Below are positions 1-64,000 of a DNA stretch of 64,000 bases, one piece after another. The DNA lies in assembly GCA_964036195.1 (NCBI GenBank), contig CAXIWS010000717.1, positions 1 to 64,000 of the forward strand. Direction: 5' to 3'. The notes under the pieces were generated by a model. It searched no databases, was not told where the DNA came from, and saw only the letters and a list, made by a program, of their open reading frames with translations. Within the stretch, counting starts at the first letter, position 1; every line of letters begins with the position of its first letter. The position numbers and the translations under genes were made by a program. Source of the DNA: Sphaerolaimus hirsutus. Its lineage: Eukaryota > Nematoda > Chromadorea > Monhysterida > Sphaerolaimidae.

Positions 1-272
1 TATTTTTTCGTATCCAGATCTTATGTTTTTGTATCCAAATCTTATTTTTGACATATGATTTGGATACAAAAACATAAGATTTGGATACAAAAAAAATAAG
101 ATTTGGATACACTTGCTTGACTCTTAACTTTACTCTTATCTCTTAACTAATCATTTGCCATTTAACTTTACTCTTGTCCTTCAACTCATCATTTATCATT
201 TAACTTTACTCTTAACCTGCCATTTGTCATTTTACTTAACTCTTAACTTTTCCACTTGCGGAACTGGCACCT
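1..272. repeat. Right part of a long foldback (inverted-repeat) element
   Basis: The first 110 bases are a near-perfect palindrome of 'GTATCCAAATCTTAT' and 'ATAAGATTTGGATAC' units. They are followed by AT-rich 'CTTAACTTTACTC' units and the end 'TTGCGGAACTGGCACC'. The left arm lies outside the window. The complete version is at 40476-40895 in the second copy of the locus. Confidence 0.75.
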
Positions 273-1024
273 GTACAACAAAATAGTGTTTTCCTGCTAT
301 TAATAAAGTATTTTTTATTAAAAGCAGGGTTCACATTTTCAGAAAATCAGAAAATACTCTTTCTGTACTCACAAAAATAAACTCTACTGTACTCAAAACT
401 AATACTATGAAAAAGTAAGCATACAGGTGAGTATAGATACTTTACAAAGTACGCGTATGCGTGTTTACTCATACTTGAGTATGCATACTTTTTTAGTAAA
501 CGTAAATACGCATAACAACTGTGCACAGCAGTGCTTAAAGCGCGCTTGCTGCACTACACTGCGTCTGAGCACTTGTAAATAGCCACTTTTATAGGTATTT
601 AATGTATAGCTATGCAATAAATACTGGGTTAGCTCAGTGTGTAAAATGGATTTGCATATGTAAATAGACATTTTACGATTGATTCGATACGATTTTTTCT
701 GGCGAAATTTTAATGATTCATTGTATTTGAATGGTTTACTCTTAAGATAAACTTAAGACTTTGATTTTTAACTGTAGAATATCGAAAAATCATAAGTTTA
801 AATTTTTCTGGCAACTGGAAATTGTTATTCGGAACCACATAATTGTTTTTGAATTAACTGATTTCATTCCATGGCATTTTTAGGATTCCGACTTTCGACA
901 AAAAGGTAATCTTAAGATGCCTCGCAATGACAATTTTTTACACATTCCTTCTCTTTCATTCTCGAATAAACGCTACTATAGCCGTGCGTGCAGAGTGAAG
1001 CTTTGAAATTTGGAACTTTTCATG

Positions 1025-1297
1025 TACCGTATTTCCTCGAATTACCCCCGGGGGGTTTATTTTTTCAGAGTGAGAATTTTGAGAGAAAAACGTGAAAGAT
1101 GCAGCAATGACGACCATTAATAAGTTTTTTCAGCCTTATATAAGGATGTAGAGTGTTTAAACGATGTTCTAACGTAACACAGTAAGTGTTTTGAACGTCT
1201 GTTATGCATTTCCCGGACCACAAATTCATAGTGCTCATTTTGAGGGGGGGGGGTATTTCGAGGGGGGGGGGGGGGGGTATTTCGAGGAAATACAGTA
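1025..1297. mobile_element. MITE with TACCGTATTTCC ends
   Basis: Begins TACCGTATTTCCTCGAATTA and ends in G-runs plus 'TATTTCGAGGAAATACAGTA', an inverted repeat. There is no coding capacity. The homologous element in copy 2 is at 41667-41928, so this insertion is older than the split of the two copies. Confidence 0.6.
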
Positions 1298-1618
1298 ATT
1301 TGTCTTTTTGTCTATTTGTAATTTTACAGTGTGTTTTATTCGATGTCGAGATATTCATTTATGTCATTTTTGCTTTCGGCTTTCGTTTCGTAAATTTGTC
1401 GTGTAAGCAATCAAATTTTCCCTTTTATTTCATCGATTATTTGAAATTTGCAAAACTTATCACTCTAAAAATGAGCAAAATGTTTCAGTGCCAAATCAAA
1501 TGCAATTCAAAATATCATACAAATTTGTCAAATTTCATGAAGATGTCAAAATTTCAGTAAAAAATCTTTTCTTTAGTCTTTTATTTGAACAATTTGCGTG
1601 ACATTAGACACTTACAAG

Positions 1619-2469
1619 TAGGGTTCAAACGATATATCGTATCGAATATCGAATATCGGATATCGACCATTTTTTAATATCGAATATCGAATATCGATAT
1701 CGAAAATTTTGAAAAAATATCGAATATCGAATATCGATATCGAAAATTTTGAAAAAATATCGAATATCGATATCGAATATCGACCATATTTTCGATATAT
1801 CGAACCTGTATAATGTCCTTAATAAAGTTATTATTTTTGTTTTGAGATATTTGTGATTAATTTGATTTGCTTATAGTATCTAAGTTGATTGGTAAAAGTA
1901 AAGTATTTAATGTCATCCTTGTTGGAGTGCTTACTCCACATTTCTTGTATTTGGCTTGGCCACATACCTACTGAACTACCTACCTACCTCAAATTTGAAG
2001 CCAGAAAATGCTGATATGCTGCTTTTTTGCAACATGCCCTTAATCAATTGGGTTATAAGTATGAATTGTAATATCTACCAATTTTTGTTTGTCTGATACA
2101 ATTTGACTCGTCATTTTTTTTCTTCGATTTTCCCATTCTGACCATTGTAAACCTTGTTAAAATCAATTGTACTTTTCAGTAAAGAGCTAATCAACCATGT
2201 TTGCAACCATATGAAAATACAATATGCTGGTTGAAATATGCCTTGCTATACCAAAAGCTAAATATCGAATATCGAAAATATCGAAATATCGATATCGAAT
2301 ATCGACCATTTTTTAGTATCGAATATCGATATCGAGGGTCCATATCGTATCGAATATCGATATCGAAAATTTTGAAAAAATATCGAATATCGAATATCGA
2401 TATCGAAAATTTTGAAAAAATATCGAATATCGAATATCGATATCGAAAAGTGATATCGTTTGAACCCTA
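1619..2469. mobile_element. hAT-like non-autonomous element with AATATCGATATCG satellite body
   Basis: The terminal inverted repeat is TAGGGTTCAAACG / CGTTTGAACCCTA. The flanking 8-bp direct repeat CTTACAAG (1611-1618 and 2470-2477) is a target duplication. Copy 2 has the empty site with a single CTTACAAG near 42226. Both arms are built of tandem 'ATATCGAATATCG' motifs around a unique AT-rich centre. The 8-bp duplication fits the hAT superfamily. No transposase is present. Confidence 0.8.
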
Positions 2470-2487
2470 CTTACAAGGGTCTGGATG

Positions 2488-2690
2488 GCAGTCCCAGACC
2501 CTGTAAAATGCCCTGTAAAATGTAAAATGTCATGAAAGTGTCAAACGTCATGTAAAATGCCCTGCAAATTGGCAACCGAGTTGCCATTTTGCGGGGCATT
2601 TTACATACTCTTGACACTTTGCATGACATTTGAAATTCTACAAGAGATTTTACAGGATATGGGACTGACACCTGCCCCAATATCAGAAAC
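2488..2690. mobile_element. Introner-family foldback element
   Basis: Inverted repeat starting 'GGCAGTCCCAGACCCTG' and ending 'TTTTACAGGATATGGGACTG', with arms of 'TGTAAAATG' and 'CATTTTACA' units folding on a 'GGCAACCGAGTTGCC' centre. It has the same ends as the elements that form whole introns at 2884 and 25620. Shared with copy 2 at 42246-42430. Confidence 0.65.
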
Positions 2691-2742
2691 ATTAATGCAT
2701 TCCATTCCCACCCTCCACAATAAATCCAATCTACCTCCACAG

Positions 2743-2883
2743 GAAATTTACACCACATTCACATTTCACCAACCTCCAACAAAATCGGCGCGGTGCGGCG
2801 CTCGTGCGCCATGCTGCAACGGCTCAAACGGACTCAAGATGAGATCGACGCGTCCCGCCCGGTGGCCACGCCCATGCGCACCG
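2743..2883 (+). CDS. Host gene exon A (copy 1), unrecognised protein
   Basis: Open in the frame that reads ...AVRRSCAMLQRLKRTQDEID..., with acceptor CTCCACAG before it. The exon ends ...CGC ACC G followed by GTGCCACTCCC (donor). Removing the foldback intron 2884-3261 joins it in phase to exon B, giving ...PMRTGVGHGG.... Copy 2 differs here by a 3-base in-frame insertion near the start. I do not recognise the protein. The basic, helix-like segment suggests a soluble region. The start of the gene lies upstream or is not resolved. Confidence 0.55.
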
Positions 2884-3261
2884 GTGCCACTCCCAGACCC
2901 TGTAAAAGACCCTGTGAAATGTCATGGGTCATGTAAAAGACCGTGTAAAGTGTCATGTGTCATGTGTGATGTAAAAGTCCCTGTAAAGTGCCATGTGTCG
3001 TGTGAAAAACCCTGTAAAGTGTATCCCTGTATGTATCCAAATCTTTTTTTTGTATCCAAATCTGATGATTTTGTATCGAAGTCTCACATTTCGGCAACAG
3101 ATTAGGATACAATAACAAAAGGTTTGGATATGATAAAATCAGACTTGGATACACATGACACTTTACAGGGTCTTTTACATGACATTTGACACATTACAGG
3201 GTCTTTTACATGACATTTGACACTTTACAGGGTCTTTTACAGGGTCTGGGAGTGCTCCCAG
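2884..3261 (+). mobile_element. Introner-like intron between exons A and B
   Basis: The whole intron, from GTGCCACTCCCAGACCCTG to CAGGGTCTGGGAGTGCTCCCAG, is one inverted-repeat element with a nested 'GTATCCAAATCT' palindrome core at about 3035-3160. GT-AG removal keeps the reading frame. The copy 2 version (42642-42978) is 41 bases shorter and inserted at the same place. The ends match those of the intron at 25620 and of dispersed copies at 33 and 37 kb. Confidence 0.7.
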
Positions 3262-3399
3262 GAGTAGGGCACGGAGGGTTCAGCAGTCGGCCCTATGACG
3301 ACATCACGGGTACTCAGGCCCAGTTGAAGTATCATACTGGCACTTTGCCATTGGTGAATTTGAACAGGGAGCCGGTGAAGTTGGTGTGTTTGCTGTGCC
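3262..3399 (+). CDS. Host gene exon B (copy 1)
   Basis: Reads GVGHGGFSSRPYDDITGTQA and onward to ...REPVKLVCLLC, continuing the exon A frame. The likely donor is GTGGGT at 3400. Copy 2 (42979-43116) encodes the same peptide. The link to exon C is not resolved: no donor here gives the phase exon C needs, so an exon in between may be missing from this annotation. Confidence 0.55.
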
Positions 3400-3483
3400 G
3401 TGGGTTTTTTTGTGATGATAGTTGGATACTCACTTGGATACTCATTTGACTACCATATTTCTTGTATTGGAAGGGCAGTGTTC

Positions 3484-3720
3484 TAGGGTTCAAACGGGAC
3501 CAGTTTTCGAAACCGGGACCGGGACCAGAAATTTTCCAATGTCGGGACCGGGACCGGGACCGGGACTGGGTGGTCGGGACCGGGACCGGGACCGGGACCA
3601 GGAATTTTTGAATGTCGGGACCGGGACCGGGACCGGGACTGGGGTGTCGGGACCGGAACCACCCCAGTCCCGACTTTTTGCCGAACCGGGTACCGGGACC
3701 GCGGTCCTGTTTGAACCCTA
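3484..3720. mobile_element. hAT-like element with CCGGGAC satellite body
   Basis: Inverted ends TAGGGTTCAAACGGGACC / GGTCCTGTTTGAACCCTA, and an 8-bp target duplication CAGTGTTC (3476-3483; mutated to CAGTGTAT at 3721-3728). The body is tandem GGGACC. It shares the outer TIR with the element at 1619 but has a completely different internal repeat. Copy 2 has it at 43200-43491, 55 bases longer, so the satellite has changed length. Confidence 0.8.
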
Positions 3721-4113
3721 CAGTGTATTATTTTTTCTTAAACGTTTTTACTAAACCTTCTATTGGAGACCAGACCACCTTATATATTTTGCGATCTCTT
3801 CAGTCAATTTTTTAAGCTTCGTCAATAGCTCTGCCTCTTTTAACAACTCTGCATAAGGCAGTTATTGTTTTTAACGTGTGTTCTGCGTTGCCCGGGCCAC
3901 AAACAGCGGCTTTTGCTATTTACACTCAATTTGGGGGGTATTTCGATGGGGGTTATAAATTCGTAGTAACCGTTTTAAGGGGGGGGGGTATTTCGAGGGG
4001 TATTTTGAGTAAATCCGGTAGATAGTATAAGCCCTATCATAACCAAACTCAGTCATTTGTTTTATGTATGTTCTGATTACACAGATCACAAACTGCAGTT
4101 TTTGGCAATTTGG

Positions 4114-4187
4114 CATCTGGTAGCTCAGTCGGTTAGAACATTCACACGCAAAGTGAAAGGTCCCGGGTTCGGGTCCCGGCCAGGGCG
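4114..4187 (+). pseudogene. tRNA-like sequence (decayed, anticodon position GCA)
   Basis: D-arm and A-box-like TAGCTCAGTCGG, a 5-bp anticodon stem TTCAC/GTGAA with loop ACGCAAA, and a T-arm CCGGG/CCCGG with B-box GGTTCGGGTCC. Base 33 is C rather than T and the T loop lacks its usual A, so it is probably not a working tRNA. The acceptor stem is broken here (CATCTGG) but nearly intact in copy 2. It may be a SINE head or a tRNA pseudogene. Confidence 0.55.
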
Positions 4188-4308
4188 ATAAAATAATACA
4201 TTTTTGTACGATTTCTTCAGACTCATTTTAGGTGGGGTTATCTCGAGGGTTTTTGTATAAGGTCGCTCAGACATGGGGATGCTTCGAGGGGGGTATTGCG
4301 AGGAAATA

Positions 4309-4313
4309 CGGTA
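4309..4313. repeat. Target-site duplication of BEL element (left)
   Basis: CGGTA, repeated at 16597-16601 directly after the 3' LTR. A 5-bp duplication is normal for BEL/Pao integrases. Confidence 0.9.
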
Positions 4314-5415
4314 TGTGTAACATTATCGTAAAATGTAAAAACCTATAATATTTAAGTTAACTTTCTTAGGTTCGCTTTTATATTTAGTTAATTCAATTTA
4401 TTACGATTCCATTTATAATTCACATTCCATTTCTTAACATCTTCACATTCGCCATTTAATATCTCAAGCGATGTTGTTTACAACGTGCGCTTCACATCGC
4501 TCACATATTTAGATCTTAGTCATTGCTCACATTCCGCCACATTTCCTTGACAAGCAGCACGCAAATACGCCGTCATGTTTATGTTAAGCGGCGGGCCCGC
4601 CCCGAGCGGGGGGCCGGGCCCGCGCGCCATTTCAAATGCTGTCTGGCTTGTCTCACATTTTCACTATCTTGCCAGTTTAGCTCGCTTTTCATCGGAGAAG
4701 CGAGCGGGCAAGGATTGAACTTTCACAATTGGAAATGTTGGGTAAAAAATCGGAGATTAGAGCCGACCGATTGGCGCCAAACCAATCGCCATCGGTCTGG
4801 CCCTTAAAAGCCGATTTCACAGCTAAAATCGGGAGTGTTTGCAACCTCGTCAACTTCACACGAATCTCTTCCTAGGATCTAAATAAGCGCCGTAGTCACT
4901 TTATTAAGTCGCTTGTTTTTGGTGCTAAGTTTAACGCTTGGTGCTTTAAGTCACCTCAGTGCTTTATTTCACACCAGCGCTGTTTGAGGTGCTTTATTCA
5001 CAACCGCGCCACTTAATTCTCGCCTTTTGTCGTAATTAAGTGCCTTCTTTTAATTGCCTTATTTCTCCGGTAATTAGAGCTTCTTTTACGTTTTGTTTAA
5101 GTAATTAATTTAGTTGTAAATTAATTCCTTTGTTTACGTATATTTTTATATATATTTTATTTACATTTAATTCTTTGCATTTAATCGCCTAAATAAAAAC
5201 GTTCGTCAAAACCTTTGGTAAACAATCTAAATTTGCTTCACACTAACTCACGTCAATTCACTTCAACTCAACTAATCACATTTGATAAAATAACGGAACG
5301 TCAACTAGAGACGACGCTTCACGTCAACTTACACTTGTTCACATTTGTCCTCTTCCTCGGTTAGGAATAGGAGCTGGTTCACAAGTCACTTCAACAAGTT
5401 CCGTATTATTTTACA
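4314..5415 (+). repeat. BEL 5' LTR
   Basis: Starts TGTGTAAC and ends TTTTACA (TG...CA). It contains a GC-rich palindrome at 4588-4627, a TATA-like AT stretch at about 5138-5160 and an AATAAA at 5192. I count 14 TCACA pentamers and no TGTGA. The 94-codon ORF inside it is identical in both LTRs apart from one base and has no coding support. Confidence 0.95.
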
Positions 5416-5432
5416 TGGCGCAGCGAGCAGGG
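5416..5432 (+). promoter_or_regulatory. BEL primer-binding site, probably tRNA-Ser
   Basis: TGGCGCAGCGAGCAGGG directly follows the LTR. Its complement ends ...CTGCGCCA. A G before the CCA end and a GCAGCGA-type acceptor stem fit animal serine tRNAs. The position is certain; the tRNA identity is inference. The leader 5433-5693 has no other visible feature. Confidence 0.65.
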
Positions 5433-5693
5433 TGACTAATTAAAACTAATTGGTCACTCTAATTAAGTCGTCTCGCGCGAAATTTCATTGGAAATTGCTT
5501 TTCACAGCCTGAGTCACACGCACGGGGTTACGGTAATACGGTTTTGGACGCAAAATCGTTAGTAGCGCGTGCATAAATACTTACGATTTTATAAGTACAA
5601 GTCACAATTAACGAAATATTTATTTTATTATTTTATTTCGTTCACAGCTAGCTACCACTTTGCTAATAAGCAATAAATTGATCAAACTTTGCT

Positions 5694-8600
5694 ATGGCCG
5701 ACGAACGCATACGCGCTCAGCGAGGCGCCGCCGCCGCCGCAGCTATGCCTGCGAGCAACGTTGATGAGTTCGACACAGCTCATCCGTTGACTCAGCATAG
5801 CCGGGCGTTGACTGGAGTGCGCAACGGAGTGCTGCGTTTCACATCCAAACCGATTCCTAAAATCGTCAAAGACGAGTCACAACCCGCCGCCGTCAACATA
5901 CGCGCGGCGGAGGAAGTATTAGAATTACTTCAGGCCTACGGCTACCAAGCCGAGATGAAACGCTCGGACCTGTCTATGGCTATGGACAAATTCACAACCA
6001 CTGTCCAAGATTACATCACAAGCCTAGACAGAGACGAAGACGGAGTAGCCGAGGATATAAAGAGCGCCAACGCCAAATTGGAGCGCGCGCTCTACTCGGG
6101 CTCGAACAACGCAATGATGCTCATGGATGAGCTGGAATCGAGGATTGCGTCCGCCCAAGCGCACATCAAATCCGCGGAAAGGTTGATACTTTCCTTGAAA
6201 GGTCAGTCCACTGTTGATTTAACTACTCAACCCCTTTCACAACCCCCTTACAATAATGTCAATATGGGAAGTAGTTCTCAACCTTCACAACCGGAAACTT
6301 TGTTAAAGTTACCTAAAATCGAGCTTGCTAAATATAACGGTGATCCGTTAGAATGGGCAGCTTGGTGGGAGATTTTTCGAGCTCAAATTCACGACCGAGC
6401 TAATTTGTCAATGGGTATGAAATATACATACCTCAAGCTCAGCCTTACCGGCCCAGCAGCAGAACTGCTAGCCGGATTAAAAGGTGATGGTCGAGATTAC
6501 ATCACAGCGGTCACCATGTTACAATCAAACTTCGGTGAAACGCATCGGGTACAAGCCGCCCTTTGGGATAAATTGTATTCACTTGAAAAACCTTCGTCAA
6601 GAGGAGACTCTCTCACAAATTTCACACGAACCCTTTTGTCAACTCTCAATCAACTTAAAGAAAGAGGTGAAAGTGTCGATTCTGGTGCAGTATTAAGAAT
6701 AATTCGTGGTTATCTTCCCGATAATATTGTTCTTGCCGTCACAGAAGAACACCGGAATTCGATGCGCACCGCTGTAACCGGCGACACCGAACTCACAGTC
6801 GTCAGGTTTGTCGATGCATTAACTACCATTGCTCGTGCTCGGTTAGACGCGATGAAAACTGAACAACAAAGTTCACAATCTTCAACTGTTGTTCAGAAAT
6901 CACAAAATTCATCGGTAAAAAAGCCACAAAATGGAGGAGGTTGGCAACAGCAAAAGAAAAAGGGAAATAAATCACAAAATACCTTTTCAAAACCAAAACC
7001 TATTCACAATACGGTTGCTTTTGCTGGTACCAACGCTAACGCTGGTAAATCACAAGGAAAAAATAAAAATTCCACTCAACCTCCCAGAACTCCGGCGATC
7101 GGAGCGATTAGTCAAAAGCAGTCCTCACAACCTGCGGCTAACTATCGCCAGCCGAAATTCGAGTGCTTGTTCTGCGGCGTCAAAGAGCACTACACAACCG
7201 ATTGCCCTCAATACGTCACACCGAGAGAGCGCACTGAACGGTTGCGAGCTTTGGGCGACGTGTGCACGCGCTGCACGCGCAGAGGCCATCAAGCGGCACA
7301 GTGCACTCAACAATTGAGTTGCTACTACTGTCGCCAGATTGGTCAGCATCACGGGGCGTTCTGTCCTACCCGACAGGCACCCGCCAGGCGTCAGGTAAAC
7401 AATTCACAAAATAAAGCCTTTGTCAAAGCAACGAGCGCTAATTTCGTCAACGCTCAGGTAATCACAACGGGTGCGGCGTCGTCACATGCACCGCCATCGT
7501 ATCCGCCTTCACATACGGAACCGATGAGCGTGTGTGTCATCCCACCGGACGAAAACGATTTCCGGTGGAGACAGAGTACGCTGTACCAGCTGGACATGGA
7601 CGGCCCGCTCGACATGGGCGAATGGCCGAGGCCCGCTAACGCACAACAGGCGAAAGCTCAGGAGGAAGCCCGCAAATATCACAGCGAGAACGAGCTGTGG
7701 ACGACGCTCCGTGCCAACCTCATCCAGGAAGGCACAGATATGGAGGCTGTCGAGGCCAAAATCCGTGGCTTCCAGCAGAAACGGTACGAGGTGTACCCAC
7801 ACCTCAACCCGAATCAAATGTCATCGTCGGTGCCACTTCAACCTAGTCACAGGCCCACGGTGGAGGTGCTGAGCGCACAGGCGGGTTACGGTAACCCCAA
7901 CCCCGCTACCAGGCAGCAGGCCGAACAAGAATGTGAGTTCGATTTTGCACCTATTGTTCGTTTGCAAGTGGCCCAGGCTTCATTAATTAATAAAGACGCT
8001 GAATTAAATCGAGTCACAGACCCTTTGTTAATATTCTTTGACACTGGATGTGAATATTCATACATTAAAGCATCCGTGGCAAATGAGTATAACTTTGAAA
8101 ACAAAGGAGATGTTGTTCTTCAAATGAACGTGTTTGCAACAAAAACGCCCGTCACAGTCAATACGTTTTTGGTCGAGGCTGTCATGCCTATTTACAAACA
8201 CGTTGACAATAAGGGCAATATGTTACAAATTCCGCTCACTTTACGTGCAGTGGATAATTTGGCAACATATGCATGCCCACCTCCTTTGTCACAAGACGAC
8301 AAAACAGTCATTTACATTGTGTACGGTGAACATGCACAAGAACAATTCGCGGAACCGCTTGAATTGACCGAAATGACTGATGAGTTTTGTCACAAACTAT
8401 GTCAACCAGATGTAGTCATTGGTCAAGACTACTACTGGAAGTTCGACATTCGACCAACAGAAATCGAACTCCCATCTGGATTGATCATAGTCGAATCAAT
8501 ACTTGGATTGATGCTTGGCGGAAATGCGTCATCACAATCATTTGTCACAACACCCGACATTTCACCACATCAATTCATGGTTTCATGCAGTTCACATGCT

Positions 8601-11600
8601 TCATCAGCTGTTGCTGTTGGCCAAGAGACATTATTTCAATTTCACAGTCTCGAGTCAATAGGTATCACAGATGATCCATTATCACATGATGACGACATAG
8701 CTGAACAGTTAATTCTGGAATCAATTACTCTTGATCCAGAAACTGGTCGCTATAGCGTAGATTGGCCATTCAAATCAACAATTCAAGAATTGCCAACCAA
8801 CAATGCAGAAGCATTTCGTCGCTTTCTGTCACTGTTGAAACGGTTTCGAAAAGATCCCGATTTATTCACTACATACGCGAAAGTCATCTCAGATCAACTT
8901 CACAAGGGGGTCATAGAACCCGTCTATGGTTCACAAGATGGCTTGCAAGAACACATCTTACCTCACCAACCTGTCCTCACACCTGGCAGATCGACAACAT
9001 GTCGAATAGTGTATGATGGTTCTGCAGGTAAGCCAAGTCTCAATAATTGCTTATTCCGAGGCCCAGTTCTCACACCACTGGCACTCGGATTAATGCTTCG
9101 CTTCAGAGCCGGAAAAGTGGTGTTGTTAGCCGATATTGAGAAAGCATTTTTACAAATTGCTCTTCACCCAAAATCACGCGCTTTCACAAAATTTTACTGG
9201 CTGCGTGATGACACCATTCCATCTCATGAAGACAATATTCAAATGATGCAATTCACAAGGGTGCTGTTTGGTCTCACATGCAGTCCATCCATTTTGTCAA
9301 CCGTCATCAAATATCACCTAGAAGAAGAACTAGCTCACATGCATCCCGCTGAGACCAATGAACGAATGAAACTGGAGCTGTTGCTCAACAGCATTTACGT
9401 TGATAATTTAGTTATCAGCGTAGACGATGACAAATATGCAATACAGCTCTATCGTTTAATTAAAGCTGTTTTTGCCAGAGCAAATTTCAACATGCGCGAA
9501 TGGATGACAAATTTGCCTATGGTCTCGGAGAAAATCAAACCCGATGACCTCAACCCGAAAAAGTCACAATATATCAAAGTAATGGGTCTCGTTTACGATC
9601 ACATTGAAGACACCATTGCAGTGCCAGCTCCCAAGAAAGATTTCACGCTCATTGTCACAGCCACTCGTCGCAATTTAAATAAATTGCTGGCTTCAACATA
9701 CGATCCTATTGGTGTCACAGCACCCGCGTTATTTCGGTTGAAATTTCGCGTGTCACAAATAATTCAAAGGTGCAATATCACAACCTGGGATGAACTCATT
9801 GAAGACCCAGAGGCGGATGACTTACTAGACGATTTAAAAAGACACCTCTCGTCCATAAGTCAAATCAAATTCCCGCGCTCATTTCACTCTTTTGGCATCG
9901 ATGTCAAAGCTGTCACAAGGCCATTAGAGTTACATGTGTTTTGTGATGCATCAAAAGATGGATACGCCGTTTGCGCTTATTTGCGTCAAAAAGCGATTTC
10001 ACCTGACGAATACGGTTATGAAGATGACCGATATTTTAGTGGTTTTCTCACAGCTCGCACAAAACTAGCCCCACTTCCGTCAAAACAAGGTCAACCCCTC
10101 ACAATCACACGCTTGGAATTGCTAGGTGTCACAATTGGTGCACAGCTCATCGATTATTTACATCATGAACTCGTTGAGCTGGGTGGATGGAAAATTCACA
10201 GTAATTTCCTCTGGACCGATAGTACAGTTGTCATCGGCTGGCTATATACTGCAAAGCCGCTGGCTACTTTTGTCAACAATCGGGTCACAAAAATCCACTC
10301 ACTAATGTCAAAACATTGCATTCAAATTTGCAAGGTTGCTACAAAAGACAACCCAGCCGACATCGTGTCACGGGGTTGTACTTTTGATCAACTGATGATC
10401 GAAACAATGTGGTTCACCGGACCCACATTTTTAGCTGAACCTCTCACATCAACCATGCTTGACATTTCGCAATATCAAGCGCAACCTGTCACCGAAGAGC
10501 TTGCGAAAGGCGACATTCACATCAGTCGACCTTTATACGCTGGAGCAGTAACTTCACAGCCCGTTTCACAGCCTGATTCACAACCAGCTAATGCTCTTGC
10601 ACAGCAAGTACCTGTCAACTTGGACCCCAATTTGTCACAAAATGTCACTCCTCAAAATCCGTTTGTCGAAAGTCGACAACGTCACATCCCTTCAAATCCA
10701 TTCGAAATCGACATTCGACGATTTTCAACACTGTCAAAATTGTTGCGTACTGTCGTATACCTGCTTCGTGTCAAAACATATTGGCTAAATCGCTCCATGC
10801 ACAAGGCTGCAAAGCGCGAAAGCGAATATTTATCAAAACCCATCACACAAGCTGATTTGAACGAAGCATTTCGACATGTATTGCGCATTTCACAGGCAGA
10901 GGAATGTGCCAGTTGCATTTCACAAGCGCAACTTGGCAAACACCACATGCTCAAATGGGACGCGTGGAATAATTTATTATATTGTGTCACGCGTGTATCT
11001 CACAAAGAACACAGAAACCCTTCGTTGTTTTACTACCTGCCAAAGACCGGGTGGTTAACAACGCTAGTGGTTACTCATTTTCATGAGCTTGCTGGTCACA
11101 GTGGCATGCTTCACACTTTAGCAGATTTACGCGAACACTGCTGGTTGTCAAGTGCCAAGCAGGTAGTTGCAAAAATTTTGCGAAAATGTGTCACATGCCG
11201 CAAAGCGGAAGGAGGTCCATTCACATTACCTGATTTTCACACATTACCTGTCACTCGAACTCAATCACAAATCAAGCCATTTCAACATATTGGCATTGAT
11301 TATATGGGACCGTTAGTTTATTCACAAAACGGAACCCGTCACAGTCAACACATTTTGTTACTAACATGCTTCAGTACACACGCCATTCATTTGGAGTCAA
11401 CTAATAGTGTCTCGACAGCCGACACAATTATGGCTCTAAATCGTTTTATTTCACGTCGAGGCATGCCGGACACAATTTGGTCCGACAATGCCCCTGCATT
11501 CAAAAATTGCGTCAAAATGCTACCGGACGTAAAATGGCATTTTATCACAGCCAATAGTCCTTGGCAGGGCGGCGTGTACGAACGCATGGTAGGTTTAGTC

Positions 11601-14600
11601 AAACGCTTGCTCAAAAAAGCATGCGGACGACGTTGTCTCACATGGCATGAATTTCTCACAGTCATGCTTGACGTCGAATTCTCCGTCAATACGCGACCAT
11701 TGTCATACTTGTCAAACACAGACATTGGTGCAGCGATACTGCGCCCAATACATTTTCTTTGGGGCACCCCACCTCCATGTTACATGGATGAAAAACGTGA
11801 GTTGGAACTCGATTCCACCACGATTGAACCCATGCGAAAAATTCCAAAAGAAGAATGGGAAAGAATGACGGATGGATCTTTCAACCTCACACCCTCACAA
11901 ATCGAAAAAACCTACACACTCACACCCCCACGTGTCAATGACGTCAACTGCATTGACGAAATTGCACTCAACTCTGTGCCTGAAAAGGACAGAGATGACA
12001 TCACATTACTTTGGGACCAAATTCGTCACAATCGTGAAGTGCTTTGGTATGAGTGGTCACATCAATACATTGACCTACTCAAAGATCGAGCTAAAAATCA
12101 ACGCTTGAAAAAAGGCACAATCAATGAAGCTCCCAAACGTGGCCAAGTAGTGTTAATCACAGATGATAAACAGCCACGCGGCATGTGGCAAATGGGCCGC
12201 GTTCACGAAATACACGTGTCAAGCGATGGCAAAATACGCGCAGTCACAGTACTGTCAAGTAACGGCCGTCGCACACGTAGATCTCCATCTAACCTAGTGC
12301 CTCTTGAAATCGACACAGAGGACGGTGTTGAATATAAAATCGACACTGAGGTAAAGGATGATGATAATTCACAGCCTTCACCTGATAAGGGTGATGATTC
12401 ACAAACTGATAAATCACATCAACAATCACAATCTTCACAGCAAGATGCAAGACGCGCAAACCCACGTCGAACATGTCGCTATACTGGCACATATTCGTTC
12501 TGGGGAAACGTGTCGCATTTAATGGCGCTTTCGTTGCTAATACAATCAAAATTAGCCAACGCGCTCACATGGACAGATCAATATCACAAAACTTTTAATC
12601 TGTGCCATAAAACACGCACTGGGCACGCAATACAACTTCCAGAAAAAGTAACATGTCACTTTCCTCAAGTCACAGCCATAGAGGATATTGTGGTATCCAT
12701 ATGGACGTTGCGTGTTCAGCCACAAACAACACCAATTTATAGATGCTTTCAACAAGAGCATACTATAGTCACGTATATGAGTCTGGTGGGCGGAAAAGCT
12801 ATGCTACCACCAGAAATCATTAAAAATCACAGAGTCACAACCTACGATTGCATGATCGCCTACCAAAATAAAACTTGGAAAGGCGAACCCTTAATAAAAA
12901 TCGGTCATGCATTGTGGAGCACTAACAAATCACTTCACATCGATTATTGTTACTTTTGTCACAATCTGAGTAACACAGTAATGAACTTTCACATAGAGGA
13001 AGGTGTGGTCGCAAGTCTTGACGGAAAGAAAATAGTTTCCGAAATTCAAGATCTATCACATTGCAACCCACAAGCCGGCTATTGTTATGACAGCGACAAT
13101 GGCGTTTCTTTATGGAATGCTACCGCATTTAACAAGCAGTGTGCATTCCAAGAAATTGGTCAATTTGATGCGCAATATTCACAAAATCATTACATAGTGG
13201 AAAAATTGCAAGCTGCATTTTCTGTCACATGGAGATCACAACAATTCCCAAATAATGCAGAATGCGTGCCAAAAGACGCAAAATATATTGACCAGGGCTC
13301 GGCATTCATTCAATTTCTTCGATATCAACTTAAGAAATTGAAAAAGCCTCCAACCGAAAAAGCTCCTCTTCATTTCAAACTCGCACCAAATCTTGATGTT
13401 GGTGTATTTCACTTGCTCACAGCTCGTCAACAATATGAAGTTGACAAAATTGCACATCTAGAACAAAAACAATTTGGATCTATCTGGCAACAATTATGTC
13501 ACATCCGTCAGACCCAACTAGATATAATTCATGCAATTGTCACATTCAATCCCACACTTGGCTTGCGAGCATTGCTAGGACGTCAAAATCTCTATGCTGA
13601 ATGGCATGGAGATATATTAATGTTCTGGGATTGTAAACCAGTCACAGCAGAAATTATTTATTTTCAACACGAATATAACAATACTTGTTATAAATTTCTG
13701 CCGGTCAAAATCACAAATCACCCACATATTATGTTCGTTGCTCCTGGCACCAATGATCTGATCACACATTCACCAATAGATCATTGTCTCATGAAAGATC
13801 ACAAATATTATCAATTAAATGATAATTCATGGGCCAACGAAAACGGACCAACGAATTTGCACGTCACAAAACTCCCAATCGAATTAATTTGGGCTGGCTC
13901 GTGGAAACCATTCACACTAAATGTTTCCGGGTCACCAGGTGTAAGCATGACTGATATTGCATTCAGTATCATGGCGGCACATCATCACTTTCAAAATTTG
14001 CAACGACTCGAACAACAAGTCACACGTTCAGTCGATTATATTGCAACGAAATCCAACGATCCTAAAGCAGTGCAAGCATATATTGCTGGCATCGGCCAAG
14101 GGGTTGGTGCATATTTTGAAGGTGTAGGAAAAGAATTGGGTCACATCATTCACGGTAGTGTCACAGGTGGTGCGTCTGCATTAGACACGTTACTTACTGG
14201 GCCACTTCAAACAGCTGTGAACATCATACTCATTATTATCACAATTGCTTGTATTGGGTATATTGGTTATGTTTACATGCAGTGGCGGCTCGTAACCGGC
14301 AGGGGTATGCTGCCAGACATCAAGGGCTTTTTCCGAAGAAAGGGCAGAAGGGACAGAAGCCCAAACAACAGGGGCTCCCGTCCGTTCAGCAAGGAAAAAT
14401 CGGTAAGCGACGGCGACGTAACCGCCAGAAGAAACCGACAAGTGGCTTCAACAAACCCGCTTTGTCAAATCAAACCGTCACACAATCGTCAAGTTCGTCA
14501 CAGTTATCTTCAAAGTTTGTCACACCCCTCAAACGAGTTTCTCCATTCAAACGGCTTTCAGGACGCTCGGTACAGCCTAGATCGGATCCCCCGGTCGGTT

Positions 14601-15413
14601 ATAGTACCGAACGCGCCGAAGAAATCGAAATGGAGACGGGTGCGCGCCGGGTCACAAAACCTGCACCCTCCTGCGAGTCACAACCGCAGAGCTCGTCACC
14701 AAACGCCAGACTCACAGTCACCGAGCCTGTCACAACGGAAGTCACAATGGAAGACGCGATCCCTGACCGCGAGCCCTTGCAAAAGCAACTCAAGAGATTC
14801 GCTGGAGTCGCAGGGCTCCCAGGTGAGCAGAAATCGTCACACCAAACATTTTCCTTTATACCCCAAACTTTTCACAAATTCAATAACATCAATCAAAAAC
14901 TGGTCAAATCAAAAGTTAAACGATCTAAAAAGATCTGTGACCTTCCTCAAACAAACACCTTCACAGTCCGACATAGAGCTCGGAGAGATGGAAGAAAGTC
15001 ACGATCAAGAACTAGATCCCCCACCGTACCATTTGACCAATTCAACTCAATCACTTCACAGTGTACGACCTCATTCACAACCTCCCATGTCCCCTTGCTA
15101 TCAAGCCAACCGCTTGCAGCATCGGAGCAATGGCAGCCCACCGAGTCGTCGACGACGATCATCGACGAGACCGACGCGCTCCGACAGGCCTTCGAGAGGC
15201 TCGCCGAGGAATCGGAGAAGCTCCCCAACTGGCCGGGAAGACCAGCGGGGGCCCCAGAAGACCAGGCGCCCGGACACGGGGAAGGCAGCCAGCCTGAGGA
15301 GGATGCCGTCGAACCCATGGACGAGCATCATGAGGAGGGCCGGGAAAATGCCGGCGTCGAAGACGCCGACGATCTGCTACCACAGGAGTGATGAGAGCAT
15401 CACAGGCGTTTGA
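5694..15413 (+). CDS. BEL/Pao Gag-Pro-Pol-Env polyprotein, 3239 aa
   Basis: One frame encodes all proteins needed for replication and integration. Gag has a Pao-type domain (about 204-350, LPKIELAKYNGDPLEW) and three CCHC-type zinc knuckles (about 490-556). The aspartic protease has FFDTG (D783). The RT (about 1073-1300) has D1147 and YVDN at 1235-1238, with Asn in place of the usual second Asp. RNase H has D1418, E1475 and D1509. The integrase has H1797/H1802 with C1832/C1835, then D1869, D1931 and E1963 (D-x31-E). A DUF5641-like C-terminus lies at about 2145-2210. An envelope-like part starts near a hydrophobic stretch at 2277, has many cysteines and N-glycosylation sequons, then a glycine-rich stem (about 2805-2840), a membrane segment (about 2842-2864) and a 375-residue basic tail with PPPY at 3109-3112. 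The start ATG at 5694 follows the leader, and no stop or frameshift is seen. The Pol calls are secure; the Env class is not. Confidence 0.93.
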   Translation: MADERIRAQRGAAAAAAMPASNVDEFDTAHPLTQHSRALTGVRNGVLRFTSKPIPKIVKDESQPAAVNIRAAEEVLELLQAYGYQAEMKRSDLSMAMDKFTTTVQDYITSLDRDEDGVAEDIKSANAKLERALYSGSNNAMMLMDELESRIASAQAHIKSAERLILSLKGQSTVDLTTQPLSQPPYNNVNMGSSSQPSQPETLLKLPKIELAKYNGDPLEWAAWWEIFRAQIHDRANLSMGMKYTYLKLSLTGPAAELLAGLKGDGRDYITAVTMLQSNFGETHRVQAALWDKLYSLEKPSSRGDSLTNFTRTLLSTLNQLKERGESVDSGAVLRIIRGYLPDNIVLAVTEEHRNSMRTAVTGDTELTVVRFVDALTTIARARLDAMKTEQQSSQSSTVVQKSQNSSVKKPQNGGGWQQQKKKGNKSQNTFSKPKPIHNTVAFAGTNANAGKSQGKNKNSTQPPRTPAIGAISQKQSSQPAANYRQPKFECLFCGVKEHYTTDCPQYVTPRERTERLRALGDVCTRCTRRGHQAAQCTQQLSCYYCRQIGQHHGAFCPTRQAPARRQVNNSQNKAFVKATSANFVNAQVITTGAASSHAPPSYPPSHTEPMSVCVIPPDENDFRWRQSTLYQLDMDGPLDMGEWPRPANAQQAKAQEEARKYHSENELWTTLRANLIQEGTDMEAVEAKIRGFQQKRYEVYPHLNPNQMSSSVPLQPSHRPTVEVLSAQAGYGNPNPATRQQAEQECEFDFAPIVRLQVAQASLINKDAELNRVTDPLLIFFDTGCEYSYIKASVANEYNFENKGDVVLQMNVFATKTPVTVNTFLVEAVMPIYKHVDNKGNMLQIPLTLRAVDNLATYACPPPLSQDDKTVIYIVYGEHAQEQFAEPLELTEMTDEFCHKLCQPDVVIGQDYYWKFDIRPTEIELPSGLIIVESILGLMLGGNASSQSFVTTPDISPHQFMVSCSSHASSAVAVGQETLFQFHSLESIGITDDPLSHDDDIAEQLILESITLDPETGRYSVDWPFKSTIQELPTNNAEAFRRFLSLLKRFRKDPDLFTTYAKVISDQLHKGVIEPVYGSQDGLQEHILPHQPVLTPGRSTTCRIVYDGSAGKPSLNNCLFRGPVLTPLALGLMLRFRAGKVVLLADIEKAFLQIALHPKSRAFTKFYWLRDDTIPSHEDNIQMMQFTRVLFGLTCSPSILSTVIKYHLEEELAHMHPAETNERMKLELLLNSIYVDNLVISVDDDKYAIQLYRLIKAVFARANFNMREWMTNLPMVSEKIKPDDLNPKKSQYIKVMGLVYDHIEDTIAVPAPKKDFTLIVTATRRNLNKLLASTYDPIGVTAPALFRLKFRVSQIIQRCNITTWDELIEDPEADDLLDDLKRHLSSISQIKFPRSFHSFGIDVKAVTRPLELHVFCDASKDGYAVCAYLRQKAISPDEYGYEDDRYFSGFLTARTKLAPLPSKQGQPLTITRLELLGVTIGAQLIDYLHHELVELGGWKIHSNFLWTDSTVVIGWLYTAKPLATFVNNRVTKIHSLMSKHCIQICKVATKDNPADIVSRGCTFDQLMIETMWFTGPTFLAEPLTSTMLDISQYQAQPVTEELAKGDIHISRPLYAGAVTSQPVSQPDSQPANALAQQVPVNLDPNLSQNVTPQNPFVESRQRHIPSNPFEIDIRRFSTLSKLLRTVVYLLRVKTYWLNRSMHKAAKRESEYLSKPITQADLNEAFRHVLRISQAEECASCISQAQLGKHHMLKWDAWNNLLYCVTRVSHKEHRNPSLFYYLPKTGWLTTLVVTHFHELAGHSGMLHTLADLREHCWLSSAKQVVAKILRKCVTCRKAEGGPFTLPDFHTLPVTRTQSQIKPFQHIGIDYMGPLVYSQNGTRHSQHILLLTCFSTHAIHLESTNSVSTADTIMALNRFISRRGMPDTIWSDNAPAFKNCVKMLPDVKWHFITANSPWQGGVYERMVGLVKRLLKKACGRRCLTWHEFLTVMLDVEFSVNTRPLSYLSNTDIGAAILRPIHFLWGTPPPCYMDEKRELELDSTTIEPMRKIPKEEWERMTDGSFNLTPSQIEKTYTLTPPRVNDVNCIDEIALNSVPEKDRDDITLLWDQIRHNREVLWYEWSHQYIDLLKDRAKNQRLKKGTINEAPKRGQVVLITDDKQPRGMWQMGRVHEIHVSSDGKIRAVTVLSSNGRRTRRSPSNLVPLEIDTEDGVEYKIDTEVKDDDNSQPSPDKGDDSQTDKSHQQSQSSQQDARRANPRRTCRYTGTYSFWGNVSHLMALSLLIQSKLANALTWTDQYHKTFNLCHKTRTGHAIQLPEKVTCHFPQVTAIEDIVVSIWTLRVQPQTTPIYRCFQQEHTIVTYMSLVGGKAMLPPEIIKNHRVTTYDCMIAYQNKTWKGEPLIKIGHALWSTNKSLHIDYCYFCHNLSNTVMNFHIEEGVVASLDGKKIVSEIQDLSHCNPQAGYCYDSDNGVSLWNATAFNKQCAFQEIGQFDAQYSQNHYIVEKLQAAFSVTWRSQQFPNNAECVPKDAKYIDQGSAFIQFLRYQLKKLKKPPTEKAPLHFKLAPNLDVGVFHLLTARQQYEVDKIAHLEQKQFGSIWQQLCHIRQTQLDIIHAIVTFNPTLGLRALLGRQNLYAEWHGDILMFWDCKPVTAEIIYFQHEYNNTCYKFLPVKITNHPHIMFVAPGTNDLITHSPIDHCLMKDHKYYQLNDNSWANENGPTNLHVTKLPIELIWAGSWKPFTLNVSGSPGVSMTDIAFSIMAAHHHFQNLQRLEQQVTRSVDYIATKSNDPKAVQAYIAGIGQGVGAYFEGVGKELGHIIHGSVTGGASALDTLLTGPLQTAVNIILIIITIACIGYIGYVYMQWRLVTGRGMLPDIKGFFRRKGRRDRSPNNRGSRPFSKEKSVSDGDVTARRNRQVASTNPLCQIKPSHNRQVRHSYLQSLSHPSNEFLHSNGFQDARYSLDRIPRSVIVPNAPKKSKWRRVRAGSQNLHPPASHNRRARHQTPDSQSPSLSQRKSQWKTRSLTASPCKSNSRDSLESQGSQVSRNRHTKHFPLYPKLFTNSITSIKNWSNQKLNDLKRSVTFLKQTPSQSDIELGEMEESHDQELDPPPYHLTNSTQSLHSVRPHSQPPMSPCYQANRLQHRSNGSPPSRRRRSSTRPTRSDRPSRGSPRNRRSSPTGREDQRGPQKTRRPDTGKAASLRRMPSNPWTSIMRRAGKMPASKTPTICYHRSDESITGV
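12522..14283 (+). other. Envelope-like glycoprotein region of the BEL polyprotein
   Basis: Follows the integrase C-terminal domain. It begins with a signal-peptide-like stretch (MALSLLIQSKLANA), continues with a cysteine-rich ectodomain of about 540 residues carrying several Asn-X-Ser/Thr sites, then GIGQGVGAYFEGVGKEL and similar glycine-rich sequence just before the membrane anchor. A glycine-rich pre-membrane stem is typical of class III fusion glycoproteins (herpesvirus gB, chuvirus G). BEL elements with captured viral envelopes are known. Which viral family donated this one is inference. It is probably cleaved from the polyprotein or made from a spliced mRNA. Confidence 0.6.
14249..15391 (+). 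CDS. Overlapping 380-codon ORF in BEL 3' end, Rev/Rex-like layout
   Basis: Open in the -1 frame relative to the polyprotein for 1143 bases, ending 22 bases before the polyprotein stop. Residues 53-62 are an arginine-rich stretch (KRRRRNRQKK) like the RNA-binding/nuclear-import motifs of retroviral Rev, Rex and Tat. Residues about 310-320 (LRQAFERLAEE) resemble a leucine-type export signal but lack the last hydrophobic residue. The last 60 residues are very acidic and have GC-rich, natural-looking codons, while the polyprotein frame there reads as repetitive Arg/Ser. An acceptor-like TTTACATGCAG ends at 14282, so splicing could give access. The nearest slip-like site is an imperfect CTTTTTC at 14327. 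Function is inferred from composition only. Confidence 0.5.
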   Translation: MYWVYWLCLHAVAARNRQGYAARHQGLFPKKGQKGQKPKQQGLPSVQQGKIGKRRRRNRQKKPTSGFNKPALSNQTVTQSSSSSQLSSKFVTPLKRVSPFKRLSGRSVQPRSDPPVGYSTERAEEIEMETGARRVTKPAPSCESQPQSSSPNARLTVTEPVTTEVTMEDAIPDREPLQKQLKRFAGVAGLPGEQKSSHQTFSFIPQTFHKFNNINQKLVKSKVKRSKKICDLPQTNTFTVRHRARRDGRKSRSRTRSPTVPFDQFNSITSQCTTSFTTSHVPLLSSQPLAASEQWQPTESSTTIIDETDALRQAFERLAEESEKLPNWPGRPAGAPEDQAPGHGEGSQPEEDAVEPMDEHHEEGRENAGVEDADDLLPQE

Positions 15414-15494
15414 TTTTGATTGTTTCACATCAATTTGCCGAGATTGGCTGAGATAAAATTAAATTAAATTTAATTTTTATTCTAGTTTCGGGAG
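15414..15494 (+). other. BEL region between polyprotein stop and 3' LTR
   Basis: Short AT-rich spacer. The expected polypurine tract next to the LTR is weak (only CGGGAG at 15489-15494), which is unusual for an otherwise intact element. Confidence 0.5.
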
Positions 15495-16596
15495 TGTGTA
15501 ACATTATCGTAAAATGTAAAAACCTATAATATTTAAGTTAACTTTCTTAGGTTCGCTTTTATATTTAGTTAATTCAATTTATTACGATTCCATTTATAAT
15601 TCACATTCCATTTCTTAACATCTTCACATTCGCCATTTAATATCTCAAGCGATGTTGTTTACAACGTGCGCTTCACATCGCTCACATATTTAGATCTTAG
15701 TCATTGCTCACATTCCGCCACATTTCCTTGACAAGCAGCACGCAAATACGCTGTCATGTTTATGTTAAGCGGCGGGCCCGCCCCGAGCGGGGGGCCGGGC
15801 CCGCGCGCCATTTCAAATGCTGTCTGGCTTGTCTCACATTTTCACTATCTTGCCAGTTTAGCTCGCTTTTCATCGGAGAAGCGAGCGGGCAAGGATTGAA
15901 CTTTCACAATTGGAAATGTTGGGTAAAAAATCGGAGATTAGAGCCGACCGATTGGCGCCAAACCAATCGCCATCGGTCTGGCCCTTAAAAGCCGATTTCA
16001 CAGCTAAAATCGGGAGTGTTTGCAACCTCGTCAACTTCACACGAATCTCTTCCTAGGATCTAAATAAGCGCCGTAGTCACTTTATTAAGTCGCTTGTTTT
16101 TGGTGCTAAGTTTAACGCTTGGTGCTTTAAGTCACCTCAGTGCTTTATTTCACACCAGCGCTGTTTGAGGTGCTTTATTCACAACCGCGCCACTTAATTC
16201 TCGCCTTTTGTCGTAATTAAGTGCCTTCTTTTAATTGCCTTATTTCTCCGGTAATTAGAGCTTCTTTTACGTTTTGTTTAAGTAATTAATTTAGTTGTAA
16301 ATTAATTCCTTTGTTTACGTATATTTTTATATATATTTTATTTACATTTAATTCTTTGCATTTAATCGCCTAAATAAAAACGTTCGTCAAAACCTTTGGT
16401 AAACAATCTAAATTTGCTTCACACTAACTCACGTCAATTCACTTCAACTCAACTAATCACATTTGATAAAATAACGGAACGTCAACTAGAGACGACGCTT
16501 CACGTCAACTTACACTTGTTCACATTTGTCCTCTTCCTCGGTTAGGAATAGGAGCTGGTTCACAAGTCACTTCAACAAGTTCCGTATTATTTTACA
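15495..16596 (+). repeat. BEL 3' LTR
   Basis: 1102 bases, the same length as the 5' LTR and offset by 11181. The single mismatch I found is at 15752 (T, against C at 4571). AATAAA at 16373 is the likely polyadenylation signal. Followed by the target duplication CGGTA at 16597-16601. Confidence 0.95.
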
Positions 16597-17846
16597 CGGT
16601 ATATTTGAATACTTCAAGTATTTTCTTTATCATTTCCATATTTGTATCCTGTACTTCAGTAAATATATCCATTAAAAAAATATTTAAAAACACATTATCT
16701 ATTGTCAATTTCATTATCTATAATTGTTTGCATATTATGTAAATGTCTCAACGTGCAACGGGCTAAAAATAATGTGTGATGAGCGCAAAATTGAAAAAAA
16801 TGACTGCAGCGAAAATGGCAGACAATAACAAGACTATGTCAGCACTAGTGCTTGGCACCAGGGTTCAATTAAAGTTTTTTATTTCATTTTCAGGATTAGC
16901 ATTCGAAAACATCACCGATTTTTTGGAAAATATATATAAATATATCACTCCAATATTGGAAAAAATATAAATATATATAAATCACTCTAGGTCTTCAGAA
17001 AATATAATTAAATTACTGAAAAAATAACTCTAAGCTCAAAAAAAATCTCAAAAAATCACTTGCGCTTTATTTCAATTTCAAGCAATATTCTGGGCTTTAT
17101 TTACCATTTGCAAGCACAAAAAATGTACTCTAAGATACAACAGTCCATTTATTTTCATTCCACAAGCAGTATTCATTTATACAATATTTTACAAGTGAAA
17201 ACATCAAGTAAATATCACATAAAAAATTCAAACTTCAGTTGAACCTCAATGAAAACTTCAAAAATATTTTACACTGCAAATGTTTAGCACTCAACCTTTA
17301 GTGCCTGGTTGTGGATGTTTGACTAAATAGGTGCTCATGCTCAGACTTTTTCAATGATGTGCTGTGAAAACTCATTTTTGGACACATGGCTACATTTTGG
17401 CAACACTGTGACAACAGTAGTGGCATTGGTGACACCATGGTGACAGTTTTCCACAGTGGTTCCCCATATTTGAAAACAGCTGACATTGGAGCATGTCACC
17501 AAGCATCATCCATTTTCAAAAATGGTAAACTGAGCTTTCAATCACTGTAGATAAATTTTGAACACATCAAATTGGTATTTTTTGATTCAAAGTCATGTTT
17601 TATTTCAGAAAAATATGTTATAAGATAGAGAGATGCTTTATACCTAAAACATAACCATAGAATTCATAGCAGGATGACTTAACAAAAAGTTACTAAAACA
17701 GTTTACATTTTTGTCACATACAAAATGAACAGTAAATTGATGGTGATGTCACCATTTGTCATCATTTGAGTTTGAGTTGTGATCAAACTAGTGATTTGCC
17801 AACACCACCCCACCAAAATTCATGCCATTTGTGAAAACTGAACATA

Positions 17847-18394
17847 CCGGGTGGCGCAAGTCAGGCGCACGGTTTCAATCTGCTCCCAACACATCAATTT
17901 TTAATGAAAAGTGCTGAAATTTGGTATATCAGTAGATAAATGTACCCCATTTAGTATGTTAACAGCACACATTCATATCGCAAAAGTTTCACATATTTAC
18001 ATCAAACCATATGAAAGAACATCACTCCACAGAACCACTGCCATTATCGCAATGCGGCAATACCCAAATGATTAAGCACGTTACCCACAACATTCACATG
18101 CATGCTAAGCAAAATTTCATTTAACTGCTGGATCATCATATGCTTCAACTGCTCAATGTCCATCATTTTGGGCAACTGTGGACTGTAGACCTTCTCCTTC
18201 ACATAACTCCAAAGGAAAACGTCCATTCAATGTGCTTCACATTCCAACATAAATATCTTGCTATATGAATGCGTGCTCTTAACATACTAAATGGGGCTCA
18301 TTTATGTACTGCCATACCAAATTTGAACAGTTTTCATTTAAAATTGACTTGTTGAGAGCAGATTGAAACCATGCGCCTGACATGTGCCACCCTG
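17847..18394 (-). mobile_element. Mariner/Tc1-type element nested in the hAT-like element
   Basis: Ends CCGGGTGGCGCAAGTCAGGC and the inverted GCCTGACATGTGCCACCCTG, bordered by TA on both sides (17845-17846, 18395-18396), as expected for mariner insertion. At 548 bases it is an internally deleted copy. It carries the transposase fragment described next. Confidence 0.75.
18044..18226 (-). pseudogene. Mariner-like transposase C-terminal fragment
   Basis: The minus strand reads MDVFLWSYVKEKVYSPQLPK and then an EQLKHMMIQQLNEI helix. This is the pattern at the C-terminus of mariner/IS630-Tc1 transposases (FLWGYVK.KVY followed by an LK-rich helix). Only about 60 residues remain and the catalytic DDE/D part is missing, so it is a relic. 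Confidence 0.7.
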
Positions 18395-18838
18395 TATATA
18401 GCTTTCAGTAGTGGAAAACTCAATGGAAACATGTAACCATTTTTGGCCATTTCAGTTTTCAAAAAAGTCAGGATGAAAACTAGTGTGTATAGGCACAATA
18501 TTTACCTGCTTAAATGCAATTTTAACCCAGTAATGCTCTACATGAACAGAGAGATTTTCTGGAGAAAATCACTTGCAAATTTCTCTTGCACAGATTACAT
18601 GTGTAAGTCATAAAGCGCAATCATTGCACCACAATGTATCAAGTATGAGTGATTTTCTCAGTGATTTTTTTCAAATTTCAAAAATATATATAAATATATC
18701 ACTCAGAATTTGGAAAAAATATAAATATATATAAATCACAGGTTATTTATATTTATTGTGATTTTCGAAAATATAAATCACGGGTTATTTTTCGAATGCT
18801 ATTCAGGATTGAAATTGGGACTGGATTGGGGTCTTCGG

Positions 18839-19761
18839 TAGTGATGTAAAGGCACCGGGGCACCGGTGCCCCGGTGCTGGGCACCGAAGGGCACCAGCAC
18901 CGGTGCTGGTGCGGTTCCATTGCAAACTTTAGAGGTGCCATGCCGGTGCCGGTGCCATTTTTTTCAGAATAGCACCGGTGCTGGTGCGGTGCGGTGCCAT
19001 TTTTTTGCCGGTGCCAAAGGTGCTAGCACCGGGCCAAAGTAAAAGGCACCGGAAAAGGCACCGGCCAAGGCTTCACGTGCTGTGCAATTTTGTCCATAGT
19101 ATGTGCTTATTCATATTTAAAAAACAGCGATACCTAAATTTACCCAACCGTTTTTTGCCTATTTTGTAAACATCCCGTCAAATAAATATACCTACTGTGA
19201 AATCCATTATACCTGATGCGTGATCTGATGAGCGAATCTAAAATTTTGTTGAATTTTAAATCATTTTTATATTTATTTCTCTTACTTTTTTGCTCAAAAT
19301 TTGTTGTCAGTTTATGACAGAGATAGTTCCATTCTCTGTACAGCAACGACTCCGATCAGTAGACAATAGTGGCTATGGGCATTGTAGTGAATTAAATATT
19401 TTATCATTGTAATTGCTTGATAAAAGTGATCGCAACATTATTCTGATCATTTTAAGTGCTCAACCATCAAAATCGGTTGAAAATTCATGGAAATATGCAC
19501 TTCCGAATGTGTGACCACTGAGAAACTGCCCGATATTTACTTCTGATATTCCAGCCCGGTGCGGTGCCTTTCGGTGCTAGCACCGGCAACCCGCCGGTGC
19601 CCTTCGGTGCCGGTGCCATTTTTTCCGAATGGCACCGGTGCCGGTGCGGTGCGGTGCCATTTTCTGGCCGGTGCCCCAGGGTGCCAGGTGCCCTTTTCAT
19701 GCGTTGGCAAAGGTGCCGGTGCGGTGCGGTGCCATTTTTCCCGGTGCCTTTAACATCACTA
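18839..19761. mobile_element. hAT-like element with GGTGCC satellite body, copy 1 only
   Basis: Inverted ends TAGTGATGTAAAGGCACCGG / CCGGTGCCTTTAACATCACTA and the 8-bp duplication GTCTTCGG (18831-18838, 19762-19769). Copy 2 shows the empty site (GTCTTGGG near 45562). Both arms are arrays of GGTGCC/GGCACC around a 450-base unique centre. A relative begins at 62366. Confidence 0.85.
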
Positions 19762-20736
19762 GTCTTCGGATAAGGATGGGGACTGGAATTTAGAATTTCA
19801 GGGATTGGGATCAGGATTTTGCCCAAAAATGTTGGGGATTTGGGGTTTCTCGTAATCTTGGAATCACAAAATTCTGAAAATTGTCGAGATTTGGGATCTT
19901 AGTCAGAATCACACTTGAATCCTACTAGGCACAGTCTTATTTTATCTGAAAAATCTGATATTGAATGACAAATTCATGCCCAGAAGGGATCTTTATCGCA
20001 ATGATGAAAAGTCTTCCACAGACATGATATAAAAAAAACTGTAATTTTTTTCTTTTGTTTTGCAACCTTTCTTTTGATGCTTTCCATCACTACTGGGAGA
20101 AATTTCCATTCCTGAAGTAGTGCGAGACAAATATATAGGAAATAGCTTAGATTTAAGCTGCCATTGTGAATAACAGATGTCCAAATGTCAACAGTAAATG
20201 TGGAATGTGGATCAAATTTCATAGCCCATTATTCCTTTTATTGTGGGCTTGCTCCAGGTAAATACATCAAAAGATTGAGATGGATGCTGTTTTGCAAATA
20301 TGGTGAGAAATGTTTTGTAAAAATTTGGAAATGCATTTAAATTTTTTTTCTTGATTTACATAACTTTTTTCAAAAATTTCTTAAAATAGCATCAATGCCT
20401 ATATGCCATTTGCTATAGATATCCACTTGATGAATTGTTTCCAGACATCCTTAACATTAACTTGATAACCTATAAATATACTAAAATATATTTATATGCT
20501 GAGCTGCTTGGACATGGTTTTACATTGCTTCTATCCAATTTAACAATTCATCCCCCATTATCAATGTTTATTTCATCAGAATTACATGATTCATAACAAT
20601 GAGTAGTACATGTCTTTATCACTTGTATTTAGTGTAGCCCTACTTGTCACTAAGCACACTACTTAACTTATAACTCCACCTATCACTTACATTTTTCCTT
20701 GTCACTTGCAGTGCAGAGTCAGTAAATTAACCCTTA

Positions 20737-21617
20737 CACAGCAAAAAAGGCTGTGTGGTGAAGCATGTGAAGTGTCCTGCCCAGGGCATCAAAAATTTGT
20801 TTACGGAAAACGGAAACAGAAACATTTTTTCAGCGGCCGGAAAACGGAACGGAAAACGGAAAAAAAATTTCAGCGGCCGGAAAACGGAAAAAGAGGCCAG
20901 AAAAACGGAAACAGAAAAATCAAATTTGCACGGAAATGGAAAAACTTGCTGAAATTTTGCTGGAAGTGAAAAAAATTTGCATTCATTATGCTGGAAACAG
21001 AAAATTTTTCACATCATTGACAATCTGCATGAATTTCTACCAGTTTGGCTGATCAGAAAACAGAAAGTTGAGCCAGAGAAAGGTAAAATGAGGCAGAAAA
21101 ATGGAAAATTGAGGCGGAAAATGGAAAAAAGGAGGAAAAACTGGAAATTGAAGCGGAAAACGAAAAAAGGCAGAAAAACGGAAAATTTAGCCGGAAAACA
21201 GAAAATGAGCCAGAAAAACGGAAACGGAAAAAAAATTGCCGGAAAACGGAACGGAAAATGGAAAAAAAACGGAAAATGGAAAAAATTTGCCTGCGGAAAA
21301 CGGAAACGGAAAACGGAAATTTGACACCCTAGTCCTGCCTCCACCAGCATCACAAGATTTTTGGTGAAGTGTCTTCCACACACTTCACCTGGCTTCTCAC
21401 GTGATTTGGACGCTTCTAAAGTTGAGAAAGATACTTCATGAAGCTGACAATTCAACACACTTCACTAGCGAAATTCATTTGCATGGCAGCACCATATTGA
21501 GAAGCGTAAACTGTCTTCACGCAAATTTTTGTGTTGTGTGTGTGGAAATGGGAAGTGTCAGTGTGATGTATTTCACGAAACGTCACCACACATCCACACC
21601 CCCATTTTTCTGCTGTG
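20737..21617. mobile_element. CACAGCAAAAAA-ended foldback element with nested insertion
   Basis: Ends CACAGCAAAAAAGG / CATTTTTCTGCTGTG; the body is rich in GTGAAGTG and its complement CACTTCAC. The same element without the insertion is at 47326-47647 in copy 2. Relatives are at 27150-27448 and in the 37.5-37.9 kb region. Confidence 0.65.
20782..21331. mobile_element. hAT-like element with GGAAAACGGAAA satellite body
   Basis: Ends CAGGGCATCAAA / TTTGACACCCTA with the 8-bp duplication GTCCTGCC (20774-20781, 21332-21339). Empty in copy 2 near 47370. The body is degenerate GGAAAACGGAAACGG repeat. The lysine- or phenylalanine-rich ORFs in it are products of the repeat. A reverse-oriented relative is at 31432-31921. 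Confidence 0.8.
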
Positions 21618-21644
21618 TTAGTGCCCATCAAACTAAACCAAACA

Positions 21645-21964
21645 ACCGTATTTGCTTGAATAATTCCCTCTTGAATAACCCCCCTTGAATAATCCCCCCT
21701 GTGAAATATGTGAGGGAAAAAATCTCCCTTCAAACAATCCCCACCCCCTTTAGGCATGTGACATATTGTTGTGTCCAATTGTAACAAAAAATGCCTGTTC
21801 TTTTGTTAATGGGGCATATTTCGTGAAATTATTTGATAGAAACATGATTGAAAATTTTGACAAAATAAAAATTCCCCTTGAATAATTCCCCCCTGATTAG
21901 TTCCCCTCAAAAAGGTCTGACCAAATAATAATCCCCCAGGGGGATTATTCGATCAAATACGGTA
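21645..21964. mobile_element. MITE with ACCGTATTTGCTTGAATAAT ends
   Basis: 320-base inverted repeat beginning ACCGTATTTGCTTGAATAAT and ending ATTATTCGATCAAATACGGTA. No coding capacity. Orthologous to 47674-47994 in copy 2, so an old insertion. Confidence 0.7.
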
Positions 21965-22015
21965 GGATATTTAAATACAACATCCAAAAAAGTTACCAAT
22001 ATTTTTTTATCGCAG

Positions 22016-22174
22016 AGACACGAGCACGTAGCCCACGGTCTGGGAGGGCGGTCTCGCTACAGGAAACCCGCCGCGCATATCGAAAGTCGGGAAAATATAC
22101 GCGACATTTTGGACGACCCCACAGATGATACGGATACAGTCGCATTTGGATACGTGGAGACATTGGGTCCTGGG
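22016..22174 (+). CDS. Host gene exon C (copy 1)
   Basis: 53 codons between acceptor TATCGCAG and donor GTGAGT, both in phase 0. Reads RHEHVAHGLGGRSRYRKPAA and on through an acidic ...ENIRDILDDPTDDTDTV segment. The only two differences from copy 2 are synonymous (AAA/AAG Lys, GAA/GAG Glu). I do not recognise the protein. The following intron 22175-22552 holds no feature I can identify. Confidence 0.75.
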
Positions 22175-22552
22175 GTGAGTTTTTTTGTGGATTTTGTATG
22201 GATTTGTGGAATGGTGCAATGTTTCATGACTTATGTGCTGGTGATATTTTATGATGATGTTGAAAGTTCATCTGGCTGGTATTGGTGAATATTTAGGAAT
22301 GTTCATTTGTGGTTTCAACTGTGGAATGTCTGGCCTTTCTATTATACTAGTTTTTTTATGGATAGAACTTGAATTCTTATTTCTCACATTAAAAGTATTT
22401 TTATAGCTCTGTCTGCCTTTTATGTGGCAATTTGCTCTAGGCCCCCCTTTTCCCAGGTGTTATTTTTCTGGCTAATTTCACTATTTTTTGGAATGACAAA
22501 TTTAAACAGCATAACTGTATACACATTAGCTGAAATCTGGCACCATACCCAG

Positions 22553-22710
22553 GGTTACTACCAGCACCATGGTGCCAACTCAAAATCACGCAATTTAACA
22601 GCCTCCCCCCCACAGCTGCCCACCCCAATCCACCAAGTGACCCAGGGCAGAAGTTACCAGCCCCCTGCACAACAACAACAACAACAACAACAAAACCAAC
22701 AACATCAACT

Positions 22711-22744
<34 letters not shown>

Positions 22745-22892
22745 ACACCAGTGCCCGGCAGTCGGGCACCCCCGCCCCCAGTATTGGTGCAGAGAGACCT
22801 GGCCCTGGACAACGCGATAGCCCAGTGCGCCATGTTCAAGGTGATGCCCGGCTTCATGCAGGGCATCATGATGAAGTGCGTGGAGAGGGAAC
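22553..22892 (+). CDS. Host gene exon D (copy 1), polyglutamine region
   Basis: Joins exon C in phase 0 after acceptor ATACCCAG. It encodes a Pro/Gln-rich linker with long CAA runs (22671-22745), then the conserved-looking ...LALDNAIAQCAMFKVMPGF... helix-like block. The donor GTTAGT at 22893 leaves phase 1, which fits exon E. The intron 22893-23272 has no visible element. Confidence 0.7.
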
Positions 22893-23272
22893 GTTAGTGG
22901 GGGGGCAGTTGGGTTTGGGGTTTGGGATTGTAGGGCTGTCGGGTATAATAGGGTTTTGTATTGATTTGTGTAGATAGATTGTAAAAACCTCCTCTGGAGT
23001 GATAGATGGTTAAAATTTATTGGGGGCTTCATGGAGGGTTCACAAGGGTATAGTATAAATATAGGCCTTACCAATGTGTGGAACACAGAAAATGACGGAA
23101 TATTGGTAAAATACCTTGAAAATAGCTAAAAACTGTTTTATTATTACATGTACAGCCAAAAAATAGCTGAAAAATAGACATTTAAGCACATGAACACATG
23201 ACTTCTGAGCCATAAATTGGGAAAAAGATAGGGAAAGTGATGATTTTGATTTTGAAAATAGGGGCCAGTTAG

Positions 23273-23512
23273 TCACAACTTCCATCGTGTCCAAAAACCA
23301 CAATGACCTAATGCAATTCACCAAACCACCATCTCACTTCTCAGCTCAGCTGCCCTTCATGCACTACGTGATATTCAGCAAGCGCTCCCTAAAGCCCAGC
23401 CCTACTACCGGAACCGGAACCGGTACCGGTATTAGGGCTGGCTCAACAGCAACTGGATCGAATGGCGCCGCCCAGCAGACTATGAGCACCGATCAATTCT
23501 ACCATACACATA
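23273..23512 (+). CDS. Host gene exon E (copy 1)
   Basis: Acceptor TTAG, donor GTGGGT; phase 1 in and phase 1 out. Reads ...SKNHNDLMQFTKPPSHFSAQ... and a Ser/Thr/Gly-rich stretch, ending ...TDQFYHTHS. One amino-acid change (Ser/Tyr) separates the copies; the other differences are synonymous. The intron 23513-23952 contains decayed GTGAAGTG-type repeat. Confidence 0.7.
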
Positions 23513-23952
23513 GTGGGTGCTTATTCGGTATTTATGATACTTTCGGTAGATGATTTACGGTAACGGTAAAGTGTATGGTAGTGTTAAACCGGCATGGTTA
23601 TTTTCCAGCTTACTGGGCATTTACGCCCTAGTTAAAAAAAAGCTGAAACATACTTCCACATGCTTCACAAGATTTTTGGTGAAGTGTTTTCCCCACACTT
23701 CACCTTTTATCATGGCAGTGAAAATTTGTGAAGTGTGTATTTCACAGAAAATTCCAGCATAATTTGTGTTACTCGTGAGGCACCGTGAAGGACCTGGCTG
23801 GAGGCATAGTGAAGTCTCTTCACACTGACACTATTGACAGTACGACACTTCACTGCGCATCACACATTTTTGCACTGTTAGGGGCTTTTATTGCCCTCAA
23901 AAATCCCTATACCTCCCTACATAAAAATCCCTACACAATCTCCCCACCCCAG

Positions 23953-24194
23953 GTTACTTCAAAGAGATCTTCTCCATAATGCGCTCAACCCCAACCCCAG
24001 CACCCAATAGCACCCCCACAGTACCCCCCACAAGCAGTGGTACTGGAGGGGTGCCGGGGGGTCGCCGGGGGGTGTCCCCCGGGCCTAATGCAAGCAAGCA
24101 GTTGGCTAGAAGGAGGGGTAGGGCACCCCCCGTGGCGTTGGCTGTGCCGGTGAAGGAAGCTCCACCTCCTTCTCCCTCCAGTCCGCCGAGTGTG
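23953..24194 (+). CDS. Host gene exon F (copy 1), proline-rich
   Basis: Acceptor CACCCCAG. Reads SYFKEIFSIMRSTPTPAPNS and then a Pro/Ser/Thr/Gly/Arg-rich, probably disordered stretch. The chosen donor GTTGGT at 24195 gives phase 0, which exon G requires. Reading through instead reaches a stop 16 bases later, so an alternative short C-terminus is possible. The intron 24195-24849 is AT-rich with no gene. Confidence 0.65.
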
Positions 24195-24849
24195 GTTGGT
24201 TGTTGTTTTTAGGGGGTTCCCAGGGGGGTGTTTTAGGGGGGTTCCCAAGGCAGGCTGGCCGCTGGTGAAATGGGTTTGGTGTGAAACACGTATTTTAACA
24301 TGTTGTCAATGCTTTACCATTTATGGTAACGTGTTGCCATTTTGGCAATGTGTTACTAGCTACTTTCACACAGGATACTTTCATGTGCATTTTACGTTTA
24401 TTGAAAAACTTTTAAAAAAATATTTTTTTTTCAAAGCAAATGGGTTTTTTATAAGTCACATACATTATAAGTCACATTTTTATAAGTTGCACATTCTCTG
24501 AGAGATGCATCCAAAAAATACCCCAGAAACGTAATGCCCTCCAACAGGACGAGTGGCCAGCCTTTTAAAAATTCATGAAAATTGGTATATTACGTTTAAT
24601 TATAATCGGCAGACCGCAAAGTATGTCCCCCAAAAAATTTTTGTAGTGGTCAACAACGCACAATTTTAGATAAAAAAAGGTAGATTCACGTACAAGCGAC
24701 GAATGTTCTTTCCTGAAACATTTTTTTCTTTTTGTTGGAATAATTTTTATTTTAAAAACGAGTGTTTCCTCCAGAAAAATACATAGCGTGCGGTCCCCAC
24801 ATATAAATATATACCAATACTTACCTTTGATACATTTCCATTTGCCCAG

Positions 24850-24989
24850 GGCCCTCAACTAACAAGTCGCTTGCCCAATTCCCGCTACACTGGCTACATC
24901 GTGATCGGGTTCAAACTGCTCACGCCCGACACCAAGAAAAGCCTGGAGGAGTGCTGGATGAATTGGACCGGTGCCAGCGATATTTACAA
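24850..24989 (+). CDS. Host gene exon G (copy 1)
   Basis: Acceptor TGCCCAG, donor GTGAGT, leaving phase 2. Reads ...RYTGYIVIGFKLLTPDTKKS... to ...WTGASDIYK. It looks like a folded domain (hydrophobic strand followed by a charged helix). Both differences from copy 2 are synonymous. Confidence 0.75.
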
Positions 24990-25554
24990 GTGAGTGACAG
25001 GTTGAGGGGCTTGTATTTATACTCGGCGTACCTGATACTCTGCCCTCGCACTGATTTATGTCTCGTGTTGGAAGCGTGCCAATGATTATTTAATCATGCG
25101 ATTTCCATAAAAAGATGAAAAAATTTCATCGATGTGAATATGTCAAAGAATAACATTATAACAACCATCAATTTTGTCATCTTTTTATGAAACTCACACG
25201 TGTTAGCCATTGTTGGCACACTTCCAACGGGAACCACGCGTGCAAGGTGTCAAGTAACCGGATTATACTTGTCACTTGTCTTGTGCTCACACAAATGTCA
25301 AGTTTCCATGGAAACAATTAGACTGCCCAAAATGGTTTTTAGAAAATTGGGAGCCACTGCCAAACATTGTAAAATGTTGTATAGTATGTGAATGTCATTA
25401 AAGTGTCATATAAGTCATGTAAAATATCATTTAAAATGTCAAATTTCATGCAAAGTCATGTAAAATGTCCTGTAAAATTTTAAAAATCATGCAAACTGTC
25501 AACAGTCATGCAACATGGTTAAAAGTAAAACGTGACACCAAAAACCACCCACAG
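24990..25554 (+). other. Intron G-H with foldback, copy 1
   Basis: Contains an inverted repeat at about 25055-25230 (GTTGGAAGCGTGCCAA near the left, TTGGCACACTTCCAAC at the right) that copy 2 lacks, then decayed TGTAAAATGTCATG units of the introner family. Part of the same foldback recurs at about 28496-28530. Confidence 0.55.
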
Positions 25555-25619
25555 ATACAGCCCGGCAAAATGGCAACTCCTTCGCATTACCCTTCACTCG
25601 AGCACCAAACCCGCCCCAG
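25555..25619 (+). CDS. Host gene exon H (copy 1)
   Basis: 65 bases between acceptor CACCCACAG and the introner-type intron. Reads KYSPAKWQLLRITLHSSTKP. It ends ...CCA G in phase 1 and joins exon I as ...APGIDELAY.... The one difference from copy 2 (CGC/CGA) is synonymous. Confidence 0.75.
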
Positions 25620-25869
25620 GTGCCAGTCCCAGACGCTGTAAAAAGCCCTGTAAAATGTCAAATGTCATTGTCAATCAAATGTTCAAAATGTAAAATGTAA
25701 AATGGCAAATGTCATGTCAAATGGCAAATTGTTAAAAGTCATGTAAAATGCCCTGCAAAATGGCAAACGTAAGTTTGCCATTTTGCAGGGCATTTTACAT
25801 GACTTTTAACACTTTACATGACATTTTACATTTTACAGGGCATTTTACAGGGTGCGGGATTGCCTCCAG
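25620..25869 (+). mobile_element. Introner-like intron between exons H and I
   Basis: The 250-base intron is one hairpin element: GTGCCAGTCCCAGACGCTG at the GT end, CAGGGTGCGGGATTGCCTCCAG at the AG end, and a 'GCAAACGTAAGTTTGC' centre. CCAGGT is present at both borders, so donor and acceptor may come from the duplicated target site. GT-AG removal keeps the frame. Copy 2 has the same intron, 48 bases shorter, at 51735-51936. Confidence 0.8.
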
Positions 25870-26000
25870 GTATCGACGAACTGGCCTACGTGCTCCTGTG
25901 CGAGTACGGCAACGTGTTGCACCCGTCCAACGTTTTACATGCTTTCGATATGGTTGAAAGATTGAGATTGAGGGCTTGTGGATGTGTGGGCTTGTATAAG
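25870..26000 (+). CDS. Host gene exon I (copy 1)
   Basis: Reads GIDELAYVLLCEYGNVLHPS through ...AFDMVERLRLRACGCVGLYK, phase 1 in and phase 0 out at GTTGGG. All five base differences from copy 2 are synonymous, the best evidence in the window for a maintained protein. I cannot name the family. The intron to exon J (26001-26707) carries a copy-specific MITE. Confidence 0.8.
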
Positions 26001-26140
26001 GTTGGGGGAGGGGTTGGGGGTGTTTTTGGCGCTGGCGCCAGAGGGTGATTAATGATTTTCATGTGGCAAATTAGTTGTCAGTCTGAACATTATTTGCCAC
26101 TAATGATGGCCAACCTTCTGATATAAAAGTGTTTATTTTT

Positions 26141-26565
26141 TACCGTATTTCTCCTAATAGAAGGGCGCCCTTCTATTTTTTTCGTCAACTTTTTTACCTG
26201 CCCTTCTATTGGAGACGCCCTTCTATTTTTTTCGCCATTCTTTCAGCCTATTTTCTTCACGTTCTCCCAAGATTTTTCCCAAGCGTTACGTCACAGACAG
26301 TTCATAGAATGACGATTCATTGAGTTCATTCAACATTTCATGTTAAAATAGCACCAGATCAAAATGGACCAGACCACTAAATTACAACGTCCGCCGATTT
26401 TTTATTGATTTTTATGCATTTGGCACAATTCCAGCACTTTCTGTACCTTCTATTGGAGACCGCCCTTCTATTTATTTCGAGACCCAAATAATGTCGAAAA
26501 GTGTACCTTCTATTGGAGACGCCCTTCTATTGGAGACCCGCCCTTCTATTAGAAGAAATACGGTA
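26141..26565. mobile_element. MITE with TACCGTATTTCTCCTAATAG ends, copy 1 only
   Basis: Begins TACCGTATTTCTCCTAATAG and ends CTATTAGAAGAAATACGGTA; the body is tandem 'CCTTCTATTGGAGACG'. It shares the outer 10 bases with the CGAAATACCCCC-type MITEs but has a different body. Copy 2 lacks it (around 52200). A shorter relative is at 38674-38793. Confidence 0.7.
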
Positions 26566-26707
26566 AGTGTTTTTTTTCTGAGATGACTTCTATAATTTTC
26601 ACTTCTTATCCACAAATGGTTTTTCGAGTTTTCAAATTCCCGGAATACTTTTTCTTTTGTTGCAAATTTGGCATCATCCAACATATCAAACAATTCCATC
26701 CACACAG

Positions 26708-26760
26708 GTTCAGTGCATCTACACAAACGAGCAGACCACCATACAAACGCCAGGCATCGG
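26708..26760 (+). CDS. Host gene exon J (copy 1)
   Basis: Acceptor CACACAG, donor GTAAAA. Reads VQCIYTNEQTTIQTPGI, phase 0 in and phase 2 out. The single difference from copy 2 is synonymous. The intron 26761-26889 includes a short TGCCCGAC/GTCGGGCA palindrome. Confidence 0.65.
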
Positions 26761-26889
26761 GTAAAATGCCCGACAAATTACCCAGACCTCAGCTTTCATT
26801 GATTGTGATTCATTTGAAATGAGTTTTTATTAGCCCGACATGTGGTTGTCGGGCAGCCCGATTTATGTTTGTGTTTTTGATATTTTTAG

Positions 26890-26903
26890 ACACCCTACTC
26901 AGG
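26890..26903 (+). CDS. Possible host micro-exon K (copy 1)
   Basis: Fourteen bases (ACACCCTACTCAGG) between acceptor TTTTTAG and the GT of an introner-type element; identical in copy 2 at 52580-52593. It would add GHPTQ in phase. This short exon is supported only by phase and conservation. Confidence 0.4.
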
Positions 26904-27106
26904 GTGCCAGGCCAGTCCTGTAAAGTGTCAAGTCAAATGCCATGTAAAATGTAAAATGTCATGGAGAATGTCATACAAATTTGTCAATTGTCATGTAAAG
27001 TGTTAAAAATTTAACAAAAACAATTTTTTCTCTCTTTTGATTGACATTTTACCTAACATTTTTTACATTTTACATTACACTTTACAGAGTGTGGGGCTAC
27101 ATCCAG
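26904..27106 (+). mobile_element. Third introner-like intron (after exon K)
   Basis: Starts GTGCCAGGCCAGTCCTGTAA and ends CTTTACAGAGTGTGGGGCTACATCCAG; the arms of TGTAAAATG/CATTTTACA units fold back. The next exon (from 27107, reading GLYCFVGHICP) is uncertain because it runs into a foldback element. Copy 2 equivalent: 52594-52801. Confidence 0.55.
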
Positions 27107-27149
27107 GTTTGTATTGTTTTGTCGGGCACATTTGCCCGACAACGTTGTT

Positions 27150-27448
27150 CACAGCAAAAAATGGGTTAGTGAAGTGTGCGGAAGTGCGCTCTGTGAAGGC
27201 ACTTCCACGCACTTCCACACACTTCACGGAGTTTTTGTTGAAGTGTCTTCCACTCACTTCACCTAGCTTCACGAAGACCGAAATTTGTAAAGTGCACTTC
27301 ACGAACTTTTGCAGCATACTTTGCATGGTTTGTGAAGTGCCGTGAAGCATCTGGGATGTAGTGAAGTGTCTTCACACCAACATTGCGTGTCTGCGTGAAG
27401 ACACTTCAGGACACTTCACCACGCATCACACACCCATTTTTTGCTGTG
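27150..27448. mobile_element. CACAGCAAAAAATGGG foldback element
   Basis: 299-base element with ends CACAGCAAAAAATGGG / CCCATTTTTTGCTGTG and a body of GTGAAGTG/CACTTCAC repeats. Copy 2 equivalent at 52845-53143. Confidence 0.7.
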
Positions 27449-27736
27449 GTTGGGCTAATGGATTCTCTACTCTGATTGAACCTTTCTTTGTACGCAATAT
27501 TTTGTAATTTTGTACACAAAAAAATATTTTGTTCACGGGTCAAATGCACCCCAGTGTGGCGTGTGCAATATCAGTTGGATGTAATATTTATCTGAGTTTT
27601 TTTGCAATAGTTTTATAAAGCTGTTTTTAAGTTGGAATTACAGCTAGTGAAATTGTGTAATTGATCACATGTTACGTAAATTGATCATTCTACATGTGTC
27701 TATGTGTAGAATAAATTGTAAATGTGAAAATTGTAA

Positions 27737-27900
27737 TTGCGTGATTACAGCCAAATCGTGTTGTCCAATAACGTAATATTTTTGGCGCAGATTTCACCCA
27801 ATGTATACGCTGAAGTCGCTGCAAAAGCGACAATAATTTTACGTTGGATGAATTTTTCGCAAAAAAATTACCTACGTCATTGGTCAACACACATTAAAAA
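27737..27900. repeat. Short foldback element, site hit by the gypsy element in copy 2
   Basis: The left arm 'GCGTGATTACAGCC...GTTGTCCAATAACG' and right arm 'CGTCATTGGTCAACAC' are inverted repeats. In copy 2 the same element is split by the gypsy insertion (left part before 53459, right part from 61046). Copy 1 therefore shows the unoccupied target, with a single GTTG. Confidence 0.65.
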
Positions 27901-28126
27901 GAAAATTGCCCTTACACTCCGCATACTCCACTTCTAACAGTACACATCTGTACTAGTATCTTTGTTCAAGTTCTGGGTACTTTTGGTATTTCTGAAAATT
28001 CAATTGTAGCATGCAAAAAGCAAAAAAGTGACAACTGCGGAAATTTTAGGGGTGTATTTCGAGGGTGGGGTGGGGGTTCACCCGGGGGGTTTATTTGCTG
28101 CCAGCTAGAGTAGGAGACAACAATGC

Positions 28127-28425
28127 AGTTGTTTACACTTTGCAGCGAGTTGTCAGCGAGTTGTTAGCAAGTGCCAGTAAGTGGCAGCGAGTGGCAGCGA
28201 GTTGTCACCGAGTTGTCAACGAGTGGAAGCGAGTTGTCAGCGAGCGGCAACAGGTGGCAGCTAGCTGTAAAAGGCTGCAGTGTGGTTGGCAGCTCGCCGA
28301 AAGCACATATTAAATAAACAAATTACAACATAGAAAAATATGTCAACGAGCTGGCAGCGAGGTGCACAAAAGTTGTCAGTGAGCTAGGCCTGATTTTTGC
28401 TGCTTGGCAGACGAGTTGTCAGCGA
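28127..28425. repeat. Tandem GAGTTGTCAGC repeat
   Basis: About 20 degenerate units of GAGTTGTCAGC / GAGTGGCAGC. The short ORF across it is produced by the repeat. The stretch 28426-29050 beyond it holds no gene I can support, only a fragment of the GTTGGAAGCGTGCCAA foldback. Confidence 0.7.
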
Positions 28426-29143
28426 GGTGGTATTCCATGATTTGCACAGTTATCACGTCTCACGTCTCACGTTAGTACACAGTAGCACAGTCTCACGTTG
28501 GAAGCGTGCCAAGGATAATTAAATCATCCCATTTTAATAAGTCACTTTATTTGAACCCGATAACGATTGAATCCGCTTAATGATACCTATCAAAATTCCA
28601 GACGTTTTCTCGTAGACGTGGAACATCGATAGAAATGGTAGTAGAAATGTATCGCTGGGCAAATAGCCAAATTTCGTTGCGAATATTGTTAATTTATGTG
28701 GACGATAGAGATCCGGCCAAAATTCCAACTTTTTTCGACAAAACACAAAATTCATTACCGATGGCATTGTTTTTAATATTTATGTTTTTATAACACAATT
28801 TCAGGGGCTGAAAATGCGTGAAATCGTTCTTACTTTTACCTCCGTTTTTTTAATTGTCTGCGTAAATCGTATTTTATGTATTTTTTGAATGATATAATCT
28901 TTTACTGACCGTTATTGAAATATTTCGTTGAACCCACGACCGAAAAAAGGACGCACGATAAATACGATACAATGCATGCCCGCGGGCGCCCGGGGATGCG
29001 ATTTTATTTGACCCGACTTATTTTTTGTCGGGCAGCCCGATATCTGGTGCCAAACCAAGACCAGACCCCGTAAAAAGCCCTGTAAAATGTCAAATGTCAT
29101 GCAAAGTGTCAAAAGTCATGTAAAATGCCCTGTAAATTGGCAA

Positions 29144-29246
29144 ACGTACGTTGGCAACGTTGGTATACTTGGGCGACATTACACCCTACATTTTTCTGGA
29201 GGTAACACTCCATCATGACGTCATAACCGCGGTCCACACTGAACTG
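29144..29246 (+). CDS. Candidate exon, single-copy region
   Basis: Reads LATLVYLGDITPYIFLEVTL and then HHDVITAVHTELRLTG, with no stop, between introner-family sequence on both sides. A GT that starts the next element (GTGGTAATCCCAACCCCTG) could be the donor. The start is not defined. Whether it belongs to the host gene above or to another gene is unknown. Confidence 0.4.
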
Positions 29247-29509
29247 CGGTTGACTGGTGGTAATCCCAACCCCTGTAAAGTGTCAAGTAAAGTGTCAAAT
29301 GTAAAGTCAAATGCAAAGTCAAATGTAATGTTAAGTGTCAATTGTGTATTTTTTGTATCCAAATCTTATTTTTCGACATGACATCGATTTGGATACAAAA
29401 TAATAAGATTTGGATACAAAAAAAGAAGATTTGGATAAACAATTGACACTTTACTTTACATTTGACTTCACATTTGACACTATACTTTACAGGGCTTGGG
29501 ACCACCCCC
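29247..29509. mobile_element. Introner-family element at 29.2-29.5 kb
   Basis: Ends GTGGTAATCCCAACCCCTG and CAGGGCTTGGGACCACCCCCTG with a nested GTATCCAAATCTTAT palindrome. ACTGGT is found at both borders, but the right side lacks AG at that point (the nearest is GGTTCAG), so splicing here is uncertain. Open sequence continues to stops at 29556-29604. Confidence 0.55.
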
Positions 29510-29589
29510 TGAACTGGTTCAGGATGGAGTGGAGTGGGGAGTCAGTTCATAAGTTTTCAGTTGGTCGTCTGCCAGCCAAAGACATAAAT

Positions 29590-30385
29590 CATATCTATTT
29601 GTAGAGTATCATGTCTGCTGAGTATATGTAAATATAATCCAGATACATTACACCTTACAACGAAATCTAGCATATCCCATCTGAATCAGAGAACAAACAT
29701 AAAAATTTTTTAATCATATTTATCAAATTGCTTTGATAAATACAAAGAAATTTTTTTTGGTTGTTCTTTTATTCAGATGGGATATGGTAGATATCCTTTT
29801 TAAGGTGTAATGCCGCTGGAGTATACGTAAATAGCAAACGCCCCCAGGGGGCAGTCCCAAGCCCTGTAATGTGTAAAATAAAGTGTCAAATGTAAAGTCA
29901 AATGCAAAGTAAAGTGTCAGCCAACGGACAATTCACAATAGCTGGCGGGCAGTTTGCAAGAGCGCAAAAAGCTGCACCACCGCCACTATTCACTGGAGGA
30001 GAAGCTTTGAAGGTTGAAGAAACCAATGCACATCAAAGCGTGCGGTGTGTCACAAGATTCCCCGTTATTGCTTTGATGTGATTACCTATTGCTTTACGGT
30101 GCCATGCTCATACGCGTTAAATGAAAAGTTGAGTTGTTGAAAAACACAATATGACCCTCTCCAATAAAGCGACCTCTCCAATAATGCGACCCCCAAAAAT
30201 GTGCTGAAAACAATAAACCGACAGTCGCCTTATTGGAGCATTTACGGTAGAAACAAAAACATTTTAAAAGTGTGAAGTGATATGAGAACCGAGGAGGAAA
30301 AGTTCATTTGGCTTTTGAATATTTACTTCCTTTTCAATTCTGAAATGTATTTTTCTACTTCTCCATTCGAAGAATTGGCACTTTG
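29590..30385. repeat. Repeat-filled intergenic or intronic stretch
   Basis: Holds a weak inverted repeat around 'ATCCCATCTGAAT' / 'ATTCAGATGGGAT' (29660-29790), a half introner-family copy (29850-29930), and a MITE fragment with TCCAATAATGCGACC units and the end TTTACGGTA (30165-30250). No gene seen. Confidence 0.5.
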
Positions 30386-30387
30386 GG

Positions 30388-30531
30388 GCACTCGCAGACC
30401 CTGTAAAAAGCCCTGTGAAATGTCAAATGTCATGCAAAGTGTCAAAAGTCATTGAATATGCCTTGCAAAATGGCAACCGAGTTTACACTTTACACTTTAA
30501 AGCCTTACACTTTAAAGGGTGCGGGACAAAG
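30388..30531. mobile_element. Short, decayed introner-family element
   Basis: Starts 'CTCGCAGACCCTGTAAAAAG', ends 'CTTTAAAGGGTGCGGGAC'. The right arm is degenerate. I see no exon on either side. 30532-30950 has no identifiable feature. Confidence 0.5.
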
Positions 30532-30949
30532 ACCTGAATGATAGACGTTGGCAATTGAAGTCACAGAAAAACTGTGCGAACAGCGCTTAACATTGCCCGA
30601 CAAATGCTCAATTGTTGGGTAAATTGCCCGACAAAAACTAAATTCTCGGGTCAATTGAATGTCGATCATGGCCGCCGTGCAGAAACTAAAAACGCGCAAT
30701 CCCGTGGAAAAAATAGTTTATCGGCGCGATAAGTCTTCAGTTTGGCCATTGTAAAATTGCAAATTTATTACCGGGCTACTGATTTTTGCGCACGGCAGGG
30801 ATTATTTTCGACAACAAAAATTTTATGCAGGGTGTCTGTTTTTTGAGTGCTGGATTTTTACCAGCCTTTACAGTTTTCCGGTGATGGTTCAGTAATTCAA
30901 AAAATTTGTATAATCCGCTGACCGCATGCTATGCATGCATTCTCATTCT

Positions 30950-31345
30950 GGACGTAGGCTCCCTGGTCATGTAAACCCGCTGGACATGTAGACCGGGCGG
31001 ACATGTAACTCTACCCGGCAGCCATGTAGACCCATGTTTATGATAAAAAATGTTCACCTACCATATTTTGACCCTATTCTAGGAGTATCTACACTTTATA
31101 AAGAGAAAAGTGACATAAAAAACACATAAAAAATACATTTTTGACATTTGTTCAGTCACCTTTCACTTTTTAAAGTGCTGAACACATTTGAATAAAGTCA
31201 AATATGATAAGCAATGACATTTCTTATCATATTTGACCTTACTTGAATGTGTTCAGCACTTCAAAAAGTGTAAAGTGACAAAAACGTCAAAAATATACAT
31301 TTTTGACGCTACATGGGCAGCGGGTTTACATGACCGCCGGCACAG
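30950..31345. repeat. Foldback element with GACATGTAGACCGGGCGG motifs
   Basis: Left end 'GGTCATGTAAACCCGCTGG', right end 'CAGCGGGTTTACATGACC', an inverted repeat about 390 bases apart. The middle is another inverted pair around 'AAATATGATAAG'. No coding sequence. Confidence 0.6.
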
Positions 31346-31431
31346 GGTCTTCTTCTGAAGGCTCATGCGTCACGCACTCCCATATTACGTCATAGTTAAT
31401 AAGAAAAAATCAAAAACGTTACGCTTGTGGG

Positions 31432-31921
31432 TAGGGTGTCAACCGTTTCCGTATTCCGTTGTCCGTTTCCGCTTTCCGCAGGCAAATTTTTTTCCGTTTC
31501 CGTTTCCGTTTTCCCGCTGCTAATTTTTTTTTCCATTTCCGTTTTTACGGCTCATTTTCCGTTTTCCGGTTCAATTGCCTGTTTTTCCAACTTTTTTTTC
31601 ACTTTCCAGCTCAATTCTCTGTTTTCTGTTTCAGCCAAAGTGGTAAACATGCATGCAGGCTCTCAATTATGTGAATTTTTCCCATTTTTAGCAAAATTTT
31701 AGAAAAAATTTTATTTCTGAATAAATTTCTGCAATTTTTTTTCCGTTTCTGGCAAAATTTCAGCTATTTTTCTGTTGCCGTTTCCGTTTTCCGGCCTTCA
31801 ATTTGTCCGTTTTCCGGCATGTGAGTATTTTTTTCCGTTTCCGTTTCCGTTTGCCGGCAAGTGCAAAAATTTTTCCATTTCCGTTTCCGTTTTCCGCCAA
31901 AAAGTTTTTGTTGACACCGTA
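31432..31921. mobile_element. hAT-like element with CCGTTTCCGTTTTCC satellite body
   Basis: Ends TAGGGTGTCAAC / GTTGACACCGTA, flanked by CTTGTGGG (31424-31431) and CTTGTCGG (31922-31929), a 7-of-8 match. The body is the reverse complement of the GGAAAACGG satellite at 20782-21331, so both are the same family in opposite orientation. Confidence 0.75.
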
Positions 31922-31929
31922 CTTGTCGG

Positions 31930-33128
31930 TGACTCTGCCTTTTCCTCTTATGGGTCGTTTACACGGTTTCATGTGCCAACAGAAAAATTGAGTTAGAAAG
32001 TTCCATAATTCCAATATAAAGTTTCATATCTGCAAGAATTCTCACTAGTTGAGTGTGCACACATGCAAATTTGCAGATAATTGGTGATCGTGGGTGTAGT
32101 TTTGTGATGAATTTTAATTGTTGGTTCGGTTTCAAAACGGGATTTCATTTTGAAACCGAATCGAAATTGAAATTAATTTTAAAGCCTGAACGACATGCAC
32201 GAAGTATGGTAGGCAATTCGAGGAAATACGGTAAGTGTACTTTTATGTGTATACTCGGCGGACATCACACTTAGTATGAAAATCTACCATAACCCATCTG
32301 AACAATGAACCAAAAATTATACAATCTTTTATCATTAAATTTTGTTTCACTACGAATTCCATGATGACGAAATTTATCTCCGAATTTTATTCATTAAATT
32401 ATGGTAGGTTTTCATACTAGGTAGATGTGCTGTCCACCGAGTATACCCGAAAACGACGTGAATTATTTTGAGCACATTGCGGCAGTTCCAGGATGATTTA
32501 TCACATGCACAATGATGAAAAAAAGTCTGCAGGAATTATTTGATTTTTTTGTGTTTTGTTCGTTTTATTTTCATTTTTGAATTTTTGTTTTGGCTATATT
32601 CCAAATTTCACTGTTTTGTCCTAATGTGCTTATGCGTGTTATATTAAGGTTTTATTGCTGTTTCAAGGTTTTTTAGACACATTTTATGGATGCGAAATCC
32701 ATCCTTGTTCTTTTAGTGTATTGGATTTTAACAAAAAATCTTTGTCGGACATAACATTTTTTCTAATTTACCAATTTTCGCCAAAAAATGTAAAAAATCA
32801 AAAAATCTCAAAAAGTGTAAAATAAAAAAAGTTCACATCTTTACTGATGCCGCGACAACATTACAATGCCTCAGTTCAGTCCCGATGGGTTGATTCAAAG
32901 TTTGTATAGTACGACTTATTTTTATTCACATGACTGCATGTGTTTCAGTTTTTGGTGCTAATTATATTTGTATTTGATAAATTTTTTCGGGTTTTTCGGG
33001 TAAAAATAGAGTTTTTCGGGTAACCCGATTCAACGTGTCGCACACCAGTGACTGAACACAGTGCGCGACATTCGACTATCGCACATTTTACAGGGTGCGG
33101 GGCTGCCGACATATCTGCATGCAGTGCA
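31930..33128. other. AT-rich stretch with one MITE-like inverted repeat
   Basis: An inverted repeat at about 32245-32450 ('CGGCGGACATCACAC', 'ACCATAACCCATCTGAA'; related sequences at 61570-61760). The rest is AT-rich and I see no gene. Confidence 0.45.
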
Positions 33129-33129
33129 G

Positions 33130-33454
33130 GTGCCACTCCCAGACCCTGTAAAAAGCCCTGCAAAGTGTCAAAAGTCATGGAAAAGTCCCTGCAAAATGGC
33201 AACTCGGTTGCCATTTTGCAGGGCATTTTCCATGACTTTTGACACTTTGCATGACATTTGACATTTTCCATGGCTTTATACACTTTGCATGACATTTGAC
33301 ATTTTCCATGACTTTATACACTTTGCATGACATTTGACATTTTCCATGACTTTATACACTTTGCATGACATTTGACATTTTCCATGACTTTATACACTTT
33401 GCATGACATTTGACATGTTGCAGGGCTTTTTACAGGGTCCGGGACTGCCCCCAG
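33130..33454. mobile_element. Introner-family element, 325 bp, possible intron
   Basis: From GTGCCACTCCCAGACCCTG to CAGGGTCCGGGACTGCCCCCAG, with GT and AG at its exact ends after ...TGCAG. The right arm contains four tandem 'CATGACTTTATACACTTTG' units. An open exon-like segment starts right after it. Confidence 0.65.
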
Positions 33455-33573
33455 GGTCCTCCAAATCACCCATTCGTTTGGCACACTGCCACAATTTCTA
33501 AAATTCTGAATGGCCGCCCGACGTTGGGAAGCCGCCAGGAATGGCTCCTTGGAACATCCGGAACTGCAATTGG
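33455..33573 (+). CDS. Candidate exon after introner-family element
   Basis: Open frame GPPNHPFVWHTATISKILNG and on to ...EWLLGTSGTAIG, between the AG of the element and a good donor GTGAGT (33574). No family recognised, and the upstream exon is not identified. Confidence 0.4.
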
Positions 33574-33579
33574 GTGAGT

Positions 33580-34380
33580 GTTTAAAAAAATTTGTTTACC
33601 ATATTTACTTGAATAGTTCCTCCCTTGGATTTACCATATTTACTTGGATAATAATTGAATAACCCCCCCTCCTCTTTTAGAGAGTGAGGAAAAAATAGTC
33701 CCCATTGAATAATAGTTTATATTACCGTATTACCTCGAATTATCCCCCCTATGAATTAACCCCCCTCGAATTAACCCCCCTCAAAATGGGCTGGGGAAAT
33801 AATAACTCCCCCTCGAAATACCCCCCTCCGGAATGATGTACATCATGTATGCAATGTACATGATGTATTTTTTACTACTTATTTGCATCGCAGCTACACT
33901 TATACGCTCATTTGTGTACAGATGTACATCTATAGCCCCAATATGACCTATTTTCTCACATTTATTACCGTTTTTGTGTAAGAAAAAACGTATTCTTTAG
34001 TATGAATTTCATGAAAATTTCTGGCGAAATAATAAAAAAACCGCTAAAAAATAAAAATAAATAAATAACCCCCCCCCCCTCGAATTAACCCCCCTCAAAT
34101 TTTGCTGGCGAAATAATGAACCCCCATGGGGGTATTTCGAGGTAATACGGTATGTTATGCATAAGCAGATATGCAGTTATGTTTCAATGTGTTGTGTCCA
34201 ATTTGGCATGTTGATGTCTTAATAGAGCATATTTCGAGCAATGTGTCGATAGAAACATGCTTGAAAATTTCGACAAAATAATAATTACCCTGCTTGAAAA
34301 ATCCCCCCCACCCCCCCCCAAAAAAAAACAGCTTAGAAAATAATTTCTCAGAGTTATTATTCGATCAGAGTCGGTATTCA
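33580..34380. repeat. Cluster of CCGTATTT-type MITEs
   Basis: A clear element runs from TACCGTATTACCTCGAATTA (33723) to GGGTATTTCGAGGTAATACGGTA (34153), about 430 bases, C-rich on the left and G-rich on the right. Partial relatives lie on both sides. No gene. Confidence 0.6.
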
Positions 34381-34399
34381 CGATACTTTCTGCAGTTAT

Positions 34400-34840
34400 G
34401 CTGCGATTACAGCTCGGGCGTAAAATGGACGGGCGTAAAATTGATTTTTTGGGCGTAAAATTAATTACAGGTGAATGGATAAAGATATGGTGTTGTAATT
34501 TCAGTCAAAGAAAGGGCACATGCAGATGTTGCTTGTGTCCAAAGCTCATCAGTTTATTTTAATTGTACTAGAAGTTATGAATTTTGGCGCAAATTTTTTT
34601 AATTTTATGCCCAAATTTTACGCCAGTTACAGTGCATAATAGGAGAAATTGTGCTAAAATCCATAACTCCCAGTACGATTAAAATAAAATCATGAGCTTT
34701 GGACACAAGAAACGTCTGCATCTAAGCTTACTTTGACTGAAATAACAATGTTGTATATTTATCCATTCATCTGTAATTAATTTTACGCCCAAAATCAATT
34801 TTACGCCCGGTCAATTTTACGCCAGAGCTGTAATCGCAGC
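34400..34840. mobile_element. Foldback element, first of a tandem pair
   Basis: Ends GCTGCGATTACAGCTCGGGC / GAGCTGTAATCGCAGC, subterminal GGGCGTAAAATTGATTTT, almost palindromic over its full length. Directly followed by a second copy. Confidence 0.75.
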
Positions 34841-34845
34841 ATTAT

Positions 34846-35260
34846 GCTGCAATTACAGCTCGGGCGTAAAATCGACCAGCGTAAAATTGATTTTTGGGTG
34901 TAAAATTAATTACAGGTGAATGGATAAAGATATGGCATTGTAATTTCAGTCAAAGAAAGCGCACATGCAGATGTTGCTTGTGTCCAAAGCTCATCAGTTT
35001 ATTAAAATTGCACTAGAAGTTATGAATTTTGGCGCAAATTTTTTTAATTTTACGCCCTAATTTTACGCCACTTACAGTGCATAATTGAAAAAATTGTGCT
35101 AAAATTCATAACTCCCAGTACGATTAAAATAAACTCATGAGCTTTGGACACAAGAAACGTTGTAACAATGTTGTATCTTTATCCATTCATCTGTAATTAA
35201 TTTTACCCACAAAATCAATTTTATGCACTGTCAATTTTACGCCCGAGCTGTAATCGCAGC
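34846..35260. mobile_element. Foldback element, second of a tandem pair
   Basis: Starts GCTGCAATTACAGCTCGGGC and ends GAGCTGTAATCGCAGC, the same family as 34400-34840, five bases away and in the same order. The flank 35261-35865 is AT-rich with no gene seen. Confidence 0.75.
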
Positions 35261-35865
35261 ATTCAGTGCATCACGATAACATTGCAAGCTTTCTCGAGAA
35301 TCTTTTTTCTTCTAACAATTACTTCTTAGGGATTACAAAAGCTTTTTCAAAACTTATTTTAGACTTTTTAGGACAGTTATCGAACTTATGTATTTCGCCC
35401 CATTCTGCACTTTAGCAATTTTTGATTAATTTAATTTTTGACTTCAAATTTCTGATTTTTGAAAGCACCTTTAATTTTTGGCTGGATTCCAAGCGGTTTT
35501 CACAGAACCAAACATCGAATGGTTTACCTTCAAAAACACCCAACAAGTTCGAAAAAAGTTTTCAAATGTTCCAATTTCCACCAATTTTTAGTTTTTTTCC
35601 TATGGTGAATAAACACACCTAAAAAATTTGAAAATTAGAGAACCTTCTGAAACTGTCGATTTTTATTTATCGATCACGTACTGCCATTTTTTCAACGTGA
35701 CACAGAGATAAAATTTTGCGACGTTTCGTCAATTAAATACTTTACGCATTATATTTCATGCATCATTCTCGGATAATTTCACAATCTCTGCGCGGTAAAT
35801 TAATCGCGTAATTCGCCTTGACACATTGACTTGGTGGTGGAAAAACGCCCGGGGAAATGACGCCA

Positions 35866-36640
35866 TGGGGCACTCACAGACCCTGTAAAAAGCCCTGTAA
35901 AATGTCAAATGTCATGCAAAGTGTCAAAAGTCATGGAAAATGCCCTTGGAAAATGGCAAACAAACATTGACACTACCATTGACTTCTGACATTGACATCT
36001 GACATTTTACAGGAAGTTTTACATGACTTTTGACACTTTGCATGACATTTGTCATGTTGCAGGGCATCTACATAACTCAGCCACTTTGAATGACACTTCA
36101 CATTTTACAATGCATTTTACAGGGTCTGGGAATAGCACCTGGTTGCAACCGAGTTGCCATTTTGCAGCGCATTTTTCATGACTTTTGACACTTTGCATGA
36201 CACTTGACATTTTACAGAGATTTATACAGGGTCTGGGAGTGGCACCACATGTGCCAAGGGCGGCACATAAAGGAAAGAGCCAATGGCGCTTACTGCCACT
36301 ACAAGACCCTGTAAAATGTCCTGTAAAATGCCAGACAATGTGTCAAATGTCATGTGATGTAATCATGTAATCATGTAATCATGTAATCATGTAAAATGTC
36401 ATGAAATGTAATCATAAGTTTCGAAAGTCATGTAAAATGTCGTGTAAAATGTAAAATGTCATGCTAATCATCAAAAAGTCATCTAAAAAGCTCTGTAAAT
36501 GTAAAATGTCATGTAAATTGTCAAAAGTCATGTGAAATGTAAATTGTGTAATTGTTTTATGCTTTTGTCATTTTCACAAAATTTTACATGACTTTTGTTA
36601 CTTTGCATTGCATTCGACACTTTACAGGGTGTGGGATCAT
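35866..36640. repeat. Cluster of introner-family elements
   Basis: At least two overlapping or adjacent copies: 35870-36142 (ends CACTCACAGACCCTG / CAGGGTCTGGGAATAGCACC), a right half to 36245, and another from 36303 to about 36640 with TCATGTAATCATGTAATC tandem units. No in-phase exon pair was found. Confidence 0.6.
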
Positions 36641-36770
36641 GGCGCTAATAAGGAGCAAGGCGCCATTAGCCAAGGGCCAGTGATTTTTGTGCTATTTGGA
36701 AAAGGCGCCAGCGCCATAAACGTGGCGCCAGCGCCATGGCGCCAATGTATTTATCACTGTATTGGCTGCA
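36641..36770. repeat. GGCGCCA-type satellite patch
   Basis: Repeated GGCGCCA / TGGCGCC units, the same satellite as at 37380-37530 and 37850-37925. 36771-36914 shows nothing else recognisable. Confidence 0.6.
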
Positions 36771-36914
36771 GCACCGCGGGTGGGGGGCAAACTTTCTACA
36801 CGCCGCAACGGTGTGTCTCTTTTCCTTATTCAGATTCGAAATTAGATCGTTTATCAGATGAAAAGTAGGTTTCAATTTGGATCGATAGCAGCTCGAATCT
36901 ATGGCTGAGATGGA

Positions 36915-37114
36915 CCTGGTGCCATTCCCAGACCCTGTAAAAAGCCCTGTGAAATGTCAAATGTCATGCAAAGTGTCAAAAGTCATGGTAAATGCACTGC
37001 AAAATGGTAACTCGGTTGCCATTTTGCAGGGCATTTTCCATGACTTTTGACACTTTGCACGACATTTGACATTTTACAGGGCTTTAAACAGGGTCTGGGA
37101 GTGCCTCCTGGTGC
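36915..37114. mobile_element. Introner-family element with clear 8-bp target duplication
   Basis: CCTGGTGC occurs at 36915-36922 and 37107-37114, directly bordering CATTCCCAGACCCTG and CAGGGTCTGGGAGTGCCT. This is the cleanest target duplication for the family. The right copy supplies TG, not AG, so this insertion would not splice as GT-AG at the duplication. A 27-codon open stretch follows at 37111-37191. Confidence 0.7.
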
Positions 37115-37355
37115 ATACGACCAGTTCGAAAATTCTCCCCACAAGTTAGGCGTCCACTTTTACGAGTCGATAAATCCAAAATTTCTAAAATAAATAAGAT
37201 TTCTATGAATTGGCACGAAATCTAGCACCGTTTCCGCACATTTTTCACATTCTGCAAAGTTTCTTCAAAACCCTTTTTACACTGTAGCATTTTGACCATT
37301 TTGGAACAGTTTGAAAAAGTTAAAAAAATCTGCAGAAAAAGTCGACAAGTCCATG

Positions 37356-37927
37356 ATGTTAGTGATGTAACCGCGCCCTGGCGCTTTTGGCGCTTGGCGC
37401 CATTTTTTTGTGGCACCATTGGCACTTGGCGCTGGGGGTTAGAAAAGCACCATGGCGCTCTTTACATTACTACGTCATGGTTAGTGATGGAATGGCGCCA
37501 TTGGCGCTTGAAGCCCTTTTCCTGTGGTGCCCTCCTTCCGTGCCGCCCTTCACAGCAAAAAATGGGTGTGTGATGCGCGGTGAAGTGTCCTGCAGTGTTA
37601 TCACCCAGACACGCAATGTCGGCATGAAGACACTTCACTACATCCCAGATGCTTCACGGCACTTCACAAACCATGCAAAGTATGCTGCAAAAGTTCGTGA
37701 AGTACACTTCACGAATTCCGGTCTTTGTGAAGCTAGGTGAAGTGAGTGGAAGACACTTCACTGAAAACTTCGTGAAGTGTGTGGAAGTGAGTTGAAGTGC
37801 CTTCACAGAGCGCACTTCCACAAACTTCAAGAACCCATTTTTTGCTGTGCTTGGCGCTTGGCATCCTTTTTCTGTGGCGCCCACTTTCCGAATGGCGCCA
37901 TTTTTTCTGGCGCTTTGCCAACACTAG
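37356..37927. mobile_element. GGCGCC satellite element(s) with nested CACAGCAAAAAATGG element
   Basis: One unit TAGTGATGTAA...TTACATTACTA lies at 37360-37470. A second begins TAGTGATGGAATGGCGCC (near 37483) and ends GCCAACACTA (37926), with GGCGCC arms. Inside the second is a foldback, CACAGCAAAAAATGGG / CCCATTTTTTGCTGTG (about 37551-37850). The outer TAGTGATG ends match those of the element at 18839. Confidence 0.6.
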
Positions 37928-37963
37928 TCACTGTGTATCCAGCGAAATGTCACCCAGTCCAGG

Positions 37964-38175
37964 TGCCAGTTCCGCAAAATGAGAAGTGAGAAGTGAAATG
38001 GCAAAGGCGAAGTAAAAGCGCAAAGGCCAAGTGAAACGGCAAGTGAATTGGCAAAAGCGAAGCAAAAAAATAAAAATGGAAAGTAATTTTCCTTCGCTTT
38101 TGCCAATTTTCTTCTCAATTCACTTCTCATTTCACTTCGCCTTTGCCATTTCACTTCTCATTTCTCATTTTGCGG
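37964..38175. repeat. Foldback with GGTGCCAGTTCCGCAAAATG end
   Basis: Left GGTGCCAGTTCCGCAAAATG, arms of AAGTGAAATGGCAAAGGCG and its complement, right CTCATTTTGCGGCAAG. It shares the GGTGCCAGT start with the introner family and with the element at 40476. Confidence 0.6.
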
Positions 38176-38494
38176 CAAGTTTGTGGCAAAATTACCCTAA
38201 AATCTAATTACCCCCTTTAATTAACCCCCACCATCAAAATACCCCCAGGTTTGAGCGAGCTGGGGAAATAATACCCCCCCCCCCCCCAAGTACCCCCACC
38301 GAAATATTGAGTGTGAAGAAAAGGTACATGATGGTGAATCGGTATCCATTTTAGAAGTATTTTAATTTTAAACGCTTCAAGTTTCTCTTATCACATTTTG
38401 TTCCTGGACAAAAATAGCACCAAGCTCTAAAAGCATGGTACTTTCAAAGTCGTGGTGCTAATGGTTTTTGAATTGGCCCTAACACCAGGTGCCA
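38176..38494. other. Short intergenic stretch with MITE fragments
   Basis: Runs of C (38275-38290) and 'AATACCCCC' units belong to decayed CCGTATTT-type MITEs. Nothing else seen. Confidence 0.4.
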
Positions 38495-38655
38495 GTCCCA
38501 GACCTTGTAAAATGTTAAATGTCTTGCAAAGTTTCAAAAGTCATGTAAAATGCCCTGGAAAAATGCAACCCTGTTGCCATGTTGCAAGGCATTTTACATG
38601 ACTTTTGACACTTTGCATAACATTTCACATTTACACGGTCTGGGACTGCCCACTG
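38495..38655. mobile_element. Introner-family element, short
   Basis: Left end ACCAGGTGCCAGTCCCAGAC, right end CACGGTCTGGGACTGCCC, centre 'GCAACCCTGTTGC'. No exon is evident on either side. Confidence 0.55.
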
Positions 38656-38673
38656 GACTGCCCCCCCCATTTA

Positions 38674-38793
38674 CCGTATTTCTTCTAATAGAAGAGCGCC
38701 ATTCTATTTTTTTTCATCAACTCTTTTACCTGCCGTTCTATTAGAGGTGCCGTTCTATTGGAGGCTGCCGTTCTATTAGAAGAAATATGGTGT
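38674..38793. mobile_element. Short MITE with TACCGTATTTCTTCTAATAG ends
   Basis: 120-base inverted repeat ending CTATTAGAAGAAATATGGT; a small relative of 26141-26565. Confidence 0.65.
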
Positions 38794-38864
38794 ATCACCA
38801 CCCCAGTACTCCCCATCGCTAGTACATAAATATAACCCATTTAACCCCCCCCCCCAATTTACAG

Positions 38865-38991
38865 AGTGCGGCGGGGAAGAAGGTGATGACCAGGGGGTAC
38901 CCGTGGACCCGAATTTCGCCCAGCACGGGTACCCGGTTCTCAGCGAGTTGTGCGAGTATACGGATAATAAGGAGTGGAGGGAAGCTGCTAG
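38865..38991 (+). CDS. Candidate exon with SLC4-like motif
   Basis: Between acceptor AATTTACAG and donor GTGGGC. Reads CGGEEGDDQGVPVDPNFAQH and then YPVLSELCEYTDNKEWREAA. The pattern L-x-E-L ... EWREAARW resembles the cytoplasmic domain of SLC4 (band 3 / bicarbonate transporter) proteins, but on one exon this is a weak match. The next exon would fall at or beyond the assembly gap. Confidence 0.35.
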
Positions 38992-39070
38992 GTGGGCGGA
39001 GTTGGGGAAATTACTTTTACCTTTTAATGAACTCATGTGTAGATATTTTTAAAATACTTTTTCGAATGAG

Positions 39071-39437
39071 TACCGTATTTCCTCGAAATACCCCCCCCCC
39101 AAATTGAGTGTAAAGGGAACGTACATGACAATAACTGTAGTTTGTGTTCAGTGTACTGCAGAACACACGTTAAAACAATGTCGGTGTCACGTTAGAACAG
39201 TGTACATACCATCTACATACTAATATTAGTCTATAGAACCTTATAAATGGCGGTTTTTGTTGCATTTTTCGACGTCTGCGTACGTTTCAGACGACAATTT
39301 CGTACTTGGTTTTCAAAAATTTTCTTGTGAAATAATAACCCCCCCCCTCGAAATACCCCCCCCCTCGTTTGACCCCCCCCCTTTCGGGACCACTATGAAA
39401 CAATCACCCCCCGGGGGGTATTTCGAGGAAATACGGT
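39071..39437. mobile_element. CCGTATTT-type MITE
   Basis: TACCGTATTTCCTCGAAATA at the left, GGGTATTTCGAGGAAATACGGTA at the right, 367 bases, C-runs and G-runs near the ends. No coding. 39438-39802 contains a decayed introner right end (near 39580-39605) and nothing else I can name. Confidence 0.7.
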
Positions 39438-39802
39438 ATGTGAAAGTGGATACTTTTTTCATGTATAAAAACAAAATGAAAGTTAAACAAAATATTACTG
39501 AACTTTCGACTTATCGGATGACCATTGACAAATTTGTGCGTCGGTTCATAAGACATTTGACACTTTCATTTACACATTACAGGGTGCGGCAGCGGGACTG
39601 CCCCCTGGGGCAGGATTTTATTGTCGAGAAAATGCGCCCTACACACCTGACAAATCAAGGGGCATAAATAAAACAAGATTGAATCGAATCGTTTTTCATA
39701 ACATTTTGACACCGTTCCCACTGAAATATCGCTGTCGGAAAGTTTCATGGCAATCTGCCAAACTTTCCTTTTTCTTTATTTTGTCGGGCGCATTACTCGC
39801 AT

Positions 39803-40002
39803 NNNNNNNNNNNNNNNNNNNNNNNNNNNNNNNNNNNNNNNNNNNNNNNNNNNNNNNNNNNNNNNNNNNNNNNNNNNNNNNNNNNNNNNNNNNNNNNNNN
39901 NNNNNNNNNNNNNNNNNNNNNNNNNNNNNNNNNNNNNNNNNNNNNNNNNNNNNNNNNNNNNNNNNNNNNNNNNNNNNNNNNNNNNNNNNNNNNNNNNNNN
40001 NN
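39803..40002. other. Assembly gap, 200 N
   Basis: Exactly 200 unknown bases, a conventional scaffold-gap length. The true distance and even the adjacency of the two sides are unknown. ORFs spanning it have no meaning. Confidence 0.98.
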
Positions 40003-40475
40003 GAGAATTATTAGAGAAATGCAGCATAGGTATTCATTTAACGGTTTTAATTGAGTCTACAAATTGCGAACTTTGCAATGACATTCACTCTACACATTAG
40101 GAACATAGCTCGCACTTGGTAAATTTGGTACACAACTTTTCCCTAACCTTATTCATCAAAATACGGTAACACACTCTTTACATATTGTGATTTATAAGTA
40201 TTTTAAATACCATCAGTAAAACTAAGTAAAATAAAACTACGTGTATGGAAATGCATAGCACCAGAGTTGTTAAAAGCATTGAAATTTTTTAGAGTATGCT
40301 TTTGCATAAAGTATTTAGGTAGTTTTTACTAAGAAAGCGAGTACAGAAAGCGCTAAGTATTTTTTTTTTTACTTTTACTAGCGAGTAAATGATAGTGAAA
40401 TACTTTTTTCCTAAAGTATAATTACCCTTTCATTTTGGAAAATGTCCAAAGGGAGCATTATGAATGTTCACCCTG

Positions 40476-40895
40476 GGGCCAGTTCCGCAAGTGGAAAAGT
40501 GAAGAGTTAAAACTTAAGAGTTGAGTAAAATGACAAATGGCCAGTTAAGAGTAAAGTTAAATGAGAAATGATTAGTTAACAAATAAAAGTAAAGTTAAGA
40601 GTCAAGCAAGTGTAGCCAAATCTTATTTTTTCGTATCCAGATCTTATGTTTTTGTATCCAAATCTTATTTTTGACATATGATTTGGATACAAAAACATAA
40701 GATTTGGATACAAAAAAAAATAAGATTTGGATACACTTGCTTGACTCTTAACTTTACTCTTATCTCTTAACTAATCATTTGCCATTTAACTTTACTCTTG
40801 TCCTTCAACTCATCATTTATCATTTAACTTTACTCTTAACCTGCCATTTGTCATTTTACTTAACTCTTAACTTTTCCACTTGCGGAACTGGCACC
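40476..40895. repeat. Complete 420-bp foldback element
   Basis: GGGCCAGTTCCGCAAGTGG at the left and CCACTTGCGGAACTGGCACC at the right, with fully complementary AT-rich arms around the nested GTATCCAAATCTTAT palindrome. It could form a hairpin over its whole length. Copy 1 has the right half at 1-272. Before it, 40003-40475 is plain AT-rich sequence. Confidence 0.8.
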
Positions 40896-42497
40896 TGTAC
40901 AACAAAATAGTGTTTTCCTGCTATTAATAAAGTATTTTTTATTAAAAGCAGGGTTCACATTTTCAGAAAATCAGAAAATACTCTTTCTGTACTCACAAAA
41001 ATAAACTCTACTGTACTCAAAACTAATACTATGAAAAAGTAAGCATACAGGTGAGTATAGATACTTTACAAAGTACGCGTATGCGTGTTTACTCATACTT
41101 GAGTATGCATACTTTTTTAGTAAACGTAAATACGCATAACAACTGTGCACAGCAGTGCTTAAAGCGCACTTGCTGCACTACACTGCGTCTGAGCACTTGT
41201 AAATAGCCACTTTTATAGGTATTTAATGTATAGCTATGCAATAAATACTGGGTAAGCTCAGTGTGTAAAATGGATTTGCATATGTAAATAGACATTTTAC
41301 GATTGATTCGATGCGATTTTTTTCTGGCGAATCTTTGATGATTCATTGTATTTGAATGGTTTACTCTTAAGATAAACTTAAGACTTTGATTTTTAACTGT
41401 AGAATATCGAAAAATTATAAGTTAAATTTTTTCTGGTAACTGGAAAATTTTATTCGGCACCACATAATTGTTTTTGAATTAACTGATTTCATTCCATGGC
41501 ATTTTTAGGATTCCTATTTGTGTAAACTCGACTTTCGAAAATAAGGTAATCTTAAGATGCCCCGCAATGACATAATTTTTTACACATTCCTTCTCTTTCA
41601 TCCTCGAAAAAACGCTACTATAGCCGTGCGTGCAGAGTGAAGCTTCAAAATTTGGAACTTTTCATGTACCATATTTCCTCGAAATACCCCCAGGGGGTTC
41701 ATTTTTTCAGAGTGGAAATTTCGAGAGAAAAACGTGAAAAATGCAACAATAACCACCATTTATAAGTTTTTACAGCCTTATATAAGGATGTAGATGGTAT
41801 AAACGATGTTCTAACGTAACACAGTAAGTGTTTTGAACGTCTGTTATGCATTTCCCGGACCACTAATTCATAGTGCCCTTTACGATGGGGGGTATTTCGA
41901 GGGGGGGGGATTTCGAGGATATACGGTAATTTGTCATTTTACAGTGTGCTTTATTCGATGTCGATATTATTCATTTATGTCATTTTTGCTTTCGGCTTTC
42001 GTTTCGTAAATTTGTCCTTTAAGCAATCAAAGTTTCTTTTTTATTCTTCGATTAATTGAAATTTGCAAACTTATCACTTAAAAAATGAGCAAAATGTTTC
42101 AGTGCCAAATCAAATGCAATTCAAAATATCATACAAATTTGTCAAATGTCATGAAGATGTAAAAATTTCAGTAAAAAATATTTTATTTTAGTCTTTTATT
42201 TGAACAATTTGCGTGACATTAGACACTTACAAGGGTCTGGATGGCAGTCTCAGACCCTGTAAAATACCCTGTAAAATGTAAAATGTCATGAAAGTGTCAA
42301 AAGTCATGTAAAATGCCCTGCAAATTGGCAACCGAGTTGCCATTTTGCGGGGCATTTTACATACTCATGACACTTTGCATGACATTTGAAATTATACAGG
42401 AGATTTTACAGGATATGGGACTGACACCTGCCAAATATCAGAAACATTTATGCATTCCATTCCCACCCTCCACCATAAATCGAATCCACCTCCACAG

Positions 42498-42641
42498 GAG
42501 GAAATTTACACCACATTCACATTTCACCAACCTCCAACCAAATCGGCGCGGTGCGGCGCTCGTGCGCCATGCTGCAACGGCTCAAACGGACTCAAGATGA
42601 GATCGACGCGTCCCGCCCGGTGGCCACGCCCATGCGCACCG
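42498..42641 (+). CDS. Host gene exon A (copy 2)
   Basis: Same peptide as 2743-2883, with three extra bases (GAG) after the acceptor that keep the frame and one codon change (AAA/CAA). Ends ...ACC G before GTGCCACTCCC. Confidence 0.55.
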
Positions 42642-42978
42642 GTGCCACTCCCAGACCCTGTAAAAGACCCTGTAAAATGTCATGTGTCATGTAAAAGAAT
42701 GTGTAAAGTGTCATGTGTGATGTAAAAGTCCCTGTAAAGTGCCATGTGTCATGTGAAAAACCCTGTAAAGTGTATCCCTGTATGTATGCAAATCTTATTT
42801 TTTTGTATCCAAATCTTATGATTTTGTATCCAAGTCTCACTTTTCGGCAACAGATTTGGATACAATAACATAAGATTTGGATATGATAAAATAAGACTTG
42901 GATACACACTTTACAGGGTCTTTTACATGACATTTGACACTTTACAGGGTATTTTACAGGGTCTGAGAGTGCCCCCAG
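42642..42978 (+). mobile_element. Introner-like intron A-B (copy 2)
   Basis: Orthologue of 2884-3261, 337 bases, GTGCCACTCCCAGACCCTG to CAGGGTCTGAGAGTGCCCCCAG. The ends have stayed intact while internal repeat units were gained and lost. Confidence 0.7.
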
Positions 42979-43116
42979 GAGTAGGGCACGGAGGGTTCAG
43001 CAGTCGGCCCTACGACGACACAACGGGTACTCAGGCCCAGTTGAAGTATCATACTGGCACTTTGCCATTGGTGAATTTGAACAGGGAGCCGGTGAAGTTG
43101 GTGTGTTTGCTGTGCC
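42979..43116 (+). CDS. Host gene exon B (copy 2)
   Basis: Reads GVGHGGFSSRPYDDTTGTQA onward; one amino-acid change from copy 1 (Ile/Thr). Donor GTGGGT at 43117. Confidence 0.55.
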
Positions 43117-43199
43117 GTGGGTTTTTTGTGATGAGAGTTGGATACTCACTTGAATACTCATTTGACTACCATATTTCTTGTAATGGAAGGGCAGTGTTC

Positions 43200-43491
43200 T
43201 AGGCTTCAAACGGGACCAGTTTTCGGGACCGGGACCAGAAATTTTCCAATGTCGTGACCGGGACCGGGACCGGGACTGGGTGGTCGGGACCGGGACCGGG
43301 ACCAGGAATTTTCCAATGTCGGGACCGGGACCGGGACTGGGTGGTCGGGACCGGGACCGGGACCAGGAATTTTTGAATGTCGGGACCGGGACCGGGACTG
43401 GGGTGTCGGGACTGGGACCGGGACCGGGACCACCCCAGTCTAGACTTTTTGCCGAACCGGGTACCGGGACCGCGGTCCCGTTTGAACCCCA
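43200..43491. mobile_element. hAT-like element with GGGACC satellite body (copy 2)
   Basis: Orthologue of 3484-3720 with an intact 8-bp duplication CAGTGTTC on both sides (43192-43199, 43492-43499). It has more CGGGAC units than copy 1 (292 against 237 bases). Confidence 0.8.
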
Positions 43492-43725
43492 CAGTGTTCT
43501 ACTTTTTCTTAAACTTTTGTACTAAACCTTCTATTGGAGACGAGACCACCTTATATATTTTGCGATCTCTTCAGTCAATTTTTTCAAGCTCCGTCAATAG
43601 CTCTGCCTCTTTTAACAACTCTGCATAAGACAGTTACTGTTTTTTAACGTGTGTTCTGCGTTGCCCGGGCCACAAACAGCGGCTTTTGCTATTTACACTC
43701 AATTTGGGGGGTATTTCGATGGGGG

Positions 43726-44144
43726 ATGGTCCGGCCGTAAAGTAAACCCGGCCGTAAAGTAGAGGGTGCTACTTTAGGCCGGGCATCATTACGGCACAGT
43801 TGTTAAAAGTACTGAACTTTGTTCAAAGTAAACGTAAACGTAAAGTATTTTATTTTTAGTCACACCTGAACACAGAAAACGTAATATAAAATTTTTCTAC
43901 TTTTACGCTGTGTAAAAGGTGAGTAAACGTAAATATCTGTAAATACTCGTTTTCTGTACTCGCGTACTTTCAAAAAGTACGCGTGTAACTGAGTACCGGT
44001 ATTTTTTGGGAGGAAACGTAAACGTATTTACGCAGCACTCGAGTGTACGTATTTATCGAGTAAACGTAAATACGTTTGTACAACTATGCCTTACGGCCGG
44101 ATTTACTTCACGGCCGGGTTTACTTTACGGCCGAGTTCTCGGCC
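43726..44144. mobile_element. Insertion with CGGCCGTAAAGTAAA ends, nested element inside
   Basis: Absent from copy 1. The repeat ATTTCGATGGGGG lies on both sides (43713-43725 and 44145-44157). The outer arms repeat CGGCCGTAAAGTA / TACTTTACGGCCG. The middle (about 43799-44090) is a second element with CAGTTGTTAAAAGTAC / GTACAACT ends and a GTAAACGTAAATACG satellite body. Confidence 0.6.
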
Positions 44145-44359
44145 ATTTCGATGGGGGTTATAAATTCATAGTAACCGTTTTAAGGGGGGGGGGGTATGTC
44201 GAGGGGGTGAGGTATTTCGGGCGGGGGGGGGGGGATTTCAAGGGGGATTTCGAGTAAATACGGTAGATAGTAAAAAGCCCTATCATAACTTAACTCAGTC
44301 ATTTATTTTATGTATGTTCTGATTACACAGATCACAAACTGCAGTTTTTGGCAATTTGG

Positions 44360-44433
44360 CCCCTGGTAGCTCAGTCGGTTAGAACATTCACACGCAAAGT
44401 GAAAGGTCCCGGGTTCGGGTCCCGGCCAGGGCG
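44360..44433 (+). pseudogene. tRNA-like sequence (copy 2), anticodon position GCA
   Basis: Same sequence as 4114-4187 but with a near-complete acceptor stem (CCCTGG/CCAGGG). The A box and B box are present, so RNA polymerase III could transcribe it. C at position 33 and the altered T loop argue against a working tRNA-Cys. No CCA is encoded, as is normal for eukaryotes. Confidence 0.55.
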
Positions 44434-44560
44434 ATAAAATAATACATTTTTGTACGATTTCTTCAGACTCATTTCAGGTGGGGTTATCTCGAGGGTTTTT
44501 GTATAAGGTCGCTCAGACGTGGGGATATTTCGAGGGGGGTATTGCGAGGAAATACGGTAA

Positions 44561-45253
44561 AAATAATACCCCTCCCCTAAAATTCGGCTGAGGAAATAAT
44601 ACCCCCCTAAAATTGAGTGAAAAGAGAACGTACATGACAAATACCGTTCTTTGTGATCTGTACAATGCAGAACACACGTTAAAAGTGATGGCTAAGTGAC
44701 GTTAGGGAAGGGTTTATGTGTACCGTATTTGCTTGAATAATCCCCCTGGGGGATTATTATTTCGCCAGACTTTTTTGAGGGGGGAATTATTCGAGGGGGG
44801 GAATTATTCTTTCGTCAAAATATTCCTGCATCTTTCTATCAAGTCATTTCACGAAATGTGTTTTTTACACACAAAAACGTGCCATTTTTGTTAGAATTTG
44901 GCACAACTAATTGATGAAATATCTTTAAGGGGGGATTATTTGAGGGGGGGAATTATTATTTCCTCACTCGTCTTACAGGGGGGGATTTTTCGAGGGGGGA
45001 ATTATTCAAGGGGGGGGACTATTCAAGCAAATACGGTATATCAATACAGTTATATTTATATGCCTATAAACACATATACATCTACGTAATTGTTCGATTT
45101 TTCTACGTCTGCGTATGGGGAATTTCCGAAAATTTCTGGCGAAATAATAGACCCCCCCTCGAATAAACCCCCCCCCCCCCCTCGAATTATCCCCCCTCAA
45201 ATTTTGCTGGCGAAATAATAAACCCCCTGGGGGTATTTCGAGGTAATACGGTA
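44561..45253. repeat. MITE cluster replacing the BEL site in copy 2
   Basis: Includes a clear element TACCGTATTTGCTTGAATAA...AAGCAAATACGGTA (44721-45038) and a second right half ending GGGTATTTCGAGGTAATACGGTA (45253). In copy 1 the BEL element lies between the same flanks. Confidence 0.65.
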
Positions 45254-46454
45254 CTTCAAGTATTTTCTTTGTGATTTCCATATTTATATCCTGTACTTCC
45301 AGTAAATATATTCATTAAAAATATATAAAAAAACCCATTATCTATTGTCAATTTCATTATCTATAATTGTTTGCATATTATGTAAATGTCTCAACGTGCA
45401 ACGGGCTAAAAATAATGTGTGATGAGCGCAAAATTGAAAAAAATGACTGCAGCGAAAATGGCAGACAATAACAAGACTATGTCAGCACTAGTGCTTGGCA
45501 CCAGGGTTCAATTAAAGTTTTTTATTTTATTTTCAGGATTGAAATTGGGACTAGATTGGGGTCTTGGGATAAGGATGGGGATTGGTATTTAGAATTTCAG
45601 GGATTGGAATTTAGAATTTCAGGGATTGGGATCAGGATTTTGCCCAAAAATGTTTGGGATTTGGGGTTTCTCGTAATCTTGGAATCACAAAATTCTGAAA
45701 ATTGTCGGGATTTGGGATCTTATTCAGAATCACACTTAAATCCTACTTGGCACAGTCTTATGTTATCTGAAAAATCTGATATTGAATTTCAAAAAATTCA
45801 TGCCCAGAATGGTTCTTTATCGCAAAAATGAAAAGTCTTCCACAGACATGATATTAAAAAAAATAAAACTGTAATTTTTTCTTTTGTTTTGCAACCTTTC
45901 TTTTGATGCTTTCCATCACTACTGGGAGAAATTTCCATTCCTGAAGTAGTGAAGAGACAAATAGGAAATAGCTTAGATTTAAGCTGCCATTGTGAATAAC
46001 AGATGTTCAAATGTCAACAGTAAATGTGGAATGTGGATCAAATTTCATAGCACATTATTCCTTTTATTGTGGGCTTGCTCCAGGTAAATGCATCAAAAGA
46101 TTGAGATGGATGCTGTTTTGCAAATATGGTGAGAAATGTTTTGTAGAAATTTGGAAATGCATTTATTTTTTTTTTCTTAATTTACATAACTTTTTGCAAT
46201 ATTTTCTTAAAATAGCATCAATGCTCTAGATAAATATCAACTTTCTGAATTGTGGCTAGAAATCCTTAACATTACCTTGATTACCTGTAAATATTCTCAA
46301 ATATATTTATATGCTGAGCTGCTTGGACATGGTGTTACATTGCTTCTATCCAAGTTAACAATTCATTCCCCATTATTAATGCTTATTTCATCAGAATGAC
46401 ATGATTTATAACAATGAGTAATACATGTCTTTACCACTTGTATTTAGTGTAGCC

Positions 46455-47221
46455 CAGAGTTGCGAAAGTGTATTTACACTTACCCGAAATACCCGGGTAA
46501 ATGGGTATTTATATTTACACTTACACTTACACTTTCATAAAATACCCATACACTTTTTTACACTTTCCTGAACAAAATACCCGGGTACAGAAAGTGTAAT
46601 TTTTTTCTTTCAGATGGCGCTGTTTTATGCTTTTGAGAAAGCAAAAAATAGGGCCATGTACAAAAAATAACTGCACAGTGCACACGCAGTTATGCATTGA
46701 ATGTAGAAAATATGGCAAATATACAAACTAACCTTTGATCAGTACTCATGGTATTCTACAGTTTCATCAGTAAAAAAAACAAGTTCAATGGAAATTCACC
46801 AGCTGGACACAAAGTCAACTGGCTTATGCATTGACATTTGCTGCATGTCCATTATTGTATTTTAACAGTGTGTATTGTATTGCTTAATCAGTAAAATATC
46901 AACACTGAAAAAGTGCCATTATTAGGGAACTTCATACCACTACAGTATTTGTTACAGTCTGAAATGTTTCATAAAAAGCAGTAAAATGTGTAATAATGCA
47001 TGAAAATGACAAATAAATTGATCTAAAGGTGAAAATGGTGGTGTTCTCTAATGCTCAACAGTGAAAGCTCTTTCAAAAAAAATTTTTCACTTACACTTTT
47101 TTACACTTTCCTAGCTATTTTTAAAATACCTTACACTTTTTGTATCCATACTCAACATTTGGAAAGTGTATTTACGCTTACACTTACACTTTCCAAAAAT
47201 ACCAGTATTTTAACAACTCTG
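46455..47221. mobile_element. hAT-like element with CTTACACTTT satellite body, copy 2 only
   Basis: Ends CAGAGTTG / CAACTCTG, 8-bp duplication GTGTAGCC (46447-46454, 47222-47229). Copy 1 has a single GTGTAGCC near 20632. Both arms are 'ACTTACACTTT' repeats; the centre is unique AT-rich sequence. CAGAGTTG-type ends with 8-bp duplications are typical of hAT. Confidence 0.85.
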
Positions 47222-47325
47222 GTGTAGCCCTACTTGTCACTAAGCACACTACTTAACTTATAACTCGACCTATCACTTAAATACATCGTTCCTTGTCACT
47301 TGCAGAGTCAGTAAATTAACCCTTA

Positions 47326-47647
47326 CACAGCAAAAAGGGTGTGTGGTGAAGCATGTGAAGTGTCCTTCCTCCACCAGCATCACAAGATTTTTGGTGAAGT
47401 GTCTTCCACACACTTCACCTGGCTTCTCACGTGATTTGGGCGCTTATAAAGTTGAGAAATATACTTCATGAATTTGACAATTCCACACACTTCACAAGCG
47501 AAATTCATTTGCATGGCAGCACCATATGGAGAAGTGTAAACTGTCTTCACGCAAATTTGTGTGTTGTGTGTGTGGAAACGGGAAGTGTCAGTGTGATGTA
47601 CTTCACGAAACTTCACCACACATCCACACCCCCATTTTTCTGCTGTG
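47326..47647. mobile_element. CACAGCAAAAAGGG foldback element (copy 2)
   Basis: Orthologue of 20737-21617 without the nested satellite element; it preserves the empty site. Confidence 0.65.
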
Positions 47648-47673
47648 TTAGTGCCCATCAAACTAAACCAAAC

Positions 47674-47994
47674 TACCGTATTTGCTTGAATAATTCCCCC
47701 TTGAATAACCCCCCTTGAATAATCCGCCCTGTTAAATATGTGAGGGAAAAACTCCCCCTTCGAACAATCCCCACCCCCTTTAGGCATATGACATATTGTT
47801 GTGTCCAATTGTAACAAAAAATGCCTGTTCTTTTGTTAACGGGGCATATTTCGTGAAATTATTTGATAGAAACATGATTGAAAATTTCGACAAAATAATA
47901 ATTCCCCCTTGAATAATTCCCCCCTGATTAGTTCCCCCAAAAATGTCTGACCAAAAAATAATCCCCCAGGGGGATTATTCGATCAAATACGGTA
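47674..47994. mobile_element. MITE with TACCGTATTTGCTTGAATAA ends (copy 2)
   Basis: Orthologue of 21645-21964. Confidence 0.7.
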
Positions 47995-48047
47995 GGATAT
48001 TTAAATACAACATCCAAAAACTTACCCAAATGTTTGTTCTCTCGCAG

Positions 48048-48206
48048 AGACACGAGCACGTAGCCCACGGTCTGGGAGGGCGGTCTCGCTACAGGAAGCC
48101 CGCCGCGCATATCGAGAGTCGGGAAAATATACGCGACATTTTGGACGACCCCACAGATGATACGGATACAGTCGCATTTGGATACGTGGAGACATTGGGT
48201 CCTGGG
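48048..48206 (+). CDS. Host gene exon C (copy 2)
   Basis: Identical peptide to 22016-22174; acceptor CTCGCAG, donor GTGAGT. Two synonymous differences. Confidence 0.75.
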
Positions 48207-48574
48207 GTGAGTTTTTTGTGGATTTTGAATGATTTTGTGGAATGGTGCAATGGTTTGTGACTTATGTGCTGGTGATATTTTATGTTCAAAGTTCATCTTG
48301 CTGGTATAGGTGAATATTTAGGAATGTTCATTTGTAGTTTCAACTGTGGAATGTCTGGCCTTTTTATTATACTATTTTTTATGGATAGAGCTTGAATTAT
48401 TATTTCTCACATTAAAAGTATTTTTATAGCTCTCTCTGCCTTTTATGTGGCAATTTGTTCTAGGCCCCCTTTTCACATGTGTTATTTTTCTGGCTAATTT
48501 CACTATTTTTTGGAATGACAAATTTAAACAGCATAACTGTTGACACATTAGCTGAAATCTGGCACCATACCCAG

Positions 48575-48915
48575 GGTTACTACCAGCACCATGGTGCCAA
48601 CCCAAAATCACACAATTTAACACCCCCCCCCCACACAGCTGCCCACCCCAATCCACCAAGTGACCCAGGGCAGAAGTTACCAGCCCCCTGCACAACAACA
48701 ACAACAACAACAACAAAACCAACAACATCAACTACAACAACATAATCAACAACAACAACAACAACAAGCACCAGTGCCCGGCAGTAGGGCACCCCCGCCC
48801 CCAGTATTGGTGCAGAGAGACCTGGCCCTGGACAACGCGATAGCCCAGTGCGCCATGTTCAAGGTGATGCCGGGCTTCATGCAGGGCATCATGATGAAGT
48901 GTGTTGAGAGGGAAC
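48575..48915 (+). CDS. Host gene exon D (copy 2), +1 frameshift in a C run
   Basis: Corresponds to 22553-22892 but is one base longer. The change falls at the C run after ...AATTTAACA (about 48622-48631), so the upstream frame (YYQHHGAN...) and the downstream frame (TQGRSYQPPAQQ...) no longer agree. A homopolymer sequencing error is as likely as a real lesion. The downstream conserved block is unchanged and has three synonymous differences. Small amino-acid changes occur in the low-complexity part. Confidence 0.6.
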
Positions 48916-49295
48916 GTTAGTAGGGGGGAGGGCAGTTGGGTTTGGGGTTTGGGATTGTAGGGCTATAGGGCATAGGGTTTTGTATTGATTTGTGTAGATA
49001 GATTGTAAAAACCTCCTCTGGAGTTATAGATGGTTGAAATTTATTGGGGGCTTCATGGAGGGTTCACAAGGGTATGACATAAATATAGGCCTTACCAATG
49101 TGTGGAACACAGAAAATGACGGAATATTGGTAAAATACCTCGAAAATAGCTAAAAATTGTTTTATTATTACATGTACAGCCAAAAATAGCTGAAGAATAG
49201 ACATTAAAGCACATGAACACATGGCTTCTGAGGCAAAAATTAGGAAAAAGGTAGGTAAAGTGATGATTTTGATTTTGAAAATAGGGGCCAGTTAG

Positions 49296-49535
49296 TCACC
49301 ACTTACATCGTGTCCAAAAACCACAATGACCTAATGCAATTCACCAAACCACCATCTCACTTCTCAGCTCAGCTGCCCTTCATGCACTACGTGATATTCA
49401 GTAAGCGCTCTTTAAAGCCGAGCCCTACTACCGGAACCGGAACCGGTACCGGTATTAGGGCTGGCTCAACAGCAACTGGATCGAATGGCGCCGCCCAGCA
49501 GACTATGAGCACCGATCAATTCTACCATACACATA
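49296..49535 (+). CDS. Host gene exon E (copy 2)
   Basis: 240 bases, same phases as 23273-23512. One Ser-to-Tyr difference; the rest synonymous. Confidence 0.7.
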
Positions 49536-50011
49536 GTGGGTGATTTCTGGTATTTATGCTACTTTCGGTAGATGATTTACGGTAACGGTAAAGTGTATGG
49601 TAGTGTTAAACCGGCATGGTTATTTTCCAGTTTACTGGGCATTTACGCCTTAGTTGAAAATAAAAGTTGAAACATGCTTTCACATGAGCAGAATTCCAGG
49701 GTATTCTGCTCACATGCTTCACAAGATTTTCGGTGAAGTGTTTTCCACACACTTCACCTATTACCATGGCAGTGAAAATTTATGGAGTGCACTTCACAGA
49801 CAATTCCAGCATAATTTGTGTTGCTCGTGAGGCACCGTGAAGTATCCGGCTGGAGGCATAGTGAAGTGACTTCACACTGACACTATTGACAGTATGACAC
49901 TTCACTGCGCATCACACACATTTTTGCACTGTTAGGGGCTTTTATGCCCTCAAAAATCCCTATACCTCCCTAGGTAAATATAAAAATCCCTATACAATCT
50001 CCCCAACCCAG

Positions 50012-50253
50012 GTTACTTCAAAGAGATATTCTCCATAATGCGCTCAACCCCAGCCCCAGCACCCAATAGCACCCCCACAGTACCCCCCACAAGCAGTGGT
50101 ACTGGAGGGGTGCCGGGGGGTCGAAGGGGGGTGTCCCCCGGGCCTAATGCAAGCAAGCAGTTGGCTAGAAGGAGGGGTAGGGCACCCCCCGTGGCGTTGG
50201 CTGTGCCAGTGAAGGAAGCTCCCCTTCCTTCTCCCTCCAGTCCGCCGAGTGTG
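50012..50253 (+). CDS. Host gene exon F (copy 2), proline-rich
   Basis: 242 bases, same phases as 23953-24194. Two amino-acid changes in the Pro-rich stretch, several synonymous ones. Confidence 0.65.
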
Positions 50254-50913
50254 GTTGGTTGTTGTTTTTAGGGGGTTCCCAGGTGGGTGTTTTAGGGGGG
50301 TTCCCAAGGCAGGCTGGCCGCTGGTGAAATGGGTTTGGTGTGAAACACGTATTTTAACATGTTGTCAATGCTTTACTATTTATGGTAACGTGTTGCCATT
50401 TTGGCAATGTGTTACTAGCTAGTAGCAACTTGTATTTCACACAGGATACTTTCATGTGCATTTTACGTTTATTGAAAAACTTTAAGAAATGAATTTTTTT
50501 TCAAAGCAAATGCGTTTTTTATAAGTCACATGCCGCAACGCGTTGCACTTTCTCTGAGAAATGCATCCAAAAATGCCCCAGAAACGCAATGCCCTCCAAC
50601 AGGACGAGTGTCCAGCCTTTGACAAATTCATGATAATCTTTATAATACGTTTAATTATTCTCGGCAGACCGCAAAGTATGCGCCCAAAATTGTTTTTGTC
50701 TTGGTCAATAACGCACAAGCAGGATACTTATGTATTTATGCACTTTGACAAAAAACGAATAGTATTGTAAAAAGAAAAAGGCGGAGTCACGTACAAGCGA
50801 CAAATGCTCTTTTCTGAAACATTTTTTGTTTGAAAATTTTATTTGAAAAACGATGACGTCATGATGGAGTTTTTCCTTCAGACAAATGCATAGCGTGCGG
50901 TCCGCCACGTATA

Positions 50914-51158
50914 TACCGTATTTCCTCGAAATACCACCCTCAAAATGGGCACTATGAATTTGTGGTCCGGGAAATGCATAACAAACGTTCAAAACACTTA
51001 CTGTGTTACGTTAGAACATCGTTTATACCATCTACATCCTTAGATAAGGCTGTAAAAACTTATAAATGGTTGTTATTGTTGCATTTTTCACGTTTTTCTC
51101 TCAAAATTCCCACTCTGAAAAAATAAACCCCCTGAGGGTATTTCGAGGAAATACGGTA
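50914..51158. mobile_element. CCGTATTT-type MITE, copy 2 only
   Basis: 245 bases, TACCGTATTTCCTCGAAATA...TATTTCGAGGAAATACGGTA, between ...CACGTA and TACCAATATTTACC. Copy 1 has the continuous sequence ATATATACCAATACTTACC (about 24807-24825), so this is a recent insertion, probably duplicating TA. Confidence 0.75.
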
Positions 51159-51196
51159 TACCAATATTTACCTTTGATACATTTCCATTTGCCCAG

Positions 51197-51336
51197 GGCC
51201 CTCAACTAACAAGTCGCTTGCCCAATTCCCGCTACACGGGCTACATCGTGATCGGGTTCAAACTGCTCACGCCCGACACCAAGAAAAGCCTGGAGGAGTG
51301 CTGGATGAATTGGACTGGTGCCAGCGATATTTACAA
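51197..51336 (+). CDS. Host gene exon G (copy 2)
   Basis: Identical peptide to 24850-24989; two synonymous differences; donor GTGAGT. Confidence 0.75.
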
Positions 51337-51669
51337 GTGAGTGACAGGTTGAGGGGTGGCTTGTATTTACTTGTCACTTTACTTGTCTTGTGCTCACACA
51401 AATGTCAAGTTTCCATGGAAGCAATTAGACTGTCCAAAATGGTTTTTAGAAAATGGGAGCCACTCCCAAACATTGTAAAATGCTGTATAGAATGTGAATG
51501 TCATGAAAGTGTCATATACGTTATGTAAGATATCATTAAAAATGTCAAATTTCATGCAAAGTATCTAAAGTCATGTAAAATGTCCTGTAAAATTTCAAAA
51601 CAACTGCAAACTGTCAACAGTCATGCAAAATGGTTAAAAGTGAAACGTGACACCAAAAACCACCCACAG

Positions 51670-51734
51670 ATACAGCCCGGCAAAATGGCAACTCCTTCGA
51701 ATTACCCTTCACTCGAGCACCAAACCCGCCCCAG
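51670..51734 (+). CDS. Host gene exon H (copy 2)
   Basis: Identical peptide to 25555-25619; one synonymous difference; ends at the GT of the introner-like intron. Confidence 0.75.
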
Positions 51735-51936
51735 GTGCCAGTCCCAGACGCTGAAAAATGCCCTGTAAAATGTCAAATGTCATGCAAACTGTTAAAAGTC
51801 ATGTAAAATGCCCTGCAAAATGGCAAACGTACGTTTGCCATTTTGCAGGGCATTTTACACAACTTTAGACACTTAACATGACATTTTACATTTTACATTT
51901 TACAGGGCATTTTACAGGGTGCGGGATTGCCTCCAG
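51735..51936 (+). mobile_element. Introner-like intron H-I (copy 2)
   Basis: 202 bases, GTGCCAGTCCCAGACGCTG to CAGGGTGCGGGATTGCCTCCAG, folding on GGCAAACGTACGTTTGCC, a perfect palindrome at the centre. Orthologous to 25620-25869. Confidence 0.8.
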
Positions 51937-52067
51937 GTATCGATGAACTAGCCTACGTGCTCCTGTGCGAGTACGGCAACGTGTTGCACCCGTCCAACGT
52001 TTTACACGCTTTCGATATGGTTGAAAGATTGAGATTGAGGGCTTGTGGTTGCGTGGGCTTGTATAAG
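51937..52067 (+). CDS. Host gene exon I (copy 2)
   Basis: Identical peptide to 25870-26000 despite five base differences. Confidence 0.8.
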
Positions 52068-52397
52068 GTTGGGGGGGATTTGGGGGTGTTATTGGCGCTG
52101 GCGCCATTGTTTATGGCGCTAGATGGTGATTAATGATTTGCATGTAGACAAATTAGTTGTGACACAGAAATTTACTTGCCACTGACGATGACAAAACTTC
52201 TGGTAAAAAATGTTAATCTTTGTTAAAAAAATTTTAAGTCTGTTTTCTCTGCATTGAATTTTTAAATTTGAGATTTATTTCCTAAAAATGGGTTCTCGAG
52301 TTTTCGCATTTTCGGAATTCTTTTCAATTTTGTTGCTCAATTACCAGCAGCGCAGCCAAAATACCTACCATCCAACATATTAATTCCATCCACACAG

Positions 52398-52450
52398 GTT
52401 CAATGCATCTACACAAACGAGCAGACCACCATACAAACGCCGGGCATCGG
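52398..52450 (+). CDS. Host gene exon J (copy 2)
   Basis: Identical peptide to 26708-26760; one synonymous difference. Followed by the possible 14-base exon at 52580-52593 and an introner-like intron at 52594-52801. Confidence 0.65.
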
Positions 52451-52593
52451 GTAAAATGCCCGACAAATTACCCAGACCTCAGCTTTCATTGATTGTGATT
52501 CATTTGACATGAGTTTTTATTAGCCCGACATGTGGTTGTCGGGCAGCCCGATTTATGTTTGTGTTTTTGATATCTTTAGACACCCTACTCAGG

Positions 52594-52801
52594 GTGCCAG
52601 TCCTGTAAAGTGTCAAGTCAAATGTCATGTAAAATGTAAAATGTCATGGAAAATGTCATACAAATTTGTCAATTGTCATGAAAAGTGTTTTATCACTCAA
52701 TTTAACAAAAACATTTTTCTTTTTTTCTCTTTAGATTGACATTTTACATAACATTTTATACATTTTACATTGCACTTTACAGAGTGTGGGACTACATCCA
52801 G
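52594..52801 (+). mobile_element. Third introner-like intron (copy 2)
   Basis: Orthologue of 26904-27106; GTGCCAGTCCTGTAAAGTG to CAGAGTGTGGGACTACATCCAG. Confidence 0.55.
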
Positions 52802-52844
52802 GTTTGCTTTGTTTTGTCGGGCACATTTGCCCAACAACGTTGTT

Positions 52845-53143
52845 CACAGCAAAAAATGGGTTAGTGAAGTGTGCGGAAGTGCGCTCTGTGAAGGCACTTC
52901 CACGCACTTCCACACACTTCACAAAGTTTTTGTTGAAGTGTCTTCCACTCACTTCACCTAGCTTCACGAAGATCGAAATTTGTAAAGTGCACTTCACGAA
53001 CTTTTGCAGCATACTTTGCATGGTTTGTGAAGTGCCGTGAAGCATCTGGGATGTAGTGAAGTGTCTTCACACCGACATTGCGCGTCTGCGTGAAGACACT
53101 TCAGGACACTTCACCACGCATCACACACCCATTTTTTGCTGTG
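52845..53143. mobile_element. CACAGCAAAAAATGGG foldback element (copy 2)
   Basis: Orthologue of 27150-27448; same ends and GTGAAGTG-rich body. Confidence 0.7.
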
Positions 53144-53458
53144 GTTGGGCTAATGGATTCTCTATTCTGATTGAACCTTTCTTTGTACGCAATATTTTGT
53201 AATTTTGTACACAAAAAAATATTTTGTTCACGGGTCAAATGCACCCCAGTGTGGCGTGTGCAATATCAGTTGGATGTAATATTTATCTGAGTTTTTTTGC
53301 AATAGTTTTATAAAACTGTTTTTAAGTTGGAATTACAGCTAGTTAAATTGTGTAATTGATCACATGTTACGTAAATTGATCATTCTACATGTGTCTATGT
53401 GCAGAATAAATTGTAAATGTGTAAATTGTAATTGCGTGATTACAGCTAAATCGTGTTG

Positions 53459-53596
53459 TGTCGGATTATGTGGATTAAGTTTATTAGAAGTTGTTTCCCA
53501 AATTTATGTTATTTAAATGTGGTTCGGATGGGTCGAGAGGACCGGATGAATGAATTGCAGCATCAAAATATCTCTTGTTCTACTCGGGCCCCGAAA
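53459..53596 (+). repeat. Gypsy element 5' LTR
   Basis: 138 bases, very short for a gypsy LTR. A TGGTGGACGTGCTGG stretch, the likely primer-binding site, starts three bases after it at 53599. The leader to 53823 contains an open frame in the same phase as Gag, separated from it by one TAG (53821). Confidence 0.8.
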
Positions 53597-53889
53597 AGTG
53601 GTGGACGTGCTGGCCTTCGTTCCCGACGCCCTACCGCGCGCCTAGAGAGTGCAGTCTTCACATGCTGTCATCCGCTGTCAAGTGCTGTCTTCTCGTTTGG
53701 TGGCTGTCGTCGGCAGAACCCTGCATCATGAGCTGCCACTCTGAAAGCTCACTGCCTGCCGAAGAACGCCACACGAGACAGCACCCAATCAACCCGTTGC
53801 CCGAAGCAACGCTTCACGCCTAGGATGCTCGTCGGTTTGAAGATGACCGGTTAGCTCAAGGTACACGCCGACGACCAGGACAGGTTATT

Positions 53890-56800
53890 TTGCCCGTCGC
53901 TCATTACAACTCGCCAGGAACGGCACATTTGTCCCCCTTACATGGACGTGTTTATCGCAATTCGCGGTACCAACCGCACATCACAGTGAGCGAACCAACA
54001 CTACCCAATGGTTCCCTTCAAGAATATCCAATTCATGATGATGCACCATGGCACGTGCGCATGCACCAATTCTGCTCCACGCGTTACGCAAACCCTGTGC
54101 ACATGGCTGAAAAAATTGCTGTAGGACCACATGTGCAAATACCGCAACCAATCATTTTGCCACATGACGCACATGACACAAAACCCGATCACCACAATCA
54201 TTCAAATCTACCCTTAGGAAACACAGATTCAGAGAGAGAATTTTTGGCAGCGTATGCCGACCTGAAACGCCGTTTTTCACACTTGCACCGATTTCAGACC
54301 TCTGTCGAACACACCGCGTTGGCAACAGCGGCAGAAATCACCACGCCACCAACACAGCCACGTTCGCATCACCAGAACCCGTGGCACAATGACCAGCTGG
54401 CCCAGCTGCCCACGATCGTGAATAGAACCACAAACGCGCAGCTGCTACAAAACTGGTTTGTTATCAGGCCACACGTCTTCGATAAAATACCTGCATATTC
54501 CGGTAAAATGGATGCCAAAAGTTTCGGTGAATGGTCTCGCGTGGTAAATATGGCAGCGCTGTCCATACCTGACCGCGCACTATTACAGCACTTTTGGCTA
54601 GAAGTGTTCACGACCAAATTGACAGGTGACGCCCATAAAGTGTTGACTACAATGTTCACGCCAACGGATTTAGCTGACCATGACAAAATCATGAAAGAAT
54701 TGACTTCCGTTTTCAAGACAACTGAAAAAAGTTATACCTATGCAGAGTGGGAACTCGCGTCAATGTTTAAGACAGAAAACATGATGGACTTTTACATTCG
54801 ACTTTTATCAAAAATTCCAACTGAAATGAAAGAATCTGTTGAACATGACCGCAAAATGATAGATAAATTGGTCATGACAAAAATTTGGCATCGCTACGAT
54901 GATTCACGTTTCGATAGATATATGATGGCAAATTTCAAAGCAAAGAGTAAAATCACTCAACAAACTGTGCCGCAAATCGTGCACAGCATTGACGAATATT
55001 TTCGGACAGTCAAACAGAACAAAGTTGACCGGTTCAACGCTGAAAATCGTGCGGCGAATCCAAGCAGGCCGCGAGCGACATTTAAGCAATTTTTATCAGA
55101 AAACAACACCAATCCCTGGTGCCCCCTGCCCAACCACACAGGTCACCGAGTGGCAGACTGCAGGATTACGCAGCGCCAAAAACAAATGACATCATCGTCA
55201 CCATTTCAAGGTAGCACCACTGTTAACCCTTCACAGACCAGTCAGCGCTCTGAAGGCTATGGTCAAGTGAAACGAGTTGGGCCACCACACACGACGAATG
55301 CCGCGCTACCCAAATCAACCTTCGCGACCTACGGACAGACACATGACGAGGCCGCACAGGACGACGCCGACCACAATTCTGAGCATGAAAATGCAGCGCC
55401 TGACGATGAAGAACCACCATGGGAAGTCTATTGCACCGAGTTCAGGCACAGGATTGCTGAAATGTTCGAGAATGATCCAGGTTCGTGCGAGGAATGGAAA
55501 CGTGTATTTTGGGAAAAATTCCATGCCAGCAATGATCGACAAAATGACATCAACCCTAATTCACAGATACGGGCGAGCAGCGTGTCGCCGACTTGTTTAG
55601 CAAGCTGTTCGAGTCGCCTGCTCAGTTTTAGTGAATTTGTGAAGTTCAACCATGATGTTTCTGATGAAGTACCCGTGTTTGGCACCAATACTACTCGCAA
55701 AATACATGCATTTACCTGTGTGGGAGATCGCCAGAGAACGTGTGTGAAAGTAGAAACAACAAACGGCCCTCAAGTGTACGCACGCGTAAATGTCGAAAAT
55801 ATACCGTGCAGCATGTTGCTTGACACCGGGTGCACCAGGACAATAATCCCTATAGCCATTTTGCGGGAAATTGCAGAGAAAAGTGGTCTAGATTTAGAAA
55901 AGTATTTGAAAAAAAGTGACGTCCGGGTGCACATGGTTACGGGCGCCACTGAGCAAGGTGAAATGTGTGAAATTCCGCTCTTCTTTGAACACACCTCACC
56001 AATAGACAACGTGACAAGAAAAGTACTCGCCGTGATTCTGGTGAATATGCTCCCTGCAGCAATGCCAGAAATCCTAGTTGGGACAGACATCATGCCCTAC
56101 CTAAAATTGTCCTGGATAATACCTGTGGCGCTAGATCATGACACTAAAATTTCTCCAACGCCTGACAAAAATGCCAATCAACAATTAAACGAACTCGAGC
56201 AAACTTTTCTGGACAGAATGGCAAAGCGGATACAATTGCACAAAAAAATGTATGTCCCAGCTAGGAGTACAGCACAACTTCCGGTGAATGTGGGCAAAAA
56301 ACCTGGACAAATACCAGCTGCGAAATGGGCACAATGTGCAGCCATCTATTCCAACACACCGATAAGTAACACGAACGGCTTACAACTATATGACACGAAA
56401 ATCGACGTGTCATCATCAAAGGGATACTTGACATTTTTCAACCCCACAGACACGCCAGTTTGCTTACAGGCGAATGAGGAAGTTGCCGAGATGACTTTCG
56501 TTTCACTGGCAAATTGCTTTTCACCTGGTGCTCGTTTTTCGCGTATATTCCAAAATGATGTTTTCCAAAAAACAATAGGCATGCATGCGACAAATTCACA
56601 TGCGCGCCCAGATAACGCACATGCATACCCTGCTGTACATCTGCCAACACCCCCAGACAACCCGCAATTTGAAAATGACAAAATACCAACAACCGCGCAG
56701 GAAAGATTTGATTACATCTGGGACAATTTGCCCGCTACAAACAGAATTGATTTGAATGAAAGTCAACTCAACAGCTTCAAAAAACTACTATTAGAATTTC

Positions 56801-57987
56801 AAGACATTTATTCATGCCACGACTATGACGTCGGGAGGACGCCACTGATTTCACACCAAATCGTCACAGACCCTAAACACCCTCCGATAAAACAGGCGCC
56901 ACGCTATGAAGCGCCTCACAAGCGGGAATTTATTAACAAAACCATCCGCAGTATGTTGAAAGAAGGGATTATAGAACAATCAAATGGCCCATGGGCATCA
57001 CCCATCACAATTGCGCCTAAAGGCACCGATAATTTCCGCTTTTGCGTGGATTTTAAACAGGTGAATTTGATCACAAAAATCGACAGCTACCCACTGCCTA
57101 GGATCGGCGAAATATTGGCTGAATTCTCGGGAAGGAAAATATTTAGCGCTGTAGACATACGACATGGGTATTACAACATCCCTTTGACAGACGAGGACAC
57201 CTGTGAGAAAACGAGTTTTGTCTGCAGCCTCGGGCAGTACAGGTATACGAGAATGCCGTTCGGTACCTGCAACGCTGGCGCCACTTTCATGCGTCTCATG
57301 AACGTAATGCTCATGGATTTGAACGAAGATTTGACGCGCGCATGGGTGCGCGCGTACATCGACGACATTTTATGCTGTAGCGACACCGTGGACGAACATT
57401 TACATCACTTACGACGACTATTTGTTCGGTTACGCTGGGCGAACCTGAAAATGCAACCGGCGAAATGTAATTTCTTCACTTCCACCCTGAAATACCTGGG
57501 ACACCAAATATCAGCAGCTGGCATCTCGCAAGCGCCGTCACGCGTGAATGCGATGCTCGCGCTGCCAAAAGTACACACTAAGCAAGATTTGCGAAAGTTT
57601 TTAGGAAAGTGTGTTTATTACTCACACTTTATACCTAATTACAGCCGTGTCGCAGCACCATTGTATGAAGTTCTCAAAGGAAAAGTGCCAAAACACGGAA
57701 CGACGCCATTCGACTGGACAGAGCCAATGTTAGATGCGTGGGGCACCCTGAAATACTGTCTTGCGACGCCTCCAGTCTTGATACACCCATACCGAGATGG
57801 CCGACCATACATACTTGAAACTGACGCAAGTCAGATCGGTTTAGGGGCTGTCCTGTCACAATATGATGATGAGAAAAAACTACACCCCATTTCATTCATT
57901 TCCAAACGATTGACACACCCGCACAAATCTTTTTCGGCGGCAGAGCTAGAAAGTCTGCATAGCGTGGGCAATAAGGCGCCTGGCTGA
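53890..57987 (+). CDS. Gypsy Gag-protease-RT-RNase H (5' part)
   Basis: The open frame runs from 53824, just after a TAG, and has no ATG before residue 57 of this span (TTG at 53890), so the true start is unclear. Gag capsid-like sequence lies at about 190-400 (FDKIPAYSGKMDAKSFGEWS). There is one unusual zinc-knuckle-like C411-x4-H-x2-H-x4-C424. The protease has LLDTGCT (D645). The RT has VDFKQVN, FSAVDIRHGYYNIPL and YIDD at 1156-1159. RNase H begins with ETDAS (D1312) and SAAELES. The frame then ends in an abnormal tail and stop at 57985 because of a frameshift near 57952-57957; the expected sequence continues in the +1 frame. Order and motifs are those of Ty3/gypsy (Metaviridae). Confidence 0.88.
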   Translation: MPVAHYNSPGTAHLSPLHGRVYRNSRYQPHITVSEPTLPNGSLQEYPIHDDAPWHVRMHQFCSTRYANPVHMAEKIAVGPHVQIPQPIILPHDAHDTKPDHHNHSNLPLGNTDSEREFLAAYADLKRRFSHLHRFQTSVEHTALATAAEITTPPTQPRSHHQNPWHNDQLAQLPTIVNRTTNAQLLQNWFVIRPHVFDKIPAYSGKMDAKSFGEWSRVVNMAALSIPDRALLQHFWLEVFTTKLTGDAHKVLTTMFTPTDLADHDKIMKELTSVFKTTEKSYTYAEWELASMFKTENMMDFYIRLLSKIPTEMKESVEHDRKMIDKLVMTKIWHRYDDSRFDRYMMANFKAKSKITQQTVPQIVHSIDEYFRTVKQNKVDRFNAENRAANPSRPRATFKQFLSENNTNPWCPLPNHTGHRVADCRITQRQKQMTSSSPFQGSTTVNPSQTSQRSEGYGQVKRVGPPHTTNAALPKSTFATYGQTHDEAAQDDADHNSEHENAAPDDEEPPWEVYCTEFRHRIAEMFENDPGSCEEWKRVFWEKFHASNDRQNDINPNSQIRASSVSPTCLASCSSRLLSFSEFVKFNHDVSDEVPVFGTNTTRKIHAFTCVGDRQRTCVKVETTNGPQVYARVNVENIPCSMLLDTGCTRTIIPIAILREIAEKSGLDLEKYLKKSDVRVHMVTGATEQGEMCEIPLFFEHTSPIDNVTRKVLAVILVNMLPAAMPEILVGTDIMPYLKLSWIIPVALDHDTKISPTPDKNANQQLNELEQTFLDRMAKRIQLHKKMYVPARSTAQLPVNVGKKPGQIPAAKWAQCAAIYSNTPISNTNGLQLYDTKIDVSSSKGYLTFFNPTDTPVCLQANEEVAEMTFVSLANCFSPGARFSRIFQNDVFQKTIGMHATNSHARPDNAHAYPAVHLPTPPDNPQFENDKIPTTAQERFDYIWDNLPATNRIDLNESQLNSFKKLLLEFQDIYSCHDYDVGRTPLISHQIVTDPKHPPIKQAPRYEAPHKREFINKTIRSMLKEGIIEQSNGPWASPITIAPKGTDNFRFCVDFKQVNLITKIDSYPLPRIGEILAEFSGRKIFSAVDIRHGYYNIPLTDEDTCEKTSFVCSLGQYRYTRMPFGTCNAGATFMRLMNVMLMDLNEDLTRAWVRAYIDDILCCSDTVDEHLHHLRRLFVRLRWANLKMQPAKCNFFTSTLKYLGHQISAAGISQAPSRVNAMLALPKVHTKQDLRKFLGKCVYYSHFIPNYSRVAAPLYEVLKGKVPKHGTTPFDWTEPMLDAWGTLKYCLATPPVLIHPYRDGRPYILETDASQIGLGAVLSQYDDEKKLHPISFISKRLTHPHKSFSAAELESLHSVGNKAPG

Positions 57988-59461
57988 CTTTGTAGAGGGA
58001 CAACAATTGATTGTGATCACGGACAATAGTGGAATACAACAGGCGCTAAAGACACCATCGCACAGTAAATTGGAACGTTGGTCCCTCTATATAAGTGATA
58101 AAGTGACCAAATTTGTCCACAGGGCCGGAAAATTTAATTGTGTCGCCGACGCGCTGTCAAGAAACCCAATCTCGGAACCCGAATTTGGTGATAATGAGTT
58201 GGAAGTGCCTGTTGACTTGGTGCGCGGGATGGCGCTAAACACCACACGTGGGTTCCATATAACTGGGCCAGTTCATCAAGCGAAATTAATCACGCAACAG
58301 ACAGAATTCGATTGGGCTACGATACAGAGACAGGATCCCGAGCTCAATGACGTCATCCTACAACTTGAAAAAAATCCACAATCGCTGCGCGATGTGATAC
58401 TTGTGGACAACGTTCTCTATTGTAAAACACCAACTCAAGACGAATCTTATTCAATCTGGCCGCCCAGATCGTGGCAACAAGCGTGCCTGGAACATGCCCA
58501 TATGGGCATTTATGCCAGCCATGGGAGTCAGGAGAAAACTTTGGATCTCTTATGCCAGTATTTCGCCTGGCCTGACATGAAAACGCAGATTTTGGACTTT
58601 TGCCAGCAGTGTTCGGAGTGCATGCAACGCAAACCACATGCATTGCGACCCAGTCCCCTGGGACTAACACAAACACCACAGCAACCATTTGATGTCATTC
58701 ACTTAGACACAATGCAGTTCGAATTTAACACATATAAGTCAAAAGTCCTAGTTGCTGTGGATGCTTTCACGCGATATGTCATAGCATTTCCTCTATCTTC
58801 TCTGCGCGCAGAGATTGTTTCCAAGTTGATTTTCAAAAATATTTTCCTGATTTATGGCGCGCCCCGACTAATTATAACGGATCAAGGCACTGAATTTGTC
58901 AATTCAAGCTTTAGAATGTTATGTGAACAATTTGGGGTACGACACTCACCAGTTTTGGCCCACAATCCCTCTGCAAACGGGATGGTCGAGCGAGCTAATG
59001 GGCGCATACGTGATATTTACACCTTTGTCAAAGCTGAACATCCACATACACACTGGAAAGATTTACTCCCACTTGTCATTTTGAAGCTGAACTTAACCAT
59101 GAACAAAAATGTTACTTGCTGCCCGTTTTACCTAGTGTTTGGCCACTTGCCACACTGGAATTTGTTTTTTGTGGTGGCGAAAAGTTCAAACCCGGAAAAC
59201 ATTCGAACGGTGGCACGTTCTCAAAGTGACCGGAATCGTGCCAGATATCAAGCTTATTTTAATAGCAAACCGGACAGACAGATTAACCCCGGCGATCATG
59301 TAATGGTGCGCAACTATACCCCGGACAAAACGATCCCTCGTTTTACAGGACCGTTTCAAGTTGTTGACACAAATGGTCCCAATGTTAGCTACCAAAGTGA
59401 TAACATGCTGACAACAGTGCCTGGACGGTACTGTTGGAAAGTTAAACATTTGTCAGTGTGA
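57956..59461 (+). CDS. Gypsy RNase H (3' part) and integrase
   Basis: Continues the RNase H of the previous ORF in the +1 frame (CIAWAIRRLADFVEG, then the ITDNSG aspartate). It then has an integrase with an HHCC zinc finger (HMGIYASHG ... CQQCSEC), the catalytic triad D (58706), D (58880) and E (58988) with D-x35-E spacing, and a GPF/Y-like end (RFTGPFQVVD). A single-base gain or two-base loss at about 57955 explains the break. Programmed +1 frameshifting inside RNase H would be abnormal, so I read this as a mutation or base-call error. Confidence 0.85.
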   Translation, partial: CIAWAIRRLADFVEGQQLIVITDNSGIQQALKTPSHSKLERWSLYISDKVTKFVHRAGKFNCVADALSRNPISEPEFGDNELEVPVDLVRGMALNTTRGFHITGPVHQAKLITQQTEFDWATIQRQDPELNDVILQLEKNPQSLRDVILVDNVLYCKTPTQDESYSIWPPRSWQQACLEHAHMGIYASHGSQEKTLDLLCQYFAWPDMKTQILDFCQQCSECMQRKPHALRPSPLGLTQTPQQPFDVIHLDTMQFEFNTYKSKVLVAVDAFTRYVIAFPLSSLRAEIVSKLIFKNIFLIYGAPRLIITDQGTEFVNSSFRMLCEQFGVRHSPVLAHNPSANGMVERANGRIRDIYTFVKAEHPHTHWKDLLPLVILKLNLTMNKNVTCCPFYLVFGHLPHWNLFFVVAKSSNPENIRTVARSQSDRNRARYQAYFNSKPDRQINPGDHVMVRNYTPDKTIPRFTGPFQVVDTNGPNVSYQSDNMLTTVPGRYCWKVKHLSV

Positions 59462-59640
59462 ATTGTTGCGCGTTGTTTTGTCGCTTTGTTATAAATTATT
59501 TTGTCGCCAACGATTACTAGTTTCCAATGCATTTGTTTCCATTTTTAAACATTTTAAATGATCCCCATCACGATAAAAACCAGAGAGAACTTTTATCATC
59601 CAATAAAAAAAAGGCAGTCGCAGTCGCCAACAGCAAAATC

Positions 59641-60529
59641 ATGAACGTGTGCGTGGTCGCTACCTTCCTGCTGTTGCTGTTGGGGCCTGTGGAATCGGGC
59701 CGCCGCAAGCATCGAAAAAGCAAGTCCATGTCTCGGACACCCAGCCCACCGCCGCCAGCAACGCCAACATACAAGGAGCCGCCGTGCGAGCCAGATGAGC
59801 AAGCCACACAAGGAACAAGAACGCCGCAATATGACGCAGATGCAACACAACCAGGCAGCTCGGCCCTACAGTCACCAAGCGAAATCGAACGCCAAGACAC
59901 GGCAAACAAACAACTGTACGATCAGATGTGTCAGGTGACAGTTTTTTGCTGCGCTTTTCGAGCTCAAAAACTGAGTTTATTGGTTAAATGTCCCAGGATT
60001 TTGACTCGCTCGGGGACAAGTACCGTCAGTTGCGTCGCGGTTTTCATTCCTTGCAGCAAGAGAATGAGGATCGACACAGGACAGTAGTGGGGTTTCGTGT
60101 AGAGAATGCTCACCTCGGCGAGGCGCTTGTGAGAGTTGAGGCGGAGTCAGCCGCAAAAAATATCACAATCCGCAACCTTACGGAAGCTTTAGAAACATTA
60201 AAAGTGGCACATCAAAGTAGCTCACCCACTGTGACAGTCTCTATACAAACCGAGACTACTTTTTTCCCTCCAGTTTGTTTCTTTGCTCAGGACCTTTTGA
60301 GATCTGCGAGTTTCTTTGAATTTTTTGCGCCCCGTTACAGTCCGGGCCAGTGGATTTAGATGGGGCAAAATTCTATCGCCGCCCCGAACATGGACCCCTA
60401 ATGCGTTTCGATGGGTTGCTTGAAGTCAGCCCAGCTGAATTGCGGCGCCAGCGAGCACAGGCAATTTCACGAGTTTTGCAAATCACGCGCCGCGCACTAC
60501 CAAACAAACCCCCCGCCGCGACATTTTAA
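59641..60529 (+). CDS. Spliced three-exon accessory gene of the gypsy element, about 238 aa
   Basis: Predicted exons 59641-59934, 59997-60230 and 60341-60529. Both introns (62 and 110 bases) start GTGACAGT and end in AG, and both junctions are phase 0. The protein starts with a signal-peptide or membrane-anchor-like MNVCVVATFLLLLLGPVESG. A Pro/Ser/Thr-rich basic stretch follows, then a heptad-rich coiled-coil-like segment (DKYRQLRRGFHSLQQENE), then GPVDLDGAKFYRRPEHGP and a basic helix. I do not recognise it. It sits where envelope or accessory genes of errantivirus-like gypsy elements lie, but it does not look like a known envelope. An upstream in-frame ATG at 59527 is also possible. Confidence 0.5.
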
Positions 60530-60530
60530 G

Positions 60531-60791
60531 GATCGCTCTGACATCGGAGAAACTCCGAGCACCAGTCAGCAACGTGCCCGACCTTCTCTGGTGCAACGTG
60601 TGCCGGCCGTGGATCGTTATCCACGGCGCCACTACAACCGGTGCCGAACGCCCGCCCCGAGCAGCTACCACAACTACAACAGGCAGGGTGGACATCGTCC
60701 ACGTCGCAGGGGAGTCTTCTCACGTATTTCAAAAAACCGTTACCACCACCGCAACACAGACTCCAAACGTTCTCGCTCACGGTCCCGTTGA
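60531..60791 (+). CDS. Alternative 3' exon, basic RS-ending peptide
   Basis: Follows an acceptor-like ATTTTAAG (60530) in phase 0, so it could replace exon 3 of the gene above. Reads DRSDIGETPSTSQQRARPSL, then Arg/His/Tyr-rich sequence ending KRSRSRSR. An RS tail suggests RNA binding or nuclear targeting. Evidence is only the open frame and phase. Confidence 0.35.
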   Translation, partial: DRSDIGETPSTSQQRARPSLVQRVPAVDRYPRRHYNRCRTPAPSSYHNYNRQGGHRPRRRGVFSRISKNRYHHRNTDSKRSRSRSR

Positions 60792-60907
60792 CGCTTTTCG
60801 TTCTTTAAAAAAAAAACAAAAAAAAAACAGAGGGGAATGAAAATTTGATAGAAAATTTGATAATTTGTGAATGCTTAATTTTGTTTGATTTTTCTGGAGA
60901 AGTGTGA

Positions 60908-61045
60908 TGTCGGATTATGTGGATTAAGTTTATTAGAAGTTGTTTCCCAAATTTATGTTATTTAAATGTGGTTCGGATGGGTCGAGAGGACCGGATGAAT
61001 GAATTGCAGCATCAAAATCTCTCTTGTTCTACTCGGGCCCCGAAA
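60908..61045 (+). repeat. Gypsy element 3' LTR
   Basis: 138 bases, one difference from the 5' LTR (A/C near its position 117). A purine-rich ACAGAGGGGAATGAAAA lies at 60828-60844, about 65 bases upstream, farther than a normal polypurine tract. GGAGAAGTGTGA is adjacent. Confidence 0.8.
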
Positions 61046-61229
61046 GTTGCCCAATAACGTAATATTTTTGGCACAGAGTTCACCCAATGTATACGCTGAA
61101 GTCGCTGCAAAAGCGACAATAATTTTACGTTGGATGAAATTTTCGCAAAAAAGATTACCTACGTCATTGGTCAACACGATACGTCTGTAATCACACGTTA
61201 AAATGAAGATTTCCCTTATACTCTGCAAA

Positions 61230-62100
61230 CTGCTTGTTATATGCATTAGTGATGGTAAAATAGGGATGGCGTAAATAGCATGTAAACCGCTTGGACTCTG
61301 GACCCGTATGACATGGATTTCTCCCCGCTTGGCATCTAGACCCGCTTAGCATCTATCCAATGCTAGATGCCAAGCGGACTGTGGCGTAGATGCCAAACGG
61401 GCGGGTAGGGCCAGATGCCAAGCGGGTAAAGGGGGGGTGGTGGTAATGTACAATAGCCCAATATTTTGGAATCCAATATCCACTTGTGTTTGCATGTGCA
61501 CCACACATGCGAAGCAATAGGGAAAAACGAAATTAGTCGCATTCTGTGTGCAAATCTATTATTTATAAATATACTCGGTGGACATCACACTGTGTATGGA
61601 AACTTACCATAACCCATTTGAATAATGAACCAAAAATCATGCAGTTTTTCATCATAATATTTCGCTTCTACAATGGAATAAGTAATTAGGAAATTTATCA
61701 CAAGATTTTATTCATTAAATAATGGTAGGATTCTGCGCATACTTTGTGGTCCATCCAGTATACCATAAACTCAATAGTAAGACACATGTAAGTATCAATT
61801 AAATTGCCGAATCCACATATAAAACGGTGGCCTTTCTAAATAGTAGCATGGTAGTATCGTCATAAAATTGGCTGCTGGGGGGGGGGGGGACCTGGAATGG
61901 GGGAGGTTCAGCTCGATTGGCATGTACACTCACATAGCATCGAGACCGCGTGGCATGTGCTGGCATGTATCCCGCTTGGCATATATGGCACAATAGATGC
62001 CACGCGGGTCTAGATGCCAAGCGGGGCGAAATCCATGTCATCCGGGTCCAGATGCCAAGCAGGTTTGGATGCTGAGATGAGGCGCAGACCCATATAACGG
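61230..62100. repeat. Foldback region with GATGCCAAGCGGG motif
   Basis: Motif AGATGCCAAGCGGGT and its complement CCCGCTTGGCATCT occur many times at both sides (61275-61435 and 61925-62075) around a centre with a MITE-like inverted repeat (61565-61765). Related in style to 30950-31345. No gene. Confidence 0.6.
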
Positions 62101-62104
62101 GTCA

Positions 62105-62365
62105 ACACTTAGGGTGTCAACAAATGTTTTTTACGGAAAACGGAAATGGAAACGGAAAATTTTTTTGCACTTGCCGGAAAATGGAACTGGAAAAATATTT
62201 GCACTTGCCGGAAAACGGAACGGAAAACGGAATAAGTTGGCATGCGGAAAGCGGAAAACGGAAAGAATTTTGCTTGCAGAAAAGCGGAAACGGAAAGAAC
62301 CGCGGTCCTGGTACATGGTTGGGCAGAAAGTCGGGACTGGGGCGGTCCCGGTCCCGGTCCTGACT
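62105..62365. repeat. Truncated GGAAAACGG and GGGACC satellite elements
   Basis: Begins TTAGGGTGTCAACA like the hAT-like ends at 21331 and 31432, continues with GGAAAACGGAA repeats to about 62300, then a short GGTCCCGGTCCCGG patch. The right ends are missing. Confidence 0.6.
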
Positions 62366-63185
62366 AGTGATGTAAAGGCACCGGGGCACCGGTGCCCCGG
62401 TGCTGGGCACTGAAGGGCACCAGCACCGGTGCTGGTGCGGTGCCATTGCAATCTTCAGGGGTGCCATGCCGGTGCCGGTGCCATTTTTTTCAGAATAGCA
62501 CCGGTGCCGGTGCGGTGCGGTGCCATTTTTTTGCCGATGCCAAAGGTGCTAGCACCAGGGCCAAAGTAAAAGGCACCGGGAAAGGCACCGGACAAGGCTT
62601 CATGTGCTGTGCAATTTTCTCCATAGTATGTGCTTATTCATATTTCAAAAAACAGCGATATATTTACTCAACCGTTTTTGCCTATTTTGTAAACCTCCCA
62701 TCAAAAAAATATACCTACTGTGAAATCCATTATACCCGATACGTGATCTGATGAGCGAATCTCAAATTTTGTTGAATTTTAAATCATTTTCATATTTTAT
62801 ATTTATCTTACTTTTTTGTTCAAAATTTGTTGTCAGTTTATGACAGAGATAGTTCCATTCTCTGTACAGCAACGACTCCGATCAGTAGACAATAGTGGCT
62901 ATGGACATTGTAGTGAATTAAATATTTTATATTTCATTTGTAATCATTGTAATTGCTTCATAAAAGTGATTGCTACATCATTCTGATCATTTTAAGTGCT
63001 CAACCATCAAAATCGGTTGAAAATTCATGGAAATATGCACTTCCAAAGGTGAGACCACTGAGAAACTGCCCAATATTTACTTCAGAAATTCCAGCCCGGT
63101 GCGGTGCCTTTCGGTGCTGGCACCGGCAACCCGCCGGTGCCCTTCGGTGCCGGTGCCATTTTTTCCAAAAGGCACCGGTGCCTAA
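62366..63185. mobile_element. GGTGCC satellite hAT-like element, 3' end disrupted
   Basis: Begins TAGTGATGTAAAGGCACCGG exactly like 18839-19761 and shares its unique centre (for example GTTTATGACAGAGATAGTTC). The right arm stops at GGCACCGGTGCC (63181) and runs into unrelated sequence. Confidence 0.7.
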
Positions 63186-64000
63186 CGATGGCAAACAGTC
63201 GAAAAAAAAGTATTTATATTTTTAAGTGTTTTTTCTGAAATGAATTTTCGAATTTTCGAATTTTTCTTCAAAATAATTTTCGAATTTCGAATTTAATTTT
63301 CGAATTTCGAATTTTCGAATCTTTTTTGGCAATTTTAGAATTTTTTTGGCTAGTTTTCGAATTTTTTCATATAATTTTCGAATCTTTTTGGAAAAATATT
63401 GAATCTGAAGCTTTAAACACAGAATTTGGACTGTCTTCATGTACTGCTCAGTTGTTATAACCTTATTTTTACCATAAATTAGCATTAAAAATGGTGGAAC
63501 AAGTTATGCAAACCAGTATGCTGCTTCTTCATTTAATTCACACATTGATACATTTGCCAGAAATTTTTTGAAATCCCAGTATAAATTTTTGTTTGTAGTC
63601 AAGAATCACAGATGTCAAAAAATGCAACAAAAACCGTCTTTTTTAAGACTCTATATACTTATATAAGTACGTAGATGGTACAAACCCTGTTCTACACAAC
63701 ACAGTCATTGTTTCTAATGTGTGTTCTGTGTTTCCCAGATCACAAACTGCATTACATTCTCCATACACCAAATTGGGGGGGGGGGGGGTATTTCGAGGGG
63801 GGTTAATAAATTAATAGTGTAAATTTTGAGGGGGGTATTTCGAGGGGGGATATTTCGAGGAAATACGGTATAAAAACGGATATGTCAAAGTCCGCCTCTT
63901 CCGCCGTGGATGACATTTCAACGTTTTTTTTATACGTTTCGCTTTTCCATATGCGCCGCGTATCAATTGTCTATTTATTTAGTACGTTGAACTTAACGGT
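63186..64000. repeat. AATTTTCGAATTTCG satellite and MITE right end
   Basis: 63235-63385 is tandem 'AATTTTCGAATTTCG'. 63770-63870 is a G-rich MITE right end closing GAGGAAATACGGTA. The rest is AT-rich and I see no gene up to the end of the window. Confidence 0.55.

Follow-up and report, generated by a model that had tools for sequence, protein, structure and literature searches.

The stretch analysed here, called the window (64,000 nucleotides), covers the initial 64 kb of a scaffold of 71,296 bp (contig CAXIWS010000717.1) in the assembly of the nematode Sphaerolaimus hirsutus (GenBank accession number GCA_964036195.1; 348 Mb, 762 contigs). Diverged, similar copies of one locus, designated copy 1 and copy 2, lie on both sides of a run of exactly 200 N at 39803-40002. 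These are probably two haplotypes brought together in scaffolding, a tandem duplication being less likely, because DUF7153, the Pfam family encoded at this locus, was found nowhere else in the assembly in a profile search at E 0.001. Copy 1 carries an LTR element at 4314-16599, presumably BEL/Pao-like from its sequence, with LTRs that are 99.8% identical; it has no counterpart in copy 2 and is a recent insertion. Conversely, pol frames at 53824-59461, which we take to be Ty3/gypsy-like, have no counterpart in copy 1.

The DUF7153 gene was followed across three exons, and homologs were not found in a large protein set at the thresholds used. The second and third exons are separated by an interval that appears to consist of a single repeat element, as follows.

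24853..24989, + strand: preceding DUF7153 exon (DUF7153 profile, copy comparison)
24990-25554: intron after the preceding exon, bounded by ordinary GT-AG sites and enclosing a family copy that is not exact
25352..25541 (approx.), no strand given: the degenerate, non-exact family copy within that intron
25555..25619, + strand: upstream DUF7153 exon, frame YSPAKWQLLRITLHSSTKPAP (DUF7153 profile, copy comparison)
25617..25619, + strand: left CAG target-site copy, the last bases of the upstream exon
25620..25869, + strand: predicted intron, copy 1 (DUF7153 match through the junction, synonymous-only differences, hairpin z -16)
25620-25866, + strand: element within this intron (GTGCCAGTCCC...GGGATTGCCTC)
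25867-25869, + strand: right CAG target copy
25870..26004 (3' limit unfixed), + strand: downstream DUF7153 exon, GIDELAYVLLCEYGNVLHPSNVLHAFD...GLYKV (DUF7153 profile, copy comparison)
51735..51936, + strand: copy-2 version of the 25.6-kb intron

The borders of the 25.6-kb interval read CCAG/GTGCCAGTCCC...GATTGCCTCCAG/GTATCG, slashes marking the predicted splice junctions. Against the DUF7153 profile the single exon pieces gave 43 bits, no match and 44 bits, while the joined exons gave 117 bits and covered profile positions 66-170. Between the two locus copies 8 of 110 codons in these exons differ, all synonymously, and the intron carries indels. Retention of the element would bring in-frame stops into the gene. 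A sequence-only reading of this DNA had proposed that 25620-25869 is a whole-element intron, and with the joined score, the synonymous-only differences and a hairpin z of -16.0 it is well supported that this interval would be an intron made end to end of one foldback element. In the preceding intron, an insertion at 25010-25265 of copy 1 is missing from copy 2.

The same reading had placed two more introns of this kind, at 2.9 and 26.9 kb.

2884..3261, + strand: probable second exact intron, left flank CCG and right flank CAG (in-frame join, exon conservation, hairpin z -20)
42642..42978, + strand: copy-2 version of the 2.9-kb intron
26903..27106, + strand: full family copy flanked by CAG, without coding flanks
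52593..52801, + strand: copy-2 counterpart of the 26.9-kb element

At 2884-3261 the borders are canonical, the joined frame is intact and the element folds into a hairpin; the joined exons matched no domain, and this is probably a second exact intron, with moderate support. Its flanking exons show 3 differences in 237 coding bases between copy 1 and copy 2, one synonymous and two within one changed codon, and one more amino-acid change lies at 2783, just 5' of this exon part, if the exon extends there. The element at 26904-27106 is complete, but it lies past the end of DUF7153 and its flanks gave no convincing reading frame, so that its description as an intron was not upheld. In both locus copies the elements and their ends were otherwise where they had been reported, the introns at 25620-25869 and 2884-3261 starting with GTGCCA and ending with CAG.

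Further family copies, including the six announced at 29.26, 30.39, 33.13, 35.87, 36.92 and 38.49 kb, are present in the window (approximate limits, listed without strand, each with its left/right flanking trinucleotides).

2484..2674: CTG/CTG, located 5' of the 2.8-kb exon
29258..29508: CTG/CTG
30387..30532: TTG/CTG
33130..33451: CAG/CAG
35868..36138: ATG/CTG
36919..37107: CTG/CTG, site of the earlier 8-bp repeat
38489..38651: CAG/CTG

Allowing up to 4 mismatches, the inner 19-bp end motif occurs 35 times in the window, counting both strands, internal repeats and both locus copies, and 0 times in each of five one-strand Markov controls. One terminus of the element reads GTGCCA and the other, read inward, GGGGGCA or GAGGCA. 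In copy 1 the introns at 25620-25869 (z -16.0) and 2884-3261 (z -20.2) each form a single hairpin along nearly their full length, leaving 2-4 bases unpaired at the start and 6-7 at the end. Another family of short repeats, in which GTGAAGTG/CACTTCAC abounds, was seen at 21342, 23657, 27216, 47372, 49711 and 52911.

A search of the whole genome for the element ends had been proposed, and with up to 2 mismatches the end motif was found 5342+5233 = 10,575 times in the assembly, against 0 for a reversed-pattern control. Exact left ends, with any middle base in the flanking trinucleotide, numbered 2558 and exact right ends 2261. Three samples of copies were then used. Set A comprised the 38 best relatives of the 25.6-kb element, of which 36 were used (those dropped were L028, a copy that could not be parsed, and L016, apparently the locus already represented by L010). 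Sets B and C were drawn from contig C1. For set B, 20 copies were hand-picked at roughly even steps from the 100 exact CAG copies listed, and 17 of them had both ends; for set C, 20 were taken from the 43 exact CTG copies listed, 19 of them with both ends. Both family ends were present in 72 fetched copies, and the commonest donor-to-acceptor length among fetched copies was 195 bp. The family had also been called active or recently active. This was not borne out: the comparable part of the window holds five family copies, all common to both locus copies, and full-length genome matches to the 25.6-kb element were 77-80% identical among the matches listed.

The flanking trinucleotides disclosed the nature of the target. 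In ten complete window copies (a paired copy at 36.3-36.6 kb, with ends lacking CWG, was excluded) the left and right trinucleotides share their middle base in 8 cases (permutation p 0.024) and are identical throughout in 6 (p 0.06). In the near-random genome samples a left CAG was matched by a right CAG in 14 of 16 copies and a left CTG by a right CTG in 16 of 18 (Fisher p 5e-7, two pairs with other trinucleotides excluded); this count leaves out L082, L096, L098 and L111, which have no right end, and the near-duplicates L095 and L116. Set A, which was picked by similarity to the 25.6-kb element, has identical trinucleotides on both sides in 22 of 36 copies, its mismatched pairs including five CTG/CAG and two CAG/CTG. 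A 3-bp duplication of CWG is the best reading of the target, and C before and G after this unit would be favoured. Duplications of 8 bp (CCTGGTGC) and 5 bp (CCWGG) were considered and rejected, since the middle-base pairing and the genome samples favour 3 bp. The 8-bp repeat noted at the 36.9-kb copy is real, but the unit duplicated across copies is the 3-bp CWG, and the 6-bp border duplication reported at 25.6 kb gives way to the same unit. The AG and GT of the splice sites had both been ascribed to the duplicated target; this holds for the acceptor CAG, while the donor GT is part of the GTGCCA terminus of the element. Four copies with CGG in place of CWG lie within 40 kb at C1:7822043-7861758 and are perhaps a local duplication.

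The position of the copies within genes was determined by joining the flanks as CWG/GT...CWG/ and comparing 50 of the joined copies, translated in sense, with Pfam (set A, 24 of 36; set B, 16 of 17; set C, 10 of 19); for seven hand-picked loci (L012, L015, L026, L029, L097, L115, L117) the joins were also compared with PDB sequences. Homology running through the junction was found in 10 of the 50 joins tested, two of which (L031 and L038) are weak matches below the Pfam cut-off.

L015: WD40, Pfam match through the junction
L038: ASC channel, Pfam, 0.1 bit under the cut-off
L039: UVB_sens_prot (RUS), Pfam, 79/79 positions gapless
L031: WD-repeat, weak Pfam match
L094: COMM domain, Pfam
L115: Srx-type GPCR, Pfam
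L117: E1 dehydrogenase/BCKDHA, Pfam and PDB sequence
L026: UNC13A, 110 gapless residues, PDB sequence only
L012: syntrophin PDZ, PDB sequence only
L097: PRPF8, PDB sequence only

The other 40 tested joins had no match through the junction; at L010 and L035 matches stop at it, and the PDB sequence search returned nothing for L029 and L115. L029 and L089, presumably CLPTM1 and a SIRT6-like gene, were kept out of the homology count. In the near-random sets 4 of 36 copies (26 tested) showed junction homology, which is a floor; scaled to the 2558 exact ends it may correspond to roughly 280 introns, and since few proteins are covered by Pfam and PDB the real number could exceed this. A family of many predicted introns, alike up to both splice boundaries, was recognised by homology. 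In a 10-kb stretch of PRPF8, whose exons were identified visually, an exon is split by one family copy and the other exons are parted by non-family sequence; a second copy further along has the opposite orientation and could not be placed within the gene. Elements, if retained, bring in-frame stops in all 22 loci examined. In keeping with an animal host, the genes recognised include UNC13, syntrophin-like and Srx-type GPCR sequences.

Coding potential was also scored from codon usage, for each flank separately, after training on 14 recognised loci with the tested locus left out. The two flanks agreed in strand and phase at 29 of 70 loci, with 11.7 expected (p 9e-7), and the agreeing loci comprised 22 in sense and 7 antisense, the latter being at chance level. 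With a stricter score on both flanks 6 of the 70 loci qualified, 5 of which agree, 4 in sense. Antisense joins compared with Pfam gave 0 matches in 10. Open-frame length was tried as an objective test and set aside, as it separated true from shifted and antisense joins weakly: frames of at least 40 codons across the join occurred in 21 of 36 true joins of set A (15 and 11 when shifted, 20 antisense) and in 12 of 16 of set B (7, 7 and 7 for the shifted and antisense joins). The sense bias of the GT end bears on whether the element leaves the DNA rather than the RNA, by somatic excision with a transposase-like machine, as with the internal eliminated sequences of ciliates. Such excision would provide the exact removal needed at both CAG and CTG flanks, yet it should ignore the direction of transcription, so that the 22 to 7 distribution speaks against it, and we consider it very improbable.

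Paralogs in the same genome pointed to the direction of change. A search with the L115 protein revealed four GPCR paralogs (L123, L124, L126 and L127) that lack the intron and match L115 gaplessly over its junction. One more paralog, L125 (C6:12040480-12041320), has a family insertion of its own, 380 bases long, located 7-8 codons upstream of the L115 site and bordered by CCAG/GTGCCA...CCCCCAG/CACT; after removal of the insertion, L125 aligns gaplessly across the junction with its intronless neighbour L124. On these alignments the family is to be read as inserted into exons, twice, within one gene family, and exon insertion with intronless relatives, as expected of introners, was found in this one family. 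The proposal of an introner family derived from an inverted-repeat DNA element in an animal has gained from both the genome-wide evidence and these paralogs. The copies could instead be ordinary MITEs that settled in older introns, their exact borders being coincidental, and some do lie within larger introns or in DNA without coding signal (at 25.35 kb in the window and at several sampled loci). This explanation is extremely improbable, given that the copies end exactly at both splice sites in genes unrelated to one another, that the join carries the target duplication and that intronless paralogs exist.

With the family, its CWG duplication, its exact frame-restoring position in several conserved genes, its orientation bias and the intronless paralogs observed, our main reading, to which we give a probability of about 0.88, is that a non-autonomous foldback DNA transposon with thousands of copies inserts at CWG and becomes an intron when it lands in sense at CAG. 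The element would insert into the trinucleotide CWG and duplicate it. When it lands in an exon at CAG, with its GTG end upstream, the pre-mRNA would read CAG/GT...CCCCCAG/, the spliceosome taking the donor GT from the element and the acceptor AG from the duplicated CAG. Removal of the element with one target copy would restore the original reading frame, and folding of the intron into one hairpin would keep both splice sites together. Removal at the RNA level by the spliceosome is the presumed route, and a NuwaI-type (PHIS) transposase the presumed mover. The left flank of the copy at 2884, CCG and not CAG, was counted against this reading.

Copies flanked by CTG need separate consideration, as they would end in TG, which is at odds with simple GT-AG splicing. 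CTG/CTG copies lie in frame in BCKDHA (L117), in a pair of Srx-type GPCR genes 16 kb apart (L115 and L116) that have intronless paralogs, in the syntrophin PDZ gene (L012) and, as a weak match, in the WD-repeat gene (L031), and each of these carries in-frame stops if retained. Two explanations offer themselves: TG ends may be accepted although AG is favoured, or the CTG copies are damaging alleles. The first would extend the main reading to the exact removal of CTG insertions, the 3' end being set by hairpin geometry more than by AG. Besides the gene contexts just named, it draws on the diverged ends of L012 (3 mismatches at both) and L031 (4 at one), which do not look fresh, and on left ends that show CAG and CTG at similar frequencies (46 against 43 in the first 100 listed). 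Against it, right ends have CAG more often than CTG among the first 100 listed (62 and 36, p 0.011; the difference between left and right, p 0.14, is not significant), as if AG were preferred, and the five set A copies noted above have CTG on the left and CAG on the right. We hold this extension as a tentative possibility. That the CTG copies in exons stay unremoved, as null or pseudogene alleles in a single assembly, with introns formed by CAG copies only, accords with the non-canonical nature of GT-TG splicing and the mild AG excess at right ends, and one assembly cannot give an allele frequency; four gene contexts (one weak), including the GPCR pair, the intact frames on both sides and the divergence of some copies count against it, and we regard it as a slightly less likely possibility than the extension. 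Going further, it may be speculated that this animal removes transposon-made introns with AG or TG ends, defined by the hairpin and the GT end, and that a transposon of NuwaI type, inserting at CWG, gave rise to hundreds to thousands of such self-erasing introns across its genes. What defines a 3' splice site is put to a sharp test by the TG-ended copies that lie in conserved genes.

Foldback MITEs are short, non-coding elements of very high copy number, with terminal inverted repeats that span nearly their full length. All these traits, together with a target-site duplication, are found in the family described here, but part of its copies lie exactly between coding exons in sense orientation. 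CAG/G is the classical proto-splice site, and the CWG target offers a simple reason for new introns to arise there, namely the transposon's own target sequence. Euglenid non-conventional introns likewise have a strong hairpin joining the intron ends and variable borders; the present family differs in its GT 5' end and its transposon source with CWG duplication. Horizontal transfer of introners was reportedly the subject of a 2025 study.

Introners, according to the part of the literature consulted, are families of alike introns whose likeness extends close to both splice sites and which arise where transposons insert into exons; TIRs and TSDs are present in many of them, and some draw splice sites from the TSD (PMC9860276). 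The family reported here shares the exon-insertion origin, the likeness up to the splice sites, the TIRs and the TSDs, and differs in duplicating CWG, in taking the donor from the element and the acceptor from the TSD, and in having TG-ended copies in genes as well. Intron birth by transposons is thought to be rare in animals because the survey of Gozashti et al. (2022), in the part available, found introners in only two animal groups (PMC9860276). With a family as large as this, and with intronless paralogs alongside it in one genome, the birth of introns can be observed directly in an animal, and the element is, from genomic comparison, a likely source of brand-new introns.

NuwaI, of the PHIS (PIF/Harbinger-ISL2EU-Spy) superfamily, is described, in the portion of the source at hand, as making 3-bp CWG duplications, with TIRs usually starting with GGG; it was reported only from animals, and its autonomous elements are about 4.5 kb (PMC4482050). 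The 3-bp CWG duplication is common to both. NuwaI TIRs usually begin with GGG, whereas here one end has GGG or GAG and the other GTG; given the NuwaI-like GGG at the former, one G-to-T substitution at a terminus could have converted a MITE into an introner. Autonomous NuwaI copies encode a DDE transposase and a Myb/SANT protein, while a transposase was not seen in the present family, and the portion of the NuwaI description at hand does not mention a role in introns (PMC4482050). In the open-licence PMC texts, as far as these could be covered, the pairing of introners with Harbinger elements appeared in fungal work only.

An autonomous partner was not found in the two Harbinger-type transposase families examined; 150 of 306 first-look transposase candidates were scored, and a partner may have been missed. 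At least 163 PF13359 (Harbinger-type) matches occur in the genome, and the copies examined carry other ends. For the abundant family, 12 of 30 fetched loci were scanned without finding an introner-family end, its own ends being different, and for the second family one 5.5-kb stretch held no pair of matching ends. Among the Harbinger-type loci L051-L080, 28 of 29 fetched were 96-99% identical to L063 over the aligned stretch and the 9 looked at have the termini GGCCCC[AG]CGCACACTAGTTTACTGGC; this set is a recent burst of an element other than the introner family.
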